DNA of 64,000 nucleotides from Mesocentrotus franciscanus (lineage: Eukaryota > Echinodermata > Echinoidea > Camarodonta > Strongylocentrotidae), in the NCBI GenBank assembly GCA_037976565.1, contig CP137680.1:23327533-23391532 (forward strand). Direction: 5' to 3'. Below the pieces are notes generated by a model, which saw only the letters and a program-made list of their open reading frames with translations, made no database searches and was not told the DNA's origin. Position 1 is the stretch's first letter, and each line of letters opens with the position of its first letter. Shown piece after piece: positions 1-64,000 of the stretch. Made by a program: the position numbers and the translations under genes.

Positions 1-1465
1 CACATTCTGCAAATAACTTAGTCTTCGATATGCCAGTGAATTGTACTATGAAATGTCTAACTTTGTCTTCAGTATTAACATTTTGCCCAGACTAAATAAC
101 ATTGTATTTTTTCAATGGAAAATATCGTGTTTTAGTCATGGATGGATTCTTGTAGCCCTTTATATTTTAGTCCTAAGATGTCAGCAAGACTGGACTTGAA
201 ATCATTAGTTCTGTTTAAATGTAGACAATATCTATGGTCATCAATCCAAACGATGAAGGTTGACGAGAAGCAAAGGGGGTACATCAATGATAGAAAAAGT
301 ATTCATCTCTATTCTTACCCATTTTCTTCTAGTTACAACATTACAGTGTACAATCAAAGATACAATAAAATTGATGTTCTCTGGAGATTCGATTATCATA
401 AACATGCATGACGTGAATGGTCACCTGTCTATTTTGAAATTCCTAACAGTGAAAGTAACCGGCCATGGATCTTCACGTCAAATGCAATAAGAGAAAAGAC
501 AGGCCTTGAGGCGAAATTTCTACTTGAGTTTCAAAGATTTAGAAGTCCATAGCTAAGAACTCTGCTTCTAGAACCATTTCACACAGCCAACAACCGGCAA
601 ATATCAGAGTTCGACTCCGTTTGCTACAATGTGGAGGTTGTAGGAGATAATTCCCATCTTGAAGTATGGATATTGCATACTTTCTACAGGCACGAATGGC
701 TCTTTTGATTAAATGAAATATTGATCTACCTGGAATCCGTTCATAATCCCCTGTTTGACTTGAAGTTTATCGTTTCTATCAAGTATTGATGATGAGAAAA
801 TTAAAGCAACCGACTAGATGATTTGCCGAAGGCATCCCTATTTGTACTTAGTGAGACGGCAATTCAGTAGAGGGGAAATTAGAAGGGGAAAACCATTCTA
901 TTCACAAATGGAACTATATCATAATAACATGAGTTTTTCGTCTTTGATGGGATTGTGCAAGCTTCATCCTTTGTGGCATTCAGGCCTCCGAATTCGAAGC
1001 AGGTCTCGAAACTGCAAAAAAGAAAAAGTATATAATTTGTATCCAACAAGATTTAAATCTACGAATTTAAATTCTACTAAATCATCTTGACAAAGAAATG
1101 CAACCTGTCCCCTATATGGCTGCCCTCCAACGGGTGACACCTTTGTTTATCATGTTAATGTAGAAGCATATAGATTATATTGGTACAATGGTTAGAAGGT
1201 GCTTAGTTCCAAGATTACACACGTATTCGTAATTTAATGCGTCCGTAATATACTGCATAATATTCATGAAGGTTTTCAAGTGTCCATGACCATTCCGGTG
1301 AGTGCATCATTTTGTATCATCCATGAAACACAAAACATTCTATACGCCGTTCACAGAAAACGTTCCTAGAGCGTTAAGACGTTTATAGAAAGCCGTTTCA
1401 CGTGCCAAGAACGACTTGACTTGTGTTCCTGGACCCATAGATAATAAGATGAAAATATAATGAAT
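1..1465. other. No recognised gene
   Basis: AT-rich sequence with only short open frames (up to 90 codons) that overlap one another and show no family motif on either strand. I saw no splice-bounded exon, repeat or RNA gene here. Confidence 0.5.
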
Positions 1466-1467
1466 GT

Positions 1468-1790
1468 AACACCATAGTCACATCACCGAGATCGCGGATA
1501 GACCGACAACAGATCAACAAAAAATATATTACCCATATGGCAAAGAATCGGTCGCTTTGGAGTCTACTTGGAGTCGTTTTGGAGCAGGTGAGTCGGTTTT
1601 CGGTGTGACCGGGGTATTATACACTATAGTCACACCGACGAGACCGACAGCAGACCGAAGGATGTTTTACATTACCCAAAATGGCCAAGAATTCGTCGGT
1701 TTAGAGTTGGTGTGGAGTCTGTTTGGCGGTTTGACTGAGGTTGTAGCAGAGTATGTAGCAGAGCGTTTCATTAAAATAAGATGGATTTTG
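1468..1790. repeat. Two-copy tandem repeat of about 160 bp
   Basis: The first unit begins near 1468 with ATAGTCACATCACCGAG and the second near 1625 with ATAGTCACACCGACGAG. Both continue into ACCGACA(A/G)CAGA, then a stretch reading TTACCCA..ATGGC(A/C)AA, then a GGTCG(C)TTT..GAG segment. The 81-codon open frame across it (1557-1802) is only a by-product of the repeat. Copies are diverged, so the duplication is old or comes from a dispersed family. Confidence 0.6.
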
Positions 1791-1799
1791 ACTACGACG

Positions 1800-3116
1800 T
1801 GATTGAATAGCCTGATATCATTCGCTCGTTTCGCCTCGTCATCTGCGCGTTGCTCTTGGTTATTACTGTGCTAATGGTAATACACACGATCAATTAAGGG
1901 AGAACATTGCGTGCATTAGGGATCTTATCACTACCTTCATGATATATCTCCGGGGTGATTGAGAGGGACAGCGACGATGATAGGTTTAATGATCAGGATA
2001 CGACGTCCCTTTATCCGAAAATGCCCCAGGTTTAGAAAATGGTGCGTTGAGATTGCAAGTAAAACTTTACTTACGGCTCTCGTGTACCGGTAGAGTTTTC
2101 AAAATTTCTTGGGCGATTCGGAAAGTTTACTTACGGTGGTTACAGCCAGTGAATTTAGGTCAACGAGAAAGTGAGAATAAAACCAGCGGAAAATAAATGA
2201 TAATTTAGAGGAACGTCAAGTTATTAAAAGATAACTGAAAGGAGAAATAGGTCAATGTATTAGATTACAATGAGTTGATCGTGTCGGCGGTGCGAAAAGA
2301 TCAAAAATTGCTGAATAGAAAAAGAAGAAGCAGCAGTAGAAGAAAAAGATGGTAATGATGATGATTAAAGGTAATGCAAAGTTTTGGGAAATTTTGAAAT
2401 TGGATGGATAGTAATTCGTTAAATTTGTGATATATTTAGATGCCCCTGTGGAAGTATTATAAGCACTAAACAAATTTAGCCCCTAAAACACTTCTGCTTT
2501 CGAGCAAATTGAATAATACAAATTTACCGGTGCTCCTGGTAAATTTCAAATATTTCAAATAGCGCCTACGGCCATTCCATGGTAGCTGCGACCATGAAAA
2601 TCTCAGAATATGCAGTTCTGATATATAATTTCCAAACGGAAATAGCAAATTGGTCGATTGTAGTCAAGAAACATTGTTTTAAAGCTAAAGTAATATCAGT
2701 CTTGAGAGGGCGCTATACAACATAAAGAGTTTATTATTTACAATTATATCACTTTAGACTCGATTTCAACCGCGACAACGATCATTGAATATTGTAAAAT
2801 CGCATATGGTTCCAATATATTTATTTGAACCGAATTCATGACACCATACCAAAACTTTGTAATACCTTTAAGAAGGAGAATAAGCACGAGGAGGAAGAGA
2901 AGAAAAAAGAAGAAAAAGAAGAAGACGACAAAAACTACGCCTAAAGAATGTTTACTCTAATCATATGCTTTTGGGAGATTTTTTTTTTCTGGAATAATAT
3001 TGTCTTATTTCGATAAACATTATCCATGATTCTTTGAACTTAGACTGTATTCTTCATATTTAAACTCATTAAATGAAAATCACACTTGGCGTAGAAATTC
3101 TTTAGATCAGTATATT
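1800..3116. other. No recognised gene; contains a GAA-rich purine tract
   Basis: No family-like open frame was seen. Positions 2871-2930 are a purine-rich strand dominated by GAA/GAG/AAG triplets, followed by a T run near 2980. These are simple-sequence features only. Confidence 0.45.
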
Positions 3117-3194
3117 TTAACCCATTACCTACTGTAACCAGTTGGCCCTATATTAAACCTATGGCAATGAATGATTTCAGTATTCAACGGGTTA
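3117..3194. mobile_element. Short TTAA-flanked MITE (78 bp)
   Basis: The left end reads TTAACCCATTACCTACTG and the right end CAGTATTCAACGGGTTAA, which form an imperfect inverted repeat bounded by TTAA. The centre carries a TATTAAACCTATGG block. Recognisable relatives lie at 43727-43806, 52676-52757 and 63757-63837, in both orientations, so this is a dispersed family. TTAA flanks suit piggyBac or Kolobok mobilisation, but which is not shown. Confidence 0.65.
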
Positions 3195-3349
3195 AATATG
3201 CGGGAAATAGGGCATTTAAATAGGAGTCACCTCCCTTCGATTCCGATTTTCTTCATGTCGTGCGACTATCACTTACGCCATCAAATTTCAGACGGACATG
3301 TCACCTTTTTCTGCGTGGAGTTCCACTTCTCTTTATGTTCCTATATCAG

Positions 3350-3473
3350 CTCGGCTGGAAATGTCGGCCAAGAAACCCCTCAAGGCTCAGACAATCAGGA
3401 TCAGGAAAATGACTTCCAGTCATCGACGTTCGTGACAGGATCGCTTCCTCCTGTCATATTGGTGCAAAATCTG
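3350..3473 (+). CDS. Candidate internal exon of an unidentified gene
   Basis: A pyrimidine-rich tract ending in ..CTATATCAG (to 3349) precedes, and a consensus donor CTG|GTGAGTT (from 3474) follows, a 124-bp open segment. Read with one leading base it encodes 41 residues, starting SAGNVGQETPQGSDNQ and ending ..TGSLPPVILVQNL. The first half is rich in Q, D, E, N and S, like a disordered linker. The same frame is open through both splice borders, from 3171 to 3536. I recognise no domain and found no partner exon nearby. It could be a real exon of a long-intron gene or a chance pairing of splice signals. The composition and both strong borders make it the best host-coding candidate in the window. 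Confidence 0.25.
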
Positions 3474-3539
3474 GTGAGTTTTGTAATTATGTCGGTAAGC
3501 CTCTCTGATGTCATTTCGCACACAACGCTTTCCTGACAT

Positions 3540-4010
3540 GCGCGTAGATTTTAACAGTCTTGGCGATTCACATTGTTACATATAAACACCTAGCCATACA
3601 AATCGAATTTTCCTTTTGCTTTTTTCAAAGGACCATGGCCCTAGTATTTTCTTCAAGAATGAGGCGCAAACGCTTTTTAACTATTCTGTCAAAAGGGATG
3701 TTTATGTTTTCAAATATTCTTGATCAAAATTATCATGGACTTTGCCGGAGGCTTATCTCTTGAGTAATCATGTTTATGTTAGACAGGATAGCACTGGGAA
3801 CAAGGGTAACATATGAAGGATAAAAAGATTTTGAGTATAGATTTTAGGTGAGTCGAAAAATATGAATAAGAACCTCAGGGCTTCCGGTGTTTGTTCGAGA
3901 ACGTAAACACGACAGATTATTCCTTTTCTTGTCTGTTTGAAACAAAATTCAAAGCTCGTATTCAGTATCATATACATGTGTAGAATACATTGTCATGCAT
4001 TCTACATGTT
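3540..4010. other. No recognised feature
   Basis: Short overlapping open frames on both strands, none with family motifs. Nothing else is seen. Confidence 0.4.
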
Positions 4011-4018
4011 CTAGCATT

Positions 4019-4188
4019 CAGGGGCGGATCCAGCCGGCGGCAAGGGAGGGGGCCAAAAAAGGGGCCCACTTCGTGCGAAAATGTGGAAACCGTGCCGGCC
4101 GATTTTCCGCTCAGTGGGGGGGGGTAGTGAGCAATTTTTTTACTAGGGGAGGGGGCCGGGCCTGGCCACCCCTCTGGATCCGCCACTG
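4019..4188. mobile_element. hAT-type MITE, short form (170 bp) with perfect 8-bp TSD
   Basis: The element starts CAGGGGCGGATCCAG and ends CTGGATCCGCCACTG, giving short terminal inverted repeats. It is flanked on both sides by the same eight bases, CTAGCATT (4011-4018 and 4189-4196). An 8-bp target duplication and CAG..CTG ends are characteristic of hAT superfamily transposons. The interior is G-rich and holds one copy of a module reading CGTGCCGG..CCGCTCAGTGGGG..GTGAGCA. That module is present four times in the related element at 16396-16926. There is no transposase, so it was mobilised in trans. Confidence 0.9.
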
Positions 4189-4199
4189 CTAGCATTTGC

Positions 4200-5630
4200 T
4201 AAATACACAACTATGCGTTACACACAACTAACTAGTCAATGTATGGTTTTAAATCTAAATAGTTTGCATGAAGGGGAAGGGGGGCAGGGGGATTTTCCTG
4301 ATAATATATATATTTTTTTCAATCCGGCAGATTTAGGAATCTAATAGCAAATATGATCTAACATTTCTTATTCCATTGATATTCGTATTTGCTCTGCCCA
4401 TTTGACGATAACGAACATCCACCAAATTACCGTAAATGATTATAACATGGATTCATGTAATAAGCACACGTTACAGCAAAGTCTCTTTATGCACTTTAAA
4501 ATTGGTCACATTGGCTTTGGGCAGCCTCAGACACTATGGCCGAATAATACATGTATGACATTTAAAAACGCATTACCACTTTTGTCTACTTTCCATTGTT
4601 TTGCCTCAATCTGCGCTATGTTACAATGCTCCTTCTTTAATTTCCCTTGATACCCTTTTTTCTTTAATTTTTTTTTCATATGCGAAAACGATTTTAGGCA
4701 TGTTTGGACGGGTCGGACATTAAACAAGTTCGCGTTTCTACATATCACCGAAGTGAAGAGCTCATTTAAACTGATTGTACAAGGTCTGTCAGTGTCAGTG
4801 TCATTTTTTCCCCGAGAATGTATACGTATCTTGTTGATTTTGGCTTGAGGTTGAACCTGAAAGGGGAGGATCAAGTATGTGTTACTTTATAGCGTTAATT
4901 GTTTGTTTGTTTGGTTCTCATTCGATTAAGCCGCGATCGATGTCGTTTCGGATTTCGCTGCTCTACTTTTTGCGCGTGCCATGGTAAAAAGATACATGGT
5001 ATGCATACGGGTCGTGTTCACACAAACTTGTTTTCCTTGGTATAAAATCGTATACCGGAACTCCTTCGTATGGTGTAGCTTAATTATGTTTTTTTAAACA
5101 CCATTATTTTTTTCTCCATTCCAATTTTATTGAAAGTGAATATGAAATGATATGGTAACGCTTTGTATCCCTTTGTCACAAAAACACTCGACAGTTTTCA
5201 AGATAGGCCTGTTTGAAATAAAATCATTTAAGAGCCCCGATAAAGTAAGATGCCCCGATTTGTCTATTTATTCAGAGTGTAGTATTTTCGTTTTGGATTT
5301 AGTTATAATATTTTCTCTGGTTATCACTAATTTCCATTTTAGAGGAAAAAAAGTAGGAAGCTGATCTAACTTCATTTTCTTTTGGGGGGTGGAGAAAAGT
5401 TTATTTCAATTGTCCTTTTAACATGTTTAAATGCTCTCTTTGAATCAAATTTGAAAAGGAAAGGGATGATTCTGAATAATTATCCACATATTAAAGAAAG
5501 TAGAAGCGTGCATGGAAACGGGAATGGTAATGTTCTTCGACATGACCGACATCTTTTGAATTTTGTTTTCTCCCAAATTTTACGGACGCAATGAAAATGT
5601 GTCTGAGAGTTGACATAAACTCTCTCAAAC
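4200..5630. other. No recognised gene
   Basis: Short open frames (up to 115 codons) on both strands without family motifs. No repeat structure was noticed apart from homopolymer runs. Confidence 0.4.
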
Positions 5631-5635
5631 GTAAA

Positions 5636-7112
5636 ACCAATAGTAGTAACCCTAAATTAGCCATATATTGAGCCAATCTGTGAAAAAATTTAAAAGAAGC
5701 TAATTTCAACTGATTTGGGTAGGTATGGGTATGGACAACTACCAAAAAAAAGGGAGGAGGTATGGGGGTTGGGGAAATTTTTTTATTAGAGGTCAAAGGT
5801 CATTGACCCCTGCCTAAATCACTAAAAATTATATTTCAGCAACAAAATATGGTATATAGATGATCTAGGTGTCAAATTGCACAGAATTACAAAAGAAGAT
5901 GACATAAAATAATTATTGACCCTTGAGACCAAATTCTGACCTCCGAAAATGAGGTCAAAGGTCAAAAATAGACGTTTTATCACTAACATTTCATATTGGT
6001 AACAGGAAAATTACCATATTATATAAAAATGAGCACAAACAAATCAAAGAGGCTAATTTCAACTTAAGTGGCGGGTATGGGAGTTATTATTTATTCCAAG
6101 AGCAGAGAGGGAGGGGGAAATTTCCTTTCTGAGGGTCAAAGGTCATTGACCCTGCACTAAAACACTATAAATTGTTCTCAGCAACAAAATATGGTGTATA
6201 GATGATCTTGGTGTCAAAATGCACAGGATTACGAAAGAAGATGACATAGAATAATTACTGACCCTTAGAAAAAAATCCTGACCTCCGAAAATGAGGTCAA
6301 AGGTAAAAAATAGATGTTTTATCACTAAAATGTCATATAAGTAACAGGAAAATTACCATATTATATAAAAATGAGCACAAAAAAAATCGAAGAGGCTAAT
6401 TACAACTTATTGTGGCGGGTATGGGGTTTATTATTTATTCAAGAGCAGAGGGGGAGGGGGAAATTTCCTTTCTGAGGGTCAAAGGTCATTGACCCTGCAC
6501 TGAAACACTATAAATTGTATCTCAGCAGCAGCATGTTTTACATACATGTAGGCCTCGACGATCCTGGTGTCAAAATGCACAGAATTGTACTAGGAGACAA
6601 ACTAAATATGAAATGGATTCTTCACCACCAAAATACAAAGTTAAAGGTCAAAATGAGTAAGGGGGTTAAAGTTCATTAGTGGCAAATAGTTTGTGTATGT
6701 AAAGTATATGTGCATTTATAATCAACAGTTTGCAGAATACTACTCACAACTTAGAACTTACAGTAACTAACGGCAACACAATATAAATTAATACTACTCA
6801 GTCTGTTTCCTCTTCATCGCTACCAATAACTTCTTCTGCATCTATGCTATCTGTTCCATTGGAGCAATGTCCACATCACACTCCACATGCAGATACACAT
6901 GACATGCCAGCTTTCATGCAGCTGCATTTCATGTTTTGACACTGCCTCTCCTTCTTTGCAGTTGCAACAAATTCCTTTCAGAAGGTTGTCTGGCGCGATA
7001 CCAACAGACAGCATCTTTGGTCCAAGTTTTCTGTTGGAATCTAACTCCCATCCTTTTCCTTTGGGATCAAGAATAGAGGTGTCAAGATGCTTCATACCAA
7101 AACTTGAAGATG
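5636..7112. repeat. Left arm of the fold-back element
   Basis: It pairs with 8463-9836. Internally it holds about two and a half tandem units of ~335 bp (starting near 5790, 6133 and 6475). Each unit contains GGTCAAAGGTCATTGACC, a CAGCAACAAAATATGGT block, a GGTGTCAAA.TGCACAG block and ACCTCCGAAAATGAGGTCAA. The inner end overlaps the 3' coding part of the minus-strand pseudogene. Confidence 0.85.
5790..6487. promoter_or_regulatory. Array of DR1-like nuclear receptor motifs, left arm
   Basis: Five near-identical direct repeats with one-base spacing: 5790-5802 and 5952-5964 (perfect AGGTCAAAGGTCA), 6133-6145 and 6475-6487 (GGGTCAAAGGTCA), and 6294-6306 (second half AGGTAA). DR1 is the known target of RXR, HNF4 and COUP-TF receptors. 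Several copies run straight into TTGACC, adding an inverted half site. The matches are seen; receptor binding is only inferred, since the motif recurs because the repeat unit recurs. Confidence 0.4.
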
Positions 7113-8235
7113 GACACGAAGTAAATGTTGAGCTGTTGCATCTTCCGTTGGTGGAAGGCGGTCAGGATCGATATTGCCCTTGGCTGCTTGCTTCTTGAAC
7201 TTTATATAGCGAGACTTTTCTATAGGGGGATATCCCCACAGCCATATATGTGGTCTGCATTGCTTTCAACCCAGCTGTTCGAATTGTGGAGTCGGTTAAA
7301 GTGTCACTTGTGAATGCAGTAATGACACTGGCAGGTGTGCCCATGAATGCATGAAACAGTGTCGTTTCCAGATCAGCCATACTTGAAGAGGAACTCTTCT
7401 TTGTCTCTGATGTCTATGCTAGAGATGTCGTAAAGACCATTAAAGTCTGCTTGTAATTAATACAAATTAGTACAGTGGATAGGCCTATGATAGCAGAGCA
7501 ATATCAAAATATCAGTGTCCTAGGCGACAGCATTGTAGACCTAACAATCAGCGTGTCACCATCATCTTTTGCTTGGCGTACAGTGATATTGTGGCTTGCC
7601 ATCTCTGCAGATATCATCGTGATTAAGACTCCTTTGTTTTCTCATTTGCCAGGAAAACCTCTGTCACATGATATGGTCAAGTCCGGTGTGACGCTCATGT
7701 CCGGAGACACCTTCTACCCAGCCATCCGCCGCATATGTTCATGATCTTTCGTTGACGATTCTTCCCGTAGCCGTCAAACACTACAGTAGCATCCTTGAAT
7801 TTGTTTTGAACATACCTGACATATGTATCAACTATATATAGTCTTGGTTGTTGCACCTCTGGACCACTTTACCTGATGAAGTACCCACCCTCCATCAACA
7901 ACATGCATCTTGCTGTTTATTCAAATCCAAATTCATGCTTTTTGGGTTTCCTCATCATGCGATCCATTGTGAAAAGAGATGTTGGGACCAGGTTCAGCTC
8001 CTTTTGCAGGAAAAGGTTTCGGCATCTACGATAGACTGTCATATGAGTGTTGCTAGTCCATTTTCATTCGAATCGCTGTAATAATTAATGAAGAGTTGTT
8101 GATACGTCTACACTGCTTTATTAGATTCTCATATCCCTTTCTGTGCAACCTCTGTATCTTTCCTGCTTCTGAAAAGTCCTCATTACATATTTCACATACA
8201 TGTATATCCATCCATCTTGGAAATTTTGTTATTTT
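6798..8235 (-). pseudogene. Decayed member of an unnamed repetitive Cys-rich protein family (VFDGY/STKDHEHMRR)
   Basis: Reading the minus strand in shifting frames gives, in order: a Cys motif CEICNEDFSEAGK with ..RLHRKGYENLIKQCRRIN (~8215-8095); LVPTSLFTMDRMMRKP (~7990-7940); VVDGGWVLHQVKWSRGATTK (~7900-7840); YVQNKFKDATVVFDGYG, then after a one-base slip ESSTKDHEHMRRMAG (~7810-7720); FLANEKTKE; NITVRQAKDDGDTLIVRS (~7600-7530); SGNDTVSCIHG (~7370); LPPTEDATAQHLLRVHLQ (~7160-7105); LDPKGKGWEL; APDNLLKGICCNCK; CSCMKAGMSCVSACG and an acidic tail EEVIGSDEEETD with a stop at 6798. I recall this order of motifs from uncharacterised multi-copy proteins of corals, sea urchins and hemichordates. The spaced Asp-rich motifs (VVFDGY; DDGDTLIV) remind me of PIN-like nucleases, and the Cys-rich end of a zinc cluster; both are inferences. 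Several frameshifts and stops make it nonfunctional. The 3' end also lies in the inverted repeat arm. Confidence 0.7.
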
Positions 8236-8462
8236 ACAGTAGTATTCCCAAGTTAAGTCTTTTGTAAATACTATTCTCGTGTTAATAAATTGGACAGCCA
8301 GTCAGCTCTGCCATGTTTTTAATATTCTATGTCCTACGTACCCTCAAGCAGTCAATAATTCTAAGCAATGCCACAGGTTCTTAATTAGAGTCGACATCAC
8401 TTTCTCTGTTGTATACAAGACTCTCTGCAAGGTGCACCAAACTCCTCTCCTTAATAATAGTA

Positions 8463-8782
8463 ACCCATCTTCAAGTTGTGGTATGGAAGCATCTTGACAC
8501 CTCTATTTTTGATCCCAAAGGAAAAGGATGGGAGTTAGATTCCAACAGAAAACTCAGACCAAAGATGCTGTCTGTTGGTATCGCGCCAGACAACCTTCTG
8601 AAAGGAATTTGTTGCAACTGCAAAGAAGGGAGAGGCAGTGTCAAAACATGACATGCAGCTGCATGAAAGCTGGCATGTCATGTGTATCTGCATGTGGAGT
8701 GTGATGTGGACATTGCTCCAATGGAACAGATAGCATAGATTCAGAAGAAGTTATTGGTAGCGATGAAGAGGAAACAGACTGA
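8463..8782 (+). pseudogene. Second, inverted copy of the C-terminal part of the same Cys-rich gene
   Basis: The right arm encodes on the plus strand the same C-terminal segment as the left arm does on the minus strand: a KHLDTSIFDPKGKGWELDS block, APDNLLKGICCNCKE, then in a shifted frame the CSCMKAG.. Cys cluster and the acidic tail ending at 8780-8782. It starts at the arm boundary with no N-terminal part, so it can only be a fragment created with the inverted repeat. Small differences from the left copy (for example one base gained after GCCATC near 8487) show independent decay. Confidence 0.7.
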
Positions 8783-9084
8783 GTAGTATTAATTTATATT
8801 GTGTTGCCGTTAGTTACTGTAAGTTCTAAGTTGTGAGTAGTATTCTGCAAACTGTTGATTATAAATGCACATATACTTTACATACACAAACTATTTGCCA
8901 CGAATGAACTTTAACCCCTTACTCATTTTGACCTTTAACTTTGTATTTTGGTTGTGAAAAATCCATTTCATTATTTGTTTGTCTCCTGGTATAATTCTGT
9001 GCATTTTGACACCAAGATCATTGAGGCCTATGTAAAACATGCTGTTCCTGAGATACAATTTATAGTGTTTTAGTGCAGGGTCAA

Positions 9085-9691
9085 TGACCTTTGACCCTCA
9101 GAAAGGAAATTTCCCCCTCTCCCTCTGCTCTTGGAATAAATAAAAACCACCATACCCGCCACAATAAGTCTATTTTTGACCTTTGACCTCATTTTCGGAG
9201 GTCAGGATTTTATTCTAAGGGTCAGTAATTATTCTATGTCATCTTCTTTCGTAATCCTGTGCATTTTGACACCAAGATCAGCTATATACCATATTTTGTT
9301 ACTGAGATACAATTGATAGTGTTTTAGTGCAGGTCAATGACCTTTGACCCTCAGAAAGGAAATTTCCCCTCCATCTCTGCTCTTGGAAAAATAATAACCC
9401 CATACCCGCCACAATAGGTTGAAATTAGCCTATTCGATTTGTTTGTGCTCATTTTTATATAATATGGTAATTTTCCTGTTACTAATGTGACATTTTAGTG
9501 ATAAAACATCTATATTTGACCTTTGACCTCATTTTCGGAGGTCAAGATTTTATTCTAAGGGTCAGTATTTATTCTATGTCATCTTCTTTCGTAATCCTGT
9601 GCATTTTGACACCAAGATCATCTATACACCATATTTTGTTGCTGAAATAAATTTTTGTGTGATTTAGGCAGGGGTCAATGACCTTTGACCT
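9085..9691. promoter_or_regulatory. Array of DR1-like nuclear receptor motifs, right arm
   Basis: Reverse-complement DR1 matches at 9085-9097, 9177-9189, 9338-9350, 9517-9529 and 9679-9691 (TGACCTTTGACC plus C or T). They mirror the left arm, so the 4.2 kb element carries ten such sites. Function is untested. Confidence 0.4.
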
Positions 9692-9839
9692 CTAATAAAA
9701 AAATCTCCCCAACCCCCATACCTCCTCCCTTTTTTTTGGTAGTTGTCCATACCCATACCTACCCAAATCAGTTGAAATTAGCTTCTTTTAAATTTTTTCA
9801 CAGATGAACCTTAAGTTAGGGATACTATAGGTTATCCGC

Positions 9840-10215
9840 TGGCATTAAACTTCTGTGTTCTTCCTTCCTTAAGGTAAAAGGTAATATGTTTGGGGAGAAG
9901 AGACACCGATAAAAATAATACTTTATTTCAACTATTTATAGTTTCGTACAAAGATTTATAAGGACGAGTTTGCTCCATGGTATCCAATAATATAGAACAA
10001 TACAGCCCTTGAGACCTCGTAGCCTAAATAAGACCGAAGCTTCAATCCGACATCCTATACCAACCCTTTGCCTTAAATGTTTCTCTTTTTTTAATAAATG
10101 TAATCATGTGAGTCCCTTGCCCTTAACCCAGGGGTTGTTGTAACAATTTATATTCATTTTCATCAATAACATGCTTCAACTACGGTAATTTGTTTCAAAA
10201 TCATTTTCAGTAACA
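9840..10215. other. No recognised feature
   Basis: AT-rich flank of the fold-back element. No gene or repeat was recognised. Confidence 0.4.
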
Positions 10216-10216
10216 C

Positions 10217-10773
10217 CAGTGGCGACTGAGGCATATCTAGGTATTATGGCACCCTTTGCAAACATTTTTACCCCTGAAAATAACAATCCTATGCATTTTA
10301 CCCCTTTGAAAAATTTGCAGGAATTTATTGAAATGATCGGCGTATGGGTAAATTTCAATGGGGAGGGGGGCTGAGGCTCAGTAGCTGATTAATAATTAAC
10401 CATCCTGTTTATAAGTTTCACGAGCGAGCAAAGTGAGTGAGCCGAAACAAATAATTATGGTAAAAATGTCACTTCGACATCACAATATATTCAGTTTCGC
10501 GAACTTAATCGCTGCCCAAATATTGGAATAGGAAAAATCCTTGGCTCTAATCGAAAAGTAGAGTTTGGAATTTTGAACGTTTATATGTGAGTTACGTACA
10601 TGTAATTTTCTACTGACTTATTCCTCAAAACATAATTCATTCATTCCTTTCGGATCATGATTTTGTATTCCTTCCTCCCCTATTCTTTCTTTTTTCCCCA
10701 ATGTTTTTTTGTGGTCCTTCAAGTGCCACCCAGGGCAAGTGCCCTCTCTGCCACCCCTATTGATATGCCACTG
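10217..10773. mobile_element. Old hAT-like non-autonomous element (about 557 bp)
   Basis: The left end reads CAGTGGCGACTGAGGCATAT and the right end, reversed, CAGTGGCATATCAATAGGGG. These are similar hAT-style termini followed by C/G-rich subterminal sequence (GCAAGTGCCCTCTCTGCCACC near 10735). The eight flanking bases AGTAACAC (10209-10216) and GGTAAGAC (10774-10781) agree at six positions, as expected for an aged target duplication. No transposase was found. Confidence 0.5.
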
Positions 10774-11458
10774 GGTAAGACACTCATAATGGGTCTTAAT
10801 GTCATAAATATCCCTTTTGGATCAGATGTTGAACTAATGATGAAATATAATGACATTGTGCAGAAATCATTAAGGAAATCGTTTTATTTTGTTAGTGTGA
10901 AAGCGTACCCTGTCAGTGTAATAACTCATAGGACAGACACACACGTATATGTTTGATGTCTAAACTACAGCATGTGCATAATTCAACGAGGCTCAGGTTT
11001 ATAGACATAAATATTTTGTAAACAGGAACATCCCAGCAGAACGACAGTCCACAATATTGACTATGTTGGTTTAGTTGGTTTAGTGAAAACCCTAGGAATG
11101 TTTTGTAAAAGGCTACTGAGACCGACATATCAGTCCTGGGGGCGGGGCCTTTTCCTCTTGTGCCTTCAGTTTCATGTACTATCGATCGCTAGAACCCTCA
11201 GATTGACTGTGGAATCACATGCATGCCAAAATTTCAAATAAGTAATTTAATCGAGAAAAGCATAACACATTGACAAACTATGCATATAAAATGTATGATA
11301 CACATGTCTATGGGGGCGTTTTAATTATGATTTTTCTTTTCATAATGTAAAAAAAGACCGGGTGATTAAAAACGCAATGTTTTTTAAACGAGCAACACTG
11401 CCTCAACTCTATTTTAATAATGATTTCCTCTTTGTTTCATCTTTACAGCCAACCACCC

Positions 11459-11459
<1 letters not shown>

Positions 11460-11489
<30 letters not shown>

Positions 11490-11512
11490 GCTTTGTGTGT
11501 GTGTGTGTGTGT
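11460..11512. repeat. (CT)n then (GT)n microsatellite
   Basis: A CT run (11460-11490) passes directly into a GT run (11494-11512). An open frame crosses it, but simple-sequence composition explains that. Confidence 0.9.
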
Positions 11513-11576
11513 ACATTACTATTATGTTTCATCACTAGGTGTGTTTTTTTCCTATCAATCCGTATAATCCGTATTT

Positions 11577-11648
11577 TACCTGTGAGACGGATGTTACTGA
11601 TCTTTGACACAGCCGGTGTCAAAGATCAGTAACATCCGTGTCACAGGT
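11577..11648. repeat. Near-perfect hairpin with 32-bp arms
   Basis: The arm at 11579-11610 pairs with 11616-11648 with one mismatch and a loop of about five bases (AGCCG). The inner stem reads GATGTTACTGATCTTTGACAC and its complement. So tight and long an inverted repeat is unusual; it borders a Penelope-like fragment downstream. Confidence 0.85.
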
Positions 11649-11649
11649 C

Positions 11650-12000
11650 AGTAATCCACACTTGACCGCACTTCCCTTATTACACGTACACATTATCACA
11701 TCAACTGAATAAACACACACGACAGCCCAACACACAAGCAAGGTAAAACACTTTGAAATTGCATAATCATTTCTAAGTTTATTCCGAAGTATTTCTCGTA
11801 CTAATTTTTGCTATGTTCATGATGCTTGACTATATGATTGAGTGTTATTAAGTTTTTATGCCATGTATATACAATGTTCATACAATGTATTTGTTTCTGT
11901 ATGTGTTTGCACTTCAGAACCTGAAGAAGGCCTCACAAGCCGAAAGCTCGTAATAAAATCGTAAAGTACAGCTACGTCTCACGTTCCTAGACCATTTTCT
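11650..12000 (+). mobile_element. Possible Penelope-like element LTR fragment
   Basis: The phrase CCTGAAGAAGGC..CAAGCCGAAAGC..GTAATAAAAT at 11920-11957 resembles the conserved end of Penelope-like element LTRs, which often read CTGA(N)GAAGGC..GCCGAAA followed by AATAAA. No reverse transcriptase is present. If correct, this is a solo or truncated LTR. The assignment rests on motif memory only. Confidence 0.35.
11921..11974 (+). ncRNA. Possible hammerhead ribozyme core
   Basis: CTGAAGA (11921-11927) fits the CUGANGA core, GGC/GCC across CTCACAA could be a short stem II, GAAA (11942-11945) fits the second core box, and AGCT (11945-11948) with AGCT (11970-11973) could close stem III ahead of an A at the cleavage position. 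Hammerheads are known in Penelope-like LTRs. An extra A before GGC weakens stem II, and stem I is poor, so this copy may be inactive or a coincidence. Confidence 0.25.
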
Positions 12001-12629
12001 TCACGCCTACATTTTCTGGAACACCCGTTGTCATGTCAGAGTTGAGAATTCTCGCACTAATATATATATACCTAAAGTCAAGTAAGGGGATGACTAAAGT
12101 CAAAATTATCCATTTGTTTTCACGGAGCTCACGCGTCGGGTTCCCCCTCAACAAAAAACTCTCTTTCCCTCTCTCTCATTTAGCAGAATACGGTCATTTA
12201 GTTCAAATGGTTTTCAGATTATATCTGCAGGGTGTAAGACGTAATGTATTTAGCTGTCATGGATACAAGAAAATGATATCATTTGCTAAATGAGCACAAT
12301 GTGGAAAGGAAATGATTATACAGGCTGCTAAATGAAATAACATTAAATTAGGATCCATGTTGTAATGTAGCCTTCAATTTAGTGCTGTGTAGAAGAACAA
12401 ACTACTAGCTTGAAACGAGAGAATCAATGTTAAAACGATGTTCACTGTGTTAGTGAGATTAATTTAATCAAACACCAAATTATGAAAGACTACTGTAACT
12501 GTGCCCGCGGATGTATTGCATTCATTTAACATCATTAAAGTATATACATCTATATTCTGTTCTTGTAGAAACCATGCCAATCGCAATCAGATAATGCATG
12601 AACAAAATTAACGATAATTAATGTGATAC

Positions 12630-12936
12630 TATTAGATGCAAAGGTCGTCTGTTCGATCCCAGGCGCTTAAGCAAGGTATTTTATCTGCATTGCTTCTCTC
12701 CACTCAGGGGTTAAATGGATACCTGGAAGTATGCGAGCGTTGATGTGGTTGTAATGATACGTTTGTGCTTGTAAAATGGCGCCTGACTGGAATATCCCCC
12801 AGGGAGTGGAGAAGTACCTATCATGTCCAGAATCTAATGTCCATCCAATTAACGGGGTAATTATAATTAGTATGTAAAGCGCTTACAAACGCACTATTAT
12901 GCGCTATTCAAATGTGGCTATTATTATTATTATTAA
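12630..12936 (+). mobile_element. tRNA-derived SINE
   Basis: A Pol III B-box-like GTTCGATCCCAGGC lies at about 12653. It is followed by a core resembling the other SINEs here (TTGC..CTC..CACTCAGGGGTTAAATGGATACCTGGA), then a GTAAAGCGCTTACAAACGC / GCGCTATTCAAAT segment and a (TTA)n tail to 12936. The A-box half is degraded. The tail and core mark it as a retroposed SINE and not a tRNA gene. Confidence 0.75.
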
Positions 12937-12939
12937 ACA

Positions 12940-15400
12940 AGTAAAACGCCATTTTGCTATGATCTTTGCATGAACCATGTGATACCGGTGAAATGACCTG
13001 CTAGACTTTAATTCCTGTAAAAAAACATAGGGAATTAAAAGAAAAACTTTTTTTCAAAGGCAACCACAACAGTCTTAAGTCTTGTATTACTTCAGCCAGA
13101 ATATTTAAAAGATTAAATGTCAATATGCAGTTCGAAATAATCAAAACCATCTTTTATTTCCTCGAAATGCCAGGAAATCCCTTGAAAGGCAGCGAAGATA
13201 GAAAGATGACAGATATAAGACACGGGCAATTTAATATCGTGTCGCAATCTATGAAAGGGTTTCTAAATGGTGGCGCCCTAGGGAGAATCAGATGTGGGTT
13301 AAGCACAATTTGTATTTTCTTCAAAGCTTTGAATCCTGGGGATTAAAATAGCGTATTTCAAACTGTCACTCATCTAATTTCTTCTTTCTTTTCAGAAATA
13401 GCAAACACGTGCATCTGATACCCGCAAAATCATTTGGGAGAGATTTGCTAATATAGACGTGATAGAAATGAAGCCGTTTAGGGTGCGAATGTTGTGTTTT
13501 CTTTTAGTGACAGATTAAGGCGATGCACCCGTGGACAAAAATAGTTACAACAAAACACGTCAGATTTAAAATATGAAATAGAACAAAATATTTAATAGGT
13601 TAAGAATATTAAGGCATTAAAAAGTACTTATAGATTTTCCCCATATCCGGTTCACTAGAAAATTTGTTTATTTACCTTTAGGGAATATCTGATAAAACGT
13701 GAAACATAGAATACCTCTTTTGAAAGTATCAGCTATTTAAGGAAAGAAGTATAGTAATATAAGGCGAATTTGTTCTGCTCTGAAGCTAGATTGGACGATT
13801 TATACAGGACTTCCAAATGATTGATGTCCGCTGATTGGATCTCACACTTAACCACGTGATACAGCCTTGCCCGAGGCGCCAATGTTGTGACTGTATGCAT
13901 TCCAGGAAGTCTTATTGACTGACGCACCGCTGGCTACGGTGAGAGGCACCAAAAGTCCATTGAGTCGAGAAGCTTGAAACCGATACAAATTACAACCATC
14001 GCAAGCCATTAAGAGCCAACAAGGCCGAAATCACATCGATCATGCAGATTGATGTCTTATCAGGTGCTAAAAGGCATATTAGAAAGGGAAACTTAAATTT
14101 GATATCCGAAGTGATTTTAATTTGTTTTTAAATCCTTTTAGCTTGTAACCACTTTTTTGTTCCTCTCTATTCACATCTATTCACGCTGGAAACCTAAGTG
14201 GAAGGCGTTTGAAGTGTCAACATGATTGTGATCAGCATCTCAATTTAAGTCATCGAATCAATATTTTAATCGTTCGGAGATGCTCCTACAGTTACTGTAC
14301 CCAGATTCAAGTCAGTCAGAAAAAAACTTACTTAGCCTATGAGTTCAACAGGGGCATCGCAAGAGAGAATTTTGTAACCCCCACCTCCTCTGTAAAATAT
14401 TCTGGAGACAAAACGTTGATTTTCAAGCTTTATCGGCAACTGCGACGACATCAATACATTTTATAGGCTGTTACCTTTCACATTTTTTGTTGGTACCGTC
14501 TTGTTGGTACATTTGAAAATCAAAGGAAAATTTGATAACCATTTGCGGAACATTATAATACTTATTTGATTTCTAGAAAATGGCCGGCTATGTTGTCGGC
14601 AACATTTGTACGACCCCTGCCCCCCCCCCCTCCATTCAAGAAGATTTAGTGATGTACCTTATCAACGAACATGACGGATGTAGAAGGTCTCAAATCGGCA
14701 AATATCTTTCAAGGCTGGGGATAGAATTAATGTTATCGCTACAATCGAACCGTGCTTTCTGCTGATTGGTTGGCATTTCACCAGGCAGGTTGTACCAGGT
14801 TGTTTACCGTTAGAAAACGTCAGAGTAAAAATTAGGCTCGGTGCGTGGGAAGGACACTAGCTTTGGTTCTTAAACTGGTGGAGAAATCGCCTACCTCAGG
14901 CTAAGGCACGGCTAGTATGAGGGGAAATGTGTCTTGTTTTGAATGATCCTAATGGATCGTAACTCGATATAAAATCGCAATACTGTAATAAAGAAATATA
15001 AGTTGCAAGTTTGCGATTGACTGCAATAGATTGCAACTCTTTATAAGACAGTCCCTAATTTCACTGTAAGTGGTTTTTCGAAATTTATCTGGTTGCCTGC
15101 GGCAACACTGTAATCCAGATTTTTTTTTCTGTACAATAGCAGATATAGTACAAAGCGTTAATTGCTGATGTTTTACCAAATATACCTTTAGGAATTGGTG
15201 AATTTCTTCAGGCCTCTGCACAACCGATTCGATTATAAAAGTGTTCATTTCTAAAAAGGTACGAAACTAAAGCACACAACCAAAGAGCATGAAACTTTAA
15301 AGCTCCCAAAAGACATTAGAGAAGTCACCACTTAAACAGGTGTTACTACCAGAAAGATGAGTCACGACGTCGCATCGGATTACCATAAATGATATTCCAA
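12940..15400. other. No recognised gene
   Basis: Open frames of at most 99 codons without motifs. A C-run at 14619-14628 and an AT-rich background are all I can report. Confidence 0.4.
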
Positions 15401-15403
15401 ATG

Positions 15404-15424
15404 TCTCTCTCTCTCTCTCTCTCT
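15404..15424. repeat. (CT)n microsatellite
   Basis: An uninterrupted CT run of about 21 bp. A longer CT-rich tract lies at 15902-15960. Confidence 0.85.
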
Positions 15425-15901
15425 GCAATAGATACCATTTTAAGGAAAAGAATTCCCCCTGGTACAGAGGAAATCTTCCACTGCAGTATGACGGATGCCT
15501 GGGAGCTAAGTGAAATGTTTGCTAACCTCGACGAACCTTGGTAAATTGTTTGCCACAAACTCCCCAAACAGGGGATTATCTACGGGTCTCTTACCACCAG
15601 ATCAATTTAGGCATGTGGCGGCGTCCACGATCCCGTTTCACATCAGCGCCAATTTAGGATAGGAGAACCGAGGCGTGGGGATGCGTAGATGGAACGAAAG
15701 CTGGAATTGAATTTAGAAATTGAGCTCATTAAGAAGAGGTATCCGCTGGATTAGAGAGATGTTTGTTGACCGATATTCCTACATATACGATGTCTTGGTT
15801 GTATTCCTTTTCTATTGACGAATTACGAGAATAATTAATGTCACTTCTAAACCCCCAAAAAGGGATTTTAACAAATATATTAACAGACACATTTCAGGAA
15901 C

Positions 15902-15928
15902 CCCTCTCCCCTCTCTCCCCTCTCTCTT

Positions 15929-15959
<31 letters not shown>

Positions 15960-15960
15960 T
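15902..15960. repeat. CT-rich microsatellite
   Basis: CCCTCTCCCCTCTCTC passes into a continuous CT run ending near 15960. Confidence 0.85.
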
Positions 15961-16395
15961 TTAACTTAAAAGATGTATTATTTTCCAAACGTTCCTCGTT
16001 GGTGAGAGCCAAGGCCTTTTCAAAGCAAAACATTGTTTTAAATCTATAAATGCTATCTTTATTCTCAATAATTAGTTTTTGTTTGTATCGATAAGCTAAT
16101 AAATTGAGGAATGATCATCTTACAAGAAAGTAAGTGACAACTGACCGTCAAATCAGTGAGGAAAAACCTAACCCAAATACATGTTATCTTTAGGACCCCC
16201 AAAATGATGGATTTTTATATCCGCCCACGATAAATTGCCAAATTTGCTGGATGAGGACATTAATCTGATTTATGTTAATAGTCCGAGTCAAAGTCAGTAT
16301 AATTTTGTAAAAATTCAATAATTTACAGCACGTCACGGATCATGATGACGAGTACTCTGTAACTTTCCACCGGCAGTTACCATGGTTAGTGTGCT

Positions 16396-16926
16396 CAGGG
16401 GCGGATCCAGCCGGCGGCAAGGGAGGGGCCGAAAAAGGGGCCCACTTCGTGCCAAAATTTGAAAACCGTGCCGACCGATTTTCCGCTCAGTGTGGGGGTA
16501 GTGAGCACATTTTTTTGGGGCCTCCGAAAATTGAAAATTGGAAAATCGTGCCGGTCGATTTTTCGCTCAGTGGGGGGTAGTGAGCACAATTTTTTTTGGC
16601 CTCCGAAAATTTAAAATTTGAAAATCGTGCCGGTCGATTTTTCGCTCAGTGGGGGTAGTGAGCACATTTTTTTTGTGGTTTCGCCTCCGAAAATTGAAAT
16701 TTGGAAAATCGTGCCGGTCGATTTTTCGCTCAGTGGGGGTAGTGAGCACAATTTTTTTTGGGGGGCCTCCGAAAATAAAATTGTAATTTTTTTTTTACCA
16801 CCACCCCCCCCCTTGAGCGCCAGGGAAGGGGCCCATCTTCTTCTTTTTTTCAAAAAAGGGTGTTTTTATCTTTTTTTATTTTCTAGGGAGGGCCCGAGCC
16901 CCGGGCGACCCCTGGATCCGCCACTG
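16396..16926. mobile_element. hAT-type MITE, long form (531 bp) with perfect 8-bp TSD
   Basis: The left end CAGGGGCGGATCCAGCCGG matches the element at 4019-4188, and the right end reads CTGGATCCGCCACTG. Both flanks carry AGTGTGCT (16388-16395 and 16927-16934), a perfect 8-bp duplication typical of hAT insertion. Compared with the 170-bp relative, the interior is expanded by a four-copy tandem array. There is no transposase. Confidence 0.9.
16468..16780. repeat. Four-copy ~80-bp tandem array inside the hAT MITE
   Basis: Units start with CGTGCCG(A/G)(C/T)CGATTTT near 16468, 16548, 16627 and 16711. Each continues to CGCTCAGTG..GGGGTAGTGAGCACA, a T-run and CCTCCGAAAAT. The open frames seen here on both strands simply repeat with the array. 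Confidence 0.9.
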
Positions 16927-16940
16927 AGTGTGCTATCAAT

Positions 16941-17075
16941 AGGGACTTTTAGATTTTACACGACGAGAACGTAGACTGCCACGGTGACATCCTTTTAAGG
17001 TAATGTGACGTCCTTTTAAGGCACTGCCGGGCACGGGCCAGTCCACTACGTCGACGTGCAAATCTAAAAGTCCCT
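16941..17075. mobile_element. MITE with 16-bp terminal inverted repeats (135 bp)
   Basis: The left end AGGGACTTTTAGATTT is matched exactly by AAATCTAAAAGTCCCT on the right. Both ends are flanked by AAT, a possible 3-bp target duplication. Internally CATCCTTTTAAGG and CGTCCTTTTAAGG form a short direct repeat. It lies seven bases beyond the hAT target duplication, so this looks like an insertion hotspot. Confidence 0.75.
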
Positions 17076-17079
17076 AATG

Positions 17080-20000
17080 ACATATAACTTGACCACCATG
17101 ATGTTCTCATTATGCTCTGTATTACTGATATGTAGCAGACGAGAAGTTAGCGTTTTTTTATGTGCTCGCGGAAATTTATGTGATTTAAAATTTTTAAAAA
17201 TCTGTTGTTGTTTTTGTTTTTCGGTAATAGATGGCTAAATCCGTTCTCATAATAAAATGTAATAAAAAAAAACCTACTAATCCCATGCTCCCTTCTAGCA
17301 CCATTTTGAATCACTAGCCATTCTGCATCCTTAAGTCCACCTGCATGACCTGAAACTACGTGCGCTTCGAATCCTCTTCAACTCCGTCTCTCTTTCCAGC
17401 AGTACTAACCCTGTATGTCAACATTACATGTATTTACTTTAGACTGTTCAACCTTTATCAGATGACAGTAATACAAAACGTAGAGCATATTTTAGCGGTC
17501 ACGTGCTCGTCCCTTGGTATTGGTCCCATAATTCAGATTTGTGATTTTCCAGTTGGGTACATGATAACGTTCTCATATTAGATCACTGAAATTCTTACTT
17601 TTCTAGGTATACTACACGATTTCTCCCCGCCCATTAATAGCTTGTTAATGTTACTAAAAAATACAAAAACACTTAAGGCATATGTTGCCATTTGCAAATT
17701 GTGCATATAACCTCAACAATTATTATTTTGTAGCACACATGCGACCTCCCGAAAAATCAATTCAGCACAGCATGCACAACATGTGCTTTACACATGCCCT
17801 GTGTATGTTTCTATGAAAGTTTGTGAGGCGTATTGTTTGTGTGTGTTATGTTTACGCCTCACTACTAACGGGCTGATTGAGGTGTGGTATCGTATACAGT
17901 ACATGCAAGGTTTAACAAAATAAACAAGGATATTCCACAACTCATTACTCAGGCCTATTTAGAAGTGAAGGAGAATTATGCGGGCCCAACCGAACGTTGA
18001 AAAATGGTAAAGAAGAGAATATACATGGACAATTCTCTAAAATGTATTCCCTCAGCTGTTTATCAATAAAAATAAAATAAATAATGATGCCAAGGGTCAC
18101 TGCATTTGGCAAGCTTTAAAGTTGGTAAAACATAAGTTGTACATGAGAAGTATGTGACTCTGAAGTCCATATGCATGTAAAGCCTTAATATCTGTAAATT
18201 TGTCTCTCATGATGAATTTTGGTTTCAGCTGCTAATTCAAGCAAACGCATTATTTTGCATAATGATTTTTTTTTTAATTGAGACTACTGAGGGCCAAAAT
18301 AATGACAATTGCTTTTTACTTATCTGCTAATTACTAATTACGTTTTAATAATGCCAAAGTGAAGTCGTAGTCACTATTCTAAAAATAAAACTGCCCTTTG
18401 AACATGAATTTGCATAAATTTGCATTAAAAAACCGAAATAATAACATATATTTTATGTTTGTCAAAACATTCACACAGTTTATCATCTAGTCATGGAACA
18501 TCGCATAATTTTCAATACAAGATGGACTGGGGGTGATACTGATTGTTATATGTAAAAATACAATGTATTCATTTTGTATAAATTTGCATAATTAAGCCTC
18601 ATTATTATGAAAACATTTTTTTTAATTCAGCACAAAAATTACCATAGGACACAAATTTTCAGGTGAGGCGAAGAGGTGGACCACACGAAAAAAAAAACCG
18701 GGTGCCTTTTATCGATGTCATCCCATGGTCTGTCTATATACGTATTAGTCATTGTCCTGATCATACAACGGTACCGCATACCGAAATTTAACCAAAATCA
18801 TGCAAAAACTGTAGATAAGGCAATCTCAGGAAAATTGAAGGAATCTGCTAGTTCAAGTGGACACTTGCACGCCTTCGTTAAAAGGGCAAACTTTGAATAA
18901 ATCTGCAGAGAAGTCTCCATGTCTGATAGTGACCGAGCCAATAATATTGTGTCTATTTGGGCGATACCACTGTAGCCCAGCTGATAGGACATGAGAACTT
19001 TAAACCAATGCAAATAAATACATTAAACATCACCTTTCTCGTTCATTTAGTAGTAGGGCCGTGATACTATGGACAAGGTTGGTATCAAGTTTTACATTAC
19101 GATATGTCCCTTTTACATGCTTTGAACAAATCACATATATTTAAAAACGAGGCCTAGTTTACTAACTTTAATCGAGCCTGTGCAAGTGTGTAACGGCTTT
19201 ACTGTGACATAATCTTTTGAAGATTATTATTTTATCTATTTTCTTTGTTTAAAGTTATATTTCAAACAGAAAATGTAAAAGATACCAACATTGTATTCTT
19301 GTTAATAACATTCTGAATTCGACTTGATGTTGACTAGACTCTGATTATAATGACTTTGCGGTAATATAAAATTCAAAAGGATTATGCGAAAAAATGAGTC
19401 CTATAAAGTCTAATATTACTTACTGAATGTTGAAAGAATGGTTAATAACGGAATATTTTCAGCATTGAAGTATTCGAGAATTCAATCAAATTACCAACCA
19501 AAAGGCAGCGTGGATATCCTAATAATGACAGCTAAATTGGAATGCACTGACATAATAAAAACGAGGTTTAAGACCTAATTGAATAGACAGTTTTTATTGC
19601 CTATAATCGTAAATATCCATGCCATTATTCTTCATGACGTAAACGTCTTTTATTTAAAACGGCGCCAAGGAAACTTCTACAAAAAATTATATAATTCGGC
19701 CTGAATAGAAATCTCCATGTACCATTTATGTCCTTCGCTTAATCCAACAGCTTAATCTATTTCATAATATCTCAAAATGAATTATGAGTGCGCTAGGATT
19801 GCCAGGTGATTACTGTTTCAAATTCGATTTGGTGTGATTAAGGTACAGTTACCAAAGCCTGACAGCAGAAAGCGATCAAAACCGTAATACGTTTTTTTTT
19901 CTTCTTGGAAATGATGCATTGAAGTCGACCTATTTATGTCACGAAAGCAACTTCTGACTTTATGTGGAAGGCAAGAGTTATATAGATCAATGACAGTAAA

Positions 20001-20180
20001 ATGGAATGCATCTCAAAAGACCTCCTTTATTTAATAGATGACAAACTTTAGCATACTCATCCTGATCTACCTGTCATGGAGTAAATGGGTTTCATCATTC
20101 TAATTACCTTTGTGCTGAATGAGGCTGGGATTTGATTGTATGGAAGCGAAAATCGGATACATTAATCATGCATCTGATGA
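17080..20180. other. No recognised gene; AT-rich segment with TTTGCATAA motifs
   Basis: Only short open frames were seen. Between about 18180 and 18660 the motif ATTTGCATAA and close variants recur several times, suggesting an old AT-rich repeat. Nothing else could be identified. Confidence 0.35.
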
Positions 20181-20185
20181 CCAGT

Positions 20186-20317
20186 AGCGGGGTGCGGGGG
20201 CAAATGCCCCCAATCGTACGGCGAAAATATGAGATAAAATCTGTTGGCCCCCATCGCCCATGACCACAGTACCCCACCCCCTCCCCTCCCCCTCAATGTC
20301 TAGCGCCACGCTATGGC
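20186..20317. mobile_element. Possible short hAT-like MITE remnant
   Basis: The left end reads CCAGTAGCGGGGTGCGGGGG and the right end, reversed, CCATAGCGTGGCGCTAGAC. They form an imperfect inverted repeat about 130 bp apart, with the C/G-rich interior usual for these elements. No target duplication is apparent. Confidence 0.35.
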
Positions 20318-20319
20318 AT

Positions 20320-21720
20320 TGTTGATTACTACACATATAGCCTCCATTACAACAATTACAACAATTACAACAATTATATTAAAATAAAAACATAACCCCC
20401 TCCCCCCTCCCCGATAAGACAGCCAATGCGTGCACTTAATTTTCAAAGGACTGATAATGCGATATACTGGACATGTGCAATTTGAACTAGTCGTAAACAA
20501 TTATTTGTCAAAATCATGGCGTATAAAAAGGCCGTTAATTTCATTTTAATATAAATACTAGCTCAAGATCAATACATCAAGTGTGGAAATGATCTTGTAA
20601 TCAAATTTTAAAAAAATGATTTAAATGGGGGCGCTGAATCCTTCCTGAAGACGACGCAAAATACACAGCCGTATCCCCATTGCCATTTCTATTTCTTCTT
20701 CTTCCTTTTTGGCTGGACCTTGAATCTTTGAGGGGCGGGGTGTATAACCTCTAAAACCTATGCTGGATTGGTCCCTGATGTATTTTCTGTACCTCCTCTC
20801 CACTTCTTTACCTTATAGATAGAGACTCGCGAAGGTTAAAACGACAACCACTAGAACTCTACTTCATGTACCGAAGCTCAATGAACTCGTGGAATTATTT
20901 ATGACCACGAGCATTTCATGGTTGAACTGGCACGGACCTGTCACCCCGTGGGCGCGCTTATGCAACACCAGTATTCGTCTTAACGATTAGAACATCATAT
21001 ACTGATTCCCACCATTGTGTACTTTCTAATAGAATGTAAATGATCTCATGTCCTGAATTCCCCGAGGTACCCTTAACTCGGGTTCTTGACTCTCGGGGAA
21101 ACCAGCGGACTCAAAGGGCATTCACGTTTTCCTTTCCTTGCTTCTGCTGAAGTTGTGAAGGTGTGCTCGTCGAAGTTGATTATTGTTCACTCATTGATGG
21201 AGGGAGAACTTGTAGAACCAACTGGACGCAATGTTCCCGGAACCACCGGTAGGTGGCGCACCACATGACTAGGGCTTTAACGGAACACTCTCAATTACAT
21301 TCGTAGTAAAATACCAGGTAATGACCTAAAATGCCCCAGATATGTATGTTGTAGCCAACATTTTGACATTGTATCGCATGGAACGCCTTAGAATGGTTTC
21401 AAGAGGGTTAAAACGCTGAAAAACATACGAAACAGTATATATCTGAGCCAAAAGTGAATTTTATTATTTTATTTAGTAGACCTGTGACGTCACACAGAAC
21501 GTCATCTTCGGCATCATAGGTCTTGGAAGCAACGTCTTCGGAAGCATTCGGATGCTCGGAAATGTCACCCAAACAAAGTTGAAAGTTCGGTTATCCTATA
21601 CTTTAGTGTGTTTTATTATTTTGGGTTTCTAACTTCAGTTAACAGCTCTACATGCATATAATACATACTTTGTGTCATACGGCCGTGCACATGGGCGCGC
21701 ACAGGCGGATTTTAAAGTGA
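20320..21720. other. No recognised gene
   Basis: It contains a short (ACAACAATT)n run at 20350-20380 and otherwise only short open frames. Confidence 0.35.
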
Positions 21721-21729
21721 CACACTGGT

Positions 21730-22275
21730 TATTGAATCTAAGGGGTTTTTATTATTAATGAACAGAGGGCAGTATTGTTTAAGGGTGATGAAAAGAGGGA
21801 AGGCATAGTCATGTAGCCTGGATGATTAGGGGCTAGAGTGGTGGGGGTGGTGGGGGAGGGGTCCGGGAAGGGGCGTTAAGGGATAAAAAGGAGTGTTTAT
21901 TACCTACTTCGTTTTAAGGGGTTTAATTAATAAGGAACAGTGGGCAAGATTGGGGGTTGGGCGTAGTGATGTAGTCTGGATGATTAGGGGCTCGGGAGGG
22001 GGTCGGGGGTAAGGGGATATAAAGGAGTGTATATTACCTACTTGTTTTAAGGGTTTTATTATTAATGAACAGAGGGCAGTATTGTTTAAGGGTGATGAAA
22101 AGAGGGAAGGCATAGTCATGTAGCCTGGAAGATTAGGGGCTAGGGGTGGGGAGGGGTCCAGGAAGGGCGTTAAGGGGATACAAAAGGAGTGTTTATTACC
22201 TACTTCGTTTTAAGGGGTTTAATTAATAAGGAACAGTGGGCAAGATTGGGGGGTTGGGCGTAGTGATGTAGTCTG
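21730..22275. repeat. Higher-order minisatellite (A-B-A-B, about 305-bp period)
   Basis: Two related ~155-bp half-units alternate. Type A carries AACAGAGGGCAGTATTG and GTAGCCTGGA(T/A)GATTAGGGG (near 21762/21812 and 22068/22119). Type B carries AACAGTGGGCAAGATTGG and GTAGTCTGG (near 21936/21970 and 22230/22267). GGAGTGT(T/A)TATTACCTACTT joins them. The array stops inside the last B unit at about 22275. Confidence 0.85.
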
Positions 22276-22279
22276 GTTC

Positions 22280-25200
22280 AAAAAACAGCTGGATGCTTGT
22301 GCTTAAGTTTGGGTAGTAATGTCCAAAGTGCTTTGGAAGTGCATACAAACGTTATTTGATATACGCTGAACATGAACGGAATATTATTATTATTTACATC
22401 ATTAACATAATTGTTAATTTGTTTGATGAATAGACAGGATAAGCACACAAAAGTGTAATATTGGAGAGAATTCAATGCTAGATCAATGAAAGGGAATTTC
22501 AAATGAAAACAACCAATCGGAAAATGATATATTGTTAGCAATTTTTAACGACTGTAATCTACTGTAATCTTGATACATGTCATTTGGTATAAAACAGAAA
22601 CATGGAATAGTGTCGAAAAGGTTCATCTTTATCTTAAGGTTCATAAGGTTCATCTTTATTGTCCATTGCAATCGATTGAAATTGTTGATATCTACACGGT
22701 AAATGATTACATAAATAATAAATTCATAAAAATACAAAAGACAAATCAATTAACTTATTCTGAGTTGTAAACCGAAATAAACAAATTGAAAATAAAATGT
22801 CAAAATTGGTATGTAATCTCAACATGTCTTTGGCTTTTTTCCAAACAGTGTCAATGTTTAGCTGGTAATTTGATGAATTACGTTTGCCATACCATTCCCT
22901 TTTTACAAAAGTCCTTCTGTCTTCATCAAAGAAAGAGATTTGTATCTATAGGTTGAGGAAAGATGCATGAGTGGAATAGACAAGTTTATATACCAACCAT
23001 ATTCAAATGATATTCAAGTGACGTCATAAATCGTTCGAGGATATACACTCTATGAATCTTGTCAGTTCATTCGGTGATTTTTGCTTTAAATGTGTGACAC
23101 TTCTTCAGTATTGATATTAATGTTTTCTTTGTTTTTATGTCTAGTCGCCATGAGAAATAAAAGGTCAAAGCAGAATATCTTCTGATGATGATAGTGATGA
23201 TAATGGCAAATTGTGATATTTATAAAGCGCACAGTTCCATCTCTAGAGATGCGCAAGGTGCCTACCAAAATAATCGATTTAAAGGCTCCGAAGTATATCA
23301 ACATAAATATATGAAGTCAGTGACCTAAAAGTGAACTATGATAGGGGAAACTTGATTGTACATGTATTTTCCTTTTTAAAATGTATTGCAATTTTGTTTT
23401 TTCATCACTTTTTTTTTCTGTTTAGTAGGAATCAGTATATAAGGTAAAATATGGACCACAGCAACATTTTGATGTAGCCTATGTCAAATTTGAAACTTAT
23501 CTCGGTTTTTTTTCCCTTCTTATTCTGTGCGTAGACAATAAGAGAATATTTGAAAACTCAGTAACATTAACAATTAAATAACAAGTATGGCATTTTTATC
23601 ATTTAATATTATTATATCTTATTATTTCAGACCAAAAGATTTAAAGAGACCCAAAACAAATGAAAAAAAACATGTGTGCTACGGAGAGGTCAGCATAAAA
23701 CAAACGACGTGCGGTTAAAGAAATACCACTGATTTCCTGCATCTAGATCATCAGGACGGCTTATGAAAAGGGTAAAGAAAAAAAAAACGTGTGGGCAGCA
23801 TATTTTAGAATAGTATCTGTGTTTGTGATTAATCCAATTGGGAAGCCTTCTACGTGACGGGTAATCAATCATAGTTATCCTCATTGTGAAATATTGAACG
23901 TGCAATCCCAATTTCAAATTGCCAAATTAGAACGAGGACGTGGGATTCAAGTTTCATTTCTTCGCATTATTGGTGAGAATGGAATCGTGTATGGTATACC
24001 GGTTACTGCTTATGCAATTGATTGGCGTGTTCAGCGCTCAGCTTTCTACTATGATGAATATTCCAAAAGCATTTTGATCGTACAAAGCAGGGATAGAACA
24101 TAGCCTAAAGTCGTACTTATACAGAAAAGAAGCGGATCGAGCTGGCTCACATTTTTAAACTTGGGATGCAAATAGACTACAGAGGAGAATATATATTCTT
24201 TGTTTATGCTTGGGGAAGCTCTATTTCTCAAGTATCAATCTAAGGCAATGTAAATGTCTTGAGGTGTTAGGCAAACTTTGTAATAGATGACTCCATTTTA
24301 AATTCCTACCTCGGGAGTGGGTCTCTATTCAGTCTGATCCTTGGGGTTATTGTCAAACGTACAGACGGGCTGTCTGTAACATTTGAGAAAGGATTCATAC
24401 GTCAGAATTTCTCCCTTTCAAGTAAAAACAAAAAAGGATCTCCACATACAAAATATCTAAAAAATGATACCCTATGCCAGCCACGACCTCCTTCTTCCTC
24501 CACACTTGTTGATTTGGATTTACAATCTGTTCTTCGGAAGCATCTTATCAAAACGTCTCATTTGATACTGAATAGATAAATACAAATGACGTTCAGAGGT
24601 TCAAGAGACCTTTAAAAGAAAATGGTTCATCTAAGGTAGATGTGAACACACCTACGATAAAAGTATCATTGTACATAAACTACGGTTTTGTGATTTCGAT
24701 CCGGCGTCATAGATGGGTTATGAATATATACATTTATACATACATGCAACAAAACCAGTGCTTTGCCAGGGAGCTCAATTATTTACTTGGTGATAAAACC
24801 ATGCCATTGTATAATTGTAATGACAACAGAACAGGAAGAAACTAAGAAGGTGCCTCCTCTAAGTTCCATGCAGTACTCGACAAAAAATTGTCATGTACAG
24901 TATAGTTCTTTTTTTTTTTAAACTGATTGAAAATCATTATATATTTTTGTATTCACATATTTATTCTCAGAAATACTTACACAAAGCTGTTAGATTACAT
25001 ATTAAACATGAATAACATGAATCGTTCGAATGTCATCCTTCTACGTATGTTTTGGGGCCACTGTACTGACCAGAAATTGCTGAAGAGGTCGAGTGGGTGA
25101 AAGGGTGAAAAGGAAGCGGGTTACATCTATATGGAGTTTTTATTCATGGATTCTGGCAAACTTGTCTTTATTGATTTGAGCTGCTGACGGTGAAGTGTTT

Positions 25201-26490
25201 CTGTGAATCCATTCATGTTGAAGATTTTATCTCCTTGTATTCTTTGACCATAAACAACGCGGTGGAGCAAAAGTTTATAAAATATCCTAAAACCCGGTGT
25301 CTGGGGGAGAGCAGTACTATGATACTTGCACTTTAAAATATAGCATCACTTTGCACTGTTTGCCCATTTGGAGATCTGTTTCAAGTAACATAGTGTGAAT
25401 ACTGATTAGGAAACTTAACCTATCTTCGGAGATGGCCAATTAATGGTTCCAGCAGAAAGTTGCGTATACACCGATGGTCGGAGGAGAGCAGTCGTACACC
25501 GCATCCGCCCCCTCCCATATTATAAGTGAAAATAATAAAATAAAGTAAAAAGGAGAGAGAAAAAGGGGTGGCGCAAGAGTGACAAAAAAACATATTTCCA
25601 ATATTCCATCCAATATATTTTCCCTCTCCCCTGACTTCGTCCATCTAGACACCTCTCCAATAAAACCTAGACCCTTGTTTTGCCCCCATTGCTTTCAGCA
25701 CAATATAATGTAAATGACAAATATCATTGGAACATGTAGATGAATGCAATAAATCATAATTGAAAATTAATTTTGAAAGAAATATCTCATAGTTTGAGTT
25801 AGAGGGATTATTACATGAATGTTTTCTTGCACAATCAGTTTTGTTTTCATTGAAAATATGGCAAACAGTTAATACTTATGACAGATGTAAAAAGGAAGCA
25901 TCTCTCAATAATTTAATAACCGGAATTGATTATATTTTCACGACGATGGGACGGTTATTTGCGGAATATAAAATTCCATTTTAACAAAATAGAATATAGA
26001 ATTGATTTTTTTTTTAAATATTCATTGAACAATTTTTATGTTACGTTTTTTTTTTCTAAAAGAAAGTGGAAGGATAGTACTCAAGCGAGTAAGCTTATTC
26101 ATATTCCATTTTTACATCTCTCCTGCGAAGATAATTCTTTGACTATACTTTCATATCTTTTTTTCAAATTAAGATCGCTTTTTAAAAGTATAAAAGAGAT
26201 TAAGACGCTCACTTTACCTTAAACATATGAAAGCCTCACAGCAGTCCGTCTTTAAAACGACTGAAATAGCCATCGAGGTCTATAAATACACATGATGAAG
26301 GACACATGTCAAGAGGGTTGTGCCGAACGTGTGTTTCTGTCGTGCATGAAATTAATACGCCATGACAGATGGAATGATCGAAACGGGGTCATTCATGCAG
26401 GAGGTCGGCCAGTATGATGTTCGTTTATACAATCATTTGTATTCGGCGCAAATCTAAACACGGGATGTTAAGTTCGTGTTGGGTGCAACG
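22280..26490. other. No recognised gene
   Basis: Short open frames only. Positions 23205-23265 (TATTTATAAAGCGCACAG..ATCTCTAGAGATGCGCAAGG) resemble the tail of a dispersed repeat seen in marine invertebrates. TTCATCTTTAT occurs twice near 22622 and 22648. Confidence 0.35.
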
Positions 26491-26716
26491 TCTCTTCATT
26501 GAGATTTTGAATGAGAGATTAGCGGGTGCTTACAAGAGAGGCATGATGACCTTTAGAAAAGGAAGAGAGGATTTATTACTTCGAATTTAAAGAGATAAAT
26601 ATATTTGCAGATCTCAAGTCACTTGCCCAAAAAACTAGAATATTATCTTAAATGTATATATTTGAAATTGCATTCTTGATTAAATTTAAAAAACAATAAT
26701 AACGGGGCGCATGTAT

Positions 26717-26804
26717 CTTTTTTTGTTTTTGTTTTTGTTTTTGTTTTTATCATTGTTTTTGTTATTGTTTTTTGTTGTTAATGATGTTGTTGTGTTGTTG
26801 TTGT

Positions 26805-26837
<33 letters not shown>

Positions 26838-26838
26838 C
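26717..26838. repeat. (TTTTTG)n and (GAT)n microsatellite
   Basis: TTTTTG-type repeats (26717-26775) are followed by GTT and then GAT repeats (26800-26838). Unit B has the equivalent at 29336-29442 with fewer GAT units. Confidence 0.85.
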
Positions 26839-27094
26839 GAAGTTGTCGTTACGGTATTAAAATATTAGTCTTTCATTTCCGATAATTCCTCATCATTATC
26901 GCAAATACATTATTTTGATGAAACATATTTTAGGATGTTAATTTTTATCTTTTACAGATTCCGACATGAAAAATAAGGTAAGTTGAGGTTACTATGAAAT
27001 TGATTTCAAAAGAAAATCACAACAATTTGTTGACATATCCCTACTAGCAGAGCAGGCCCGCTTGCCTTTGATATTGTAAATGTTTACCTTCTGG

Positions 27095-27235
27095 AACTCT
27101 GTTTATCGCCGATAAACAAGTCTTTTCGACCAGTAAAAAGAGTTTTCGCGATATACTCAGTTTGTCTGTCGAAAAACTCAGTTTATCGGCGATTTTCTTA
27201 GTCTATCGCTTTATTTGCAAATTGGCTTGTTTGTT
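27095..27235. repeat. Block of alternating TTATCG / CGATAA motifs
   Basis: TTTATCGCCGATAAAC, TTTTCGACCAG, TCGCGATATACTCAG, CGAAAAACTCAGTTTATCGG and CTATCGCTTTATTTGC follow each other. The last part matches one end of the MITE at 32142-32365, so this is probably a truncated relative. Unit B has it at 29697-29853 with one extra motif. Confidence 0.6.
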
Positions 27236-27510
27236 TTTATACTGTAGGAACCTTCTTTACATATGCAATCTCTCCTTGGTAGGAAATCCCATCCAAGAGC
27301 CCCCACCCACTCTAATGGTCTCAAAGAGATTCTCAGATTCATTTTCTAGAGAAATGATATAGGATCAATTTTGTGCAAACTATATTTTTGCTTGTAGTGA
27401 GAGAGGCTGGTACCTGACACAAGCTCCCGATGGCCGGGATTCTCTTTTGTAATTTCCATGTTCCTATGCCTTTGTGTTATTCTGTATATTACCTGTATAT
27501 ATCGTAATTT

Positions 27511-28119
27511 ATGAATGAAAAATTTCTGGACCTCAACACTATGAAAACAAAATAGATGATAATTGACTTTAGAAAAGTAAGACCCGTAGATGCAAGTAGC
27601 CGCCCAATGAAAATAAACAGAGCGGAAATAGAGATAGTGAAATCATACAGATACCTTGGCACTGTAATTAACGACAGGTTGAAATGGGATGATAATTGTG
27701 GGGAGCTGTACAAGAAAGGGCAGCAACTGTTATATTTCCTTCGTGAACTCAACTCCTTTCACGTAGATCGCTCAATAATGTATCCCTTCTACAAGTTTGT
27801 CATAGAAAGTATACTAGTTCACGACTGCGTTGTCTGGTTCACGGCTTGTCGTTAAGTATACCTTTCTATGTTCAAAAGAATCTTTAGACAAGCGGAGAAA
27901 ATTGCAGAACGAGAAGTTGACTTCGAATATATATGTAGAAACAGAGTGCTTGAAAAGGCGAAATCGACTTATCATAACATTCGTCACCCCCTAAATAATA
28001 TTTATGTGGTTCTAAGGTCAGGAAATAGGCCGAGATCTCTGAGGTGCAGAATAAGTAGGTTTCTGAACTCATTCGTGCCTAACTCAATCAGGCTGTTGAA
28101 TGAAGAGGGTTTGGTTTAG
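27511..28119 (+). pseudogene. LINE (non-LTR retrotransposon) reverse transcriptase, C-terminal fragment, copy A
   Basis: One frame with two in-frame stops (27553-27555 and 27853-27855) encodes FLDLNTMKTK, stop, MIIDFRKVRP, SYRYLGTVINDRLKWDD, ELYKKGQQLLYFLRELNSF, FYKFVIESILVHDCVVWF, stop, then MFKRIFRQAEKIA, EKAKSTYHNIRHPL and FVPNSIRLLNEEG. This order is that of the thumb and C-terminal region of CR1/L2/Rex-like or jockey-like LINE polymerases. The catalytic palm motifs and everything upstream are missing through 5' truncation. A long 3' UTR and an AATTGAATTGAA tail follow at 28679-28708. It is not functional. Confidence 0.85.
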
Positions 28120-28378
28120 TTCTAGTCAGATACGCAAGTATATACTTTAATAAAACAACAATGTAGAATTCAATTTTGCTTACTGTTGAAATATCAAGCA
28201 AAATCTTTCGTAATTTGAGAATTGTTGACATTCCTATGTTTCTATGCTCTGATAGTCTTAATTAAATGCTCCCAAGCTGATGAAATGATAAATAGCTTTA
28301 TGATTTTTTACATTCGACAAAAGGATACCCTCTTGTTCCAAGTATGACTCTTATCGTATGGTACAAGCCTGTCTTATT

Positions 28379-28530
28379 TGATCTGAATTATGAATTTAAT
28401 TTAATCTGAATTATGAATTCAATTCAATCTGGATTATGAATTGGATTTGGTCTGAATTATGAATTGAATGTAATCTGAATTATATGAATTGAATTTGATT
28501 ACTTAAGCTGAATTATGAATTGAATTTTAG
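28379..28530. repeat. AT-rich minisatellite in the LINE 3' UTR, copy A
   Basis: About six units of a 23-26-bp repeat with core TCTGAATTATGAATTGAATT. Unit B retains about four (30983-31095), so copy number changed after the duplication. Confidence 0.8.
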
Positions 28531-28678
28531 TCTGCATTTTGTAAAATCGCATTTCGTGTTATCTTTGTTCAAATCAATTGTATTATTCTGTATCCATTTG
28601 TATCTTATTGATTTTTATAATCTGTAATTTTGAGTTGACATGCAAACGAGACAAATTTCCAATAATTGGACAATAAAT

Positions 28679-28708
28679 TTTAATTGAATTAAATTGAATT
28701 GAATAAAT
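28679..28708 (+). repeat. LINE 3' tail, copy A
   Basis: An AATTGAATT(A/G)AATTGAATTGAA tail ends the LINE copy. Simple-repeat tails of this type mark the 3' end of several non-LTR retrotransposon families. Confidence 0.6.
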
Positions 28709-30134
28709 GACTGAAATAGAATCAACATTAGTTTTGAATTAAATTGGTTATATGTTTAAGTGCTCCATAGAGTTTTAGTTCTGAAAGAAATATTTTTCGA
28801 TGAGTCGTTGAGCTTCTTCAGTTTAGAGCTGTTATAATGATTATGGGGTAGGCTTTATTATGACTAAAGAATATGTGTAAAAGTGCTCTGGAATTATAAA
28901 TTCATATTCTTAGTTGCAAAAAGAATAATATCTCGCTCGGTCGCTTCACTCCCTCGCATGATAGCAATACAGAAAGTCTATTAAAGGCTGTCGCATACTA
29001 AATTTTATGTTTATTTTGAAATATGCTCTGATTTGCCTGATTGCAAATTTGAAATGTCACATAAGCAATACTTTCGCTGGGTCTTTACTCTTCATTGAGA
29101 TTTTGAATGAGAGATTAGCGGGTCCCTTACAAGAGAGGCATGATGACGTTTAGAAAAGGAAGAGAGGATTTATTACTTCGAATTTAAAGAGATAAATATA
29201 TTTGCAGATCTCAAGTCACTTGCCCAAAAAACTAGAATATTATCTTAAATGTATATATTTGAAATTGCAGACTTGGATGTTTAATTCTTGATTAAATTTA
29301 AAAAACAATAATAACGGGGCGCATGTATCTATCTTTTTGTTTTTGTTTTTGTTTTTGTTTTTATCATTGTTTTTGTTATTGTTTTTTGTTGTTAATGATG
29401 TTGTTGTGTTGTTGTTGTTGATGATAATGATGATGATGATGACGACGTTGTCGTTACGGTATTAAAATATTAGTCTTTCATTTCCGATAATTCCTCATCA
29501 TTATCGCAAATACATTATTTTGATGAAACATATTTTAGGATGTTAATTTTTATCTTTTACAGATTCCGACATAAAAAATAAGGTAAGTTGAGGTTACTAT
29601 GAAATTGATTTCAAAAGAAAATCACAACAATTTGTTGACATATCCCTACTAGCAGAGCAGGCCCGCTTGCCTTTGATATTGTAAATGTTTGCCTTTTGGA
29701 ACTCTGTTTATCGCCGATAAACTTAATTTTCGGCGATAAACAAGTCTTTTCGACCAGTAAAAAGAGTTTTCGCGATATACTCAGTTTGTCTGTCGAAAAA
29801 CTCAGTTTATCGGCGATTTTCTTAGTCTATCGCTTTATTTGCAAATTGGCTTGTTTGTTTTTATACTGTAGGAACCTTCTTTACATATGCAATCTCTCCT
29901 TGGTAGGAAATACCATCCAAGAACCCCCACCCACTCTAATGGTCTCAAAGAGATTCTCAGATTCATTTTCTAGAGAAATGATATAGGATCAATTTTGTGC
30001 AAACTATATTTTTGCTTGTAGTGAGAGAGGCTGGTACCTGACACAAGCTCCCGATGGCCGGGATTCTCTTTTGTAATTTCCATGTTCCTATGCCTTTGTG
30101 TTATTCTGTATATTGCCTGTATATATCGTAATTT

Positions 30135-30743
30135 ATGAATGAAAAATTTCTGGACCTCAACACTATGAAAACAAAATAGATGATAATTGACTTTAGAAAA
30201 GTAAGACCCGTAGATGCAAGTAGCTGCCCAATGAAAATGAACAGAGCGGAAATAGAGATAGTGAAATCATACAGATACCTTGGCACTGTAATTAACGACA
30301 AGTTGAAATGGGATGATAATTGTGGGGAGCTGTACAAGAAAGGGCAGCAACTGTTATATTTCCTTCGTGAACTCAACTCCTTTCACGTAGATCGCTCAAT
30401 AATGTATCCCTTCTACAAGTTTGTCATAGAAAGTATACTAGTTCATGACTGCGTTGTATGGTTCACGGCTTGTCGTTAAGTATACCTTTCTATGTTCAAA
30501 AGAATCGTTAGACAAGGGGAGAAAATTGCAGAACGAGAAGTTGACTTCGAATATATATGTAGAAACAGAGTGCTTGAAAAGGCGAAATCGACTTATCATA
30601 ACATTCGTCACCCCCTAAATAATATTTATGTGGTTCTAAGGTCAGGAAATAGGCCGAGATCTCTGAGGTGCAGAATAAGTAGGTTTCTTAACTCATTCGT
30701 GCCTAACTCAATCAGGCTGTTGAATGAAGAGGGTTTGGTTTAG
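30135..30743 (+). pseudogene. LINE reverse transcriptase C-terminal fragment, copy B
   Basis: This is the duplicate of the fragment at 27511-28119, with the same two in-frame stops (30177-30179 and 30477-30479). The copy was therefore already dead before it was duplicated. A few replacements separate the copies, for example VNDK for VNDR-like positions and IVRQGEK for IFRQAEK. The 3' UTR and tail follow to about 31257. Confidence 0.85.
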
Positions 30744-31295
30744 TTCTAGTCAGATACGCAAGTATATACCTTAATAAAACAACAATGTAGAATTCAATTT
30801 TGCTTACTGTTGAAATATCAAGCAAAATCTTTCGTAATTTGAGAATTGTTGACATTCCTATGTTTCTATGCTCTGATAGTCTTAATTAAATGCTCCCAAG
30901 CTTTATGATTTTTTACATTCGAAAATAGGATACCCTCTTGTTCCAAGTGTTACTCTTATCGTATGGTACAAGCCTGTCTTATTTGATCTGAATTATGAAT
31001 TTAATTTAATCTGAATTATGAATTGAATTCAATCTGAATTATATGAATTGAATTTGATTACTTAAGCTGAATTATGAATTGAATTTTATTCTGCATTTTG
31101 TAAAATTGCATTTCGTGATATCTTTGTTCAAATCAATTGTATTATTCTGTATCCATTTGTATCTTATTGATGTTTATAATCTGTAATTTTGAGTTGACAT
31201 GCAAACGAGACAAATTTCCAATAATTGGACAATAAATTTGAATTGAATTGAATTGAATAAATGACTGAAATAGAATCAACATTAGTTTTGAATTA

Positions 31296-31572
31296 ATAAT
31301 CATAATAATAAATATAATAATAATAATCTTTTAAAGTCCACTTTAAAAGTTAAACCGAAAATGGAAATTCTTTTTGCCCGATTGATCGTGAGCCCGGCAG
31401 CCACTGAGCAGCACGAGATCGACATTGCTCTTATCCCTTTTTTGTTGAACGCCAAACAAGGTAGCAGCAACTCCAATCTTTTAACGTCTTTTGGAATGAC
31501 GCGGCCGGGGTTCGAACCCACGACCTCCCGGTTGTGAGGCGGACGTTCTACTGACTGAGCCAACACACCGGT
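31296..31572 (-). mobile_element. tRNA-derived SINE inserted in unit B
   Basis: On the minus strand the head reads GTTGGCTCAGTCAGTAGA (A box) and GGTCGTGGGTTCGAACCCC (B box, about 31510-31530). The tail at the plus-strand left end is an (AAT)n run at 31296-31328. The same locus in unit A (28735) has no insertion, which defines the edges. The 88-codon open frame starting MLAQSVERPPHNREVVGSN is the usual spurious translation of such SINE heads. No clean target duplication is visible. Confidence 0.9.
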
Positions 31573-31936
31573 TATAAATTGGTTATATGTTTAAGTGCTC
31601 CATAAAGTTTTAGTTCTGAAAGAAATATTTTTCGATGAGTCGTTGAGCTTCTTCAGTTTAGAGCTGTAATAATGATTATGGGGTACCGTAGGCTTTATTA
31701 TGACTAAAGAATATGTGTAAAAGTGCTCTGGAATTATAAATTCATATTCTTAGTTGCAAAAAGAACATTATCTCGCTCGGTCGCTTCACTCCCTCGCATG
31801 ATAGCAATACAGAAAGTCTATTAAAGGCTGTCGCATACTCAATTTTATGTTCATTTTGAAATACGCTCTGATTTGCCTGTTATTGTGATTGCAAATTTGA
31901 AATGTCACATAAGCAATACTTTCGCTGGGTCTTTAC

Positions 31937-32138
31937 GCTACCTCGCCTAATAATAAACTTCATAAACTCTATGTTACCTGTATTCTCTTTCTTATGCAAA
32001 GAATAGTTCATTATGCTGTAATTTTCTTGAGTGTTTAAAAAACGCTTTTGAAAGCTAAGTTTAAATCCTACAAAATCTAGAATCTCCTATCCGTGTAGAT
32101 ACCTCCTTCACGATGTACTTGTTCTATTGAGAAGGGAG
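31937..32138. other. No recognised feature
   Basis: AT-rich spacer between the tandem duplication and the next MITE. Confidence 0.4.
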
Positions 32139-32141
32139 TCT

Positions 32142-32365
32142 ATGGCAAGCCAAATTCCCAATAAAGCGATAAACTTAGTGTATCGTGAAAAACTGTTTAT
32201 CGACCGATAAACTTAGTTTTTTCGGCGATATAAAAGAGTTTTTCGCTATAAAATGAGTTTATCTATCGAAAAAAAATAATTTGTAAACTTAGTTTATGGC
32301 TCGAAAAACTCATTTTATCAGCAATAAACTTTGTTTATTGCTTTATTGGCCATTCGGTTTGCCAT
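32142..32365. mobile_element. MITE with ~35-bp terminal inverted repeats and internal TTATCG motifs
   Basis: The left end TATGGCAAGCCAAATTCCC.. continues to AATAAAGCGATAAACTTAG. The right end, reversed, reads TATGGCAAACCGAATGGCC.. then AATAAAGCAATAAACAAAG. Both ends are bounded by TA, suggesting a Tc1/mariner-type target. Inside, GATAAACTTAGT and AGTTTATC motifs alternate in both orientations, giving strong fold-back potential. Confidence 0.75.
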
Positions 32366-32369
32366 ACAC

Positions 32370-32820
32370 GTGCCTGATCTCTTAATGTAAGACCCTGAAT
32401 CCACCCCCTAGTAATAGTAATTCAATGAATGGTTTACATTACATCCATGATTTAGGAGTGGTTTTAAAAATAATGAATGGTGGGCGTCAGAGTCTTGAGT
32501 TCAACAACACATCTTGATTGTTTTTGCATACGAACCCAATCAAACAGCTTGCGAGCACGAATACACGAGGTAAATTAATCATCACCATCATCACAGCCGA
32601 TACTAGAGTTTTGCCTCGAGAGACGAACTCACCTTTGTCAGAGGAGTATGGTGATCCCTCTTGAAAACAATTCCACCCATTTTTAGACTTTCACGCAAAT
32701 ATTGTTTAACTTGGATCTGTAAAACACCCCAAGATATTATCTGATCTGAGAGACATATATTATTTATGTATTCATGAGAGCGTAGAGGAAATGAGGTACT
32801 AGCGAATAATTAAGTAGTAG
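32370..32820. other. No recognised feature
   Basis: Short sequence between the MITE and the long microsatellite. Nothing was identified. Confidence 0.4.
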
Positions 32821-32825
32821 AATTA

Positions 32826-32856
32826 GAAGTATTAGTAGTAGAAGTAATGATAATAA

Positions 32857-32951
<95 letters not shown>

Positions 32952-33442
32952 AAGTGGTGTGGTATAGTGGTGGTGGTAGTGGTGGTAGTAGTGGTAGTAG
33001 TAGTAGTGGTAGAGTGGTAGAGTGGTAGTGGTGGTAGTGGTAGTAATGGTGGTGGTGGTGGTGGTGAGTAGTGGTGGTAGTAGTAGTAGTGGTAGTGGTA
33101 GTAGTAGTGGTTGAGTGGTGGTGGCTGTGGTGATGGTAAAGGTGGTGGGCCTGGTGGTGGTGGTGGTGGTGGTGGTGGTAGAGTGGTAGTGGTGGTGGTG
33201 GTGGTAATAACGGTGGTGGTGGTGGTAGTGGATGTGGTGGTGGTAATGGTGGTGGTGGTGCTGGTAGAGTGGTGGTGGTGGTGGTGGTGGTGGTGGTGGT
33301 GGTAGCGGTGGTGGTAGCGGTGGTGGTGGTGGGATGGTGGTGGTGGTGGTGGTATTGGTGGTGGTAGTGGTGGTGGTGGGGTGGTGGTAGTGGTAGTGGT
33401 AGTGGTAGTAGTAGTAGTAGTAGTGGTAGTAGTAGTAGTAGC

Positions 33443-33497
<55 letters not shown>
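32826..33497. repeat. Long compound (AGT)n/(GGT)n microsatellite, about 670 bp
   Basis: Outer blocks are AGT repeats, the middle third is GGT repeats with GGTAGT and GAGTGGT interruptions. The plus strand has almost no C for over 600 bases. The low-complexity open frame at 33111-33305 (runs of Gly, Val and Trp) is an artefact of this repeat. Confidence 0.95.
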
Positions 33498-33499
33498 CT

Positions 33500-35060
33500 A
33501 GTATCTTAATTTGGTAAATGTTGCGTCCCTTTCATTTTCTGTCATTTCGCCTTCACGGCCAAACACAGTTAATTTGTTTACAAAATAACATTTCATTTTC
33601 GTTATCAGCATGTAATATAAGGTTCTAAAACTGACGTCTTTTAATGTTGTTTTATGGAAATATGTGAAATTCAGCCCCAAAGAATGAATCCTTACATTGA
33701 AATCCTTTATTTCCGGTTTATTTCCAGTTCCGGAAGGTTTGATATTCATTCATTGTTTTGTACATACAAGAAATAGCGACATTTCTTCGAATGTAATTAA
33801 TCTGTTTTCGTGTTCTATTCCTAAGGCAGAGATCTATGCTCTCTCTATTTAGAAAAAAGTCTACGATTTTGTATTCTAAGATTTGTTTTCCGACCCGAAA
33901 TAGCGTACTCAATATACTTTCAGATAGTGTTTATTTGTTTCTAATTCAGGGAGATTTACGTCATACAAGTGATCGACTCTTTATCAAAAATATGTTGCTA
34001 GTTTTAAGATACCCACGGCGTCTGGAAATTGTTTACCGCAGATTCATTTCCATAATTGGAATGTTCTCGGTCTATTGCACCATCATGAACATGTTTATAT
34101 GTATGTTTTCAATATAAACATGACAACAAGTCAAAGTATTGATGATGGTCATTGATTTTTTTTAAAATAAAGTGAATAGAGCGAAATACTATTCCAATTA
34201 GGCAACGAGTAAAGATAGCAATAATTAAGACGAAAGCTCTAGTTGTTTGCGGAGGAGGGTCAAAGCACTGGTTTTGTTGAATGTATATAAAAATGTATAT
34301 ATTTTTTTCAACCTTGCGAATTCCGAAAACAACTTTATATTTTTTATTTTCTTTGAAAATGTTTCAACTATTCATCCTGTGCCCATATTCATGTAACTTT
34401 ACTAAGACTAGTTCTCAACTATCTATATATCATAGCTTTTGTTATAGTTTATAATTAGTTTAGTATGGTTTTATAATTATGGTTTTCTAGAAAAAATTAT
34501 TTGAAACCATTTCTACTTCTCTTGGGTTTAGAAGATTTAGGTTATGAAACAAAGGTCTGATAACAAGAGATGTGACATGGTGTTATTACGGCAAATGATA
34601 GACAGATTCGAGCAGCTATCCAGTTATTTTCTATCCTCTCAGAATTTAACGGAAATAAATTTGCAAAATGACATAATGTATCACATAATATGGGGCTAGT
34701 GTAGACATTAGGTATTTTCACATCATTATGATGACGTTAGGGAAATTCGAGCAGCTTATAATATCTTCTTTGATTGTTTGCTTGTTTGTTTTGTTTTTTT
34801 CCTTTTCCATCCACTCTGATTTTGACGGGAAACTTTGCAAAGTGACCTATCACCTGGTACAGAGCTCGTGTAGACATTTGGTATTTTCACATCATCATAT
34901 ATGATCCTTTGTACGCTAATGTTCAACACGTTTCCTAAACCGTGAAGTATCTACTACGGGGTGAAGTCCACGGACCCTCACCCAATGCCCCCCTGTTTGA
35001 AGACCCAGAAAAAGAAATGCAACTCTATGATTAAAGCGTGTTTACAGTACGTGGGTTAGC
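33500..35060. other. No recognised gene
   Basis: Short open frames on both strands with no recognisable family. No repeat structure was identified. Confidence 0.35.
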
Positions 35061-35067
35061 CTTTATG

Positions 35068-35128
35068 ATTGGGTTGTAGTTGTTGTTGTTGATGTTATTG
35101 TTAATATTGTTGTTGTTGTTGTTGTTGC

Positions 35129-35160
<32 letters not shown>
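35068..35160. repeat. (TGT)n and (TA)n microsatellite
   Basis: TGT-type repeats (35068-35127) are followed by a 30-bp uninterrupted TA run (35131-35160). Confidence 0.9.
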
Positions 35161-35166
<6 letters not shown>

Positions 35167-35409
35167 ACATTTTCAATTTTAGGAGAACACAGTTAATTAT
35201 TTCATGCGTTCCAAAATAACCAAAATAGTTTATTTCAAATACATTGCTTCTGTCCCATAAGTCAGGATTACATTGTGCACTTAATGTTAACCTGCTGAGA
35301 TCCCTGCAAACTTATACAGTTTTAAGTATTTTTTGTTAGTATGAAATGAGTGAAAATATGTAAATGAAGTAAAAATCAATCACAAATGAAATTATATATT
35401 GCTAACCAA

Positions 35410-35628
35410 TAAGTTAATAACACTTCCCCCAAAATTTAATATATACAAACAATCTGTGATACGAAGAAAATTGGAAACGAACTATATCCATTTTTATAAG
35501 ATCTCACGTTAATAACACTACCCCCAAATTGACCCAAAATATCAATACAAATAAAAATAAAATCAATCCAAGATATGGAGATAATTGGAAATGAACCATA
35601 TCCATTTGTATAAGATCTTAAAACTACT
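35410..35628. repeat. Diverged two-copy tandem repeat of about 110 bp
   Basis: Each unit has AATAACACT(T/A)CCCCCAAA, a GGA.A.GAA..ATATCCATTTTATAAGATCT-like segment and AT-rich filler. The units start near 35414 and 35511. Confidence 0.55.
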
Positions 35629-35629
35629 G

Positions 35630-36415
35630 GATTAAAAATGAGGTTAATTTGACCTAACACTGCCGGTTTATGTCCAACTAGAGATACCATTAGAAATCAA
35701 ATTAATGAATAAAGCCTTCATTTTCCTAATAAGATCAATACGGAAGGCATTCGGCATCTCTCAGTTTTGACTCGGTGAAAATAGATAATTATAAGAAGAC
35801 GTGAGCTTGACGAAGCTTGCAATTCTACATTGCTTATTGATTTTAAAATCTAGGGCGTTAACGATACTTATCAATACATCGATTTTAGAAGAAATAATGA
35901 CACGAAATGAGAGCAACAAAATCATGTTCGAACTCAACTCTGGCAGTATAATCCCAAACACGGGGATATCTGATATACCGTAAGATTTGAAGAAGTTTAT
36001 GCATTCATCTTTCAATTGACATCAATGCGTAATGATATTTAGTATTTTTAAATTTGTAGGTAGGAAATTGAAAAAATGAACTCTGGAGAGACATGTATTA
36101 GAAGTCAAATTTACCTCTATTTATTAAAAAATAACGTATCATTCTTTCTGCTAACGTAGATTGAAGCCGAACTATTTTGTTAGAGTCTTTCATTTCTTAG
36201 GCAGTAAAAGAATTTTTGAAATTAGTTATACCCACAGACTACAGTTAAATATTGCTTATTGGTTATAATATCTAATATGCTATTATTTGTAATAAGTTAA
36301 ATGTGAACCCCAAAATTAGATACGTGTAGCATCTGCATACCACTAAAGAAACATGTATATCATAATTATAGAATCTATAAACCAAGGGTTGCAAGAAATG
36401 AATAAACAAGGTAAA
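35630..36415. other. No recognised gene
   Basis: Overlapping short open frames only. Confidence 0.35.
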
Positions 36416-36461
36416 AACAAAATCATCATCATCATCATGATAACAAAGAATCTTACAGAGG

Positions 36462-36660
36462 AGGCGCGATAGCTCAGTTGGTAGAGCAGTGGTCTCGTAA
36501 TCCGGTGACCCGGGTTCGAAACCAAGTCGATGCGCTAGTGCCCTTTGGTAAGGCATTAATCCTCACTACCAGGTCCCTCGGAGAGGACCTTAAGCCGTCG
36601 TCCGTCTGGTTGCTTACTTACAAGCATTTATCCTTTCTTAGCAGTCAGGTAAAAAATAAC
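36462..36660 (+). mobile_element. tRNA-derived SINE with well-kept promoter boxes
   Basis: An A box (GATAGCTCAGTTGGTAGAGC, 36470-36489) and a B box (GGGTTCGAAACC, about 36511-36522) are intact. They are followed by TTTGGTAAGGCATTAATCCTC and a CTCGGAGAGGACCTTAAG..GTC core, then GGTTGCTTACTTACAAGCAT. The T-arm and acceptor stem pair poorly, so it is a SINE and not a tRNA gene. A degraded relative of the same body lies at 45430-45600. Confidence 0.85.
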
Positions 36661-36699
36661 CATCACATACTATTCGGTTGAAAATGACGCTAGTCTGTA

Positions 36700-39600
36700 C
36701 TCTGTAATGGTATGTGACCTGGGTTATGTTTGAAAAGGGCGTTGCATATTGGTGACGCGACGAAATCGATCTGATAAAATCTGTACTGAATGCTTTTATC
36801 AGAAGGATATCTATCGAGAGAGGATTTTTATTCAAAGGATGGTTGAAAGATTCAATCAAAACTCGTATGAAAACTAATATAACATTGAAACACGCTGCGA
36901 AGTTCATCAATTTAGCTGATTCATTTTCCTACGTTGACAAATGGTTAAAAAGAATCGACTCTTTTGAGGCTGTTAAAATGGAGTCGCTATAAAGACCGGA
37001 AGATTTACGACATGGGCGTCAGATTGTTTTTCTTCTTCTTTTAAGAAAATGACACACAAATTCTCCATTGTTTTCAAACAATATAGACGCTTATCAACTC
37101 GAAAAAGGAATGTCGCAATAGTAGGGAAATTGCGTTGTTATCTCTCTTCTATAAAGAACTCTAGAACAAACTAGATGACGAGGCCTCTGCATTTGACATT
37201 TGTATTCATAAACGGAACACGATATCACATTAGTAACACGTTCATTTAGATGATTAAAAAAAAGAACGCATCCGGTGTTTTCAGCCCTTTAAGCATCTTA
37301 GAATATATAATCGGATTCCAAACATGTGCTCAGAGAGGTCAAATCAGACGGAAAGTGTAAAGTGCTTGTTATGAAATCCTGTTAAGAAACATAAGCTTGA
37401 ATGTCATCGGTAAGGCATGGCACTTTACAAACATCCTGCAGAAATATTGGCATTACGTCATGTTCAGCTAAGGGGTGGCGAAGTCACGTCTTACCATGGT
37501 TAGCTTGTACGTGCCCTTTCCCAAGCACATGAGGGTGAGAACGTACCGCCTGGGTGCCAAAGACCAGCACGGTATTCTTTGATGGGGGCTTGGGTCATGA
37601 CGTAAATCCACAATGCGTTAATAAGAGGGGCATGTCCAGATCTTGATGTTCAGGATGTGCTTGGATCAATAGAATTTATTTCTCGTTGTTAGGTGGTACA
37701 GAGTGATGGCATGGGCTAGAGCATTAGTTTTCTTTGAGTAATTGGAAAGATCACAAACATGACAAGCGACATGTAATTTTGTTCCGATCATCCGTACAGT
37801 TAGTCAAGCATGCTTATTTTGCACAGATCCCTCTACATCGAGTTCAAATGAATATTTAAGGGATTTCAATAACATCATTTTCAGGAGGGATTAGATTTTT
37901 GTTAAAGAAGGTGAACACGTAGGGATGATTCAACCTGTAATACTTAACACGTGTGCTTACTTTGCCTAAAAATTATGATAAAGAATTGATCGGGGTTTGT
38001 CTTTCGATCACGCTTTTAAACATTTCATCTATCCACCCCAACATCTATCAAGAAAGTCAAATTCTCTAGTGATTGACAAATATTTTATCGAATCGGTGTC
38101 ATATCACTGCAATAATAATCGATTGGGCTTAACATAAACAGCTTGAGAGACACGGAAATGATTGATCGAGAAGCATATATCTATGGTAGATATGAACATG
38201 TTAACAGATATGAGTATCCTTTTTTTCTGAAGGACAAATACTGAATATTTTAGCTACGTTTCGTGATGGAGTGCACGTGTCAACGGACTATGGATATCAT
38301 GATGCACATTTCGAATCCTTAGCACTTAGATAGACTGATGAAGCATGGTACTTTTCACCTTTTGGGTTTGTTTTTTTTCAGTGTTCGATATTTATTCAAT
38401 ATACCTGCATACCCACTTTCTTTGTATTGAGCCTCATAGCCTCCATATTGCCATGAAGCGGTAAAAATTATTCCATTCCTTTTCTGATTGCTATTAAATG
38501 CCTGAGGTTGAGGACGCTTCGAAAAACGATCGTAGTTTCACTTTATCAAATTTGATGCAATTATATTTCAGGAGAATATTAATATTTTCATTGCTATTGA
38601 CATTGATGGTATAAAATCAACATCAACGGCGAGGTGAATGAGAGGAAGCAATCACTTACACTCCCAGTAGTGGTCTAATGCAAACAAAATCTTGATGAAA
38701 TCCATTACCGAATGACCTCACCCATCGATGCAATGTATCGAAGGCATCAATTTGAAAGTGAGCAAAGTTAAGTGATTATCTTAGAGAAGTCAGCTATCTT
38801 TACATTTGCTCTAATGTGCGTTCTGGGTGACCTTTTTGGGTAACGACAGGTAGATATTATCATGATTATGTTTCAACACTCCATGCACGACTTTATCATT
38901 TTTATTGTATTCTTAAAATGTCATTTTTTTCCTTCATTTGTTGAGTGCCACAAGGTAGTTAACTCTGCATTTATGTATTAACACACAAGTTGTTACTATT
39001 TTGACTCTCACTGGACCTTTTTATGTGAATTGATGGAAGTGCATCTGCCAAATGAATTGCCAAAATAAATAACTAATCCATAAGTCATTTATTACATCTA
39101 TCTTTAACATAAGAAAAAGGGAAAGAAAGTTTTTCTTCAGTAGGCTCCGACTAAACGTAAAAACATCCATATCTCCATCAAAGGTGTTCTTTTTTCACTC
39201 ATTTCCATGATATTTGAAATAGGTTTTCAATGCCTGATATTGGTAAAGGACAAGAATAAAAACATGCTTTTAAATTTGTTAACTTTCTTCGTGAAAGGAG
39301 CTGGCCTTCTCAAATTTGTCTAACTCGCAGAAACACCTTTCGCCCTCCAGTAATGCGTTTGTGTCTTGAATCAGGATGAGACATTATAAAAGGTGAACGT
39401 CCCCTTACAGGGTATTGCATTCTTCACGTGTACTTTGTTTTAACGCTCAAGGGTTGGTCCGTCAAGTTTCAAATTGGCTTGTGGGGGAAGTGTCAAAAAC
39501 ACAACCGCTGTATTGACTCCTTGGTTATTAACATGAACTCGCTTGTAAATGAACATTGAGCGATGAACTCGCGGAATCAGGATTGTTGTGAGATAATAAT

Positions 39601-40515
39601 AGACAAGAGCGGGGAGGTAGAAGCGGTATCGTCTATCGTACACCCTCCCGCCGTGAGTCATGTCGTGACGATTCCCTTACCCCTAACGTCATGGGCGCCT
39701 CGCATCCCGTACCAAAACAGCAATTGCCCCTTGCGTCGGTTTCACTTTGGTATTTGAACACCTGCATTTATCCCCATTTCCTCCAGCCATTACACGAAAT
39801 CACATAGTGACATGCAGAAGTTAATTACCTTATTTGAATGAACTTCCTCCCAGCCGTCAGAGACTCTCTCGCTAGATGAGATTGTCACTGTGTTGTTTTC
39901 TAACTCTCTTACCCGAAACCCCCCTCGAGTCATTAAGACAGCAAACCTCAGACATCTCTTTTTTGTCATTTCGTTCTAAATTGGCCATATCGTTCCGCGT
40001 ATGTAGGACACCCTGGGGACAGGTTGAAGATTACTTCGCACAATGAAATTAGTATAATATCAGTTTATTAATGCACTTTCGGGTAACCTAGGGGCTGCTT
40101 ATTATTTTAGCTCTCTCCCCTAATCCAACGCTGATTCCCTTTTCAGGCAGAATGACTAATCTGATTTTACGATGATTTTCATCTTTGAAAGGGAAAAGAG
40201 GGCGATACTTGCCAGGTCGTCCACTTTTACGAGCTGTTATACTTGATGTTGTACTTTTTTCTGACCTACTTTGACATTTTCGGGCGATGTGCTTTTATAA
40301 AGAATAATACCTAATCATATTAAGTGGTCTTTGGGGTCAGTTGATATGAAATGATGTTGTCCGTTATTTCCTGCATGCTTTCCAAATTAATCCACTTAAA
40401 ATGGAAAGTCATTTCTTTTAATGGTATTTTCATGCGTGTATTATATATTAAAAATTTATACACATTTTAAGAGTATACCTATTTTATATTTTAAGAATTA
40501 ATACCTGTAGTAATG
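36700..40515. other. No recognised gene (3.8 kb)
   Basis: The quietest stretch of the window. Open frames are under 75 codons, there are no microsatellites, no TIR pairs were noticed and no family motifs. It may be single-copy non-coding DNA, and would be the best place to look for conserved regulatory sequence. Confidence 0.35.
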
Positions 40516-40738
40516 GTTTATGGTTTATTGAAATAAAAAATCAATCGCGGCTCGAAAGCCGAATTACAGGTTTTGTCCAATAGAATAAGCAAACATCAAA
40601 ATCACAGGAAACAAAATAGGTAATAACATGTAATAATTAAAGCAATGGAATCATAATGACAAAGACTAATTAAATAACAGAAATTATGTTCTTACGTGCA
40701 GTGCCAGTCAGCACTCGTTGACTACACCACTACAACTC

Positions 40739-40815
40739 TATTGCTATTGTTATTATTATTACTATTACTATTGTTATTATTATTATCATTATTTTTACTA
40801 TTTTAGTATCAATAA
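40739..40815. repeat. (ATT)n-type microsatellite
   Basis: TATTGTTATTATTATTACTATT-like repeats with minor interruptions. Confidence 0.8.
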
Positions 40816-40906
40816 TATGGTTACAATAATTTATATCAATATTGTCACTATTATTACTATTCACAATGGTAAATATAAAATAGTTTTCTCAAAATATTGC
40901 ATTTAA

Positions 40907-41419
40907 CTCTTTGCCCGCTACGTTCGGCTAGCGGAACATACAGCGGGCTGCCAACTTCGACTCAAGTCACATTTCATTCACAATACACACGGAACGCATT
41001 TAATTCTATTGTACGCACACACACACAATAGTAACGCGTGCTTCGCATTGTATACACATCACACTTCATTGCACCGCTTTCGCAGACATTTCATCTTTTC
41101 AATGAACTAACTCAGGACATAAACCTCCATAACAAAGTATTAGATATAAGAGGTATAGAATACCCTTCTAAACGAAAACTTGGATACAAAATGTATAGTT
41201 GATAATCTCAAAATTTATGATAATATACATTACAAAAATGATACCATTGGCAAGACTATTAATTTCTATACAATATTGCTACACAAAGTTTTTCATTACA
41301 GTACACCAATCAAAAGTTATTGCGAGTTGAATAAGCATAGTCCATGCAGAACCCCTCCTAAGGTGGCACCCTAAAAACAATGTGGCACAGGGGGGATTGT
41401 GTACGTGGCGGGCAAGGAG
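40907..41419. mobile_element. piggyBac-type MITE (513 bp) with TTAA target duplication
   Basis: The left terminus CTCTTTGCCCGCTACG and right terminus (reversed) CTCCTTGCCCGCCACG are near-identical. Both are immediately bounded by TTAA (40903-40906 and 41420-41423). TTAA target sites and termini of the form CCYTTTGCC.GCCA are typical of piggyBac. No transposase is present. An ACACACAC run lies at 41016-41026. Confidence 0.8.
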
Positions 41420-41427
41420 TTAAATCA

Positions 41428-41482
41428 AGTTCAAAGTACATAAAAATTTCAAAGTACATAAAAAATTCAAAGTACATAAAAA
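41428..41482. repeat. Three-copy 20-bp tandem repeat
   Basis: TTCAAAGTACATAAAAA occurs three times in a row, directly beyond the right TTAA of the piggyBac-type MITE. Confidence 0.85.
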
Positions 41483-41837
41483 TGATTATAAACATGTAAA
41501 AGGTACAGGGCAATTATAACAGTTATATGGCAATGCAATAATCAGACTAGGGTGAGTATACATATAGATGTTCTGACAAGAAGGTTATTGAAAATTGTGG
41601 GTAAATGGTTGTTCTAACCAAATGACATAATAATAATGCAAAAATATTTCAATACGAAATACCTGTTCTAAGAATTGTATTTGATAGTGTTATATTCTCA
41701 ATCATTTCGTACAATGGATCGTGTGCCAGATTTGGCCTCTGCTAAACAAGTTATCATAAAAAGACGACAACTACTACTACATCTACTAGGCCTTCCGGAG
41801 TATCGAATTCACAAGCTGCAAAAGGTGCATAGAGGTG

Positions 41838-42116
41838 TTGTGGCGTAGTGGATAAGTCGTCGGACTGTGGATCACATGGTTCGCGGTTCGAGTCCCGCCG
41901 CGACACTAATGTCCTTTGGCAAGACATTAATCTACACTTGCCACTCTCCACCCAGGTGTTAAATGGGTACCGGTAGGAAGGAATTCCTTGAATGCTGTGA
42001 GCGCCGAAATCGGCAGCCTAGCATAGCCGGGTAATGTTGGAGCGCCTTGAGCACCTTGCAAGGTGGATACGTGCGCTATACAAGAAGCCAATATTATTAT
42101 TATTATTATTATTATT
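41838..42116 (+). mobile_element. tRNA-derived SINE with (ATT)n tail
   Basis: The head contains GTGGCGTAGTGGATAAG (A box) and GCGGTTCGAGTCCCGC (B box, about 41880-41898). The core CAAGACATTAATCTACACTT, then CCACCCAGGTGTTAAATGGG, is shared with 46604-46925. The tail is (ATT)n up to 42116. It is complete from head to tail. Confidence 0.85.
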
Positions 42117-42465
42117 AAAAGATACATAATACAGCTGCCCGGCTTGTCACCAAATCTACACGTTCGACCCATACTATCCAATTACTAAAGAACCTTTACT
42201 TGCTTCCTATATAACAGCGTATCAAATATAAAATGTTACTGCTAAACAATTGTTCACTTCATAACCTTGCCCCTTCGTATATTTCCGCTCTCCTACATCC
42301 CTGTTCCACTACACGTACAAGTCTCCATTCTTCCATTTCCGCAAAGCCCTAAAGAACCTAGAACAAGGAGGAGTTTGGGTGATAGTGCACTCGCCACTGC
42401 TGCTACCCGACTTTGGAACTTCCATACCCACTCGATCCGAATCTTTCCCACTAGTCAGGTCAATA
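42117..42465 (+). pseudogene. LINE reverse transcriptase C-terminal fragment, decayed
   Basis: Reading from 42124 gives HNTAARLVTKSTRSTH, then LLKNLYLLPI, stop, QRIKYKMLLLN, then LHNLAPSYISALLHP. After two stops and a frameshift it continues RRSLGDSALATAATRLWNF. This order (AARLVT..LHWLPV..RI.FK..LL, NLAPSYL..LL, GD.A....A.RLWN) is the standard C-terminal end of a large group of LINE polymerases. It is a short, broken 3' remnant placed directly after the SINE tail. Confidence 0.8.
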
Positions 42466-42489
42466 TAGGGTTCGACCATATAGGGTTTC

Positions 42490-43865
42490 AGGTAGTATTT
42501 GACAACGGAAACAAAATACTAAAAAATCGAAGAAAATCGGACCTCCGAAAAGTGCTTGTTTTCAAAATGACGTCCAAAATGGTCGTCAAAAACTTAAAAA
42601 GCCATAAGTCATGATATATTCATCTTTGATATGTGATTTTGGAGAATAGACCTAGGTGTGGGGGGTTGAAGAATCCATTCATATCACTTACAATGGGTTA
42701 TGGCCACCAGGTAACCTGGAATTCCAAGATGGCGTCCAAAATGGCCGCCATTCTCCTAAAAATGACAGTAATTGAGTTACTATTTACATTAACATTATTT
42801 TTTAGAGGTATTGATATTCAGTGTTGTGCTTTAAATTATCATTCAATCTTTAGAGTGGCATAATACCAAAAACAACACCTAAAATAACCGCCTCTTGTAA
42901 TCCAAGACGGCCGTCGGAAACTGAAATTAGAAGAAAAAAAAATCGTGATATATCCATCTTAAAGATCTAATTTTGGTATCTATACCTAGGTGTTGGGGGT
43001 CTAAAAATCTATTTAGACTATCTTTAATGTATTATGGCCACCAGAAAACCTGGCAATCAAAGATGACGTCCAAAATGGCCCTCAGTCTCCTATGACCGGA
43101 GTGAATTACTGTTTACAGAAAAGCTGTAGTTGTTAGACCTATGAATATGTTTTAAAGATTAGTATATTTATCGGTATGGTTTGAAGAATAATAAGGGATT
43201 GGAGTAGCCTTATTTTCGATTCGGCACTTTTGCAATTTTGGAATCAAAGATGGCTGCCTCAACCTGAAATAAGCTTTAAATCAGGAAATATCCATGCAAA
43301 AATTGATCATGGTGGTCAGAAAACCTGGAAATCCATGATGGTGTCCAAAATAGCCATAAATACCTTATGTAGCCGGATTTGATTTTTTTTGTTGTTGTTC
43401 AAATACGAATTTGTTAAGATTAAATGTATTTTAGTTTTCATTGAAAAACAGAAAAGAAAAAAGCATATAGCTTTATGCAATACGGTTTTGTAAATGGATG
43501 CTGCTGTGCTATTGAAATTGGCTGCTGGCACAGGCATGAATGGAACAAATACGTGTAACGGAGGTTGACAGGGTAGCCTTAAATGCAAAGTGATTTACAT
43601 TTTCCGCCACTTTGCCGTTCAAGTAGCCTGCGGCATTTGAAAACAGTATTGAATCATTAGCCCCAGTATGAAATTGGTGTCTATCCCCTGTTTGGGGAAA
43701 TAAAGTAATGAATCTATCAAGACCATATAACCCTTTGCCTCTTGGAACCTGGTGGTTCCTGTATTAAGCCTATTGGAATGAGAGAATTCAGTAGTCAACG
43801 GGTTAACTTGTCCTGTAGCAGACAAGAAGCATACAGATCAAAGATAGCGTCAAAAATGCCGGTAT
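42490..43865. repeat. Decayed ~300-bp tandem repeat with ATGGCGTCCAAAATGGCC motifs
   Basis: The motif appears as ATGACGTCCAAAATGGTCG (42567), ATGGCGTCCAAAATGGCCGC (42729), ATGACGTCCAAAATGGCC (43063), ATGGTGTCCAAAATAGCC (43337) and ATAGCGTCAAAAATGCC (43844). It often follows TATGGCCACCAG(G/A)(T/A)AACCTGG and precedes CTCCTAAAA.TG and GAGTTACT. These are remnants of a dispersed tandem family. Open frames across it carry no family signal. Confidence 0.7.
43727..43806. mobile_element. Short TTAA-type MITE, second copy
   Basis: ACCCTTTGCCTCTTGGAACC at the left and CAGTAGTCAACGGGTTAA at the right, the same family as 3117-3194. The left TTAA has decayed to ATAA. Confidence 0.6.
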
Positions 43866-45429
43866 TACCCCTAAAATCCCCGAAGAGAGTTACTTATTAT
43901 GTAAGAAATGTCTTTCGTCATTCATCAACTTTGATTGTATGCATATAAAATTTAATTATAATGAAATTATTATTGTACTTTAAAGGGCTATGCAGCCTAT
44001 ATCACAAAGATTATTAACTAAAGAATGCTAGTGATGTAGGGAAGACAAATTATTTTAAGGGGATACGGGCATTAGATATAGGAGTAGTCCCTGGAAGCTC
44101 GCTAGACTGTCAGCGTGCACTTCATTTGCTGGAAGGCTGTTCCATTCTGGGATAGAGCGTTGGGAAAATGCAAAACTGTCTATGTCGCTTCTTCCTTGGT
44201 GCATCATAAGTAGCACTGGTCTCCAGTGTGCATCAGATTACAGGATATTGGCCTGAATATTTCAAAACATTCTTGAGGAGCATGCGAAGATCCCCCCCCC
44301 CCCTTTCCTCATGTGAATATCTGCTGGTAAACACATTTCTTGTTTAATGATATTATAAGCCGTTATGGATAGGATAGCCAAAGTCGCATCATTACCTCTA
44401 GGGCAGATTCAAACTGGGGATATCTATACTAAAGAGAAAAGTTAGAATTATGCAAGTTTTATGTTATTGATAATATTGATCCTACTAAATACCATTGCTG
44501 CCCAGTTTTCAATTTGCTACCTGACGGTACTTTAAAATCTTACTGAAGAGACATAACAAACATTAAGCATGTAGGCACATAACATTTTGTCTGTGCTACG
44601 CAAAAACTGAATATTATTTTTATTCAATAAGATGTATTCAAAACCATCTAGCACGGAATTTCCACAGAACGTTGGTGATGGTATGGAGATTGTGTGATAT
44701 ATATTCTGTCCTGTTACCTGAAATAGATCAATAGAAATGTACAGGAAATTTGTGTGACTCTTTCTTATTCATGGAAAGTGCATGGTAAAATGATTTAAAT
44801 ATTTTTTCTTGAGATAGCCAAGAGATACTAGGAAATGAAAAGGTTACTTTACAATTATCGGTTTGAGTTCATTTCAGTTCATTATACTCTGTTGTGTGTA
44901 TATGCAAAACCTGAAATATGTTTACATAACATCAAACTTCAATCCAGGTCATTATGGCTGAAGTGCGTTTATACTGTATGTTACAGGACATTTAATGGCA
45001 AGAATTCTGTATTGTTACCAAATGTCTTAATATCACCTACAAGTATATACCTTACCGCTGAAATATGCTTAAACCTAACAAATACATCACCAGTGTAAAA
45101 TAAAAGGTTAATCACTTCCAATCGTTTAAATTTGGCTGCCATTTTCTTTTACACTAACTTGGTTAAACGCTTCCATGTTTCCTGCGTACCATGCAGAAAA
45201 CATATCTACTAGATCTAGTTTGAATATATTTTAACCCTACAACAAAGGTAAAGACAATTAAATCTATAGGAGGGGTACCTAATGATTTATGGACAGTAAA
45301 AGGTGTTGGCAGACATTTTGAATGGCACAATGGCACCCATCTTGGATACAATTTTCCATATCCCCCATCCAAAATGTTATAGCGATGCTATAGAAAATAG
45401 GGTCGAAGCCAGGAGGTTTGTTTACTATT

Positions 45430-45600
45430 TATTCATGATTGAGGAAGCGACACATAGTGAATTCGCCAGTCCCCGTTGGCAACACATTAATCATAAAGTC
45501 CTCGGAGAGGACTTACGACTGTTGGTACCCTGGTTGTTAGTTCCCTGGTTGCTTACAGGCATACAGATGTCTTCTTAGTATTCTTGCAAAATAAAGAATC
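45430..45600 (+). mobile_element. Degraded SINE body
   Basis: It keeps CGTTGGCAACACATTAATC, GTCCTCGGAGAGGACTTACG, CTGGTTGCTTACAGGCAT and a short AATAAAGAATCAATCC end, matching the core of the SINE at 36462-36660. The tRNA head is lost or unrecognisable. Confidence 0.6.
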
Positions 45601-46602
45601 AATCCAAACCAAACCATTCGCTATCTTTTATTCAATTCATTTTGATGCATTTGTCTTGGTCATGGGCAAGATGACATATTTATTTATTATTTATTCAGTT
45701 TTATTTCAGTAGGGTGGTTCCATTCAAGCCAAAAAGTAAATGTAATGGCCTGCTTTCCAAGGAAGCCCTACATTATACAGGTACATATTAAAATAACATC
45801 ACATTTAGTACAAAATAACCCTAATTTAACACAGAACTACGTAATAGTATAATAATTAAAAATATAAATGGATAATCTAAACGAATACATTACAAAATTA
45901 TTTGAAATAACAACAACAGTAACCAGGGCCTACAACCCATTTATTCATTATCATTGAAACACATGTAGCTGAAAACAAATGAATACTATATTTGGGGAAA
46001 AACAAAAACTAAAAATTAAGAAAGATAAAGAAAAGAAAAAACGTATGGAAGATTAAACGAGCCCCCTCCCAATTAACGGAAACAATAAGGCAGCTAAAAG
46101 TTATCAAAATTGTACATGTTTGGACTTCTAAAGAGTGTGAGATAAAGATCCGCAACATATTTTAAATAGAAGCAATGAACTACTTGATTGAATATTTAAA
46201 GGGAGTTTGTTGAAAAGATATGGACCTTGGTATTAAAAAAACTGCGTTAACGATATTCGGAAAATTCCTGGGTGGTATGTATCATTGGTATCTTTTATAG
46301 GTTCCTGGTTTTTCTTCAATACTCCGGTTGCTTTCTTCGTCCCCCTGCACGGTAGCTCATTTGACACACGTGCAGTTTTGCACAAAACGATAGGAACCAA
46401 TCGACGGAAGGATTGCTTTGTGCAACACAACGCCTTTGCAAAAATTACCCATATCCGGTCTTGGTTAGCTCCATGATAACCTTTCTTACACTGATATAGA
46501 TTATTCCTGCACGGAAAATATTTAAATTATCTTTAAGCCTTTGGTATACAGAGAGATTATTTGAGTGGCATATTAACAGTTTACCTCTTTATAACCTCTT
46601 TC

Positions 46603-46925
46603 GAGTGGTTTAAGCATTTGACTTGAAATTCAAAGGTCGTGGGTTCAATCCCAGACACAGCACTAATGCATTTTGGCAAGGCATTAATCTACATTTGCCA
46701 CTCCATACCCAGGAGAGAAATGGGGACCTGGTAGGATGACGAAAGCCTTTGTGTTAGTAATTGCCATATGTCCTCACGGTGACTATATGGTAGGAATACT
46801 CCCAGGAGGGTGGAGATGGTGCACATTCTGCATGAATGAATCTGATGACCGGGGTAATAATATCTGTAAAGCACTTAGAGACGGTATTCCGTATTAAGCG
46901 CTATATAAATCCAGATTATTAACCT
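46603..46925 (+). mobile_element. tRNA-derived SINE
   Basis: GAGTGGTTTAAGCATTTGA (A box) and GGTCGTGGGTTCAATCCC (B box, 46635-46652) are followed by the core CAAGGCATTAATCTACATTT, then ATACCCAGGAGAGAAATGGGG, and end GTATTAAGCGCTATATAAATCC. It shares its core with 41838-42116. Confidence 0.8.
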
Positions 46926-46929
46926 ACCT

Positions 46930-48870
46930 ACCTAAGATTTACCTATTGAGCAGAGGTAATATACCTAGCTATCTTGTTATCACCTTATTGAATTATTTAA
47001 AAGAAAACAACTTTATATTAAAGGTATTTACGAGTTATTATTTATCTACAGTTCCCCCAAAACGGTACAATTACCAAATATACATCATACCCTAAATATA
47101 TAAATCAGCAACCTATTAAAATATGTATATATTATGTTTATAACGTGATCTAAGAATAGAAGCGATTGATACCAAATTAAAATGAGGTTTCTTTGTTCTA
47201 TCAGCAAAATGCCTCTACAAAATATGAAAATACTTTACAAGGCATAGGCTAAGGTGCTCTTTCGTTTTCTGCACTTGACTAGTCATTACCCATTTAGAAT
47301 CATTTTTTTAATAGACAATATCTTATTGTAAATAGCATTTTTAGTGTGAGAACCATTTCTGCTGAGTATAACCATTTAGATGCCACACGGTTCTCTCCTA
47401 TCTACACCAACTTGAAAACCTTGAAATGCCGTCGACAGGCGAACGATAGAAAGGGGAAATATGAAGCAGATCCATAATCAGGTCGTAGATGCTGATAATT
47501 AAAGCTCCATCGAGGGCTTTAACGTCTAAACGTTTAATGGTCGCGTGGATGAAAATTGAGATTAATCGATATGAACAACACTTGGAGTCTGAGCTCGTAA
47601 GCACCCTGGGTTTCCTGCAGCATTGGCTTTCGCGCCTTTTTTTCATTCAGGTCACCTTTGCCGTTTGCATGCGACCTAGTTCGATTATTAATCTACATAA
47701 TTTCGGTAGTGATCACCCAGATATAGCTGAGAAGGATGTCCATGTTATGGTGAGTGTCAGCTTGGAGGCGGTTGGGGATAGTACTCCTTTAGTATATATT
47801 AAGGGGGCGAGGTTATTGCAGTCAATCAATAGGCCTCGTATCATGTCCATTATTGTTAACATAATTTTCTTGGGTTAGTATTCATATTATATAATGCTTG
47901 GGGCATGTTGGGAGGGAATTGGTCAAACTGAAATAAATGCGTGTGTAATCATCTGATGTTTTAACCCTGTTTAGTTAATACCCGTTATTGGAATAAACGG
48001 CAGCGAGATATTATATATTGCCTTTGTTGTAAATACAAAGATATTGTATTTCCACGTGGTCTATTTGCACGAATTAATTAGAAGTAATCAACAAAATAAT
48101 GTGGGCACTTGCTTCATTCCGCTGAGGCTGTAACATTCTCTTATCGTTTTTGCATTGCTGAAAATATAATAATCACTTCTTTCAAGAACAAAGCCCTCTC
48201 GAAGTAAACTAATGTATTAATATTTCATATTTTCTAACCTAGATGATGCTACATCTAGCTACAATGATGCCACTGTCCCGGTGTTGAACGTCACTTGGTG
48301 TTTATCATCTTTTGAAAAAAACTGTTGTTTTTTCCCACATTTGTCCCTCTCGACCCGGGTGTATATGTGTAGCCTGGGTAACAATAATTGCAGGCCCCGC
48401 AAGAAAGCAGTATTAAAAATGATGTGGCTGCCCTGCGTAAATATGACCAAATTACTATTGCCATTTATTTTCATTGACCACAACTATGAACTATATAGAA
48501 ACTGTTTTAACAGCATTTCAGGGATACATAATGCTAATTTTATCAACTTGTTCCTTTACTTGGAAATAGTAAGCGGTATATTGAAAATCATTAAAGTATA
48601 TTGGATCGATAGACCGAAAATACAAAGATGGCTTATACTTGTGAAATTATGTTTATGATAATACATGTACAACAGGAATTACACATGTTATTCACGGGCA
48701 CATTCGTATTTTTATGCTTATTAAAGAAATGAGAGGTATTTACGATTTGGGGGTATATTATGTCGTCTTCTTAGAGTTTCAAAACCAGAAGTGCGTTAGC
48801 TCTGTGTAAAGAAATATATGAGCCAGATTACCCTTCCCACTATCAGCAAACGATATGACCATGCAATTTA
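46930..48870. other. No recognised gene; two motif-free open frames
   Basis: The longest open frames of the duplicated block lie here: 129 codons at 47489-47878, broken by one extra T in copy 2 near 58755, and 125 codons at 48281-48658, intact in copy 2. Neither shows a domain I recognise. The second begins after a CTAACCTAG that could be a splice acceptor and is Cys-rich in its first half (SFEKNCCFF, LGNNNC), but nothing confirms it is coding. Confidence 0.3.
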
Positions 48871-49346
48871 TTTTGGGAAAGTTTGAACCCCAATTATACC
48901 AAGTATCATATATTATTTTTAGAAAGTTTAATGCTCAATCATACCAAGTATCGTTTATATTTACTTATTCATAGCCAATATACATTCAATCGTCTGGAAC
49001 TTTCCTGTTAAAAGAATTGTCCAATACACGAGATTTTGTCTGCTAATAATTAGGGCACAACCCATTTGAAGTTGATCGCAAAGACCTCGGAGACCTCATC
49101 TCAAGGGCAATTCCAATGACATTTACAATCATGCCCAGATTACGTAATGCATCATCGTTAAACTTACACATTTTGATGGTTGATGGACAAGGCTGTATAT
49201 TGAAATTGCATAAGGTGATGATTCGAAAGTCTTTGCAATCGTGCCTTAGCTCTTTGTTTAAAAATAATAATTTAACGTCATTGTGGGTCTCAGCCAAAGA
49301 CATGATCAAGCTATTTATTACGGGAAAGGTTAATGTTCTATGACAG

Positions 49347-51161
49347 TAGGGGTGATTCACTAACCGGGATTAATATCCTTCCTAAGAGCAATTTCGGGGA
49401 TTGATATTAGTCCCGGCTTAATATTAATCCCAACTCACTGGTTCACTAAAGTGCTATTAGGCTGGGATTTGATTTTCTTTTCTTTTCTTTTATTTTGCAT
49501 TCATATTACATGTAGTACACAGTTTTTTTGATAACAATAGAAATATAAAATACAATGAGCATTTTTCTGACGGTGAATTATAAATAAGCAAATATATATA
49601 GCAATTGTTATTTTCAAAAACGAAATGATAAACTGTCATAAATACTAAATTTCATCAAACATTATACAATTATTTGTGGAAGAAGGACTGTCATTGTAAG
49701 CAGATTGCTTGAAAACTAGACAGCCACAGACAATTTTAATGAATCAATTTCAAGTTCCGATGTATGAATATTCAAGTGATCAATCAACCAATCAGAAAAA
49801 TGCAAGCCAGATGCCTAAAAATAATTTGACGGCAATAAATAGTTTGTGAACGAGGATAATGGGGGTTGGCGCGCCTAATTTTGGTCATAAAATTACATCG
49901 CCGGCCGGCCGTACGCATACGCCGATCAATCAAAGAGTAATAGTCCTAGATTACATTTGCCCCGGGCGCCGTACGATAAATTGGTCTACGATTTTTTTTG
50001 TGCGATTTTGGGGGCATCGTGGGAGGCTACGGGCTACGATGTTTGTGTTTACATTATCTACGAGCATCGTGCCATTTCTTGTATTGGCCCTCGAGGGCAG
50101 GTCGGGGCAAATCCGTAGATAGGCTGCTCGGAGATTGTATGAAAATCGTGCAGTAGCCGTGCAGTCTACGCAGTCTCCGCATGGAAATTGTACGGAACCC
50201 GTGCAGCTTCCTTGCATAGGTTGCGCGGAGAAGGCGCGGTGACCGTTCAGCCGCCGTGCCGTTTTGAGCTTTTTTTGCCCCCATGTTCACCGAAAATTCG
50301 TGCGTTTTCTGCACGATCAACATGAGGCCTCCGCGCGAAGCCCGTGCGGGGATTGTGCAATGCCACCTACGGGCAGGATACGGGCTCCGTAGACTCATCG
50401 CTGGACAAATGTAATCTAGGCATAGATTCGTTACGACGTTAGAAGATGAAGAATCACGAATTCAAGAATAGGATGTGCAGTTCAGGAAAAGCAAAGATTA
50501 TGATCGCTATTTGATATTCATAATATCAGAAACAAATGCATGCTTTTCTTTTTAAAGTATACGGTACGGCAAACTTGTTGAATGGACAAACAATGACATG
50601 TAGTACGGTGCAGGTGTTGATAATTCAGTCCCATTCGTTGCCGTTCAAGTATTGAAAATTGTCGACCTTTTGATACTTGTTTGGTGATCTTTTCGTTTTC
50701 ATTGTGTGCATCATTTTCTGCAACGCAGGGAGTACCGAATCTCTGTAAATAAATCCGTGCAATAAATTAAGAGGCTACAGTTGAGTAATGTTTGTAGTTC
50801 TGTGTTGCTGTCCTTAGTTTGAATTGTATGAGGTTAATGGTATTATTTATGTTTTGACCTCGGACATTGTGGGAGTGTTTATAATAATTATATAACCAGT
50901 GAGATGGGACTTTGGAGTCTTAAGTCCCATCTTCCTGATATAACCTTGTCATTTTTAAAATTTACCATGTAGATTCTAATTAGTAATTCTATGTCTAGAT
51001 GCTATAATAGCGATCCGGATCACTCTTAGCCTTAATAGCGATTTTAATGCTAGCATTAATCCCAAATGCCTCTTACGATATTGCTCTTATGATTAATATT
51101 GAGCCTATGAGCAATTTTATCCCATTTGGGATTAATTTTAGCTATTAGTGAATCACCCCCC
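49347..51161. mobile_element. 1.8 kb TIR element with GGGGTGATTCACTAA ends
   Basis: The left end GGGGTGATTCACTAA (49349-49363) is matched by TTAGTGAATCACCCCCC (51145-51161). Both ends are followed internally by several GGGATTAAT / ATTAATCCC motifs in both orientations. No transposase-like frame was seen. A GC-rich MITE is nested inside (49945-50420). No clear target duplication is visible. The superfamily is not assigned. Confidence 0.7.
49945..50420. mobile_element. GC-rich nested MITE (476 bp)
   Basis: CCTAGATTACATTTGCCC at the left is mirrored by GGACAAATGTAATCTAGG at the right. The interior is far richer in GC and CpG than its surroundings and repeats short motifs such as CGTGCAG, GGCTACGGGCTACGA and CGTACGG. 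Open frames here (87 to 137 codons on both strands, broken differently in the two large copies) follow from the composition. Confidence 0.75.
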
Positions 51162-51373
51162 AGGTATCATCTATCATTTATTCATATCCAATATACAATA
51201 AGTCGTCTGGAACTTTCCCATGAAAGGATTTGTCCAATAAAAGGCAAAGTAAGACTCTGTGGGCGAAAGCACACTTGAACACGATCACAATTCCATAAAG
51301 TTGGAATACTACCAGTCTGAAAGGATAGATTGATAATGAAAGTTAAAGGAGAAGCTGTAGACGTGCTATACAT

Positions 51374-51624
51374 TTAAAGGGAGTGTAGCATGGCAAACAC
51401 TGGTTAACGCCATCTACGTCTTCTTTTGGACAACTGCACGTAAACGAATGGACTTGATTAACGGTAGTCAGCGACTTAATCACTACATGGTCAGCGCGCG
51501 CTAGCGTTCGCGAAACAGACCGAAGTTCTACTCACGCTTCAGGTTCGCGTATGTTGCACGCACGTGAATGCTGCGGTCGCGTCGTCCGTAGTCGTATCTC
51601 GTCGTCATGCTACACTCCCTTTAA
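51374..51624. mobile_element. TTAA-type MITE (251 bp) with 15-bp termini
   Basis: TTAAAGGGAGTGTAGCATG at the left and its exact complement at the right. Counting TTAA as the target, the termini are AGGGAGTGTAGCATG. TTAA plus an RGGG start fits Kolobok or piggyBac. The interior is rich in CpG (GTCAGCGCGCGCTAGCGTTCGCG). Confidence 0.85.
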
Positions 51625-51864
51625 GTACCTTCGCAGGGACATTTTCCGGTCCCGTTGCTCGATCTAAGGGGAGGGGTTGTAAAACCTTTGAGTACTTTTT
51701 TTACAATCTACCCCACTGAGAGAAGTTGTTGAGTCAATACGTATAAATGATTATTTTTCATTAGAGCAGTCGTGATTATTATTATTATCTAAAGAGGTAT
51801 CGAAATTTACAAAAAAGTCAGTGATTGCATGAGGTCTGATGATTTATCCTTGTTCGACCTTTCC

Positions 51865-51932
51865 TTCTCTCTCTCTCTCTCTCTCTTTTGGTTTTGTTAT
51901 GTGTGTATGTGTGTGTGTGTGTGTGTGCGTGT
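51865..51932. repeat. (CT)n and (GT)n microsatellite
   Basis: A CT run (51865-51886), then GT-type repeats (51900-51932). Copy 2 (62945-63007) has a shorter CT run. Confidence 0.9.
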
Positions 51933-52185
51933 CTTTGTTTTAAGAGAGGGGTGTATAATTATGATAGATTGCATTCAATTTTTTTTTCTGATTTGTTTTC
52001 AGTGTATATAGCCAAGGTGGATTGTTTATGTGGGTAAATATATATTTAATGACTGCCAGATTTCTTTTGTAGATTTACCAGCAGTTAAAACGTTCTTTGT
52101 AATGAAATCCTTCTTAACTTAAAGGAACACATGAGCCTTTCGATACCTTTCTTTACCATAAATATTGTCATTATAATTGTAATAA

Positions 52186-52270
52186 CAAAATCATTATCAT
52201 TACTATTTTCGTTTTATTCTTGTTACCATTATTATATTATCATTATTATTGATATTATTATTATTACATT
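52186..52270. repeat. ATT-type low-complexity tract
   Basis: ATTATTATATTATCATTATTATT-like sequence with interruptions. The open frame across it is simple-sequence. Confidence 0.6.
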
Positions 52271-52442
52271 TGTATTAATATCTTTAGGTCGAATCAATGG
52301 CAATTGCCAGTATGCTATATCCCAATGAAACAATGGTCGGATTACGTAGTACGTCATTGTAATGCTCGCGCATTTCAATGGGTTATTGACAAGGCTATTG
52401 AAATTACCTTGGGTTGATTTTTATTCGAACGTCCTGCGATCA

Positions 52443-52590
52443 GGGACCCGTTTCACAAAGCCTTTTTTCAATGACAAATGACAAAAATCAGTGACAAAAC
52501 TGCTGATAACCAATCAGAAGCAAGGATTTCAGTAGCTTATAACAAAAACTGTCATTTGTCACTGATGACAAGTTATGTGAAACGGGTCCC
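52443..52590. mobile_element. MITE with GGGACCCGTTTCAC termini (148 bp)
   Basis: GGGACCCGTTTCAC at the left is the exact complement of GTGAAACGGGTCCC at the right. Subterminal ATGACAAATGACA and CTGTCATTTGTCACTGATGAC add to the fold-back. CA lies before and AG after, so no target duplication is clear. Confidence 0.85.
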
Positions 52591-52675
52591 AGGTTCGTGA
52601 AAATCTCCAAGTGCCACATCATGGGGATCCATTGCGTAGGCCATGTGGGCCTTGAGAGTAGTTCTGAAAAGGTTA

Positions 52676-52757
52676 GATTTACCCATTGACTACTGAATTA
52701 CCTAATCCCCATAGGCTTAATACATGGAACAACCGGTTCCAGTAGGCAATGGATTAA
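52676..52757. mobile_element. Short TTAA-type MITE, third copy
   Basis: TTTACCCATTGACTACTGAA at the left and CAGTAGGCAATGGATTAAA at the right. It is the inverse orientation of the family at 3117-3194. Confidence 0.6.
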
Positions 52758-52922
52758 AACAAATCATAACCTTGTTACTCATTGTATATATGAATTCAGA
52801 GAAGTGTCAGAAGAATGTAAATGATGTGAAGGTAGTCAATACATTGGCTTAAAGTGAATCCATGTTTGCGCCCCATTGGATATTGAATTATGCCGTACCG
52901 TATACTTAAAAAAAGAAAAGCA

Positions 52923-54050
52923 TGCATTTGTTTCTGATATTATGAATATCAAATAGCGATCATAAGTGATAATTATTGCAAGAAATAAAAATATTACTTT
53001 TGCTTTTCCTGAATTGAATAATGACACACCAGAATACATATTTCCCTTGGGCGCTATGCCTCATGTCTTCGTCGTTAACGTGGTTAAATGGAAAGTAATG
53101 GGTAATATATATCCACGAATCAATGAAACGTCATCATTAACGAGAATATTTCTTGCACGTTAATACCTTGAATTATCTGTCATGGAAACAATAGATGCAA
53201 GGTTGTCGGCCTGAGAAAAGTCTTTGCAATTTAGATGAGGAATCGAATCTTTACCAGGGCGGTAGCAAAATGCATGAATACGTTTAAATACTTTAACGGT
53301 GAAACTGTATACAGTGTTACTGATGATGATAACCTTTGTAGAAATGTAATTTGAGAAACTGAGATTTAAAATGAAAATATTAAATGGGAATTCCTTTAAA
53401 GAAAGAAAATGATTCACATATAATTTGTATGCTCATCGCTTTGCTCTTCTCATTTCAGTCATACGATTTTGGTCTAAAGCTGGATCATTTTTATCCAAAG
53501 TACTTTCAATGAGGGAAAATCATAGATGAGAAGGTAAAAATTATATTTGGTGACAAATGTATAACAGGGAAACAGGTGTAACTCATATATCTAAAAATAC
53601 TAAAATGTAGCAGTGAAAAAGCTATTTAATTTATGCGAAAACCTCACCTCAGAAGAGGACAAACTTATTTATGCAGTTTGCGTACTGGTAATAATTGTAG
53701 AACAAAGGATGATAGCAGGTGAATGAAATACTTCATCACCACACATACCTGGGAAGGTATCCATAAATTTGAATGCACGTACATGATAAACGATTTCGCA
53801 TAGTAAGTCACGTTATCAAGAAAATGGCGACGCCCATGTCGTGCTGAAAACTGTACATTTACTTGATTTATTCCTCTCTCATACACTTTGGTGGGGAATC
53901 TTATAGACTAATGGGCAAGAATACAATAAATCTCTCAGAATAACTAAAGTTAATTCTCGATGAGCATTCCTTTAAGTGTTCATCTTAACGGATGACACTT
54001 TTTCTCTAATGTTAACCGTTTGGGAATGATTTTTATTCTATCAGATTTTC
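52923..54050. other. No recognised gene
   Basis: Sequence beyond the end of what can be compared with copy 2. Part of 52890-53012 is the reverse complement of 50482-50570 (see findings). Otherwise only short open frames. Confidence 0.35.
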
Positions 54051-54054
54051 AACA

Positions 54055-54638
54055 TTAAAGGGCAATCCAACCCTTGTAATAAGTTCATTCGAATGAAAGC
54101 AGAAAAAATCATAGAAATAGAATGGCGAAAGTTTGACATAAATCGTACCAATAATAGGAAAGTTGTGAATGTTTGAAATATGAGATCACTACAGCTTTGT
54201 GAATCTCAAATTGCCAATTTTGTCGGTTGATTGCGACACAGTGACGGATAACTCTCCCGTATGTCGTGTACAAAAATCACTAATCACAAAATTATCTCCC
54301 AAGCGCATTCACCCTTGGAACCCTCTCAAAATATAGTACGGATTGTATATTTATTACATGTTCTCTAAAAAGGAAAGACCACCCCAAGTCATACCTTGTT
54401 CAAAAATTTAAATTTTAGTTATCTTTTGTGTTGGAACAAATGGGAAGTGGCACGTCACTACATCACAGAGACAATACCGATTCAGCCAATTTGAAGAGCC
54501 CATACTTATAGGGATTGAATCTTTCAAAAAATGATAACTTTCTCATTTTGTTGTTGTCCGTTTTCATTTAAACTATCACGAGTTTGCTTCTTTGATTTTT
54601 CTGCTTTCTTCTAGAGTAGTTTGTTAATTTGAAAGTTG
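54055..54638. mobile_element. Probable TTAA-type MITE cut by the gap
   Basis: ATTAAAGGGCAATCCAACCC at 54055 looks like the left end of a common marine-invertebrate MITE that starts TTAAAGGGRAATCCAACCC. The sequence before the gap (TTTCTCATTTTGTTGTTGTC.., then CTTTGATTTTTCTGC) resembles its right half. The right terminus would lie inside the N gap. Confidence 0.4.
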
Positions 54639-55138
54639 NNNNNNNNNNNNNNNNNNNNNNNNNNNNNNNNNNNNNNNNNNNNNNNNNNNNNNNNNNNNNN
54701 NNNNNNNNNNNNNNNNNNNNNNNNNNNNNNNNNNNNNNNNNNNNNNNNNNNNNNNNNNNNNNNNNNNNNNNNNNNNNNNNNNNNNNNNNNNNNNNNNNNN
54801 NNNNNNNNNNNNNNNNNNNNNNNNNNNNNNNNNNNNNNNNNNNNNNNNNNNNNNNNNNNNNNNNNNNNNNNNNNNNNNNNNNNNNNNNNNNNNNNNNNNN
54901 NNNNNNNNNNNNNNNNNNNNNNNNNNNNNNNNNNNNNNNNNNNNNNNNNNNNNNNNNNNNNNNNNNNNNNNNNNNNNNNNNNNNNNNNNNNNNNNNNNNN
55001 NNNNNNNNNNNNNNNNNNNNNNNNNNNNNNNNNNNNNNNNNNNNNNNNNNNNNNNNNNNNNNNNNNNNNNNNNNNNNNNNNNNNNNNNNNNNNNNNNNNN
55101 NNNNNNNNNNNNNNNNNNNNNNNNNNNNNNNNNNNNNN
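54639..55138. other. Assembly gap, exactly 500 N
   Basis: A round-number run of N, so its length is a placeholder. Copy 2 of the large duplication starts directly at its right edge. Confidence 0.99.
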
Positions 55139-56521
55139 AAGAAGACAAATTATTTTAAGGGGATACGGGCATTAGATATAGGAGTAGTCCCTGGAAGCTC
55201 GCTAGACTGTCAGCGTGCCCTTCATTTGCTGGAAGGCTGTTCCATTCTGGGATAGAGCGTTGGGAAAATGCAAAACTGTCTATGTCGCTTCTTCCTTGGT
55301 GCATCATAAGTAGCACTGGTCTCCAGTGTGCATCAGATTACAGGATATTGGCCTGAATATTTCAAAACATTCTTGAGGAGCATGCGAAGATCCCCTTTCC
55401 TCATGTGAATATCTGCTGGTAAACACATTTCTTGTTTAATGATATTATAAGCCGTTATGGATAGGATAGCCAACGTTGCATCATTACCTCTAGGGCAGAT
55501 TCAAACTGGGGATATCTATACTAAAGAGGAAAAGTTAGAATTATGCAAGTTTTATGTTATTGATAATATTGATCCTACTAAATACCATTGCTGCCCAGTT
55601 TTCAATTTGCTACCTGACGGTACTTTAAAATCTTACTGAAGAGACATAACAAACATTAAGCATGTAGGCACATAACATTTTGTCTGTGCTACGCAAAACT
55701 GAATATTATTTTTATTCAATAAGATGTATTCAAAACCATCTAGCACGGAATTTCCACAGAACGTTGGTGATGGTATGGAGATTGTGTGATATATATTCTG
55801 TCCTGTTACCTGAAATAGATCAATAGAAATGTACAGGAAATTTGTGTGACTCTTTCTTATTCATGGAAAGTGCATGGTAAAATGATTTAAATATTTTTTT
55901 CTTGAGATAGCCAAGAGATACTAGGAAATGAAAAGGTTACTTTACAATTATCGGTTTGAGTTCATTTCAGTTCATTATACTCTGTTGTGTGTATATGCAA
56001 AACCTGAAATATGTTTACATAACATCAAACTTCAATCCAGGTCATTATGGCTGAAGTGCGTTTATACTGTATGTTACAGGACATTTAATGGCAAGAATTC
56101 TGTATTGTTACCAAATGTCTTAATATCACCTACAAGTATATACCTTACCGCTGAAATATGCTTAAACCTAACAAATACATCACCAGTGTAAAATAAAAGG
56201 TTAATCACTTCCAATCGTTTAAATTTGGCGGCCATTTTCTTTTACACTAACTTGGTTAAACGCTTCCATGTTTCCTGCTTACCATGCAGAAAAAATATCT
56301 ACTAGATCTAGTTTGAATATATTTTAACCCTACAACAAAGGTAAAGACAATTACATCTATAGGAGGGGTACCTAATGATTTATGGACAGTAAAGGTGTTG
56401 GCAGACATTTTGAATGGCACAATGGCACCCATCTTGGATACAATTTTCCATATCCCCCATCCAAAATGTTATAGCGATGCTATAGAAAATAGGGTCGAAG
56501 CCAGGAGGTTTGTTTACTATT

Positions 56522-56692
56522 TATTCATGATTGAGGAAGCGACACATAGTGAATTCGCCAGTCCCCGTTGGCAACACATTAATCATAAAGTCCTCGGAGA
56601 GGACTTACGACTGTTGGTACCCTGGTTGTTAGTTCCCTGGTTGCTTACAGGCATACAGATGTCTTCTTAGTATTCAGGCAAAATAAAGAATC
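56522..56692 (+). mobile_element. Degraded SINE body, copy 2
   Basis: Counterpart of 45430-45600 with the same core and the same loss of the tRNA head. Confidence 0.6.
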
Positions 56693-57700
56693 AATCCAAA
56701 CCAAACCATTCGCTATCTTTTATTCAATTCATTTTGATGCATTTTGTCTTGGTCATGGGCAAGATTATATATTTATTTATTATTTATTAAGTTTTATTTC
56801 AGTAGGGTGGTTCCATTCAAGCCAACAAGTAAATGTAATGGCCTGCTTTCCAAGGAAGCCCTACATTATACAGGTACATAAAATAACATCACATTTAATA
56901 CAAAATAACCCAAATTTAACACAGAACTACGTAATAGTTGTGTAATAATTAAAAATATAAATGGATAATCTAAACGAATACATTACACAATTATTTGAAA
57001 TAACAACAACAGTAACCAGGGCCTACAACCCATTTATTCATTATCATTGAAACAAATGTAGCTGAAAACAAATGAATACTATATTTGGGGGAAAAACAAA
57101 AACTAAAAATTAAGAAAGATAAAGAAAAGAAAAAAAGGTATGGGAGATTAAACGAGCCCCCTCCCAATTAACAGAAACAATAAGGCAGCTAAAAGTTATC
57201 AAAATTGTACATGTTTGGACTTCTAAAGAGTGTGAGATAAAGATCCGCAACATATTTTATTAAAATAGAAGCAATGAACTACTTGATTGAATATTTAAAG
57301 GGAGTTTGTTGAAAAGATATGGACCTTGGTATAAAAAAACTGCGTTAACGATATTCGGAAAATACCTGGGTGGTATGTATTATTGGTATCTTTTATAGGT
57401 TCCTGGTTTTTCTTCAATACTCCTGTTGCTTTCTTCGTCCCCCTGCACGGTAGCTCATTTGACACACGTGCAGTTTTGCACAAAACGATAGGAACCAATC
57501 GACGGAAGGATTGCTTTGTGCAACACAACGCCTTTGCAAAAATTACCCATATCCGGTCTTGGTTAGCTCCATGATAACCTTTCTTACACTGATATAGATT
57601 ATTCCTGCACGGAAAATATTTAAATTATCTTTAAGCCTTTGGTATACAGAGAGATTATTTGAGTGGCATATTAACAGTTTACCTCTTTATAACCTCTTTC

Positions 57701-58024
57701 GAGTGGTTTAAGCATTTGACTTGAAATTCAAAGGTCGTGGGTTCAATCCCAGACACAGCACTAATGCATTTTGGCAAGGCATTAATCTACATTTGCCACT
57801 CCATACCCAGGAGAGAAATGGGGACCTGGTAGGATGACGAAAGCCTTTGTGTTAGTAATTGCCATATGTCCTCACGGTGACTATATGGTAGGAATACTCC
57901 CAGGAGGTTGGAGATGGTGCACATTCTGCATGAATGAATCTGATGACCGGGGTAATAATATCTGTAAAGCACTTAGAGACGGTATTCCGTATTAAGCGCT
58001 ATATAAATCCAGATTATTAACCTA
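57701..58024 (+). mobile_element. tRNA-derived SINE, copy 2
   Basis: Counterpart of 46603-46925, with one visible substitution (AGGAGGTTGG for AGGAGGGTGG). Confidence 0.8.
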
Positions 58025-60431
58025 CCTACCTAAGATTTACCTATTGAGCAGAGGTAATATACCTAGCTATCTTGTTATCACCTTATTGAATTATTTAAAA
58101 GAAAACAACTTTATATTAAAGGTATTTACGAGTTATTATTTATCTACAGTTCCCCCAAAACGGTACAATTACCAAATATATACATCATACCCTAAATATA
58201 TAAATCAGCAACCTATTAAAATATGTATATATTATGTTTATAACGTGATCTAAGAATAGAAGCGATTGATACCAAATTAAAATGAGGTTTCTTTGTTCTA
58301 TCAGCAAAATGCCTCTACAAAATATGAAAATACTTTACAAGGCATAGGCTAAGGTGCTCTTTCGTTTTCTGCACTTGACTAGTCATTACCCATTTAGAAT
58401 CATTTTTTTAATAGACAATATCTTATTGTAAATAGCATTTTTAGTGTGAGAACCATTTCTGCTGAGTATAACCATTTAGATACCACACGGTTCTCTCCTA
58501 TCTACACCAACTTGAAAACCTTGAAATGCCGTCGACAGGCGAGCGATAGAAAGGGAAATATGAAGCAGATCCATAATCAGGTCGTAGATGCTGATAATTA
58601 AAGCTCCATCGAGGGCTTTAACGTCTAAACGTTTAATGGTCGCGTGGATGAAAATTGAGATTAATCGATATGAACAACACTTGGAGTCTGAGCTCGTAAG
58701 CACCCTGGGTTTCCTGCAGCATTGGCTTTCGCGCCTTTTTTTCATTCAGGTCACCTTTTGCCGTTTGCATGCGACCTAGTTCGATTATTAATCTACATAA
58801 TTTCGGTAGTGATCACCCAGATATAGCTGAGAAGGATGTCCATGTTATGGTGAGTGTCAGCTTGGAGGCGGTTGGGGATAGTACTCCTTTAGTATATATT
58901 AAGGGGCGAGGTTATTGCAGTCAATCAATAGGCCTCGTATCATGTCCATTATTGTTAACATAATTTTCTTGGGTTAGTATTCATATTATATAATGCTTGG
59001 GGCATGTTGGGAGGGAATTGGTCAAACTGAAATAAATGCGTGTGTAATCATCTGATGTTTTAACCCTGTTTAGTTAATACCCGTTATTGGAATAAACGGC
59101 AGCGAGATATTATATATTGCCTTTGTTGTAAATACAAAGATATTGTATTTCCACGTGGTCTATTTGCACGAAGTAATTAGAAGTACTCAACAAAATAATG
59201 TGGGCACTTGCTTCATTCCGCTGAGGCTGTAACATTCTCTTATCGTTTTTGCATTGCTGAAAATATAATAATCACTTCTTTCAAGAACAAAGCCCTCTCG
59301 AAGTAAACTAATGTATTAATATTTCATATTTTCTAACCTAGATGATGCTACATCTAGCTACAATGATGCCACTGTCCCGGTGTTGAACGTCACTTGGTGT
59401 TTATCATCTTTTGAAAAAAACTGTTGTTTTTTCCCACATTTGTCCCTCTCGACCCGGGTGTATATGTGTAGCCTGGGTAACAATAATTGCAGGCCCCGCA
59501 AGAAAGCAGTATTAAAAATGATGTGGCTGCCCTGCGTAAATATGACCAAATTACTATTGCCATTTATTTTCATTGACCACAACTATGAACTATATAGAAA
59601 CTGTTTTAACAGCATTTCAGGGATACATAATGCTAATTTTATCAACTTGTTCCTTTACTTGGAAATAGTAAGCGGTATATTGAAAATCATTAAAGTATAT
59701 TGGATCGATAGACCGAAAATACAAAGATGGCTTATACTTGTGAAATTATGTTTATGATAATACATGTACAACAGGAATTACACATGTTATTCAAATATGC
59801 TTATTAAAGAAATGAGAGGTATTTACGATTTGGGGGTATATTATGTCGTCTTCTTAGAGTTTCAAAACCAGAAGTGCGTTAGCTCTGTGTAAAGAAATAT
59901 ATGAGCCAGATTACCCTTCCCACTATCAGCAAACGATATGACCATGCAATTTATTTTGGGAAAGTTTGAACCCCAATTATACCAAGTATCATATATTATT
60001 TTTAGAAAGTTTAATGCTCAATCATACCAAGTATCGTTTATATTTACTTATTCATAGCCAATATACATTCAATCGTCTGGAACTTTCCTGTTAAAAGAAT
60101 TGTCCAATACACGAGATTTCGTCTGCTAATAATTAGGGCACAACCCATTTTAACTTGATCGCAAAGACCTTGGAGACCTCATCTCAAGGGCAATTCCAAT
60201 GACATTTACAATCATGCCCAGATTACGTAATGCATCATCGTTAAACTTACACATTTTGATGGTTGATGGACAAGGCTGTATATTGAAATTGCATAAGGTG
60301 ATGATTCGAAAGTCTTTGCAATCGTGCCTTAGCTCTTTGTTTAAAAATAATAATTTAACGTCATTGTGGGTCTCAGCCAAAGACATGATCAAGCTATTTA
60401 TTACGGGAAAGGTTAATGTTCTATGACAGTA

Positions 60432-62241
60432 GGGGGGTGATTCACTAACCGGGATTAATATCCTTCCTAAGAGCAATTTCGGGGATTGATATTAGTCCCG
60501 GCTTAATATTAATCCCAACTCACTGGTTCACTAAAGTGCTAATAGGCTGGGATTTGATTTTCTTTTCTTTTCTTTTATTTTGCATTCATATTACATGTAG
60601 TACACAGTTTTTTGATAACAATAGAAATATAAAATACAATGAGCATTTTTCTGACGGTGAATTATAAATAAGCAAATATATATAGCAATTGTTATTTTCA
60701 AAAACGAAATGATAAACTGTCATAAATACTAAATTTCATCAAACATTATACAATTATTTGTGGAAGAAGGACTGTCATTGTAAGCAGATTACTTGAAAAC
60801 TAGACAGCCACAGACAATTTTAATGAATCAATTTCAAGTTCCGATGTATGAATATTCAAGTGATCAATCAACCAATTAGAAAAATGCAAGCCCGATGCCT
60901 AAAAATAATTTGACGGCAATAAATAGTTTGTGAACGAGGATAATGGGGGTTGGCGCGCCTAATTTTGGTCATAAAATTACATCGCCGGCCGGCCGTACGC
61001 ATACGCCGATCAATCAAAGAGTAATAGTCCTAGATTACATTTGCCCCGGGCGCCGTACGATAAATTGGTCTACGATTTTTTTTGTGCGATTTTGGGGGCA
61101 TCGTGGGAGGCTACGGGCTACGATGTTTGTGTTTACATTATCTACGAGCATCGTGCCATTTCTTGTATTGGCCCTCGAGGGCAGGTCGGGGCAAATCCGT
61201 AGATAGGCTGCTCGGAGATTGTATGAAAATCGTGCAGTAGCCGTGCAGTCTACGCAGTCTCCGCATGGAAATTGTACGGAACCCGTGCAGCTTCCTTGCA
61301 TAGGTTGCGCGGAGAAGGCGCGGTGACCGTTCAGCCGCCGTGCCGTTTTGAGCTTTTTGCCCCCATGTTCACCGAAAATTCGTGCGTTTTCTGCACGATC
61401 AACATGAGGCCTCCGCGCGAAGCCCGTGCGGGGATTGTGCAATGCCACCTACGGGCAGGATACGGGCTCCGTAGACTCATCGCTGGACAAATGTAATCTA
61501 GGCATAGATTCGTTACGACGTTAGAAGATGAAGAATCACGAATTCAAGAATAGGATGTGCAGTTCAGGAAAAGCAAAGATTATGATCGCTATTTGATATT
61601 CATAATATCAGAAACAAATGCATGCTTTTCTTTTTAAAGTATACGGTACGGCAAACTTGTTGAATGGACAAACAATGACATGTAGTACGGTGCAGGTGTT
61701 GATAATTCAGTCCCATTCGTTGCCGTTCAAGTATTGAAAATTGTCGACCTTTTGATACTTGTTTGGTGATCTTTTCGTTTTCATTGTTTGCATCATTTTC
61801 TGCAACGCAGGAGTACCGAATCTCTGTAAATAAATCCGTGCAATAAATTAAGAGGCTACAGTTGAGTAATGTTTGTAGTTCTGTGTTGCTGTCCTTAGTT
61901 TGAATTGTATGAGGTTAATGGTATTATTTATGTTTTGACCTCGGACATTGTGGGAGTGTTTATAATAATTATATAACCAGTGAGATGGGACTTTGGAGTC
62001 TTAAGTCCCATCTTCCTGATATAACCTTGTCATTTTAAAATTTACCATGTAGATTCTAATTAGTAATTCTATGTCTAGATGCTATAATAGCGATCCGGAT
62101 CACTCTTAGCCTTAATAGCGATTTTAATGCTAGCATTAATCCCAAATGCCTCTTACGATATTGCTCTTATGATTAATATTGAGCCTATGAGCAATTTTAT
62201 CCCATTTGGGATTAATTTTAGCTATTAGTGAATCACCCCCC
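60432..62241. mobile_element. 1.8 kb TIR element, copy 2
   Basis: Counterpart of 49347-51161. Here the left end has six G (GGGGGGTGATTCACTAA), which pairs fully with the right end CCCCCC, so the true terminus is probably GGGGGGTGATTCAC. Confidence 0.7.
61029..61502. mobile_element. GC-rich nested MITE, copy 2
   Basis: Counterpart of 49945-50420, two bases shorter through a T-run near 61357. Confidence 0.75.
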
Positions 62242-62453
62242 AGGTATCGTCTATCATTTATTCATATCCAATATACAATAAGTCGTCTGGAACTTTCCCA
62301 TGAAAGGATTTGTCCAATAAAAGGCAAAGTAAGACTCTGTGGGCGAAAGCACACTTGAACACGATCACAATTCCATAAAGTTGGAATACTACCAGTCTGA
62401 AAGGATAGATTGATAATGAAAGTTAAAGGAGAAGCTGTAGACGTGCTATACAT

Positions 62454-62704
62454 TTAAAGGGAGTGTAGCATGGCAAACACTGGTTAACGCCATCTACGTC
62501 TTCTTTTGGACAACTGCACGTAAACGAATGGACTTGATTAACGGTAGTCAGCGACTTAATCACTACATGGTCAGCGCGCGCTAGCGTTCGCGAAACAGAC
62601 CGAAGTTCTACTCACGCTTCAGGTTCGCGTATGTTGCACGCACGTGAATGCTGCGGTCGCGTCGTCCGTAGTCGTATCTCGTCGTCATGCTACACTCCCT
62701 TTAA
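62454..62704. mobile_element. TTAA-type MITE, copy 2
   Basis: Counterpart of 51374-51624 with the same termini. Confidence 0.85.
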
Positions 62705-63517
62705 GTACCTTCGCAGGGACATTTTCCGGTCCCGTTGCTCGATCTAAGGGGAGGGGTTGTAAAACCTTTGAGTACTTTTTTTACAATCTACCCCACTGAG
62801 AGAAGTTGTTGAGTCAATACGTATAAATGATTATTTTTCATTAGAGCAGTCGTGATTATTATTATTATCTAAAGAGGTATCGAAATTTACAAAAAAGTCA
62901 GTGATTGCATGAGGTCTGATGATTTATCCTTGTTCGACCTTTCCTTCTCTCTCTCTCTCTCTTTGGTTTTGTTATGTGTGTATGTGTGTGTGTGTGTGTG
63001 TGCGTGTCTTTGTTTTAAGAGAGGGGTGTATAATTATGATAGATTGCATTCAATTTTTTTTTCTGATTTGTTTTCAGTGTATATAGCCAAGGTGGATTGT
63101 TTATGTGGGTAAATATATATTTAATGACTGCCAGATTTCTTTTGTAGATTTACCAGCAGTTAAAACGTTCTTTGTAATGAAATCCTTCTTAACTTAAAGG
63201 AACACATGAGCCTTTCGATACCTTTCTTTACCATAAATATTGTCATTATAATTGTAATAACAAAATCATTATCATTACTATTTTCGTTTTATTCTTGTTA
63301 CCATTATTATATTATCATTATTATTGATATTATTATTATTACATTTGTATTAATATCTTTAGGTCGAATCAATGGCAATTGCCAGTATGCTATATCCCAA
63401 TGAAACAATGGTCGGATTACGTAGTACGTCATTGTAATGCTCGCGCATTTCAATGGGTTATTGACAAGGCTATTGAAATTACCTTGGGTTGATTTTTATT
63501 CGAACGTCCTGCGATCA

Positions 63518-63665
63518 GGGACCCGTTTCACAAAGCCTTTTTTCAATGACAAATGACAAAAATCAGTGACAAAACTGCTGATAACCAATCAGAAGCAAGG
63601 ATTTCAGTAGCTTATAACAAAAACTGTCATTTGTCACTGATGACAAGTTATGTGAAACGGGTCCC
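63518..63665. mobile_element. GGGACCCGTTTCAC MITE, copy 2
   Basis: Counterpart of 52443-52590. Confidence 0.85.
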
Positions 63666-63756
63666 AGGTTCGTGAAAAATCTCCGAAGTGCCACATCATG
63701 GGGATCCATTGCGTAGGCCATGTGGGCCTTGAGAGTAGTTCTGAAAAGGTTAGCTT

Positions 63757-63837
63757 TACCCGTTGACTACTGAATTACCTAATCCCCATAGGCTTAATAC
63801 ATGGAACAACCGGTTCCAGTAGGCAATGGATTAAAAC
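63757..63837. mobile_element. Short TTAA-type MITE, copy 2 of the 52676 insertion
   Basis: Counterpart of 52676-52757. The left end here reads TTTACCCGTTGACTACTG. Confidence 0.6.
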
Positions 63838-64000
63838 AAATCATAACCTTGTTACTCATTGTATATATGAATTCAGAGAAGTGTCAGAAGAATGTAAATG
63901 ATGTGAAGGTAGTCAATACATTGGCTTAAAGTGAATCCATGTTTGCGCCCCATTGGATATTGAATTATGCCGTACCGTATACTTAAAAAAAGAAAAGCAT

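Follow-up and report, generated by a model that had tools for sequence, protein, structure and literature searches.

The inverted-repeat structure at positions 5644-9827 of the window, that is, of the whole 64,000-nucleotide stretch analysed (G000:C15:23327533-23391532), is very probably a recently amplified, non-autonomous copy of a cut-and-paste DNA transposon of the AcademX lineage of Academ, with giant, foldback-like terminal inverted repeats of about 1.4 kb. Its borders were set by a copy search in the 773-Mb genome (21 contigs) and by comparison of 18 copies in which both ends are present. The extent given in an earlier note on this DNA, 5636-9836, was correct to within 9 bases.

The left arm occupies 5644-7113 (plus strand), its outer ~32 bp being unlike the right end, and the right arm occupies 8465-9827 (minus strand). 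Self-comparison of the window paired the arms in two long pieces, 5676-6314 with 9805-9169 (93.8% identity over 643 columns) and 6405-7113 with 9169-8465 (95.5% identity over 714 columns), which bears out the inverted ~1.4-kb arms described in the earlier note; a unique centre of about 1.35 kb lies between them. The left end of the element reads TAGTAACCCTAAATTAGCC... and the right end, in reverse complement, TAGTATCCCTAACTTAAGG... Both arms contain direct repeats, spaced by ~343 bp at 5737-6518 (plus strand, families D3 and D2) and by 254 and 340 bp at 9028-9673 (plus strand, families D4 and D6). The inner end of each arm consists of about 105 codons of the 3' end of a gene, on the minus strand in the left arm and on the plus strand in the right arm, where this second copy lies at 8466-8779 and corresponds to residues 505-609 of P0002, a close relative from hagfish. 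Each arm was thus seen to hold the last part of the gene together with direct repeats spaced by ~340 bp, in opposite orientations, as had been proposed.

Repeats of other kinds were also recorded in the window. Positions 44041-52923 and 55141-64000 form an 8.9-kb direct duplicate (98.9% identical) flanking an N gap at ~54.63-55.14 kb; it has the look of a second haplotype left uncollapsed, or of an assembly artefact. A tandem duplication of ~2.6 kb spans 26492-31936, with 94-95% identity in three pieces, and a repeat unit of ~80 bp is tandem at 16395-16782 and has a related single copy at 4018-4140.

Long inverted duplications do occur, and the arms alone would allow a one-off local inverted duplication of the gene end that is not mobile. 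The distribution of the element in the genome makes this explanation extremely improbable. A search with the 4.2-kb element, in which 32 of 47 candidates were scored, yielded at least 21 places, the window's own included, where the match was ≥96% identical and ≥3.8 kb long. The terminal 103 bp of either end were searched separately, with 40 of 77 candidates scored in each case. After removal of a single partial match to a right end from 41 matches, the left-end search gave at least 40 left ends, of which 32 were 99-100% identical to the query; the right-end search gave at least 32 right ends, nine partial cross-matches to left ends having been removed from 41 matches. The ends formed 30 pairs, one of them matched by hand at a tandem junction on C13. 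Twenty-six pairs span 4.18-4.57 kb, and the others 4.08, 3.82, 1.54 and 10.57 kb. The 10.57-kb copy, on C7 (L026), was read as an element with other DNA inserted, since the match stops inside an arm. In the C13 tandem (L023, G000:C13:129291-138392), two copies lie head to tail and share a short junction, GGGATACTAGTAACCC, as would result from insertion of one copy at the terminus of its neighbour or from a joining of the two there.

The flanks of the copies were then compared. Among the 20 loci fetched, both ends were present in 18 (they were absent in L026 and L027), and identical 3-bp flanks were found in 15 of these 18 copies: TAG, CTT, GTT, TTG, AGT, ATA, GTT, AGT, GAT, AAG, GTT, TAG, TTA, TTA and ATA. 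In the window, the target-site duplication (TSD) is TAG, at 5641-5643 and 9828-9830, as read from the letters and the copy comparison. The 3-bp flanks of L011 differ, L023 has no TSD at the junction with its tandem copy, and an assembly gap makes the flanks of L013 unreadable. Two copies on C21, at 5.93 and 5.94 Mb (L017 and L021), have the same flanks and the same TSD, indicating a local duplication of the region, so that 14 of the 15 TSDs are independent. With the joined flanks of L012 as query, 35 of 41 matches ran continuously across the junction, the best at 98% identity (40 of 64 candidates scored), and the letters of one such site, on C9, contain GTT once and lack the element. These empty sites are other copies of a repeat hit by the element rather than alleles of one locus; the precise empty sites with target duplication that the earlier note had asked for were therefore found in paralogous form, for one insertion. 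Dozens of dispersed copies with the same borders, their 3-bp TSDs and the empty sites refute the one-off inverted duplication. Collectively, the many loci with the same arms and ends, the identical 3-bp flanks and the paralogous empty sites lead to the conclusion that the structure is a transposon with giant terminal inverted repeats, as the earlier note had suggested.

The second half of the gene, comprising an EXO1/FEN-like nuclease part and a Cys-rich tail, lies at 6801-8000 on the minus strand (element coordinates 1158-2357) and matches residues 179-609 of P0002 in several frames, with ~87% identity over the ungapped stretches. The motifs named in the earlier note are present on the minus strand, but they do not form one reading frame: the frame of VVFDGY differs from that of STKDHEHMRR and DDGDTLIV, and stops lie between the latter two, indicating that the gene is broken. 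These lesions are mostly common to the copies of the element. A remnant of the protein's N-terminus (CEICNEDF...) was found at approximately 8056-8211 on the minus strand, similar to that of P0110 (E 0.002 in a set of 168 sequences). The single gene, for which a role as mobility protein or cargo had been proposed, is the remnant of a mobility protein, but a non-working remnant: it is frameshifted and its N-terminal transposase-like half is missing, so the element is non-autonomous. The loss of a working gene bars the label autonomous and leaves membership by descent intact.

A protein search found 249 relatives. In full-length members of the family, such as P0108, a transposase-like half is joined to a nuclease. 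The EXO1/FEN-like nuclease fold was identified in P0002; in the window it is present only as the broken gene. When the PDB was searched by sequence, profile A2 matched EXO1, P0002 alone gave one chance-level match that was no nuclease, and profile A1 gave chance-level matches only, with no nuclease. A Foldseek search with the full-length model gave no match at E ≤0.001, its best matches being nucleases, and the sole structural match towards an RNase H-type core was a weak one to RAG1 (E 0.033, probability 0.33). The model of P0108 (mean pLDDT 80.7) has strands at 241-251, 262-272 and 372-380, a helix at 387-403, a strand at 410-413, a helix at 417-427 and a strand at 433-436, followed by a long helical stretch; as we read it, the predicted N-terminal half has the succession of strands and helices of an RNase H core that carries an insertion. 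In the alignment of relatives, D247, D414 and E728 are invariant in the 32, 34 and 38 sequences, respectively, that have a residue at the position, and these residues constitute a putative DDE triad. Pfam scans of seven pieces and 15 relatives gave no family above its cut-off; a weak match of DUF6589 to P0120 (E 2e-5, 23.9 bits) was below the cut-off of 27. Among viral contigs, 124 pattern matches to the family were obtained and none was confirmed as a relative. Unlike EXO1, FEN1 and XPG nucleases, the nuclease of this family is part of a fusion protein, in which a transposase-like half precedes it and a Cys-rich tail follows.

The age of the arms was assessed from the copies. The 18 copies are on average 0.49% substitutions apart (0.11-0.92%), whereas the two arms within one copy differ by 5.0-6.5%, indicating that divergence of the arms preceded the burst and that a master with inverted tails was recently amplified. 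In three diverged copies (C5:0.94 Mb, C5:31.5 Mb and C13:10.09 Mb), gene tails likewise occur in both orientations, and the plan is therefore older than the burst. An older copy at C5:5242416 has a left end like that of the window element (94% over query bases 2-103), followed by an arm of ~690 bp. Beyond this arm lie, in order, a plus-strand part of the protein's N-terminal half (L059; P0139 gave the best match, E 2.5e-31), the nuclease half and the Cys-rich tail, with stops, and a second arm inverted to the first (L060, 71-91% identity in pieces); the outermost ~47 bp on the right have no match to the end of the window element. This copy looks like the progenitor layout, with one gene between inverted arms and its tail beside the right arm. 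The window copy retains the gene tail in its right arm, holds the inverted second half of the gene with the scrap of N-terminus in its left arm and centre, and has lost the transposase-like part. Distant paralogues have open frames of 914 (one TAG inside the match), 990 and 1113 aa and are ~30% identical to P0002.

The clear homology in the 4.2-kb copy is to the nuclease half, and P0001 and P0003-P0008 (495-524 aa) are without the N-terminal half, which would fit a relic of a short stand-alone nuclease that was itself the mobility protein, a new kind of transposase without a DDE half. We consider this very improbable, because 25 of the best 120 of the 249 relatives are 1,187-1,301 aa long, the C5 copy has the N-terminal half, the window relic holds a piece of the long protein's N-terminus, and the short open reading frames may be truncated gene calls.

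AcademX elements encode an XPG-like nuclease. In PMC10045372, AcademX is described with TSDs of 3-4 bp and AcademH with TSDs of 9-10 bp, the difference being tied to the encoded nuclease versus helicase. The 3-bp flanks of the 15 copies fall within this 3-4 bp range, and the family encodes a nuclease, as seen in P0002, where AcademH has a helicase. On these two features, the element was provisionally filed under AcademX. The gene family is consequently not wholly unnamed, as the earlier note had held; the 3-bp TSDs and the nuclease in the protein fit this lineage, and the predicted RNase H-type core in its 5' half may do so as well. In contrast to AcademX as described, the window copy is non-autonomous and has ~1.4-kb arms containing the 3' end of the gene. 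Superfamily is not fixed by TSD length alone, and no autonomous partner with the same ends was found among the candidates scored (40 of 77 per end), the C7 copy being the sole end pair more than 4.6 kb apart. These points could favour another superfamily with 3-bp TSDs, such as Harbinger or a CACTA-like one, with the nuclease gene as cargo and a transposase unrelated to the relic. However, the joining of the transposase-like half to the nuclease in the relatives' proteins and the older C5 copy, with both protein halves between the same kind of arms, render this alternative improbable.

Under the AcademX assignment, a full-length transposase made elsewhere would recognise the TAGTA...TACTA ends and act in trans. 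Its RNase H-type core would cut and re-join DNA with a 3-bp stagger, and its FEN-like nuclease would trim the DNA ends. The giant arms may have arisen by copying of the gene's 3' end, inverted, to the other side of the element, in the manner of arm growth of the Galileo type. Several results weigh against this reading, namely the discordant flanks of L011 and the tandem junction of L023, the lack of an autonomous partner among the candidates scored, the weakness of the RAG1 match, the unmatched right terminus of the C5 copy and the PDB searches with P0002 alone or profile A1, in which no nuclease appeared.

The arms also contain a motif, AGGTCAAAGGTCA, which we take to be a nuclear-receptor DR1 site. 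Five DR1-type motifs lie on the plus strand at 5790-6488 (two exact, three with one mismatch) and five on the minus strand at 9085-9691 (three exact, two with one mismatch); these 10 sites are all that the window contains at up to one mismatch, against 0.04 expected by chance. Exact sites number 5-6 in each of the 18 copies, 103 in total. The motif is not clearly kept in the older C5 copy, since it occurs once in L059 and has no exact site in L060. The close match to the hagfish protein suggests horizontal transfer if the host genome is not that of a hagfish, as its size would indicate. The arms could be a working, long-kept feature: hairpins formed by them could be a substrate for a FEN/EXO1-type nuclease of the mobilising transposase, hormone receptors could act through the DR1-type motifs on the element or on genes close to its ~40 insertions, and the ~87% hagfish match could reflect recent horizontal transfer between distant marine animals. 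The view of the arms as long kept comes from the three diverged copies checked; taken together, we consider this reading unlikely.

The arm structure was compared with that of Galileo, an element of the P superfamily in Drosophila. According to PMC4168063, the arms of one Galileo copy contain direct repeats, a final piece (69 bp) of the open reading frame was recruited into the arms, and arm growth through uptake of the transposase gene's end was so far unique to Galileo. The window element is like Galileo in its long, foldback-like arms with internal direct repeats (PMC4168063 and PMC3573991). Galileo TSDs are 7-8 bp long (PMC4168063); with these and its P-type transposase, Galileo differs from the window element, which has 3-bp TSDs and belongs to a nuclease-bearing family. 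The window element thus resembles Galileo in arm structure and, on account of its 3-bp TSDs, is not a member. No title or abstract beginning in the literature surveyed, which excludes most subscription journals, reports gene-end-bearing arm growth for Academ.

The findings offer a structural account, namely a transposase-like half, an EXO1/FEN-like nuclease and a Cys-rich tail, for a large protein family with no Pfam match above the cut-off. They also suggest that inverted ends have grown giant through uptake of a gene end in a superfamily unrelated to that of Galileo as well, and such uptake may be how ordinary transposons become foldback elements in general. Natural chromosome inversions made by Galileo are described in PMC4168063. 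Arms of this length are prone to ectopic recombination, and chromosome inversions could likewise be made by the ~40 young copies of the present element.
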